64,000 nt of DNA from Vicinamibacterales bacterium (lineage in GTDB: Bacteria > Acidobacteriota > Vicinamibacteria > Vicinamibacterales > 2-12-FULL-66-21), in contig DASSPH010000032.1 in NCBI GenBank assembly GCA_035699745.1, positions 62,001 to 126,000 of the forward strand, given 5' to 3'. Position numbers and translations under genes: made by a program. The notes beneath the pieces are model-generated. The model did no database searches, was not told where the DNA came from, and worked only from the letters and a program-made list of their open reading frames with translations. Position 1 is the stretch's first letter; each line of letters starts with the position of its first letter. This document shows, piece by piece, positions 1-64,000 of the stretch.

Positions 1-8294
<8,294 letters not shown>

Positions 8295-8295
<1 letters not shown>

Positions 8296-11200
8296 TGGCC
8301 GAGACCCCCCAGACGCCCGATCGCCGCGCGCTGCTCAAGGACGCGCTCCGCGCCGTCGAAGAGATGCAGGCGAAGCTCCAGGCGGCGGAGCGCGCCCGCA
8401 CCGAACCGATCGCGGTCGTCGGCATCGGCTGCCGTTTCCCCGGCGGCGTGGACGGTCCGGAGGCGCTGTGGCAGCTGCTGCGCAACGGCGTCGACGCGGT
8501 GACGGAGGTGCCGGCGGATCGCTGGAGCGCGCAGCGCTATTTCGATCTGGATCCGGAGCTGGCCGCGGCGAAGCCGGTGCTGCACGGCGCGTTCCTCGAC
8601 GGCGTCGATCGCTTCGACGCCGGGTTCTTCGGCATCTCGCGGCGCGAGGCCGTCAGCATGGATCCGCAGCACCGCCTGGTGCTCGAGGTGTGCTGGGAAG
8701 CGCTCGAGCACGCGGGGTACGCGCCGCGCTCGCTGAAGGACAGCCTCACCGGCGTCTTCGTCGGCATCACCGCGAGCGACTACTGGCAGCACCTGCGCGC
8801 CGCCGATCCGACGCGGCTCGACGTCTACATCGCCACCGGCAACTCGCACAACGCCGCGGCCGGCCGCGTCGCGTTCGCGCTCGGCCTGCAGGGGCCCGCC
8901 CTCGCCGTCGATACCGCCTGCTCGTCGTCGCTCTCGGCGGTGCACCTCGCCTGTCAGAGCCTGCGCGCCGGCGAGAGCCACCTCGCGCTCGCCGGGGGCG
9001 TGAACACCATCCACAACGCCGACTCGTTCTTCGCCTTCCACAAGTGGGGATTCATGGCGGCGGACGGGCGGTGCAAGACGTTCGACGCCTCGGCCGACGG
9101 GTTCGTGCGCGCCGAGGGCTGCGGCTTCGTCGTGCTGAAGCGGCTGTCGGACGCGATCGCAGACGACGACAGGATTCTGGCGGTGATTCGCGGCTCGGCG
9201 ATGAACCAGGACGGCGCGACGAGCGGCTTCACCGTGCCGAACGGGCGCGCGCAGGAAGCGGTCATCCGCCAGGCGCTCGGCAACGGCGGCATCGCGCCGG
9301 CGTCGGTCGGCTACGTCGAGGCGCACGGCACCGGCACCTCGCTCGGCGATCCGATCGAGCTCGACGCGCTCGACGCGGTGCTCGGCGAAGGACGCCGGCC
9401 CGACCAGCCGCTCGTCGTCGGATCGCTGAAGACGAACTTCGGGCACATGGAGTCCGCCGCCGGCATCGCCGGCCTGATCAAGGTGATCCTCTCGCTGCAG
9501 CACGGGGAGATCCCGCCGCACCTGCATTTCAGATCGCTGAACCCGAAGGCAGCCGTGCGGCACGTGTCTCTCGTCGTGCCGACCGCGGCGCGTCCCTGGC
9601 CCGCCGGCGGCGCGCCGAGGATCGGGAGCGTCAGCTCGTTCGGGATCAGCGGCACCAATGCGCATGTGGTCGTGGAAGAGGCGCCGGCGCCGCGCGCGGC
9701 ATCGGCAGCGCTCGAGCGCCCGCTGCACCTGCTCACGGTGACGGGACGTGACGAGCAGGCGCTGCGCGCCGCGGCGGCGCGGCTCGGCGCGCATCTGGCC
9801 GCCAACCCGGCGCTGCCGATCGCGGACGTCGCGTTCACCGCGAACGCCGGCCGGACGGCGCTGGCACGACGGGCGGCGATCACGGTGCGCACGATCGACG
9901 AGGCGCGTCGCGGCCTCGACGCCATCGCTCGAGGTGAGGGGGATCCGCGCGCGCTCCGCGGCGAGGCGGCGGTCGAAACCACGCCTCGTGTGGCCTTTCT
10001 GTTCACCGGCCAGGGAGCGCAATACGCCGGCATGGGCCGCGAGTTGTACGACTCGCAGCCCGCGTTCCGCGAGGCGCTGGATCGATGCGACGCGATTCTC
10101 CGCGCCGGGCTCGACGTGCCGCTGCTCGACATCCTCTACGGCGAGGCGTCCAGCCGGATCGACGAGACGCGCTACGCCCAGCCCGCGCTCTTTGCCGTCG
10201 AGTACGCGCTGGCGCGGATGTGGCAGTCCTGGGGAGTCACGCCCGCGCTGCTGCTGGGGCACAGCATCGGCGAGTACGTCGCCGCCTGCGTCGCCGGCGT
10301 GTTCAGCCTCGAGGACGCGCTCGGTCTCGTCGCGGCGCGCGGACGTCTGATGCAGGCCCTCCCCGCCGACGGCGCCATGGCGGCAGTGTGGGCGTCCGAG
10401 GAGGCAGTTCGCGCTCCACTGGCGGCAACCGGCGGCCGCGTGGCGCTCGCCGCCGTGAACGGGCCGTCGAGCGTCGTCGTCGCGGGGCCGGAGGTTGATG
10501 TCGCGCGGCTCTGCGAGCAGTGGAGCTCCGAGGGCGTGCGCACCAGGTCCCTGACCGTCTCGCACGCGTTCCACTCGCCGCTGATGGATCCGATGCTGGA
10601 CGCGTTCGAGGCCGTCGCGGCGGACGTCACTTATGCGCGTCCGCGGATTGGCGTGATCTCGAACGTCACCGGCCGGCGCGCGACGGCGTCGGAACTGGGG
10701 ACCGCGGCCTACTGGCGCGCCCACGTACGCGCGACGGTGCAGTTCGCCGCCGGCATGCAGGCGCTCGCCGACGACGGGATCACCGCGTTCATCGAGATCG
10801 GTCCCTCGGCGACGCTGCTCGGTCTCGGTCAGGCCTGCGCCGGCCACGGCGATGCGCTATGGCTGCCGTCGCTGCGGCGCGATCGCGACGCCTGGAGCAC
10901 GCTGCTCGAATCGCTCGGCGGGCTGTTCGTGCGCGGCGCCGGGATCGACTGGAAAGGGTTCGACGCCGGCTACGCGCGCCGCAAGGTGGCGCTGCCGACG
11001 TATCCGTTCCAGCGCGAGCGCTACTGGGTGGACGCCAGGACCCCGGATGCCTCCACGCCGGTACAGGACGCGTTGTACGAGCTTCAGTGGCGTGAGGCGC
11101 CGCTTTCGTCCGCCGCCGGGAGCGGCGCGGCGCGCGCGTGGATTGTCCTCTCGGACGGCTCCGGCGTCGGCGATCGGCTCGCCGCGGCGCTCCTGAAGGT

Positions 11201-12938
11201 GGGATCTCCCGTCGTGATCGTCCGCCGCGGCGAGGACCCGGTCGCGGCAATCGAATCTGCCGTCCGGCAGCAGGCCGATCTCGGCGGCGTCGTCCACCTC
11301 TGGAGTCTCGATGCCGAGCCGAACGCGCAACTGACCGGCGACGCGCTGGCCATCGCGCAGCGCGACGGCGTCGAAACGTTCGTCACGGCGGCTCAGGCGC
11401 TGCTGCGAACCGGCGCGCGCGCGCGCGTGTTCAGCGTCACCCGCGGCGCCGCTCCGGCGCTGGGCGGCGCCGTGGCGCAATCGCCGATCTGGGGCGCGGC
11501 TCGCGTCATCGCGCTCGAGCATCCGGAGATCTGGGGCGGTTCGATCGACGTCGATCCGGCGGCGTCCGCGGACGACGCGGCGGCGGCGGTCCTGCGCGAG
11601 CTTGCCGCTGACGGGAACGACGAAGTCGCCTACCGGAGCGGCACGCGCCGCGCGCTCCGCCTGGCGCGTTCGACCGCAGCGGCGGTGAAGCCCGCGCAGA
11701 TCCGGGCCGGTGTCACGTATCTCGTGACGGGCGGCGCGAGCGGCCTCGGCCTCGCCGTCGCGGAGTGGCTCGCCGCTGCCGGCGCGACGCACCTCGTGCT
11801 CACCTCGCGGCGCGGCCGCCCGGCGGCCGGCGACGCGCTTGCCGCGATCGAGGCGCTGGAACGCCGCGGCGTCAACCTGCGCGTGGTCAGCGCCGACGTG
11901 GCCGTTCGAGCGCAGATGGAAGCGGTGTTGCGCGAGATCGATGCGGCCGGCGCGCCGCTGGGCGGGGTGATTCACGCCGCCGGCGTGCTCCGCAATGACA
12001 GTGTCGGCGAGGTGACGACGGAGCAGGTGCGCGACGTCTGCCGTCCGAAGATCGCGGGCGCGTGGATCCTGCACGAGCTGACCCGCGGCCTGCCGCTCGA
12101 CCTGTTCGTGCTGTTCTCGTCGGGCGCGGCGATCTGGGGCTCGCGCGGTCTGGTGCATTACGGCGCCGCGAACCAGTTTCTCGACGCCTTGTCGCACGCG
12201 CGGCGCGCCGAGGGCCTGCCGGCGACGAGCATCAACTGGGGCCCGTGGGCCGAGACCGGGATGGCCGACGCGGCGGGTCAGCGCCTCATGGCCCAGATGG
12301 GCGTCAGCGCGTTCGCGACGGCCGACGGCATCGCCGCCTTCGCGCACGCGTTGTCCACCGGCCTTCCGCAACTGGTCGCGGCGGCCGTGGACTGGCGCGT
12401 GTTCGGCCCGATCTACCGCTCACGCGCGCCGCGCCGGCTGCTCGACGAGCTCGCGCCGTCCGAGAGTCCTGAGCGCAGGACCGGCAGCGGGGATCTCGCC
12501 CGCCGGGTCGTGGCAGCGCTGCCCGGCGATCGCCGCGGCGTGTTGATCGAGGCGCTGCAGCAGCACGCGGGGGCCGTGCTCGCGGTCGAAGGAGCCGCGC
12601 CGGATCCGCGCAAGGGTCTCACCGAGCTCGGCATGGACTCGCTCATGGCGGTCGAGCTGCGCAACCGCCTGCAGCACGCGCTCGGCGTCGCGCTGGCGCC
12701 GACGCTGGCGTTCGACTGCCCGACGCTGGACGCCATGGCGGAGTACCTGCTCGGGCTGGTCGCGCCGGCCGCGGCTGCGCCGTCGCCCGAGCCGGCGCGC
12801 GCGAACGTGAAGGCGGCGCCGGGGCTCGACGCCGACGTGGCGCAGGTGGGGACGATGACGCAGGAGGAAGTGCGGGCGCTGCTCGCCGGCGAGCTCGCCG
12901 CGTTGTCGCTCGACGGAATCGGGGAGGACCAGGGGTGA
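8295..12938 (+). CDS. Modular type I PKS, one module: KS-AT-KR-ACP
   Basis: A protein of 1547 residues. ATG at 8295 overlaps the upstream TGA; a GTG one codon earlier (8292) is the alternative. Residues 1-34 form a charged N-terminal helix (docking type) ahead of the KS. Domains: KS (Cys 209 in TACSSS, EAHGTGTSLG, NFGHMESAAG), AT (about 568-865, GHSIGE Ser 657, [11 protein letters not shown], so malonyl by family rule), linker, KR (TGGASGLGL at about 1143, SSG...IWGS, Tyr in HYGAAN) and ACP (GMDSL, Ser 1449). The Trp in IWGS before the catalytic Tyr and the lack of an LDD motif are A-type KR marks. There is no DH or ER, so a beta-hydroxy unit is expected. The C-terminus carries the shared acidic tail (MTQEEVRALLAGEL). 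The AT closely resembles that of the first module of the gene at 18812. Confidence 0.96.
12923..12927 (+). promoter_or_regulatory. Ribosome binding site deciding a GTG start
   Basis: GGAGG lies seven bases before the GTG at 12935, inside the last codons of the previous gene. It supports GTG as the start and translational coupling through the GTGA overlap. Confidence 0.7.
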
Positions 12939-15900
12939 GTCTGACGCCAGAGCAACAGGCGCTGATCGCGCTGCGCCGCCTGCGCGCGCGGGTCGAAGAG
13001 CTCGAAGGCAAGCGGGTCGAGCCGATCGCGGTGATCGGTCTCGGCTGCCGCTTCCCCGGCGGCGTGTCGACGCCGGAGGCGTATTGGCAGCTCCTGCGCG
13101 GCGGCATCGACGCCATCACCGAAGTGCCCGCCGACCGCTGGGACGTCGACGCCTACTACGACGCGGACTCCGACGCGCCGGGCAAGATGCACACCCGGCA
13201 CGGCGGCTTCGTCCGCGATCTCGATCGCTTCGATTCGCAGTTCTTCGGCATTGCGCCGCGCGAAGCGATCAAGATGGATCCGCAGCAGCGGCTGCTCGTC
13301 GAGGTCGGCTGGGAGGCGCTGGAGCACGCCGGGCAGGCTCCCGATCGCCTGGCCGGCACGCGCACGGGCGTATTCCTCGGCATGTCGAGCAACGACTACG
13401 TGCAGCTGCTGCGCGAGGCGCTGCCCGACGATCTCGACGCCTACAATCTGACCGGCAACGCGGCGAACTTCGCGGCGGGGCGCATCTCGTATCTGCTCGG
13501 GCTGCAGGGGCCGAGCCTGACGGTCGACACCGCCTGCTCGTCGTCGCTCGTCGCCGTCCACCTGGCATGTCAGAGCCTGCGGCTCGGCGAGTCGCGTCTC
13601 GCGCTGGCGGGCGGCGCCAACGCCATCCTGGTGCCGGATCACAACGTGCTGCTCTCGAAGGCGCGCATGCTCGCGCCGGACGGGCGGTGCAAGACCTTCG
13701 ACGCGGCTGCCGACGGCTACGTCCGCGGCGAGGGCTGCGGCATCGTCGTCCTCAAGCGGCTGAGCGACGCGCAGGCGGACGGCGATCGGATCCTCGCCAT
13801 CATCCGCGGCACGGCGACGAACCAGGACGGCCGGAGCAGCGGGCTGACGGTGCCGAACGGCCCGGCGCAGGAAGCGCTGATCCGGGAGGCGATCGAGGCG
13901 AGCCGCATCGACGCCGCCGAGGTCGGCTACGTCGAGGCGCACGGCTCGGGCACGCCGCTCGGCGATCCGATCGAGATCCGGGCGTTGAACACTGCCCTGT
14001 GCGCGTCGCGCGATCGGTCGAAGGCGCTGCTCGTCGGGTCGGCGAAGACCAACGTCGGGCATCTCGAGGCTGCCGCCGGCATCGCGGGGCTGATGAAGGT
14101 GGTGCTCGCGCTGCAGCACGGGGAGATCCCGGCGCACCTGCACGTCGCGGAGCCGAACCCGCACATCAACTGGAACGACATTCCAATCGCGGTCGCGCGC
14201 GAGCGCCAGCCGTGGCCTGCGGCGTACTCGCGCCGGATCGCCGGCGTGAGCTCGTTCGGCGCCAGCGGCACGAACGCGCACGTGGTCGTCGAACAGGCGC
14301 CGGAGCCGCCGGCCCAGGCAGCGCCGCGCGGCGCCGAACTGCTGGTGCTCTCCGCCAAGTCGGCCGACGGGCTGCGCGATCTGGCGCGGCGCTGGAGCGA
14401 CGACCTCGCGGCGAACCCGGGGCGCGGGCTCGTCGACGTGGCCTTCACCGCGGCCGCCGGCCGCGCGCACTTCGCGCACCGGTTTGCGGCGGTCGTGAAG
14501 TCGGGCGACGAGGCGTCGCGCGCGGTGTCGTCGTTCGTCGGCGGCGAGCCGGACGAGGCGGTGCGTGCGGCCGATGTGTCGGCGACGCTCCGTCCGCGCG
14601 TGGCGTTCCTCTATACGGGACAGGGCGCGCAGTACCTGGGGATGGGGCGCGAGCTGTACGCGGTACAGCCGGTGTTCCGGGAGGCGTTCGATCGCTGCGC
14701 GGCGTTCATCGGCCCGGTGCTGGGGCGCACGCTCGCCGAGATTCTGTTCGACGCAGCCGGCGACGCCGCGGCCGTCGACGAGACCGCCGTCACGCAGCCG
14801 GCGCTGTTCGCGATCGAGATTGCCCTGACCGAGCTGCTGCGTTCGTGGGGCATCGAACCCTCCGTGGTGCTCGGCCACAGCGTGGGCGGCTACGCCGCGG
14901 CGTGCGCTGCCGGCATCATGAGCGTCGAGGCCGCCGCGGCGCTGATTGCGGCCCGCGGCCGCCTGATGCAGGCGCTGCCGGCCGGCGGGGCCATGGCCGC
15001 GGTCTTTGCCACCGAGGACGTCGTCCGCGCGGCGATCGCGCCGCATCAGGACGCGGTCTCGATCGCCGCGATCAACGGCGACGACAGCCTCGTGATCTCG
15101 GGTGCGGGGACGGCGGTCGATGCGATCCTCGCCGCGCTGTCGTCGCGAGGCGTCCGGTCGCAGCGGCTGCGCGTCTCGCACGCGTTCCATTCGCCTCTCA
15201 TGGCGCCGGTGCGCGCGGCGTTCGAGCAGGCGGCTTCGCGGCCGACGTATGCCGCGCCGCGCATCGCGTGCATCTCCGATCATTCCGGCCAGGTCCTGGG
15301 TGCGGGTGACGTGACCGCCGGCTACTGGACCTCGCACCTCTCGGATCCGGTCCGGTTCGCCGCCGCGCTCGACACGGCCTACGCGCGCGGCTGCCGCGTG
15401 TTCGTGGAAGTCGGGCCGACGCCGACGCTGTCGACGCTGGGCCGCCGGCGCCTGCCGGACGACACGATCTGGATCCCGACGCTGCGCCAGGGGCGCGGCG
15501 ACTGGCCGCAGATGCTCGAGTGCGTCCGCGATCTCTATACCAGCGGCGCCGAGGTCGAATGGCCGGCGCTCTTCGCCGGGGTCGCCGCGCGCAAGGTCAC
15601 GGCGCCGACCTATCCGTTCAAGAAGGATCGCTTCTGGGTCGAGATCGATCCGGCGAAGCGGGGGGCGCGGGCGACCGTGCCTGCCGAACCGTGGCGCGAG
15701 TGGCTCTACGACCTCGAGTGGCAGCCGAAGCCGTCGGCCGGCTCGACCTCGCTGCCGCTGCAGATCGCGCCGGCTGTGGATCTGGCGGGCCGGGCAGTGG
15801 CCAAGGCGGACGGTCTCGCATCGCAGCACGGCCTCGGCACCTACTGGTCGATGAAACCGCAGCTGGATCGGATGTGCGCGGACTACGTCGCGCGCGCCTT

Positions 15901-18811
15901 CGCCCAGCTCGGATGGGACTTCCAGCGCGAAACCACCGTCGCCGTCGACGCGCTGCGGCAGCGTATGGGCGTGCTCGATCGCCATGCGCGGCTCTTCGGC
16001 CGGATGTTCGAGATCCTCGCCGAGGACGGGCTGCTCGCGCGGACGGCGTCCGGCTGGTCGGTGGCCTCGGTGCCCGCGCCGGCCGATCCCGATGCCCAGG
16101 CCGCGCGCCTGCTCTCCACGTATCCCGAGTACGGCGGGGAGATCGCGCTGGCCTCGCGCTGCGCGCGCGAGCTGGCCGACGTGCTGCGCGGCCGCGCCAA
16201 CGCGATGGAACTGCTGTTCCCGCAGGGCTCGCTCGATCAACTCGAGCGCGTCTATCAGGACGCGCCCGGCTCGCGCGTGTTCAACAGCCTGCTGCGCGAG
16301 ACGCTCCAGTCCGCGCTCGCCGGCGCCCCGCGGCGGCGCGCGATCCGCATCCTCGAGATCGGCGCCGGCACCGGCAGCACCGCCGCCTACCTGCTGCCGG
16401 CGCTCGATCCGAAGCGGGCGCGCTACACGTTCACCGATCTCTCGAACGCGTTCCTCTCGCGGGCGCGCGAGAAGTTCGCGGCGTTTCCGTTCGTCGATTA
16501 CCGGTTGTTCGACGTCAGCCAGGATCCGGCGGCGCAGGGATTCGAGGCGGGATCGTTCGACGTCATCGTCGCGTCGCACGTTCTCCACGCGACGCCGGAC
16601 CTGCGGCGGACGATCGCCAACGTCAGCTCGCTGCTGGCGCCCGGCGGTCTGCTGATGCTGCTCGAAAGCACCGCGCGCACGCGGTTCCTCGACCTCACGT
16701 TCGGCATGACCGACGGCTGGTGGAACTTCACCGACACGGACGTCCGTCCCGGCTCGGCCCTCGCCGACGCCGCCACCTGGACGTCGCTGCTGCACGCGAA
16801 CGGATTCTCCCAGACCGCGCTGGCCGGCAATCTCGTGCAGGGACACGACACCGGGGCGGCGGTGATTCTCGGCCGGCGTGACGACGCCGCGGCGCTGCCG
16901 CGCGCCGTGTCCGCGGATCCTACGCGCTGGCTGATCCTCGCCGACGCCGGCGGCACCGGCGATCGCCTGGCGGCGGTCATCGCCGCGCGCGGCGGCCGCT
17001 GTGCGATCGTGCGTGCCGGCGCCGCGTTCGCGCGCCACGGGGCCGATGCGTTCACCGCCAATCCGCTGCGTCGCGACGACATCGATCGCGTCCTTGCCGC
17101 CGTGTCACCGGCGCCGCCCGGCGGCATCGTGCACCTGTGGGGCCTGGACGAATCGCTCGCTGCCGCGGACACGGCCGAGCAGATCGATCTCGCGGCACAA
17201 CGGGCGTGCGGCAGCGTGCTGCACCTGGTACACTCGTTGGCTGCTTCCCCAAGTGGTTCAGCGCCGCTGACCGTGGTCACCCGCGGCGCGCAGGCCGTCG
17301 CGCCCGCCGGCGCCGGCGGCCCGGCGGCGGTGTCTCCCGCGCAGGCGATGGTCTGGGGCTTCAGCCGCGTCGTCGCACGGGAACTGCCGGAGCTGCGCTT
17401 CACCTGCGTCGATCTCGATGCCGCCGCGCCCGACCGCGGCGACGAGCTGGAAGCGCTGTACGACGACGTGCTGACCGCGTCGCTGGATGAGAACCAGCTC
17501 GCGCTGCGCGCCGGAGAGCGCCTCGCGCTGCGGCTCGCGCCGGGGGCGGCGAGGAAGGCGCCGGCGCCGCGCGAGGACGGCCTGTTCCATCCCGATGGCG
17601 CGTATCTCGTCACCGGCGGTCTCGCCGGCGTCGGGTTGCTGGTCGCGGAACACATGGTGGCGCATGGCGCGCGGCGTCTGCTGCTGCTCGGGCGCACCGC
17701 GCCGTCCGCGGCGGCGCGCGAGACGATCGCGGCGATGGAGCGCGCCGGCGCCCGCGTCGACGTCACGCTGGTGAGCGTGTCGGATCGCGCGGCGGTGACG
17801 CGGATCATCGGCGAGCTGACGGCGGATGGCACGCCGCTCCGCGGCGTGATGCACTCCGCCGGCACCGTGGACGACGGCGTGGTGTCGCAGCAGACGTGGG
17901 ATCGCTTCCGCACGGTGATGGAGGCGAAGGTGCAGGGGGCGTGGAACCTGCATGCCGCGACCGAACACCTGGCGCTGGACTTCTTCGTGCTGTTCTCGAC
18001 CAGCGCGGCGGTGCTCGGGCCGGCGGGCCAGAGCAATCACGCGGCGGTGAACGCCTTCATGGATGCGCTGGCGCATCACCGGCGCGCGCGCGGGCTGCCG
18101 GCCCTGAGCATCAACTGGGGGCCGTGGAGCCAGGTAGGCGCGGCGGCGCGCGCCGGCGCGGCCGATCGCGGCGAGGCGCTGGGGCTCGGATCGATCGATC
18201 CGCGCAGCGGCCTGGTCGTGCTCGACCACTTGATCGGCGCCGGCGTCGCGCAGACCGTCGTCGTCAACGCGGACTGGCGCCGGTTGCTCGCGCCGTCCGC
18301 GGGCTGGCGCCCCGCGCTGCTGCGGGATCTCGAGCCGGCGCAGGCCCCGGCGGCTGCCGCGGCGGCCGAACCGGCGCGGCCGGCGTTCATGCAGGAGCTC
18401 GAGGCGGCGCCGCCACTCAAGAAATGGCCGCTGCTGCTGTCGCACGTGGCGGACGTGGCGGGACGCGTGCTCGGACTGGATCCGGCGGGGCTCGACGCGC
18501 GGCAGGGGCTCCGCGATCTCGGCCTCGATTCGCTGATGGCGCTCGAGCTGCGCAACCGGCTGCAGCGCTCGATCGCGCGCTCGCTGCGATCGACGCTGGC
18601 CTTCGACTATCCGACGATCGACGCGATTGCCAGGCACATCGCCGTCGACGTACTGGAGCTGGAAATGGAATCGACTGCCGCGGCGCCGCCCGCCGCCGCG
18701 GTCGAAGCGAGCGCCACGGGAGTCGGCGATCTCCTGCTGGACATCGAGAACCTCTCGGACGAAGAGGTCGACAAGCTGTTCGCCTCGCGAGTGACGGGCC
18801 CGGGTGCTTAA
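12935..18811 (+). CDS. Modular type I PKS, one module with C-methyltransferase: KS-AT-cMT-KR*-ACP
   Basis: A protein of 1958 residues that starts with GTG in a four-base GTGA overlap and has a good ribosome site. Domains: N-terminal docking helix, KS (Cys 201; the first His motif reads EAHGSGT), AT (GHSVGG, Ser 649, with Gly where the other ATs have Glu; [11 protein letters not shown], malonyl type), a SAM methyltransferase inserted after the AT ([11 protein letters not shown] at about 1139; HVLHATPDL), KR ([10 protein letters not shown] at about 1559) and ACP (GLDSL, Ser 1866). The KR active site is unusual. The segment reads FSTSAAV...QSNHAAVN, so the usual catalytic Ser is Thr and the usual Tyr is His (residue 1702), while the other six KRs in the window have Ser and Tyr. 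The expected unit is alpha-methyl, with beta-hydroxyl or beta-keto depending on that KR. The C-terminal tail is [14 protein letters not shown]. Confidence 0.95.
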
Positions 18812-29557
<10,746 letters not shown>

Positions 29558-29560
29558 GCC

Positions 29561-32500
29561 ATGGCCAGTCCCACGGAACTGTCCCCGCTCAAGCGGGCGC
29601 TGATCGCGCTCGACGAGATGAAGGGGAAGCTCGATGCGGCCGATCGCGCCCGCAACGAGCCGATCGCCATCGTCGGCATGAGCTGCCGCTTTCCCGGCCG
29701 CAGCCACGGCGCGGAGGCGTTCTGGACGCTGCTGCGCGACGGCGGCGACGCCGTGACGGAGGTCCCGAAGGATCGCTGGAACTGCGACGACTACTACGAT
29801 CCGGATCCGGCGGTGCCCGGCAAGGCCTACGGCCGCTGGGGCGCGTTCCTCGACGGGATCGACCGGTTCGATCCGCAGTTCTTCGGCATCGCGCCGCGCG
29901 AGGCGGCGGGGATCGATCCGCAGCAGCGTCTGCTGCTCGAGACCACGTGGGAAGCGCTGGAAGACGCCGGCACGTCGCCCGAGAAGCTGCAGGGGGTGCC
30001 GGCCGGCGTGTTCGTCGGCATCAACAGCATCGATTACGCGACGCTGCAGCTGCAGAACTGCGACCTCGCGAGCATCGACGCGTATTCGCTGTCGGGCAGC
30101 GCCCACAGCATCGCGGCCGGACGGCTCGCCTACGTGCTCGGTCTGCAGGGACCGGCGATGGCGGTGGACACGGCGTGCTCGTCGTCGCTCGTCGCGATCC
30201 ACCTCGCCTGTCAGAGCCTGCGCAACGACGATTGCCGCGTCGCGGTCGCCGGCGGCGTGCACGTCACGCTGACGCCGATCAACATGGTGGTGTTCTCGAA
30301 GCTGCGCATGCTGGCGGCCGACGGCAGGTGCAAGACCTTCGACGGCCGCGGCGACGGCTTCGTCGAAGGGGAGGGCTGCGCGGTCATCGTCCTCAAGCGG
30401 CTCTCCGACGCCATCGCCGACAAGGACCGGATTCTCGCGCTGGTGCGCGGCTCGGCGATCAACCAGGACGGCGCGAGCAGCGGGCTCACCGCGCCGAACG
30501 GCCCGGCGCAGGAAGCGGTGATCCGGGCGGCGTTGAAGCGCGCCGGCGTCAAGCCGGCCGACGTCGGCTACGTCGAAGCGCACGGGACCGGCACGTCGCT
30601 CGGCGACCCGATCGAAGTGCAGGCGCTCGCCGCCGTTCTCGGCGAGGGGCGCCCGGCGGACCGTCCGCTGCTGATCGGATCGGTGAAGACGAACATCGGC
30701 CATACACAGGCGGCGGCGGGTATTGCCGGTCTGGTGAAGCTGGTCCTGGCGCTGCAGCACCGCCAGATTCCGCCCAACCTGCACTTCGAGAAGCCGAATC
30801 CGTTCATTCCGTGGCCGACGCTCCCTGTCGAAGTCGTCACTTCGCTGCGCCCGTGGGTCGAGAGCGGCGGCCCCCGCGTGGGCGGCGTCAGCTCGTTCGG
30901 CTTCAGCGGCACCAACGTGCACATCGTCGTCGGCGAAGCGCCGGCGCAGGCACCGGTGGAGCGCGGCGCCGACCGTCCGCTGCACCTCGTCACGCTGTCG
31001 GCGCGCAACGACGCCGCGCTCCAGCGCGTGGCCGCGCGGTGGCGCGACCAGCTGGCCGCGTCCACGGGAGCGGGCGGCCTGGACATCCGCGACGTGGCGT
31101 TCACCGCGAACGCCGGCCGCGCGCATCTCAGCGAGCGCGTGGGGCTGATCGCGGGATCGATCGAGGAACTGCGCGGCCAGCTCGATGCGGTTGCCTCCGG
31201 CGAACGCGCGCCGCGCTCCGTCCGCATGCGGGTCGCCAGCGCGGATCGGCCGCGCCTCGCGTTCCTGTTCACGGGACAGGGGGCGCAGTACGCGGGCATG
31301 GGACGCGAGCTGTACGACACGCAGCCGACGTTCCGCGCCGCCATCGATCGCTGCGACGCGATCCTGCGTCCGCTGATGGAACGGCCGCTGATCTCGGTGC
31401 TGTTCCCCGCGGCCGGCGACGAGGCGCTGGTCAATCAGACTGCCTGCACGCAGCCGGCGCTGTTCGCGATCGAGTACGCGCTCGCCGAGCTGTGGCGCTC
31501 GTGGGGCATCGTCCCGGCGGCGGTGATGGGGCACAGCATCGGCGAATACGTCGCGGCGCTGCTCGCCGGCGTCTTCACCCTCGAGGATGCGCTGACGCTG
31601 GTCGCGGCGCGCGGGCGGCTGATGCAGTCGCTGCCCGGCGGCGGCGCCATGGCGGCCGTGTTCGCGAACGAAAACGTGGTCAAGGAGGCGCTCGCCCCGC
31701 ACGGCGGCGTCGCCATCGCCGCCGTCAACGGACCGGACGACACCGTGATCTCCGGTCCGGAGAAGGACGTCGCCGCCGTACTCGCGGCGCTGCAGGCGGC
31801 GGGCGTCTCGTCGGAGCGCCTGACGGTCTCGCACGCGTTCCACTCCGGGCTGATGGATCCGATTCTCGACGAGTTCGAGAAGGCCGCCGCCGGCGTGAAG
31901 TTCAACCCGCCGCGCGTGACGATCGTCTCGAATCTCACCGGTCAGCCGATCCGCGGAGAGATCGCGTCCGCGGCGTACTGGCGCCGGCACCTGCGTGAAG
32001 CGGTGCGGTTCGCCGACGGCGCCCGCGCGCTGTACGACCTCGGCTACCGCGTCTTCCTCGAGCTGGGGCCGCGTCCGACGCTGTCCGGGCTCGCGCGGCG
32101 CAGCGTCGCGGAGGACGCGGTGTTCCTGCCGTCCCTGCGGAAAGCCGGCATGGACTGGGTGCGGATGCTCGAGACGCTGGCGGAGCTGTACGGGCGCGGC
32201 GCCGACATCGACTGGCCGGGCTTCGATCGCGACTACGTCCGCTACAAGCTGCCGATGCCCGCCTACGCCTTCGAGCGCGAACGGCACTGGCTTGCGGGCG
32301 TCAGCGCCGACGGCGCGCGCAAGGGCGGCCAGCCGGGGCGTTCGACGGGACATCCGCTGCTCGGCACGCGCCTCAGCTCCGCGCTGGAGCACGCGCAGTT
32401 CGACGCCGAGATCGGCGTCGACTCGCCGGCGTATCTCACCGACCACCGCAAGCGCGGCGCCGCGGTGTTTCCGGCGACCGCCTATCTCGAGATGGGCCTG

Positions 32501-35500
32501 TCGGCCGCACGCGAAGTGCTCGGCGCCGGCGCGCACGTCTTCGAGGAGCTGGTGATCAGCGATCCGCTCGTGCTCGGCGACGCGCACGTGCGCGTGCAGA
32601 CCGTCCTGACGCCGGCGGGCGACGGCAGCGTGACGTTCCGGCTGTTCAGTCTCGAGCCGGAGAGCGCCGGCCAGGCGGAGCGCTGGCGGCAGCACGGCAT
32701 GGGGACGATCCGCGCCGTGGCGGCCGGCGGTCCCGCGCCCGAGCCGCTCGACGCCGTCAAGGCGCGCTGCACCGAGGCCATCGACGTGGACGGCTATTAC
32801 GCGTCGCTCGTGCCGGACGGCCACGAGTACGGTCCCGCGTTCCGCGGCATTACCGAGATGCGGCGCGGCAACTGGGAAGCGCTGGCGGCGATCGCGCTGC
32901 CGGACGCGATCGCCGGAGAAGCGGGGGCGTATCGCATCCATCCGGTGCTGCTCGACGCCTCGATGCAGCCGCTCGCCGCGGCCGTGCCTGCCGAACTGAA
33001 GGACGCCGCGAAAGGGGAGACCTACCTCCCGGTGAGCCTCGGCCGCGTGCGCGTCCACGTCGACGGCGCGAAGGCGGCATGGAGCCACGTCCGCGTGCGC
33101 GTGCCGTCGGAAGGGGATACCACCGGCTTCTCGGCCGACATCCGCCTCTACGCGGACGACGGCCGCGTGGCCGCCGAGATCGAGGACGTGTACCACAAGC
33201 GCATCTCCGCGGACGCGATGCAGGTCGCGGCGCGCAAGACCATGGCGTCGTGGCTGCACGAAGTGGCGTGGCGTGAGAAGGCGATCGAGACTTCGCCGGC
33301 CGCTGAGACCGGCGCCTGGCTGATCGTCGCGGCAACACAGGCGGGCGCGGAGGCCGCGGCCGCGGCGTTCACCGCGACGGGGAACACGGCGATCACCGCC
33401 GTCGCCGGCTCCGGGTTCAATCCGGACAGCATCGAAGACCTCGACAAGCTGCTGTCGCGGGCGGCGGCGGATGGAGGACTGCACGGCGTCGTTCACATGA
33501 TCGCGGCGGACGGGTCGTCGTCGCCGGCCGCGCCGGCGGAGGGTGTGCGGCGGCACTGCGGCAGCCTGCTGCATCTCACCCAGGCGATCGTCCGCAGCGA
33601 CCGCGAGACGCGGCCGCGGCTGATCGTCGTCACGCGCGGCGCGACGGACGCTGGCGGTGCGGACGTCGCCGTCGACCAGGCGCCGCTCTGGGCGCTCACG
33701 CGCACGGTCGCCGTCGAGCATGCGGACCTGCGCTGCCGTTCGATCGATCTCGATCGTCAGGCGCCGGGCTATGACGACGTCGCCGCGGAAGCGGCGGCAC
33801 CGGGCGCGGACGATCAGATCGCATATCGCGACGGCAAACGGCTGGTCGCCCGTCTCGTGCGCAGCGCCGCCGCCGAGGCGGTGGCGGCCGGTGACGCCGC
33901 CGGTCCGGTCACGCTCGAGATTGGCGCGCGCGGCATGCTCGATCGACTGGAGCTTCGCCCGTGGTCGCGCCGCGAGCCCGGCGAGGGAGAGATCGAGGTC
34001 GAGATTGCCGTCGCCGGCCTGAACTTCCGCGACGTGCTCAACGCGCTCGGCATGTATGAAGGAGAGCCGGGGCCGCTTGGCAGCGAATGCACCGGCACGG
34101 TGGTTCGCGTCGGAGCCGGGGTCACGCACTTCGCCGCCGGCGACGCGGTGCTCGGCATGGCACCGGCGAGCTTCAGCACGTTCGTGACCGCACCGGCGGG
34201 TGCGTTCGTGAAGAAGCCCGAGGCGCTCGCCTTCGACGAGGCGGCGACGATTCCGGTCGCGTTCCTCACCGCGCAGTACTCGCTGATGCACCTCGCGCGG
34301 CTGCGGCGCGGCGAGCGCGTGCTGATTCACGCCGCCGCCGGCGGTGTCGGGCTCGCGGCGGTGCAGGTCGCGCAGCGCGCCGGCGCTGAAATCTTCGCGA
34401 CCGCCGGCAGTCCGGAGAAGCACGCGTATCTGCGATCGCTCGGCGTGAAGCACATCATGAGCTCGCGCACGCTCGACTTCTCCGCGGAGATCCTGCGTCT
34501 CACCGCCGGCGAAGGAGTGCACGTCGTCCTCAATTCGCTGTCGGGGGAATTCGTCGACAAGAGTGTCGCCGCGGTCGCCAAAGGCGGCCGCTTCCTCGAG
34601 ATCGGCAAGGCGGGAATCTGGAGCGAGGAACAGATGGCGGCGGCGCGGCCCGACGTCACGTATTTCCCGATTTATTTCCGCCCGGACGATCACCCGATGG
34701 TGCAGCGGATGTACGCGGACCTGCTGCAGGGATTCGCCGACGGGTCGCTGCGGCCGTTGAACCGACGGGTGTTCGCGTTGACGGCGGCGAGCGATGCCTT
34801 CCGCTTCATGGCGCAGGCGAAACACATCGGCAAGGTCCTCATCGAAGTGTCGCGCGCCGGCGCGCGCGGCGCCGGCGTTCGCGAGGACGCCACATACGTT
34901 ATCAGCGGAGGCCTTGGCGCGCTCGGTCTCGCGGTTGCTGCCCGCCTCGTCGACGACGGCGCGAGGCACCTGGTGCTCGTCGGGCGCGGAGCGCCGACGG
35001 AGTCCGCGGCCGCGGCCATTGGGTCCTTACGACACGCGGGGGCGGAAATAGTCATCGCGCAGGCAGACATCAGTCGCCAAGATGACGTCTCCCGCGTTTT
35101 CGCGGAGGCGCGTGCGGGCATGCCCCCTATCCGCGGCATCGTTCACGCCGCCGGCGTCCTGGACGACGGTCTGCTCGCCAGCCAGTCGTGGGCGCGGTTC
35201 GAGACGGTCCTCGCGCCGAAGCTCGCCGGCGCCTGGAATCTGCACGTGGTGTCGGCGGGACTGCCGCTGGACTTCTTCGTTCTGTTCTCGTCGATGGTCT
35301 CGGTGTTCGGCGGCGCCGGGCAGGGGAATTACGCCGCGGCCAACGGCTTCCTCGACGGCCTGGCGCGGTCGCGCAAGGCGCAGGGGCTGCCGGCCGTCAG
35401 CATCAACTGGGGCCCGTGGGCGGGCGCCGGCATGGCCGGCCGCGTCAGCGAACGGGACCGTCAGCGCTGGCGGGCCGAGGGGTACGGCAGCATCCCGCCG

Positions 35501-36106
35501 TCCGAAGGTGTGTCACTTCTGAGCAGACTGATCCGCCTGGGAGTCGGCCCGGGAATTGCGGTGCTGCCCATCGACTGGCCAACCCTGTTCAAGCAGTTCG
35601 CGGCCGGCAGCGAGCCGCCGATGCTGGCGGAGCTTGCGTCGGCGTACGCCAGACCGGCCTCGGCGCGTCCCGCCGGCCGCCGGCTGGCCGAGGAGCTCGA
35701 CGGGGTCGCGCCGAGCCGGCGCCGCGCGGCGGTTGCCGCGTTCCTGCACGGCGAGGCGCTGAAGGTGCTCGGACTCGCGGCGTCCGTGGAGCTCGATCCG
35801 CGGCAGCCGTTGAGCGAGCTGGGGTTGGATTCGTTGATGGCGGTGGAGCTGCGCAACGCCATCGCGGCGGCGCTCGACCGGACGCTGCCGGCGACGCTGT
35901 TGTTCAAGCATCCGACCCTGGAAGGGCTGTCGGAGTTCGTCATCGCGCAGGTCGGCGGCGAGCCGCCGGCGGCCGCCGCAGCCCCGCCGGCGGACGTGAA
36001 GGACAAGGAGGCGGACGCCGTCCACGATCTCTCGGACGACGCCGCACGGGACCTGCTGGCGAAGGAACTGGCGTCGCTGGAATCGTGGACGGCCGAGGAA
36101 AGGTAG
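29561..36106 (+). CDS. Modular type I PKS, one fully reducing module: KS-AT-DH-ER-KR-ACP
   Basis: A protein of 2181 residues; ATG three bases after the previous stop, with GGAGAG about 11 bases upstream. Domains: N-terminal helix (SPLKRALIALDEMKGKL), KS (Cys 206, EAHGTGT, NIGHTQAAAG), AT (GHSIGE Ser 659, HAFHSGLMDPI, malonyl type), DH (His 962 in HRKRGAAVFP), ER (about 1460-1763, HAAAGGVGLAAVQ), KR (SGGLGALG; LDD motif in VLDDG, so B-type; Tyr 1924 in GNYAAAN), ACP (GLDSL, Ser 2091). All reductive sites look intact, so a saturated unit is expected. A patch in the KR (about 34890-35180) uses less biased codons, including TTA, CGA and ATA close together, unlike its surroundings. The C-terminal tail is LSDDAARDLLAKELASLES. 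This is the last PKS before the tailoring genes. Confidence 0.97.
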   Translation: MASPTELSPLKRALIALDEMKGKLDAADRARNEPIAIVGMSCRFPGRSHGAEAFWTLLRDGGDAVTEVPKDRWNCDDYYDPDPAVPGKAYGRWGAFLDGIDRFDPQFFGIAPREAAGIDPQQRLLLETTWEALEDAGTSPEKLQGVPAGVFVGINSIDYATLQLQNCDLASIDAYSLSGSAHSIAAGRLAYVLGLQGPAMAVDTACSSSLVAIHLACQSLRNDDCRVAVAGGVHVTLTPINMVVFSKLRMLAADGRCKTFDGRGDGFVEGEGCAVIVLKRLSDAIADKDRILALVRGSAINQDGASSGLTAPNGPAQEAVIRAALKRAGVKPADVGYVEAHGTGTSLGDPIEVQALAAVLGEGRPADRPLLIGSVKTNIGHTQAAAGIAGLVKLVLALQHRQIPPNLHFEKPNPFIPWPTLPVEVVTSLRPWVESGGPRVGGVSSFGFSGTNVHIVVGEAPAQAPVERGADRPLHLVTLSARNDAALQRVAARWRDQLAASTGAGGLDIRDVAFTANAGRAHLSERVGLIAGSIEELRGQLDAVASGERAPRSVRMRVASADRPRLAFLFTGQGAQYAGMGRELYDTQPTFRAAIDRCDAILRPLMERPLISVLFPAAGDEALVNQTACTQPALFAIEYALAELWRSWGIVPAAVMGHSIGEYVAALLAGVFTLEDALTLVAARGRLMQSLPGGGAMAAVFANENVVKEALAPHGGVAIAAVNGPDDTVISGPEKDVAAVLAALQAAGVSSERLTVSHAFHSGLMDPILDEFEKAAAGVKFNPPRVTIVSNLTGQPIRGEIASAAYWRRHLREAVRFADGARALYDLGYRVFLELGPRPTLSGLARRSVAEDAVFLPSLRKAGMDWVRMLETLAELYGRGADIDWPGFDRDYVRYKLPMPAYAFERERHWLAGVSADGARKGGQPGRSTGHPLLGTRLSSALEHAQFDAEIGVDSPAYLTDHRKRGAAVFPATAYLEMGLSAAREVLGAGAHVFEELVISDPLVLGDAHVRVQTVLTPAGDGSVTFRLFSLEPESAGQAERWRQHGMGTIRAVAAGGPAPEPLDAVKARCTEAIDVDGYYASLVPDGHEYGPAFRGITEMRRGNWEALAAIALPDAIAGEAGAYRIHPVLLDASMQPLAAAVPAELKDAAKGETYLPVSLGRVRVHVDGAKAAWSHVRVRVPSEGDTTGFSADIRLYADDGRVAAEIEDVYHKRISADAMQVAARKTMASWLHEVAWREKAIETSPAAETGAWLIVAATQAGAEAAAAAFTATGNTAITAVAGSGFNPDSIEDLDKLLSRAAADGGLHGVVHMIAADGSSSPAAPAEGVRRHCGSLLHLTQAIVRSDRETRPRLIVVTRGATDAGGADVAVDQAPLWALTRTVAVEHADLRCRSIDLDRQAPGYDDVAAEAAAPGADDQIAYRDGKRLVARLVRSAAAEAVAAGDAAGPVTLEIGARGMLDRLELRPWSRREPGEGEIEVEIAVAGLNFRDVLNALGMYEGEPGPLGSECTGTVVRVGAGVTHFAAGDAVLGMAPASFSTFVTAPAGAFVKKPEALAFDEAATIPVAFLTAQYSLMHLARLRRGERVLIHAAAGGVGLAAVQVAQRAGAEIFATAGSPEKHAYLRSLGVKHIMSSRTLDFSAEILRLTAGEGVHVVLNSLSGEFVDKSVAAVAKGGRFLEIGKAGIWSEEQMAAARPDVTYFPIYFRPDDHPMVQRMYADLLQGFADGSLRPLNRRVFALTAASDAFRFMAQAKHIGKVLIEVSRAGARGAGVREDATYVISGGLGALGLAVAARLVDDGARHLVLVGRGAPTESAAAAIGSLRHAGAEIVIAQADISRQDDVSRVFAEARAGMPPIRGIVHAAGVLDDGLLASQSWARFETVLAPKLAGAWNLHVVSAGLPLDFFVLFSSMVSVFGGAGQGNYAAANGFLDGLARSRKAQGLPAVSINWGPWAGAGMAGRVSERDRQRWRAEGYGSIPPSEGVSLLSRLIRLGVGPGIAVLPIDWPTLFKQFAAGSEPPMLAELASAYARPASARPAGRRLAEELDGVAPSRRRAAVAAFLHGEALKVLGLAASVELDPRQPLSELGLDSLMAVELRNAIAAALDRTLPATLLFKHPTLEGLSEFVIAQVGGEPPAAAAAPPADVKDKEADAVHDLSDDAARDLLAKELASLESWTAEER

Positions 36107-36119
36107 CGGGCATCGCCTG

Positions 36120-37121
<1,002 letters not shown>

Positions 37122-37140
37122 AAAGGGGACAGGTCCGAAG

Positions 37141-38727
37141 ATGAGAGTCCGACGATTCTCGCGCGCGATCGTGCTCGCGGCGGCCACCGCCGCGCTGATG
37201 ATCGCCATGCGTACCGGCATCCATGGCCAGGCGCAGACGGCCACGCCGAACATCGTCGTCATCATGCTGGACGACATCGAGCTTGCCGGCCTCGGCCAGA
37301 TGCTCAATACGGGCTTCCTGCCGAACATCAAGAAGAACCTGATCGACAAGGGCTACGTCTTCACCGAGTCGTTCTCGGTCGCCTCGCTCGGGGGACCGGC
37401 GCGGGCGTCGTTCTTCACCGGCCAGTATCCGCACAACCACGGCGTGCGGGCGAACTATCCGCCGCTCGGCGGCATCAACAACATGAACCACAATTCCACC
37501 GTCGCCACGTGGCTGCACGACGCCGGCTACCGCACCGGCCTGGTCGGGCGCTACGTCACCGGCTACGGATGGTGGACGTCGGAGTTTCAGCTCTACCCCG
37601 GATGGGACGACTGGAACGCGCTGATCGACCCCAGCAGCATCAGCGTCGACCAGTACCGGATGAACATCAACGGCAGCCTGGTGAACTGGGGACTGCTGGC
37701 CGCCGCCTACAACACGCAGCTCTATCAGACCGACATCGTCGGCTGGCGGGCGCAGAGTTTCATCCAGACCGCGCCGACCTACCAGAAGCCGTTCTTCCTG
37801 CTGGTGGCGCCCACCGTGTTCAACCCGGAGAACCCGCCGTACAACGAGTGTCCGGTGGAGGGGCAGATCTTCGGCGGCAATCTGTGGGGCGCGACGATGC
37901 GTCCGGCCAATCGCCACTGGAACAGCATCGTCAACCTCGGGACCTACTTCCCGCTCCCGACGCCCCCCTCGTTCAACGAGGCGGACGTCAGCGACAAGCC
38001 GGACTGGGTGCAGGCCAATCCGGCGTTGACCGCCGAGGACGTGACCTGCGCCACCCGCCGCCACTGGCGCAAGCTCGAGACGCTGCGCTCGGTGGACGAG
38101 ATGGTCGGCACGATCTTCAGCGCGCTCACCGCGACCGGCGCCCTGAGCAACACCATCGTGGTCCTGACTGCCGACAACGGGTTCATGGACGGGCAGCACC
38201 GCTTTCCGCAGAAGACCCCGGCGTACGAGTCGGCGATTCGCGTGCCGCTGATCATCCGGACGCGCACCAGCTCGACGATGACGCTCGTGCGCGGGATGGC
38301 GCTGACCACCGATCTCGCGCCGACCATCGCGTCGTTCGCCAACGTCACGCCGCCGAGCACGCACCCGGTCGACGGCCGCTCGCTGCTGCCGCTCATCAAC
38401 AATCCGGCGCTGACGCCGTGGCGCGGCATCGGTCTGTTGGAGCACACGCCGGACGGGGAGGAGAATTACGGCCTGGTGGGGCCCCCGTACTATGAGGCGG
38501 TGCGCACCTCTTCCGCCGCGCCGCGCCTGTTCGTCAAGTATCCGACCGTCACCACGGGCGTCCCCGGCGAGTTCTACAACCTCACCACCGATCCGCACGA
38601 GCTGCAGAACAAGTTCACGGATCCGGCGACGCAGACCGAGCGGACGCGCCTCGACCTCTGGTTGAACGCGCTCAAGTCGTGCCGCGGGATCACGTGCTAT
38701 ATCTACGAGACCTATTTCGCTTTCTAG
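37141..38727 (+). CDS. Exported sulfatase-fold protein lacking the formylglycine Cys/Ser (copy 1)
   Basis: A protein of 528 residues; ATG 19 bases after the methyltransferase stop, with GAAAGGGGA upstream. The N-terminus is an arginine-rich stretch plus a hydrophobic segment, consistent with a signal peptide. The body matches the sulfatase branch of the alkaline phosphatase superfamily: metal-binding LDD (about 44-45), an FFTGQYPHNHGV segment, and LTADNG (Asp 345, Asn 346). In active sulfatases the motif is C/S-x-P-x-R, and the first residue becomes formylglycine. Here it reads G-G-P-A-R, with Gly at residue 84. Classical sulfate-ester hydrolysis is therefore doubtful. The C-terminus has a CxxxxC pair shared with the next gene, and other Cys positions also match, suggesting disulfides outside the cytoplasm. 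Its role in this pathway is unknown. Confidence 0.85.
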   Translation: MRVRRFSRAIVLAAATAALMIAMRTGIHGQAQTATPNIVVIMLDDIELAGLGQMLNTGFLPNIKKNLIDKGYVFTESFSVASLGGPARASFFTGQYPHNHGVRANYPPLGGINNMNHNSTVATWLHDAGYRTGLVGRYVTGYGWWTSEFQLYPGWDDWNALIDPSSISVDQYRMNINGSLVNWGLLAAAYNTQLYQTDIVGWRAQSFIQTAPTYQKPFFLLVAPTVFNPENPPYNECPVEGQIFGGNLWGATMRPANRHWNSIVNLGTYFPLPTPPSFNEADVSDKPDWVQANPALTAEDVTCATRRHWRKLETLRSVDEMVGTIFSALTATGALSNTIVVLTADNGFMDGQHRFPQKTPAYESAIRVPLIIRTRTSSTMTLVRGMALTTDLAPTIASFANVTPPSTHPVDGRSLLPLINNPALTPWRGIGLLEHTPDGEENYGLVGPPYYEAVRTSSAAPRLFVKYPTVTTGVPGEFYNLTTDPHELQNKFTDPATQTERTRLDLWLNALKSCRGITCYIYETYFAF

Positions 38728-38735
38728 GGAGTCCG

Positions 38736-40316
38736 ATGAACATTCGCCGTCTTCTCCGCGCCGTCGTCTGTGCCGTCGTTGTCGCGTCCGGTGCACTGTG
38801 GCAGGCGCGCCCCGGTCACTCGCAAACCCGCCCGAACATCGTGGTGATCCTGCTGGACGATTTCGACGCGGAAACCCTGGAGGTTGCGGTCGCGAAGGGG
38901 CTGGCGCCGAACATCGCCCAATACCTTGCGGGCCAGGGCTACACGTTCACCAATGCGTTCACGACGACCACATTCGGCAGTCCCGCGCGCGCAACCTACC
39001 TGACCGGTCAGTACGCGCACAACCACGGCGAATTCGGCACCGACCCGATTCTCGGCGGCGCCCCGCGGTTGAACGAGTCAGCGACGGTTGCGACATGGCT
39101 GAAAACGGCCGGGTATCGCACCGGGCTGGTCGGACGGCATCTCACCGGCTACGGGCTCTTCACGCCGGCAACCCGAATTCCTCCAGGCTGGGATAGTTGG
39201 TCGGCACTCATCGACCCGACGACGTGGAGCATGGACAAATACGTGCTGAACGTCAACGGCACGCTCGTCGATGTCGGCGCCGCCGCGGCCGCCTCCGGAG
39301 TCGAGCTGCATCAGACCGACATCCTCGCCTACCTTGCCGGCACGTTCATCAGGAGCGCGCCCCTGTACCTGCGCCCGTTCTTCCTGACCGTGACCCCGGT
39401 CGTGTTCAACCGCGAGCGGTGGCCGGGCCCGACGATCCACAACGTGTGCCCGAACCCGGCCGACACGGTGTTCGGCGGCAACTACTGGGGCGTGGCACAA
39501 AAGCCCGCAGCGCGGCACATCGACACGGTGACCGGCGACGTGACCGCGTTTCCGCTGCCGAAGCCGCCGTCCTTCAACGAAGAGGACATGTCGGACAAGC
39601 CGCTGTGGGCACAGCAGAACCCGCAGCTTACCGAGACCGACATCGACTGCCTCCAGAAGCGCTACTGGCGCAAGCTCGAGGCCCTGCGCGGCGTCGACGA
39701 TCTCGTCGGCCACGTGATCGGCTCGCTCCAGGCCGCGGGAACCCTCAACAATACGATGGTGATCCTGACCTCGGACGCGGGAGACAACGACGGGCGCCAC
39801 CGGTTCCCCGAGAAGATGCTGGCGTCCGAGCAGGCGCTTCGGGTTCCTCTGTACGTGCGGATGGCCGGAGGCAGCCAGCCCGTCACGATCCCCCGTCTCG
39901 TCCTGGCGACCGACCTCGCGCCGACGATCGTGCACGCCGCGTCGGCGCTGCCGACGATTACCATGGACGGACGATCGCTGCTGCCCCTGATTCAGAACCC
40001 GGCCCTGGCGACCTGGCGCCGGATCGGCCTGATCGAGCATGCGCTGGTGCCTCCGCTCGACACCCCGTTCGCCTCGCCGCCCACGTACCTGGCGGCGCGT
40101 ACCGACGCGGCCGCGCCGCGGATGTTCGTGCGCTATCCGACGGTGACCGCCGGGGTGAACGGCGAGCTGTACGACCTGTCGCTCGATCCCCACCAGATCG
40201 ACAACGTGTTCACCGCTCCCGCCCGTCAGACGGAGGTGGCACGCCTGAACGCCTGGTTGAATGCGTTGCGGACCTGCAAGGGCCTCGTCTGCACGCTGGT
40301 CGAGAATACATATTGA
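38736..40316 (+). CDS. Exported sulfatase-fold protein lacking the formylglycine Cys/Ser (copy 2)
   Basis: A protein of 526 residues. The ATG at 38736 is preferred because AGGGAG lies just upstream and it gives a normal signal peptide (MNIRRLLRAVVCAVVVASGA). A GTG at 38679 would overlap the previous gene by 49 bases. It is a clear tandem paralogue of the preceding protein, matching in LDD (41-42), the LTGQYAHNHG segment, the Cys positions and the terminal CxxxxC. The formylglycine motif reads G-S-P-A-R with Gly at residue 81. The second metal site reads TSDAGD, so the residue after Asp 347 is Ala rather than the usual Asn or His. This copy has thus drifted further from a working sulfatase. 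Substrate binding, a different phosphoryl or sulfuryl chemistry, or a structural role are all possible. Confidence 0.85.
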   Translation: MNIRRLLRAVVCAVVVASGALWQARPGHSQTRPNIVVILLDDFDAETLEVAVAKGLAPNIAQYLAGQGYTFTNAFTTTTFGSPARATYLTGQYAHNHGEFGTDPILGGAPRLNESATVATWLKTAGYRTGLVGRHLTGYGLFTPATRIPPGWDSWSALIDPTTWSMDKYVLNVNGTLVDVGAAAAASGVELHQTDILAYLAGTFIRSAPLYLRPFFLTVTPVVFNRERWPGPTIHNVCPNPADTVFGGNYWGVAQKPAARHIDTVTGDVTAFPLPKPPSFNEEDMSDKPLWAQQNPQLTETDIDCLQKRYWRKLEALRGVDDLVGHVIGSLQAAGTLNNTMVILTSDAGDNDGRHRFPEKMLASEQALRVPLYVRMAGGSQPVTIPRLVLATDLAPTIVHAASALPTITMDGRSLLPLIQNPALATWRRIGLIEHALVPPLDTPFASPPTYLAARTDAAAPRMFVRYPTVTAGVNGELYDLSLDPHQIDNVFTAPARQTEVARLNAWLNALRTCKGLVCTLVENTY

Positions 40317-40332
40317 GAGCCGCGGCGCGGTC

Positions 40333-42000
40333 ATGAACGGCGACCGCCCGGTGAAGCCGCCGGCGGACGCCGACAAGCGCGAGGCGCTGGCGCGTCTCCT
40401 CCGGGAGCGCATCGCAGCGCCGCAGGTCGAACATCCGCTCTCGTTCAATCAGCGATCGCTCTGGTTCATGCACCGGCTGGCGCCCGGCAGCGCCGCCTAC
40501 AACGTCGCCTACGCCTTCGTCGTCGAATCGCCGCTCGATGCCGCGGCGCTGCGCGGCGCCTTCGAGCGGTTGACGGCGCGGCACGCGATCCTGCGGACGA
40601 CGTATTCGGCGGCGGCGCCGGTGCAGGTGGTGCATGCCGGACGGCCGCTGGATTTTGCGGAAGTCGACGCGCGCGAATCGGCCGCGGCCGATCTCGACGA
40701 GCGGCTGCGGGCGGAAGCGCAGCGGCCGTTCGATCTCGAGCACGGACCGGTGTTCCGCGTGCGCGTCTTCACGACCGCCGACGCGCCGGTGCTGCTGGTC
40801 ACCTTCCATCACATCGCCTACGACCTCTGGTCGATGGCGACCTTCCTCGCGGAGCTGGGCGCGCTGTACCGCGCGGCTGCCACCGGCGCCGGACCGCTGC
40901 CGCCGCCGGAGACCCAATACGTCGATTTCGTGCGCTGGCAGCACGAACGCCTGGCGGCGGACGGCGAGCGTCTGTGGACCTACTGGCGAGGCGTGCTGTC
41001 CGGCGCGCTGCCGGTGCTCGAGCTGCCGGCGGACCATCCGCGGCCGCCCGTGCAGTCGTTTCACGGCGCGGTGCTGTCGCGCGGCATTCCCGCCGATCTC
41101 GCGGCGCGGCTGCGCGAGCTGGCGCGCGCCGAAGGGGTCACGCTCTTCGTCGTGCTGCTCGCCGCCTATCAGTTGTTCCTGCATCGCGCGTCCGGGCAGC
41201 CGGACGTGCTCGTCGGCACGCCGATGGCCGGCCGCAGCCGCGCCGAGTTCGAGCAGCTGATCGGCTACATGCTCAACTCGCTGCCGCTCCGCGCCGACTT
41301 CGCCGCCGACCCGCCGTTCCGCACCGTCCTGCGCGGCGCGCGCGATCAGGTGCGCGGCGCGCTCGAGCATCAGGACTATCCGGTCGAACTGCTGGTCGAG
41401 CGCCTGCGCCCGGCGCGGAGCGCCAATCAGGCGCCGCTGTTCCAGACCATGTTCGTGCTGAACCAGCCGCATCACGTGCAGGGGGGGATCGATCTGACGG
41501 CTGGCGCCGCCTCCGCCCACGATCTGCGCCTGCGGCGGCTCGATCTCGACCTGCGGATCGCGCAGTTCGACGTCTCGCTCGAAGTCGTGGACCTGGCTGA
41601 GGGCCTGACGTGCAACTGGGAGTACGCGACCGATCTGTTCGACGAGGCGAGGGTGGCGACGTGGGCGCGGCAGCTGGAAGGCGTCCTCGCGGCGATCGTC
41701 GAGGCGCCCGGCGACCGCACCTCCGAGCTGCTCGCGCGGGCCGCGGCGCCGCGCACGCCGTCCGAGGAGGCGGTGGCGGAGATCTTCCGCGAGATGTTCG
41801 GACGGGAGCGGGTCACGCTGGATGACAGCTTCCTGACCGCGGGGGGTGACGCCGACACCGCGCGGCGGATCGCCGGCCGGTTGTCGTCGCTGACCGGGGT
41901 GACGGTGCCGCTGGCGGCCGTCTTCGACGCGCCGACGGTGGCGGGCCTGGCGTCCCTGCTGGAAGACGCCTTGCTGGGGGCGCTCGGCGACGGCGACTAA
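40333..42000 (+). CDS. NRPS condensation domain with degenerate carrier domain (C-PCP*)
   Basis: A protein of 555 residues. The ATG at 40333 lies 16 bases after the previous stop; an in-frame ATG at 40261 would overlap the upstream gene. The N-terminal helix (ADKREALARLLRER) resembles those of the C-domain proteins at 51405 and 62545. The condensation domain has the SFNQRSLWF opening and HHIAYDLWS (His 159-160). The usual Gly after Asp in HHxxxDG is Leu, as in some PKS-associated C domains. The last 80 residues have a carrier-protein shape (SFLTAGGDADTARRI), but the phosphopantetheine site reads GGDA. Residue 507 is Ala (GCC) instead of Ser, so this carrier cannot be charged in the usual way. 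No adenylation domain is present. The protein may act as a non-loading bridge or release/transfer unit between the PKS and NRPS parts. Confidence 0.88.
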   Translation: MNGDRPVKPPADADKREALARLLRERIAAPQVEHPLSFNQRSLWFMHRLAPGSAAYNVAYAFVVESPLDAAALRGAFERLTARHAILRTTYSAAAPVQVVHAGRPLDFAEVDARESAAADLDERLRAEAQRPFDLEHGPVFRVRVFTTADAPVLLVTFHHIAYDLWSMATFLAELGALYRAAATGAGPLPPPETQYVDFVRWQHERLAADGERLWTYWRGVLSGALPVLELPADHPRPPVQSFHGAVLSRGIPADLAARLRELARAEGVTLFVVLLAAYQLFLHRASGQPDVLVGTPMAGRSRAEFEQLIGYMLNSLPLRADFAADPPFRTVLRGARDQVRGALEHQDYPVELLVERLRPARSANQAPLFQTMFVLNQPHHVQGGIDLTAGAASAHDLRLRRLDLDLRIAQFDVSLEVVDLAEGLTCNWEYATDLFDEARVATWARQLEGVLAAIVEAPGDRTSELLARAAAPRTPSEEAVAEIFREMFGRERVTLDDSFLTAGGDADTARRIAGRLSSLTGVTVPLAAVFDAPTVAGLASLLEDALLGALGDGD

Positions 42001-42020
42001 AGTCTACCCAAGGGCAGACT
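42001..42020. promoter_or_regulatory. Dyad AGTC-N12-GACT, copy 1 (candidate activator site)
   Basis: The inverted repeat starts immediately after the stop of the C-PCP* gene. The arms are AGTCTACCC and GGGCAGACT with a two-base centre and one mismatched pair, flanked by AA and TTT. The same AGTC-N12-GAC(T/A) frame recurs at 49482 and 51257. Because T residues follow, it could also work as a weak terminator for the upstream operon. Confidence 0.5.
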
Positions 42021-42076
42021 TTTCCCGCGCCCACGCCGGAAATGTGCCCTCTGACGGGCGTTTCCGCCCCTTCCGC

Positions 42077-42092
42077 TGGCGCGTCTTTTGAG
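42077..42092 (+). promoter_or_regulatory. Candidate sigma-54-like -24/-12 element, PKS gene at 42113
   Basis: TGGCGCG-N4-TTGAG has the GG and TTG at the spacing of the sigma-54 consensus TGGCACG-N4-TTGCA, but the -12 element is imperfect (GA for GC). It lies about 57 bases downstream of the dyad and leaves only a short leader before the ATG. Confidence 0.3.
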
Positions 42093-42112
42093 TTTCCCCC
42101 GGTTTGCATCCG

Positions 42113-49444
<7,332 letters not shown>

Positions 49445-49481
49445 CCCCGAAATCCGTCGAGTAGCGGCGGCGCGGACCTTT

Positions 49482-49501
49482 AGTCTGCGCCGCGCGCGAC
49501 T
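49482..49501. promoter_or_regulatory. Dyad AGTC-N12-GACT, copy 2 (candidate activator site)
   Basis: AGTC at 49482 and GACT at 49498 have exactly the spacing of copy 1. The flanks are TTT on the left and TAC on the right. It lies about 60 bases before the candidate -24/-12 element. Confidence 0.5.
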
Positions 49502-49514
49502 TACGTCGGTTTCC

Positions 49515-49544
49515 CCGCCGGATCCGGCGCCAATTCCGCCGGAT
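49515..49544 (+). repeat. Direct repeat CCGCCGGAT, 21-base period
   Basis: Two identical nonamers start at 49515 and 49536, a 21-base period that is about two turns of DNA. The first overlaps a perfect 12-base palindrome. The spacing suits a protein that binds one face of the helix, but GC-rich chance repeats are possible. Confidence 0.4.
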
Positions 49545-49560
49545 GTCCACGGATCAGCTC

Positions 49561-49576
49561 AGGCCGCGTGTTTGCA
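49561..49576 (+). promoter_or_regulatory. Candidate sigma-54-like -24/-12 promoter, beta-helix gene
   Basis: AGGCCGC-N4-TTGCA keeps the invariant GG and GC with the right spacing. A start near 49588 would give a leader of about 40 bases that includes the ribosome site at 49612. It is the best -12 match of the three candidates. Confidence 0.45.
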
Positions 49577-49611
49577 CAGTCCCTCAGCCTCGATTGTCAT
49601 CGGAATATTCC

Positions 49612-49617
49612 GGAGGA
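49612..49617 (+). promoter_or_regulatory. Ribosome binding site deciding the ATG at 49627
   Basis: GGAGGA lies nine bases before the ATG. It favours this start over the in-frame codon at 49543, which would add 28 residues ahead of a clear signal peptide. Confidence 0.8.
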
Positions 49618-49626
49618 TTGTTCAAC

Positions 49627-51162
49627 ATGCGACTTGCAGTTCGACTCGTTGCCGCGTGGGTTGCCGCGGTCGGTCTTCTCCCGGCCGTCGCCTCGGCTCA
49701 GAGCGGCGTGACGTTCGTCGTCACCAGCACCGGCGATGGGGCCGACAGCAACACCGGGGACGGCGTCTGCGCGACGGCCGGCAACGGTCCGTGCACCCTG
49801 CGCGCCGCGATCCAGCAGGCCAACGCCGTCGCCGGCACCGACACCATCCACTTCGCGATTGGCACCGGGTTGCAGCGGATCAACGTCGGGTCCGCGCTGC
49901 CGATCATCACCAGCCCGGTGGTGCTCGACGGCACGACGCAGCCGGGGTTCGTCGATCGGCCGCTGATCGAGGTCAACGGCAACGGCGCGCCCGGCGGCAT
50001 CCAGGTGACGGCGGGCAGCTCGACGCTGCGCGGCCTGGCGGTCACCGGATTCAGCGGTGACGGCATCACGCTGAAGACCAAGGGCGGCAACGTCCTGGAG
50101 ATGAACTACGTCGGGCTGAGCGCCGACGGGGACACCGGCACCAACACGGGCCATGGCGTCGTGATGCAGAACTCGCCGAACAACCGCATCGGCGGTCCGG
50201 CGGTCTCGCAGCGCAACGTGATCAGCAACAACAAGGCGAAGGGCGGCGGCGGCGGCATTGTCGTCGACGGCTCGAACGGCGCCGTCATCCAGGGGAACTT
50301 CATCGGCGTCGACGTGACCGGCATGCTGGAGCGTTCGAACGAGGCCCGCGGCATCGCGGTGATCGGGTCGAGCAACCTGCTGATCGGCGGACCGGGCGCC
50401 GGCATGGGGAACCTGATCGCCGGCAACCGCGCCACCGGCGTCCGCATGCTGGGCGGCTCCAGCAACAACATCGTGCAGGGGAACTTCCTCGGCGTGAACC
50501 GCACCGTCACCGACTTCATCGCCAACGATCGCGGCGTGCAGATCCGGGGCGGCAGCGGCCACCAGATTCTCGGCAACGTGATCGCCGGCAACACCTACGA
50601 CGGCGTCCTGATCTGGGAGGACTCGACCGACAACCTGATCCAGGGGAACCTCATCGCGTTCAACGGCCGCGGTCCGATCGGCGATCCGATGGAGGCGGGG
50701 TTCAACGGCGTGTGGATCGCGCAGGGGCTGCGCAACCGCATCGTCTCGAACTCGATCCACTCGAACGGGCTGCGCGGGATCGACCTCGGTACGCCGCAGG
50801 CGATCACGCCGAACGACCTGGGCGACGGCGACTCGGGGCCGAACAATTTCCAGAACTTCCCGGTGTTCACCTCGGTAACCACCGCGGGCGGCGCCACGCG
50901 CCTGGTCGGCACGCTGAACAGCACGGCGAATGGCACGTTCCTCGTGCAGCTCTTCGCCGACACGGTGTGCGATCCGGCGGGCGGACACGGCGAAGGGCGC
51001 TACGCGCTCGGGCAGGTGAACGTGGTGACGAACGGCGCCGGCAACGGCGCCTTCGATGTGGTCCTCCCGTTCACGGTGCCGGTTGGATTCGGGGTTGCGG
51101 CGACCGCGACCGATTCGACCGGCAACACCTCGGAATTCTCGGCCTGCGTAACGGTCAAGTAA
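49627..51162 (+). CDS. Secreted right-handed beta-helix protein with CSLREA-like N-terminal motif
   Basis: A protein of 511 residues. The signal peptide is clear (RLAVRLVAAWVAAVGLLP, then AVASA before the likely cleavage point). Next comes a segment rich in D, G and T containing CTLRAAIQQANA, which resembles the CSLREA motif of surface or secreted proteins. Many short repeats with N-x-I, G-N-x-I and G-V-x-I patterns follow (for example NLIQGN, NIVQGNFLGV, NRIVSNSIHSN), the hallmark of a parallel beta-helix. The C-terminal 110 residues look like a beta-sandwich (TLNSTANGTFLVQLFAD). No catalytic residues of pectate lyases or similar enzymes can be assigned. It sits alone between the PKS and NRPS units with its own candidate promoter and a terminator after it, so an exported or cell-surface role linked to the product is inference. 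Confidence 0.85.
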   Translation: MRLAVRLVAAWVAAVGLLPAVASAQSGVTFVVTSTGDGADSNTGDGVCATAGNGPCTLRAAIQQANAVAGTDTIHFAIGTGLQRINVGSALPIITSPVVLDGTTQPGFVDRPLIEVNGNGAPGGIQVTAGSSTLRGLAVTGFSGDGITLKTKGGNVLEMNYVGLSADGDTGTNTGHGVVMQNSPNNRIGGPAVSQRNVISNNKAKGGGGGIVVDGSNGAVIQGNFIGVDVTGMLERSNEARGIAVIGSSNLLIGGPGAGMGNLIAGNRATGVRMLGGSSNNIVQGNFLGVNRTVTDFIANDRGVQIRGGSGHQILGNVIAGNTYDGVLIWEDSTDNLIQGNLIAFNGRGPIGDPMEAGFNGVWIAQGLRNRIVSNSIHSNGLRGIDLGTPQAITPNDLGDGDSGPNNFQNFPVFTSVTTAGGATRLVGTLNSTANGTFLVQLFADTVCDPAGGHGEGRYALGQVNVVTNGAGNGAFDVVLPFTVPVGFGVAATATDSTGNTSEFSACVTVK

Positions 51163-51195
51163 GGACGCACCGAAGAAGTCGACTCGGCTCCCCCA

Positions 51196-51233
51196 GGGCC
51201 GGCACGCCGCACGGTGCGCCGGCCCGGCTTTTT
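51196..51233 (+). terminator. Intrinsic terminator after the beta-helix gene
   Basis: GGGCCGGC (51196-51203) pairs perfectly with GCCGGCCC (51218-51225), with further partial pairing inside, and TTTTT follows at 51229. It lies 33 bases after the stop. Confidence 0.8.
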
Positions 51234-51256
51234 CCCCAATCCGGAAGGTAGACTAA

Positions 51257-51276
51257 AGTCATCCATCCGGGAGACA
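51257..51276. promoter_or_regulatory. Dyad AGTC-N12-GACA, copy 3 (candidate activator site)
   Basis: AGTC at 51257 and GACA at 51273 keep the N12 spacing of the other two copies, with TAA and TTT flanks like copy 1. An extra AGACT half-site lies just upstream (51250-51254). It precedes the NRPS operon. Confidence 0.5.
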
Positions 51277-51299
51277 TTTGTCCCTTTCGAGCCTGAACA

Positions 51300-51313
51300 C
51301 TCGATTTTTCGAG
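51300..51313. repeat. Small inverted repeat in the NRPS leader region
   Basis: CTCGA-TTTT-TCGAG is a perfect five-base stem with a four-base loop, between the dyad and the candidate promoter. Function unknown. Confidence 0.35.
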
Positions 51314-51341
51314 AGTTTACGGCCGTTCCGCCCCCCGAGAC

Positions 51342-51357
51342 TGGCCCGCATCTTGGA
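51342..51357 (+). promoter_or_regulatory. Candidate sigma-54-like -24/-12 element, NRPS operon
   Basis: TGGCCCG-N4-TTGGA matches the -24 half well; the -12 half has GG for GC. It lies about 65 bases after the dyad and about 48 bases before the start codon. Confidence 0.35.
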
Positions 51358-51390
51358 ATGCCCCCCCCGCACCCAATTGAGTCCACGTCA

Positions 51391-51396
51391 GGAGAG
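51391..51396 (+). promoter_or_regulatory. Ribosome binding site deciding a TTG start
   Basis: GGAGAG eight bases before TTG at 51405 supports this rare start codon. No ATG or GTG in the frame fits the N-terminal helix better. Confidence 0.6.
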
Positions 51397-51404
51397 CATC
51401 CAAG

Positions 51405-52871
51405 TTGTCGTCTGGCTTGCCGTCTGAAGCGAAGCGAACCCTGCTCGCCCGCCTGCTCTCGGAGCGCGCGGCCGCCGGCGTCCGTGTCTCCGCGCCGGCC
51501 GCCGACCGCCCGTGGACGCTGTCGTTCGGGCAACGGCGCATCTGGTTCGCCGAGCAGCTGTCCCCGGGCACGTGTGCGTACCTGGTCCCGGTCGCGATCC
51601 GGATCCGCGGATCGCTGGATCGGGCGGCGCTCGCGCGCGCGCTGGGCGAGATCGTGGCGCGCCACGACGCGCTTCGGACGACGTTCCCCCTGGTCGACGA
51701 TCGGCCGGTGGCGCAGGTGGCGCCGCCGCGGCCGGTCCCGCTCGCCATCGAAGACATGACCACGGCGGATCCGAGCGCCCGTGAAGAGGCCGTGCGGCGT
51801 GTGTGCCGCGACGAGATCCGCGTGCCGATCGACATCGTCAACGGGCCGATCGTGCGGATGCGCCTCCTGCAGTTGGCCGCGGACGATCACGTGCTGCTCG
51901 TGACCGCGCATCATCTCGTGTGCGACGGCGTGTCGGTCGGCGTGCTCCTGCGGGAAATCGCCGCGGGTTACGACGCCTTCGCCGCCGGCGTGCCGCCGTC
52001 GTTGCCGGCGCTGCCGATGGCCTTCAGTGAGTTCGCGGCGTGGGAAGCGCGGCACGTGGACACGCCGGCCGTCGGCGAACAGCTTCAGTACTGGACGTCG
52101 CGCCTCGCGGGAAGTCCGATTCTCGATCTGCCGGCCGACCGCCTGCGTCCGGCGCACACGAGCCACCGCGGAGCGATCGCCTGGCGCACGCTGAGTCTCG
52201 CGCAGGTGCGCGCGCTGCGCGCGGTCGGCCAGCGCGGCCGCGGCTCGCTGTTCATGGTCCTGCTCGCGGCGTTCAAGACGCTGCTGGCGCGCTACTCCGA
52301 TCAGGAAGACGTGATCGTCGGCTCGCCCGTCGCGGGGCGCTCGAATCCGGCGACCGAACCGCTCATCGGCTGCTTCGTGAATACGCTGGCGCTGCGGACG
52401 GACCTGTCGGGCGACCCGTCGTTTCTCGAGCTGCTGGGCCGCGTGCGCGAGACGGCGCTGAACGCCTACCAGCGCGCGGAAGTGCCGTTCGACAAGGTCG
52501 TCGACACGATGCAGCTCGAGCGCGATCTGACGCGCGCCCCGCTCGTCCAGGTGTTCTTCAACATGGTCAGCCTCGCCGCCGCCCCGCATGCGCTGCGCGG
52601 CCTCTCCGTCCAGATGATCGACGCCGAGGAGGAAGGGGCGAAGTTCGATCTGACCCTCTACGCAATCGAGCGTCCGGACGATCTCCTGCTGCGCATGGTC
52701 TACGCGGCGGACCTGTTCGACGCCGCGACCATCGATCAAATGCTGCAGCGGTACGCCCTGCTGCTCGAGGCGATTGCCGCCGATCCGGCCTGCCGGCTGT
52801 CGGCGCTGCCGCTGGTCAGCGACGTCGAGCAGCTCGGCGAGATTGCGGCTTTCAACGTGGCGCTCGCATGA
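51405..52871 (+). CDS. Stand-alone NRPS condensation domain
   Basis: A protein of 488 residues made of one condensation domain. It opens with a helix SEAKRTLLARLLSER, shared in pattern with the C proteins at 40333 and 62545, then LSFGQRRIWFAEQL (C1-type motif), HHLVCDGVS (His 169-170, complete HHxxxDG), and later YSDQEDVIVGSPVAGR and VPFDKVVD. The protein has no adenylation or carrier domain. It overlaps the next gene by ATGA, and that gene encodes A-PCP, so together the two form a C-A-PCP module split into two proteins. As the first NRPS gene it probably joins the polyketide acyl chain to the first amino acid. It starts with TTG. Confidence 0.9.
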   Translation: MSSGLPSEAKRTLLARLLSERAAAGVRVSAPAADRPWTLSFGQRRIWFAEQLSPGTCAYLVPVAIRIRGSLDRAALARALGEIVARHDALRTTFPLVDDRPVAQVAPPRPVPLAIEDMTTADPSAREEAVRRVCRDEIRVPIDIVNGPIVRMRLLQLAADDHVLLVTAHHLVCDGVSVGVLLREIAAGYDAFAAGVPPSLPALPMAFSEFAAWEARHVDTPAVGEQLQYWTSRLAGSPILDLPADRLRPAHTSHRGAIAWRTLSLAQVRALRAVGQRGRGSLFMVLLAAFKTLLARYSDQEDVIVGSPVAGRSNPATEPLIGCFVNTLALRTDLSGDPSFLELLGRVRETALNAYQRAEVPFDKVVDTMQLERDLTRAPLVQVFFNMVSLAAAPHALRGLSVQMIDAEEEGAKFDLTLYAIERPDDLLLRMVYAADLFDAATIDQMLQRYALLLEAIAADPACRLSALPLVSDVEQLGEIAAFNVALA

Positions 52872-54709
52872 TCGTGACCGAGCGCGCGATCTTCCGGCCG
52901 GTCCACGCGTGGGTCGGCGACGTCGCCGGCCGGCGCGGCGACAGCGTCGCGATCGAGCAGGGCGGCGAGCGCGTGACCTACGCGGAGCTCGATCGGCGCG
53001 CCTGGACCCTGGCCAACGCGCTGCGGGCCGCCGGCCTGCCGCGCCACGGCATGGTCGTCGTGCTGACCGGCACGTCGGCCGACGCGATCGTCGCGATCCT
53101 CGGCGTGCTGCGCGCGGGAGGCATCTTCGTACCGCTCGACCCGCGCTCGCCGCGCCGCCATCTCGACACGCTCGTCGGCGAAGTGGACGCGAAGTACTTC
53201 GTCACCTCGGGCGATGCCGCGTCTCTGGCCGCCGCCATTGCCGGCCCCGATCGCGTCGTCACCGCCGTCGATCGCCTGACGGGGAGCGCCGCCCCGTTCG
53301 ACCTGGCGCGCGATCCGGACGACGCCTGCTACGTGTACTTCACGTCCGGATCGACGGGCCGCCCCAAAGGGATTCTCGGCCGCCTCAAGGCGATCGATCA
53401 GTTCATCCGGTGGGAGATCGACGCGTTCCGCTTCGGCGACGGGCTTCGCGTCAGCCAGTTGATCACGCCGTCGTTCGACGCATTCCTCCGCGACGTGTTC
53501 GTGCCGCTGTGCGCCGGAGGAACGGTCTGCGTCCCTGAGTCGCCGGACCTGAAGCTCGACGCGCCCCGGCTCGCCGCCTGGCTCGATGCGGCGCGCATCA
53601 ATCTGGTGCACTGCGTGCCGTCGCTGTTCCGCACGCTGCTCAACGAGCCGCTGCGGCCCGAACAGTTCGCCGCGCTCACCCACGTGCTGCTCTCCGGGGA
53701 GCCGCTGCTGCCGGCCGACGTGAAGCGCTGGTTCGACGTCTTCGGCCCGCGCGTCCAGCTCGTGAATCTCTACGGACCGTCGGAGACGACGATGGTCAAG
53801 TTCTTCCATCGCGTGCAGCCGGCCGACCAGTCACGGGCCTCGGTGCCGATCGGCCGCCCGATGGCCGGGACCACCGCGATCCTGGTCGATCGGCGCGGGC
53901 GGCCGGTGCCGCGCGGACTCGTCGGCGAGATCTACATCCGCACGCCGTATCGCTCGCTCGGCTATCTCGGCCAGGCGCCGGCCGGCGATCGGTTCGTGCA
54001 GAACCCGTTCGGCAGCGATCCCGCCGACATCGTCTATCGCACCGGCGACCTGGGCCGCGTCCTCGCCGACGGCAGCTTCGAGCTGCGCGGCCGCCGCGAC
54101 CAGCAGGTGAAGATCCGCGGCGAGCGGATCGAGCTCGCCGCGATCGAGAACGTGCTGCGCACCTGTCCGGACGTGCGCGACGTCGCGGTGATCGATCGCG
54201 ACGATGCGGCCGGGACGAAATACCTGTGCGCGTTCGTCGTCGCGCCGCAGACGATCGATGTCGCGGATCTCCGCGCGCGGCTCGCCGCCGAGCTGCCGCC
54301 GAGCATGGTGCCCGGTGTGTTCGTCCGCATGGACCGGCTGCCGCGCACGACCTCCGGGAAGATCGATCGCGCGCAGCTCCCCGCCACTGCGCGCGTCGCC
54401 GCCGACCGCCCCGTGTCCGAGCCGCCGCGAACCGATCTCGAACGGCGGGTGGGCGCGATGTTCGCGGAAGTCCTCGGCGTGCCGGCCGTGGGGGTGCGCG
54501 ACAGCTTCTTCGAGCTGGGCGGCCACTCGCTGCTGGCGACGCAATTGATCTCGCGGGTGCGCGCCGCGTTCCAGGTCGACCTGCCGGTGCGAAGCCTGTT
54601 CGAGGCGCCGACCGTCGCGGGGATCGCGCAGCGCGTCGACATGCTGCAGTGGGCCGCCGCCGCGCCGGTCGCGGACGCCGCGGCGCCGGCGAAGGAATTC
54701 GAGCTGTGA
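52868..54709 (+). CDS. NRPS adenylation-carrier protein (A-PCP)
   Basis: A protein of 613 residues; ATG overlaps the previous TGA (ATGA). Adenylation motifs are in order: YFTSGSTGRPKG (about 158), NLYGPSETTM, YRTGDLG, RRDQQVKIRGERIEL and RTTSGKID. The carrier domain follows with Ser 554 in ELGGHSLLATQ. By hand alignment to the GrsA pocket I read D-A-R-H-L-S-L-M-V-K; I do not recognise this code and leave the substrate open. There is no epimerase. A long open frame upstream (from 52040) is a shadow over the C gene. The next protein begins with a TubC-type docking domain, so this carrier's C-terminus (KEFEL) probably docks there. Confidence 0.93.
   Translation: MIVTERAIFRPVHAWVGDVAGRRGDSVAIEQGGERVTYAELDRRAWTLANALRAAGLPRHGMVVVLTGTSADAIVAILGVLRAGGIFVPLDPRSPRRHLDTLVGEVDAKYFVTSGDAASLAAAIAGPDRVVTAVDRLTGSAAPFDLARDPDDACYVYFTSGSTGRPKGILGRLKAIDQFIRWEIDAFRFGDGLRVSQLITPSFDAFLRDVFVPLCAGGTVCVPESPDLKLDAPRLAAWLDAARINLVHCVPSLFRTLLNEPLRPEQFAALTHVLLSGEPLLPADVKRWFDVFGPRVQLVNLYGPSETTMVKFFHRVQPADQSRASVPIGRPMAGTTAILVDRRGRPVPRGLVGEIYIRTPYRSLGYLGQAPAGDRFVQNPFGSDPADIVYRTGDLGRVLADGSFELRGRRDQQVKIRGERIELAAIENVLRTCPDVRDVAVIDRDDAAGTKYLCAFVVAPQTIDVADLRARLAAELPPSMVPGVFVRMDRLPRTTSGKIDRAQLPATARVAADRPVSEPPRTDLERRVGAMFAEVLGVPAVGVRDSFFELGGHSLLATQLISRVRAAFQVDLPVRSLFEAPTVAGIAQRVDMLQWAAAAPVADAAAPAKEFEL
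54691..54696 (+). promoter_or_regulatory. Ribosome binding site deciding a GTG start
   Basis: GAAGGA lies nine bases before the GTG at 54706, inside the end of the A-PCP gene. It supports coupled translation through the GTGA overlap. Confidence 0.6.
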
Positions 54710-57700
54710 GCGCCATCGATCTGCTCGCCCGCCTGCGCGCCAGCGGTATCCACGTCGCCGTCGACGGCGACCGGCTCCGCGTCCGCGGATCCGAGGCGGC
54801 GCTCACCGCGGAGCTGCGCGCCGAGCTGACGCGGCTGAAGCCCGACATCCTGGCGCTGCTGCGCGGCGGCACGACCGAGGGAGACGCGGCAATCCCGCGG
54901 GCGCCGCGATCGGGACGGTATCCGCTGTCGTTCGCACAACAGCGGCTCTGGCTGCTGCACCAGCTCGATCCCGCCAGCCCGGCCTACAACATCGCGGCGG
55001 CGATCCGCCTGCGCGGCGCGCTCAGCGTGCCGGCGCTCGAGCAGAGCATCAACGAAGTCGTCCGCCGCCACGACGTGCTGCGCACCGCGTTCGTCGCCGA
55101 TGGCGGCGAGCCGGCGCAGGTCGTGCGCCCGGCGCTGACCATCCCGCTGCGGCAGATCGATTTCCAGCACGTCGAACCGGCGCAGCAGGAGGCGGCGGTG
55201 CGCCGCTTCGCGCGCGACGAGGCCGAGAAGCCGTTCGCGCTGGCCGAGCCGCCGCTGATCCGGACGATGCTGCTGCGACTCGCGCCGGACGATCACGTGC
55301 TGCTCTTCACCGGGCATCACATCATCTCGGACGGCTGGTCGGCGGCGCTGTTCACCCGCGAGATCGGCGCCTCCTACGAGGCGATCGTCAGCGGCCGCAC
55401 GCCGGAGCTGCCCGCCTTGCCGATCCAGTACGGCGACTTCGCGGTGTGGCAGCGCGAGCGGCTGTCGGGGGCGCGTCTCGACGAACAGCTGGGCTACTGG
55501 CGGCGTCAGCTCGCGGGTCTCGAGCCGCTGCAGCTCACGACCGATCGCCCGCGCACCGACGCGCCGTGGTTCCGCGGCGGACGCGAGCGGCTGCAGCTGT
55601 CGCCGGCGATCGGCGAGGGCCTTCGCGAGCTCGGCCGCCGCCACGGGGCGACGCCGTTCATGATCCTGCTCGCGGCGTGGAACGTGCTGCTGCACCGCTA
55701 TACCGGCCAGCACGACCTCGTCGTCGGCTCCGCGATCGCCAACCGGACGCGCGCGGAGATCGAGCCGCTGATCGGCTTCTTCGTCAACGCGCTGGTGACG
55801 CGGACGGACGTGTCCGGCGACCCGACGTTCGTCGAATTGCTGGGCCGCGTGCGCGACGTGGCGCTCGGCGCGTTCGCGCACCAGGACGTCCCCTTCGAGA
55901 AGGTCGTCGAGGACCTGCAGCCGGAACGCCGTCTCGCCGAGAACCCGCTGTTCCAGGTGATCTTCGCCGTGCAGAACGCGCCGGCCACCGAGGCGGCGCT
56001 CACCAACCTGCACGTGGAGCCCTTCGAGCTGGACGTCACCACGACGCGGTTCGACCTCGAGGTGTACGTCCGCGAGCGCGCCGGCACGTGGGCCGTCGAG
56101 CTGCTGTTCCGCGAGGATCTGTTCGAGGCCGCGACCGTGCGGCGCATGCTCCGCCACTACGAAGGGATCCTCGAATCCGTGGTGGCGCGCGCGGACCGCG
56201 CGATCTCCGCCATTCCGATGGCGTCGAGCGACGATCGCCGGCTGGTGATCGACGAGTGGAACGCCACCAGCGCGCCGTATCCGAGCGACCGCACCGTCCA
56301 CGAGGTGTTCGCCGATCGGGCGCGGACGACGCCGGATGCCGTCGCCGTCTCGTTCGGCGGTGCGCCGCTCACCTACGGCGAGCTCGATCGCCGCGCGAAC
56401 CAACTGGCCCGGCGGCTCCGCGGCCTGGGTGTCGGACCCAACGTGCTGGTCGGCCTCGCCGCCGAACGCTCGCTCGACATGGTCGTCGGCCTGCTGGCGA
56501 TCCTCAAGGCCGGCGGGGCGTACGTGCCGCTCGAGTCCACCTATCCGCGCGAGCGGCTCGCGCTGATGCTGAACGACATCGCCGCGCCAGTGCTGCTGAC
56601 CCAGGCGCACCTGATCGAGCGGCTGCCGCTCGACGCGGCGCCGGCGACGCGCGTGCTGCGCCTGGACGCGGACTGGGCAGAGATCGCCGCGGAGAGTGAC
56701 GCGGCGATCGCCTCGACGTCCACGACCGACGACCTCGCCTACGTCACCTACACCTCCGGATCGACCGGCGTCCCCAAGGGCGTCGAGGTCCGGCACCGCG
56801 GCGTGCTGCGCCTGTTGTTCGGCGTCGACTACATCCGCTTCGGGGCGGACCAGACGTTCCTGCAGCTCGCGCCGGTCGCATTCGACGCGTCGACGCTCGA
56901 GATCTGGGGCGCCCTGCTGCACGGCGGGCGCTGCGCGCTCTATCCCGGCGCCGTCCCCACGACCGCCGAGCTCGGACAGGTCCTCGCCGGCGAAGGCGTC
57001 ACGACGCTGTGGCTCACGGCATCGCTGTTCAACGCGATCGTCGACGAGTCGCCTGAGATCCTCCGCCCGGTGCGGCAGCTGCTCACCGGCGGCGAAGCGC
57101 TCTCCGTCGATCACGTGCGCCGCGCCCTCGCCGCGCTTCCCGGGACGACCATCGTCAACGGCTACGGTCCGACCGAGAGCACGACGTTCACCTGTTGCTA
57201 TCCGATTCCGCGCGACCTTCCCGCGGATGCGCCCTCGGTGTCGATCGGACGTCCGATCGCCAACACCCGCGTCTACGTGCTCGATGCGGCGCTGAATCCG
57301 CAGCCGCCCGGCGTGCCCGGCGAGCTGTACATCGGCGGCGACGGGCTGGCGCGCGGGTACCTGCGCCGTCCGGAGCTGACCGCCGAACGTTTCATTCCGG
57401 ATCCGTTCCGCCAGGGCGGACGGCTGTACAAGACCGGCGACGTCGTGCGCTGGCTGCCTGACGGACGGCTGGCATTCATCGGCCGGCTCGACGGGCAGGT
57501 CAAGATTCGCGGCTTCCGCATCGAGCTGGGGGAGATCGAGAGCACGCTGCGGCGCCATCCCGCCGTGCGCAACGCCGCCGTCGTCGCGCGCGAGGACGAG
57601 CCGGGCGATCGCCGCCTGGTCGCCTACGTCGTCACGCAGCCGGTCGAGCGCGCCGCCAACAGCAGCGCGCTCGAAGCCGATCGCGTCGCGCAGTGGCAGA

Positions 57701-60700
57701 AGGTCTACGACACCGTCATCTACGACGAGGTGCGCGGCGGCGCGCGCGGCGGCGACGAGGACCCGACGTTCAACATCGCGGGATGGAACAGCACCTACAC
57801 GGGGCAGCCGATTCCCGCGGAGGCGATGCGCGAGCAGGTCGAACAGACGGTGGCGCGGATCGCGGCGCGGCGGCCGCGCCGCATCCTCGAAATCGGCTGC
57901 GGCACCGGCCTGCTGCTGTTCCGCCTCGTGCGGGACTGCGAGCGCTACTGCGCCACGGACTTCTCCGCGGTCGCGCTCGATTACGTCGCGGCGCGGCTGC
58001 CCGAGGACGTGCGCGGACGCGTCGATCTGCGCCAGCGGATGGCCGACGACTTCAGCGGCCTCGAGCCGGGATCGTTCGACGCCGTCATCCTGAATTCCGT
58101 CGTCCAGTACTTCCCCGGCTGGGATTACCTGCTCCGCGTCGTCGAAGGGGCGGTGCGCGTGCTGGCGCCGGGCGGCGCGGTGTTCGTGGGAGACGTCCGC
58201 AGCCACGCGCTGATGGAGACGTTCCACACCGCGGTCCAGGTCTTCCAGGCGCCGCCCGACAGCGCCGCCGGGCAGGTGCGCGCGCGGATCGCGCAGCACA
58301 TCGCGCAGGAACAGGAGCTGCTCGTCTCGCCGCGCTTCTTCGCGGCCGCGGCCCGCCGCATTCCCGGCGTCACGCATGCCAGCGTGCAGCCGAAGCGCGG
58401 CCGCCACGTCCACGAGCTCACGGAATTCCGCTACGACGCGACGCTGGAAGTCGGCGGACGTCCGGCCGCGCCGCCATCGGTCTCGCCGCTGGACTGGGAC
58501 GCCGGCGGGCTGACGATCCAGCGGCTGCGCGAGATGCTTGGCGGATCGCGCGATGCGATCCTCCTGCGGAACGTCCCCAACGCGCGCGTCGCGGCGCACG
58601 TCGAGACCGTTCGACGGCTCGCCGCGGCGGACGATGCGGCGTCGATCGAGACCGTGCGCGCGGGAAACACCGCCGGCGGGGTCGATCCCGAAGATCTCTG
58701 GGCGCTCGGGCCGGAACTCGGCTGCGAGGTCGAATTGAGCTGGCTGGCAGGCCGGTCGGACGGCACGTTCGACGCGTTCATCCGGCCGCGCGGCGCCGCC
58801 GCGGAGGCGCCCGTCGGATTCGAGGCGGACGCGGAGCGCGAGGAGGCGTCGTTCGGCGCGTTCGCGAACGAACCGGTTGCCGGGACGTTGGCCCGCGGCG
58901 TCGTGCCGCAGTTGCGGCAGCACCTGGCGGAAACGCTGCCGGAATACATGATGCCCTCCGCGTTCGTGCAGCTCGACGCGCTGCCGCTCACCCCGAACGG
59001 CAAGATCGACGCCCGGCGCCTGCCGCGGCCCGAGACGCTGCGCACGCTCGGCCAGAGCGTGGCGGTGCCGCCGCGCAGCCCGGTCGAGGAGGCGCTCGCA
59101 GACATCTGGTGCGACGTGCTGCGCATCGAGCGTCCCAGCGTCCACGACAACTTCTTCGAGGCCGGCGGCCACTCGCTGCTCGCGACGCAGGTCGTCTCGC
59201 GGGTGCGATCGATGTTCGGCATCGACCTGCCGCTGCGCGCGCTCTTCGAAGCGCCGACCATCGCCGGGCTGGCGCGCATGGTCGAAGCGGTTCGGCACGC
59301 CGGCGGCGCCGCGGCGGCGCCGATCGTGCCTCGGCCTCGCGGCGCGCGGGCGCCGTTGTCGTTCGCGCAGCAGCGGCTGTGGTTCCTCGAGCAGCTCGGA
59401 TCGGGGTCGGCGTATCACACGCCGGTTGCCCTCCGGCTCCAGGGGCCGCTCGATCGCGGCGCGCTCGAGCGCGCGGTCAACGAGATCATCCGCCGCCACG
59501 ACACGCTGCGGACGACGTTCCATCAATCGGGCGGCGAGCCATACCAGCTGGTGCAGCCGGCGCTGTCGATCCCGCTCCCGCTGGACGATGTCAGCGGCCT
59601 GTCGGCGGACGCGCGCGAGTCGCTGCTGATGGACGAGATGAACCGGCCGTTCGATCTGACCGCCGGTCCGCTGGTCCGCGCGCGGCTGTTCCAGGCCGCG
59701 CCCGACGATCATCTCTTCGCGCTGACGTTCCATCACATCGTCGCCGACGGGTGGTCGCTGGGCGTGCTCGCCCGCGAGCTGACCGCGCTCTACGGCAGCT
59801 TCGTCAGCGGCGAGACGCCGTCGCTGCCGCCGCTGCAGATTCAGTACGCCGATTTCGCCGCCTGGCAGCGCGAAACGCTGCAGGGCGACACGCTCGAAGG
59901 CCATCTCGCCTACTGGCGCGAGCAGCTGGCCGGCCTGACGCCGCTGCAGATGCCGACCGATCGTCCGCGGCCGCCGCTGCCGAGCTACAAGGGCGCGGTG
60001 CACATCGAGCGTCTGCCGGCCGGACTGGCGGCGGCGGTGCAGCGCATGTGCCGCGAGCGCGGCGTGACGCCGTTCATGGTGTTCCTCGCCGGCTTCCAGC
60101 TCCTGCTCGCGCGCTACTCGGGCCAGGAGGACGTCGCGGTCGGATCGCCGATCGCCAACCGGAACCGCGAGGAGATCGAGGATCTCCTCGGCTTCTTCGT
60201 GAACACTCTCGTGCTGCGCACCGATCTGTCGGGGAACCCCACCTTCGAGCAGCTGGTGGATCGCGTCCGGCACGCCGCGCTCGACGCCTACGCGCATCAG
60301 GACCTGCCGTTCGAGAAGCTGGTCGACGAGCTGCAGCCGGATCGCGATCTGACGCGCAACCCGCTGTTCCAGGTCAGCTTCGCCGTGCAGAACCTGCCGC
60401 TCGGCGATCTGCGCCTCGGGCCGCTCGCGATCAGCCCGGTCCGCGCGCGCCGCACGGTGTCGCGCTTCGATCTCGAGCTGCACATCTGGGAGAGCGGCGG
60501 CGCCTTCGACGCGGTGTACATCTACAGCTCGGACCTGTTCGACGCCGGCACGATCGAGCGGATCGCGTCGCACTTCGCGCGGCTGATGGAATCGGCCGCG
60601 GCTGCGCCGGCGGCGCCGGTCGCGGATCTGCGGATGCTGTCCGCCGAGGACGAGCAGCGCATCGTGACGGAGTGGAACGACACCGCGCGCCGCTACGACG

Positions 60701-62544
60701 CGCCGGCGCTGCTGCACGAGCTGATCGAGGCGCAGATCGATCGGACGCCGGACGCCGTCGCCGTCATGTATGGCGGCGAGCGGCTGACCTTCGCCGATCT
60801 CGATCGCCGCGCCAACCAGCTGGCGCGCCGTCTCCGCGCGCTCGGGGCGGGGCCGGAGTCGCTGGTCGGCGTGTGCATGGAACGCTCGCTCGACCTCGTC
60901 GTCGCGCTGGTCGGCGTGCTGAAGGCGGGCGCCGCGTACGTGCCGCTGGATCCGGGCTATCCGGCGGAGCGGCTCGCGTTCATGACGGCCGACGCGCGTC
61001 CGTCGGTGATCGTCACCCACGAGCAGGTCCGCGATCGGGTGCCGCTGGTGGGCGCGCCGCTGTTGTCGACGGACGGCGACGCCGCCCGGATCGCCGCGGA
61101 GTCGGCCGACCGGCTCCGCGTTGCGGTGACGCCGGGCAATCTGGCCTACATGATTTACACCTCGGGCTCGACCGGCACGCCCAAAGGGGCGATGAACGCG
61201 CATCGCGGGATCTGCAACCGCCTGTTGTGGATGCAGGAGCAGTACGGGCTGACGCCGGCCGATCGCGTGCTGCAGAAGACCCCGTTCAGCTTCGACGTCT
61301 CGGTCTGGGAGTTCTTCTGGCCGCTGATGACCGGCGCGCCGCTGGTCGTCGCGCGGCCGGGCGGCCACCAGGATCCCGCCTACCTCGCGGAGATCATCCG
61401 GTCCGCCGGCGTGACGACGCTGCACTTCGTGCCGTCGATGCTGCGCGCGTTTCTCGACGAGCCGTCGGCCGCGCGGTGCAGCGGCGTGCGCCGCGTGATC
61501 TGCAGCGGCGAAGCGCTGCCCTTCGATCTGCAGCAGCGGTTCTTCGCCACGCTGAACGCCGAGCTGCACAATCTCTACGGGCCGACCGAAGCGGCCGTCG
61601 ACGTGACCTACTGGGCGTGCGTGCGCGACGACGCGCGCTCGATCGTGCCGATCGGACGTCCGGTCGCCAACACGCAGACCTACGTCGTCGACCGCAATCT
61701 CCGCCCGGTGCCTCCGGGCGTGCTCGGCGAGCTGTATCTCGGCGGCGTGCAGGTGGGCCGCGGCTACTGGAACCGTCCGGCGCTGACGGCCGAGCGCTTC
61801 GTCCCGGATCCGTTCTCGACCGTCCCGGGTGCGCGGCTGTATCGCACCGGCGACCTGGCCCGCTATCTCGACGACGGATCGGTGCACTACGCCGGGCGCA
61901 CGGATCACCAGGTGAAGGTGCGCGGGTTCCGCATCGAGCTCGGCGAGATCGAGGCCGTGCTCACCAGCCATCCGGCGATCGCGGAGGCGGCCGTCATTGC
62001 GCGCGAGCGGACGGCCGGGGATACGCGGCTGGTCGCCTACATCGCCGAATGCGGCGGCGAGCCGGTGCCGGTGCGCGAGCTGCGTGCCTACCTCGGCGAA
62101 CGGCTGCCGGATTACATGGTGCCGTCGCTGTTCGTGCGGCTGGCGGCGCTGCCGTTGAGTCCCAGCGGCAAGCTGGATCGGCGGGCGCTGCCCGATGAGG
62201 AGCCGCCGGCCGAGACGCGCGCGGCGATCGTCCCGCCGCGCACCGGCGTGGAGAGTGTGGTCGCCGGCATCTGGGCGGACGTGCTCGGGCGCGACGGGTT
62301 CGGCGTCGAAGATGACTTCTTCGAGCTGGGCGGGCACTCGCTGCTGGCGACCCAGGTCGTGTCGCGGCTGCGCGACACCTTTGCCATCGAGCTGCCGCTC
62401 CGCCGCATGTTCGAGGCGCGCACCGTCGAGCAGATCGCCGCGCTGGTCGAGGATCTCGTGGCCGAGCAGATCGACGCGATGAGCGAAGAGGACGCGGCCC
62501 GTCTCGTCGGCGGCGCCGCGGCGAACGCCCAGGAGTCGAAATAG
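54706..62544 (+). CDS. Bimodular NRPS: TubC docking-C-A(Val-like)-nMT-PCP / C-A(Ser-like)-PCP
   Basis: A protein of 2612 residues; GTG overlaps the previous stop (GTGA). Residues 1-60 look like a TubC-type docking domain (LLARLRASGIHVAVDGDRLR). Module 1: C (HHIISDGWS, His 204-205), A (TSGSTGVPKG at about 681), an N-methyltransferase inserted between A8 and A10 (ILEIGCGTGLLL at about 1060; VVQYFPGW), NGKID, PCP (Ser 1490). Module 2: C (HHIVADGWS, His 1676-1677), A (YTSGSTGTPKG), PCP (Ser 2545). Hand-read pocket codes are D-A-L-W-L-G-G-T-F-K, close to known valine codes, and D-V-W-H-I-S-L-V-D-K, close to known serine codes. Expected additions are N-methyl-valine (or Ile) then serine. No epimerase is seen. 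The C-terminus (MSEEDAARLVGG) resembles the PKS tails. Alternative: the start read from 54226 would overlap A-PCP widely and is rejected. Confidence 0.95.
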   Translation: MSAIDLLARLRASGIHVAVDGDRLRVRGSEAALTAELRAELTRLKPDILALLRGGTTEGDAAIPRAPRSGRYPLSFAQQRLWLLHQLDPASPAYNIAAAIRLRGALSVPALEQSINEVVRRHDVLRTAFVADGGEPAQVVRPALTIPLRQIDFQHVEPAQQEAAVRRFARDEAEKPFALAEPPLIRTMLLRLAPDDHVLLFTGHHIISDGWSAALFTREIGASYEAIVSGRTPELPALPIQYGDFAVWQRERLSGARLDEQLGYWRRQLAGLEPLQLTTDRPRTDAPWFRGGRERLQLSPAIGEGLRELGRRHGATPFMILLAAWNVLLHRYTGQHDLVVGSAIANRTRAEIEPLIGFFVNALVTRTDVSGDPTFVELLGRVRDVALGAFAHQDVPFEKVVEDLQPERRLAENPLFQVIFAVQNAPATEAALTNLHVEPFELDVTTTRFDLEVYVRERAGTWAVELLFREDLFEAATVRRMLRHYEGILESVVARADRAISAIPMASSDDRRLVIDEWNATSAPYPSDRTVHEVFADRARTTPDAVAVSFGGAPLTYGELDRRANQLARRLRGLGVGPNVLVGLAAERSLDMVVGLLAILKAGGAYVPLESTYPRERLALMLNDIAAPVLLTQAHLIERLPLDAAPATRVLRLDADWAEIAAESDAAIASTSTTDDLAYVTYTSGSTGVPKGVEVRHRGVLRLLFGVDYIRFGADQTFLQLAPVAFDASTLEIWGALLHGGRCALYPGAVPTTAELGQVLAGEGVTTLWLTASLFNAIVDESPEILRPVRQLLTGGEALSVDHVRRALAALPGTTIVNGYGPTESTTFTCCYPIPRDLPADAPSVSIGRPIANTRVYVLDAALNPQPPGVPGELYIGGDGLARGYLRRPELTAERFIPDPFRQGGRLYKTGDVVRWLPDGRLAFIGRLDGQVKIRGFRIELGEIESTLRRHPAVRNAAVVAREDEPGDRRLVAYVVTQPVERAANSSALEADRVAQWQKVYDTVIYDEVRGGARGGDEDPTFNIAGWNSTYTGQPIPAEAMREQVEQTVARIAARRPRRILEIGCGTGLLLFRLVRDCERYCATDFSAVALDYVAARLPEDVRGRVDLRQRMADDFSGLEPGSFDAVILNSVVQYFPGWDYLLRVVEGAVRVLAPGGAVFVGDVRSHALMETFHTAVQVFQAPPDSAAGQVRARIAQHIAQEQELLVSPRFFAAAARRIPGVTHASVQPKRGRHVHELTEFRYDATLEVGGRPAAPPSVSPLDWDAGGLTIQRLREMLGGSRDAILLRNVPNARVAAHVETVRRLAAADDAASIETVRAGNTAGGVDPEDLWALGPELGCEVELSWLAGRSDGTFDAFIRPRGAAAEAPVGFEADAEREEASFGAFANEPVAGTLARGVVPQLRQHLAETLPEYMMPSAFVQLDALPLTPNGKIDARRLPRPETLRTLGQSVAVPPRSPVEEALADIWCDVLRIERPSVHDNFFEAGGHSLLATQVVSRVRSMFGIDLPLRALFEAPTIAGLARMVEAVRHAGGAAAAPIVPRPRGARAPLSFAQQRLWFLEQLGSGSAYHTPVALRLQGPLDRGALERAVNEIIRRHDTLRTTFHQSGGEPYQLVQPALSIPLPLDDVSGLSADARESLLMDEMNRPFDLTAGPLVRARLFQAAPDDHLFALTFHHIVADGWSLGVLARELTALYGSFVSGETPSLPPLQIQYADFAAWQRETLQGDTLEGHLAYWREQLAGLTPLQMPTDRPRPPLPSYKGAVHIERLPAGLAAAVQRMCRERGVTPFMVFLAGFQLLLARYSGQEDVAVGSPIANRNREEIEDLLGFFVNTLVLRTDLSGNPTFEQLVDRVRHAALDAYAHQDLPFEKLVDELQPDRDLTRNPLFQVSFAVQNLPLGDLRLGPLAISPVRARRTVSRFDLELHIWESGGAFDAVYIYSSDLFDAGTIERIASHFARLMESAAAAPAAPVADLRMLSAEDEQRIVTEWNDTARRYDAPALLHELIEAQIDRTPDAVAVMYGGERLTFADLDRRANQLARRLRALGAGPESLVGVCMERSLDLVVALVGVLKAGAAYVPLDPGYPAERLAFMTADARPSVIVTHEQVRDRVPLVGAPLLSTDGDAARIAAESADRLRVAVTPGNLAYMIYTSGSTGTPKGAMNAHRGICNRLLWMQEQYGLTPADRVLQKTPFSFDVSVWEFFWPLMTGAPLVVARPGGHQDPAYLAEIIRSAGVTTLHFVPSMLRAFLDEPSAARCSGVRRVICSGEALPFDLQQRFFATLNAELHNLYGPTEAAVDVTYWACVRDDARSIVPIGRPVANTQTYVVDRNLRPVPPGVLGELYLGGVQVGRGYWNRPALTAERFVPDPFSTVPGARLYRTGDLARYLDDGSVHYAGRTDHQVKVRGFRIELGEIEAVLTSHPAIAEAAVIARERTAGDTRLVAYIAECGGEPVPVRELRAYLGERLPDYMVPSLFVRLAALPLSPSGKLDRRALPDEEPPAETRAAIVPPRTGVESVVAGIWADVLGRDGFGVEDDFFELGGHSLLATQVVSRLRDTFAIELPLRRMFEARTVEQIAALVEDLVAEQIDAMSEEDAARLVGGAAANAQESK

Positions 62545-64000
62545 ATGTCGGACGGTACTGCCCGCGTGGGTGCGCGCGCGCCCCTGTCGGATGCGAAGCG
62601 GGCGCTGCTCGAGCAGCGGCTGCGCGGCGGCGCCGCGGCGCGCCCGGCGGCGATTCCGCGCCGCAGCGGCGCGGGCCCGGCTGCGCTCTCGTTCGCGCAG
62701 CAGCGGCTGTGGATTCTCGACCAGCTGAAACCGGGCAGCGCCGCCTACAACATGCCGCTGGCCCTGCGGTTCCGAGGGACGCTGAACGCCGGTGCGCTGG
62801 AGCGGACGCTGAACGAGATCGTGCGCCGCCACGACGTGCTCCGGACGACCTTTCCGGTCGAGGCCGGACAGCCGTCGCAGGTGGCCGCGCCGTCGCTGGC
62901 GCTGTCACTCGATCCGCTCGATCTGACGACCTTCGGCGCCGCGGACGCCCGCGAAGCCGAGGCCCATCGCCTCGCACGCGAGGAAGCGCTCCTGCCGTTC
63001 GATCTCGCCGTCGGTCCGCTGGTGCGGGCGCGGCTGCTGCGCCTCGCGCCGGACGACCACGTGCTTCTGCTCACGATCCACCACATCGCCGCCGACGGCT
63101 GGTCGCTCGGCGTGCTGACGCGCGAGTTGAACGCGCTGTATCCGGCGTTCGCCGCCGGCCGGCCGTCGCCGCTGCCGGAGCTGCCGGTGCAGTACGCCGA
63201 TTTCGCGGTGTGGCAGCGGGAGCGCCTGGCCGGCACGGCGCTCGACGCGCAGCTCGCCTACTGGCGGCGGCAGCTCTCCGCCGTCGAGCGGCTGCAGCTT
63301 CCGACCGACCACCCGCGCCCGGCGATACAGAGCTTCCGCGGCGCTTCCGAATGGCTCGACCTCGGCGCGGATCTCAGCGCCTCCGCGGACGCGCTCAGCC
63401 GCGAGCTGCAGGTCACGCCGTTCATGACCCTGTTCGCCGCGTTCAACGCGCTGCTGCACCGCTACACCGGACAGACGGATCTCGTCGTCGGCTCGCCAAT
63501 CGCCAACCGCACCCGCAGCGAGATCGAAGGGCTGATCGGGTTCTTCGTCAACAGCCTGGCGCTGCGGACCGCGGTCAGCGGCGATTGCAGCTTCCGCGAT
63601 CTCGTCGGCCGCGTGGCGGCGGTGGCGCATGACGCGTTCGCGCACCAGGATCTGCCGTTCGAGCGTCTCGTCGAGGATCTCGCGCCGGAACGCGATCTCG
63701 GCGCCAACCCGGTGTTCCAGGTCGTGTTCGCGATGCAGAACGCGCCGGCCGAGGCGCTGGATCTCGCGGGACTCACCCTGGAGCGCTTCGGCGCCGCGGT
63801 GCAGACGACCCGCTTCGATCTCGAGATGCACGTCATCGGGCAGCCCGGCGCGTGGCGGTTGTGGTGCATCTACAACGCCGACCTGTTCGACGCGCCCACG
63901 ATCCGCCGGCTGCTGGGGCATTACCGCAACGTGCTCGCCTCCGCGACGGCCGAGCCCGCGGCGCCGGTGGCGCGCCTGCAGATGCTGGACGAGGCGGAGC
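62545..64000 (+). CDS. NRPS protein, 3'-truncated, begins with a condensation domain
   Basis: ATG directly follows the TAG of the previous gene, and the frame stays open to the window end (485 codons). It opens with a helix (LSDAKRALLEQRLRGG) like the other two C-domain proteins, then LSFAQQRLWILDQL, HHIAADGWSLG (His 179-180, complete), YTGQTDLVVGSPIANR, HQDLPFERLVEDL and NPVFQVVFAMQN. These are all the usual condensation motifs. The window stops near the C-A boundary, so an adenylation domain should follow outside. It should accept the Ser-bearing chain from the previous protein. Confidence 0.93.
   Translation, partial: MSDGTARVGARAPLSDAKRALLEQRLRGGAAARPAAIPRRSGAGPAALSFAQQRLWILDQLKPGSAAYNMPLALRFRGTLNAGALERTLNEIVRRHDVLRTTFPVEAGQPSQVAAPSLALSLDPLDLTTFGAADAREAEAHRLAREEALLPFDLAVGPLVRARLLRLAPDDHVLLLTIHHIAADGWSLGVLTRELNALYPAFAAGRPSPLPELPVQYADFAVWQRERLAGTALDAQLAYWRRQLSAVERLQLPTDHPRPAIQSFRGASEWLDLGADLSASADALSRELQVTPFMTLFAAFNALLHRYTGQTDLVVGSPIANRTRSEIEGLIGFFVNSLALRTAVSGDCSFRDLVGRVAAVAHDAFAHQDLPFERLVEDLAPERDLGANPVFQVVFAMQNAPAEALDLAGLTLERFGAAVQTTRFDLEMHVIGQPGAWRLWCIYNADLFDAPTIRRLLGHYRNVLASATAEPAAPVARLQMLDEAE

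Follow-up and report, generated by a model that had tools for sequence, protein, structure and literature searches.

What role can two adjacent sulfatase-like genes have in a biosynthetic operon when the proteins they specify seem unable to cleave a sulfate ester? The question is raised by a PKS-NRPS cluster in a 6.3 Mb genome of the Vicinamibacterales. The cluster occupies roughly the interval 44–159 kb on a contig of 192 kb, and bases 62001–126000 of that contig form the window, i.e., the whole stretch of 64,000 nucleotides that was analysed. A first-pass annotation, made from the DNA sequence, had described the pair as exported proteins of sulfatase fold in which Gly replaces the residue that becomes formylglycine, and had suggested self-protection, export or surface handling of the product as possible roles.

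Organisation of the locus

The genes surrounding the pair are as follows (window coordinates).

29561–36106, plus strand: PKS (KS-AT-DH-ER-KR-ACP) upstream of the pair, from domain search
36120–37121, plus strand: methyltransferase of the same operon, ending 19 bp before copy 1, from profile match and spacing
37141–38727, plus strand: pseudo-sulfatase copy 1 (P0001), 528 aa, predicted sulfatase S1 fold, Gly84 (GGPAR)
38736–40316, plus strand: pseudo-sulfatase copy 2 (P0002), Gly82 (GSPAR), 51% identical to copy 1
40333–42000, plus strand: stand-alone condensation-carrier protein in the operon, 16 bp beyond the end of copy 2, from profile match and spacing
42104–49444, plus strand: PKS with two KS, downstream of the pair, from domain search
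49543–51162, plus strand: parallel beta-helix/CSLREA protein with a signal-like N-terminus, from profile matches
54226–62544, plus strand: NRPS with two condensation domains, two adenylation domains, one methyltransferase domain and carrier domains

The open reading frame of copy 2 can begin at 38679 or 38736 (end 40316), and the true ATG is probably at 38736. From the upstream PKS through the condensation protein the genes lie on a single strand and are separated by gaps of 8–19 bp, so they are very probably carried on one transcript, and the pair was correctly placed inside a PKS-NRPS operon by the earlier annotation. The condensation-carrier protein (40333–42000) and a further condensation protein (51405–52871) are both stand-alone proteins, apart from the large NRPS genes. 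Between the downstream PKS and the second of these is the beta-helix/CSLREA protein, the third apparently exported product of the cluster.

Active-site residues

Both proteins match the PF00884 profile (119 bits for copy 1, 104 bits for copy 2, cut-off 25), with positions 1–300/301 covered. The sites that differ from the family are encoded at the following positions.

37390–37392, plus strand: codon of Gly84, the formylglycine position of copy 1, from alignment with relatives
37549–37560, plus strand: codons 137–140 of copy 1, R-Y-V-T against K-Y-L-N in the family (K137R, N140T)
37819–37824, plus strand: codons 227–228 of copy 1, F-N against P-H in the family, the catalytic His being gone
38976–38978, plus strand: codon of Gly82, the nucleophile site of copy 2, from alignment with relatives
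39777–39779, plus strand: codon of Ala349 of copy 2, a metal-site Asn in the family, from alignment with relatives

The motif reads SLGGPAR in copy 1 and TFGSPAR in copy 2, against SLCCPSR in the family. In an alignment of 67 rows, the two copies included, 64 of the 65 relatives carry Cys at the formylglycine position, the sole exception being a protein of a Halioglobus MAG (L091). The rows L078 and L109, flagged in this alignment, are artefacts of cut-off long frames. GGPAR and GSPAR align without gaps to the C-x-P-S-R of these 64 relatives, and in an alignment to the solved structure of BT4656 (5g2v) the Gly of both copies falls on the nucleophile Ser. The Gly substitution of the first-pass annotation is confirmed by this, and a misaligned nucleophile can be ruled out, as there is no gap at the site across the 67 sequences or against 5g2v. 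The Ser of GSPAR was also considered as a nucleophile and rejected, since it occupies the x position of the motif, where copy 1 has Gly.

The loss extends well beyond the nucleophile. The annotation had recognised the Gly but missed four further substitutions common to both copies, K137R, N140T, P227F and H228N (copy 1 numbering), at positions where K, N, P and H are found in 63–64 of 65 relatives. The catalytic pair K137 and H228, which is K and H in 64/65 relatives, is R and N in both copies. Retained by both are D44, D45, P86, R88, H98, N99, D345 and K358, and the LDD and GQYxHNHG segments are present in both, as described earlier. The Ala noted next to a metal Asp in copy 2 is likewise seen in the alignment, where D-A stands against D-N in the family (N in 62/65 relatives). 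By the alignment, copy 1 thus has all of the metal ligands D, D, D, N, while copy 2 has Ala in place of the N. Here the named residues are presumed to be catalytic or metal-binding from established knowledge of the sulfatase family.

Judged by sequence, neither copy would be an active formylglycine sulfatase, either by [CS]-x-P-x-R, the motif by which active members are defined (PMC5066984), or by the Lys and His. That these are ordinary working sulfatases with a misaligned motif, as a normal fold and a largely normal motif region might suggest, is barely credible given an ungapped alignment, a site lacking Cys and Ser in either copy and the loss of further catalytic residues. The four metal-ligand positions that copy 1 retains apart from the nucleophile would fit a different metal-dependent reaction in which no covalent nucleophile takes part, for instance water-mediated hydrolysis of the product or transfer of a group on it. 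This is unlikely, because the active-site Lys, Asn and His have also gone and copy 2 lacks one metal ligand. FGE-like proteins are encoded in the genome and its other sulfatases keep the Cys, so the absence of Cys from the pair is not forced by the lack of an activating enzyme, and that cause is ruled out.

Predicted structure and export signals

AlphaFold2 models built on the alignment of relatives returned the expected sulfatase fold with high confidence (pLDDT 93.4 for copy 1 and 91.3 for copy 2). The best structural matches are carbohydrate sulfatases: 6hr5 (S1_25; Z 40.7 and 40.9, rmsd 2.2 and 2.0 over ~370 residues, for copies 1 and 2, respectively), 5g2v (Z 38.4 and 37.7) and 7p24 (S1_11). 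On these confident models, both copies have the alkaline-phosphatase-like sulfatase fold. Signal-peptide-like stretches are found at both N-termini.

37141–37230, plus strand: signal-peptide-like N-terminal stretch of copy 1, from sequence
38736–38822, plus strand: signal-peptide-like N-terminal stretch of copy 2, from sequence

Residues 5–25 of copy 1 are modelled as a helix with low confidence. From the shape of the N-terminus, both copies are apparently exported.

Origin and constraint

The two copies are 50–51% identical and are sisters in the tree (support 100), the next branch being L055, from an acidobacterium, whose motif is intact. As sister copies sharing the same substitutions, they point, by parsimony, to a single inactivation that preceded the duplication, and independent loss in each copy is ruled out. 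It follows that loss in both paralogues, from which the first-pass annotation had argued for a selected state, counts as one event and is a weak argument. Elsewhere in the tree, a sulfatase from a genome of the same phylum (L034) pairs tightly with one from a named Acidobacteria MAG (L097), also with support 100, from which the phylum is probably Acidobacteriota.

The annotation's conclusion that the proteins are selected and not decaying stands on other grounds. At a threshold of at least 85% of relatives, 89 columns count as conserved. Both copies depart from nine of these, among which are the nucleophile and the catalytic Lys and His, and the other 80 survive in one copy or both. Of the 80 columns left in the ancestor, copy 1 retains 76 and copy 2 retains 75. 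In the conserved columns the copies have an identity of 0.888 to each other, in the remainder 0.42. Among 386 pairs of relatives with 45–57% identity, the mean for conserved columns is 0.942 (s.d. 0.037, 5th percentile 0.876), so that the copy pair falls within the normal range, close to its lower limit. Nei-Gojobori estimates are 0.49 for non-synonymous and 0.96 for synonymous divergence, the latter near saturation and GC-biased. Since the duplication the conserved scaffold has been retained to much the same degree as in active pairs of comparable divergence, which makes decay unlikely, and the sequences look selected. Catalysis is indeed gone, and more has been lost in copy 2, as might be expected of remnants of a sulfatase that formerly acted on the product. 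Such an origin is nevertheless very improbable given full-length frames, a GC3 of 0.86–0.93 (high, as in the neighbouring genes), the excess of synonymous over non-synonymous change, and conserved columns retained within the range of active pairs.

A sulfotransferase in the cluster

Outside the window the same cluster carries a sulfotransferase gene.

Contig 47429–48394 (L139:7429–8394), 14.6 kb before the window: sulfotransferase, from Pfam matches

It directly precedes the first PKS gene and follows genes for an acyltransferase, a phosphopantetheinyl transferase and a type II thioesterase. The product scores 62 and 50 bits against Pfam sulfotransferase families, above both cut-offs, and is related to a sulfotransferase of solved structure, 3rnl (E 5e-45). 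A search of the genome with two sulfotransferase families gave one other match, at 177 kb on the contig (129 kb away), among polysaccharide-type genes. A sulfotransferase with 50% identity is encoded on contig 17 of a genome of the same order (G438, L151), together with thioesterase and phosphopantetheinyl transferase genes beside PKS genes. No sulfatase was found on that contig, so sulfotransferase and sulfatase do not always occur together, and the enzyme of the present cluster may act on some other substrate.

Proposed function

A sulfotransferase in the same cluster as two apparently exported, non-cleaving proteins of sulfatase fold suggests recognition without cleavage. We therefore propose, with a probability of about 0.4, that the pair are non-catalytic periplasmic binders of an exported, sulfated polyketide-peptide. 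One S1-family sulfatase would have lost catalysis and then duplicated within the PKS-NRPS cluster. The cluster sulfotransferase would add sulfate to the product, and the metal Asp residues, R88 and K358, with the new R137, would form the remaining pocket for an anionic group. With neither formylglycine nor acid/base residues the ester would stay intact, and the bound product would be held, shuttled or masked during its exit. Export, sulfation of the product and its binding are each inferred. Among the roles suggested earlier, handling of a sulfated product is the most economical, given the cluster sulfotransferase.

The proposal draws on precedents in the superfamily, where removal of the nucleophile leaves or strengthens ligand binding (PMC3699461; 6pt6, 6ptk). 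In alkaline phosphatase the S102G change tightens phosphate binding by orders of magnitude (PMC3699461), and an inactive Cys-to-Ser sulfatase mutant was crystallised with its substrate bound (6pt6). These mutants, like the pair, have lost the nucleophile within the same superfamily, but they were made in the laboratory (the sulfatase mutants being Cys-to-Ser/Ala) and their other catalytic residues are intact. The phosphatase precedent is also not identical in chemistry, an anionic alkoxide being removed there and a formylglycine diol here.

In active sulfatases the His contacts sulfate. With H228 and N140 gone, and one metal ligand missing from copy 2, sulfate binding at the site may have been lost, and these losses may mean that the ligand has changed or that the pair serve as a scaffold. 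Such a scaffold, structural or regulatory and comparable to periplasmic pseudo-hydrolases, might be a heterodimer in contact with an export or tailoring enzyme, the old site being left unused. It would agree with a site that has diverged differently between the copies (the metal Asn lost in copy 2) inside a shell that was kept. A precedent exists in YejM/PbgA (LapC), a regulator of sulfatase-like fold in Gram-negative bacteria (PMC7773988). We consider a scaffold rather unlikely, there being no obvious need for it to keep the metal Asp residues, R88, H98, N99 and K358 in both copies. YejM/PbgA shares with the pair a sulfatase-like fold in the periplasm but is membrane-anchored, and the NCBIfam YejM model gives 24 and 22 bits for the two copies against a cut-off of 825.

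The position in the cluster and the export-like N-termini would also suit immunity proteins that capture the product in its toxic form in the periplasm. This reading, distinctly unlikely as there is neither a resistance signature nor a known product, overlaps with the binding model. As regards that binding model, a more specific version is that the cluster pairs its sulfotransferase with duplicated dead sulfatases that act as periplasmic receptors, a natural substrate trap derived from a hydrolase. We advance it as a doubtful possibility. Little work has been done on dead sulfatases that have a function, and it is unusual for a natural-product cluster to encode binding proteins that descend from hydrolases. 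Should the pair bind a sulfated product, they would be a case, open to experiment, of an enzyme that has become a receptor, and would give access to the export or masking of a large sulfated polyketide-peptide. The 'sulfatase' label on a cluster gene can mislead about its activity.

Relatives and comparison with known systems

The pair share with the formylglycine sulfatases (SulfAtlas S1, PF00884) the fold (Z about 37–41), the LDD metal site, P-x-R and the HNHG region, and differ in the Gly that stands for Cys/Ser, the replaced Lys and His, and the location in a PKS-NRPS operon. The closest relatives found, at 42–43% identity, are L055 from a named Acidobacteria and L023 from the class of the window's genome. 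Both have the family's pair of C-terminal Cys residues, as do the two copies, but unlike these they have intact CCPSR, K, N and PH. On the stretches examined around L055 and L023 there were no PKS/NRPS genes, and beside the relatives as a whole the only matches, to KS, A or MT, were weak ones at L061, L089 and L133.

Single-protein scans of genome_contigs and viral_contigs returned no closer or Gly-type relative. An alignment scan, which used two seed patterns and may miss relatives, gave none above 43% identity among the best 80 of 276 matches. Whole-genome searches of the family, class and phylum sample found no closer relative, two further classes of the phylum gave no match at a strict threshold (a result of little weight), and phage and plasmid collections gave distant sulfatases only. 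No homologous cluster carrying the pair was found in the collections searched, and the novelty claim is accordingly limited to one genome. The open-access literature yielded no account of paired dead sulfatases within a PKS-NRPS cluster, and predicted-inactive members of the sulfatase family have already been noted in surveys (PMC5066984). What appears to be new is a duplicated, constrained dead pair in a PKS-NRPS operon whose cluster also has a sulfotransferase.

This type of nucleophile loss is not unique to the pair, since the Halioglobus protein (L091:9332–11584, 750 aa) shows the same kind of change, with Gly at the nucleophile (GTPSR) and altered His and Lys sites. Its loss is independent, as it is sister to an active-type protein of Myxococcota, and no PKS/NRPS genes adjoin it. 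Another variant of the motif is common to five Actinomadura relatives (L099, L100, L116, L120 and L132), which have CCTSR, the motif Pro being replaced by Thr.
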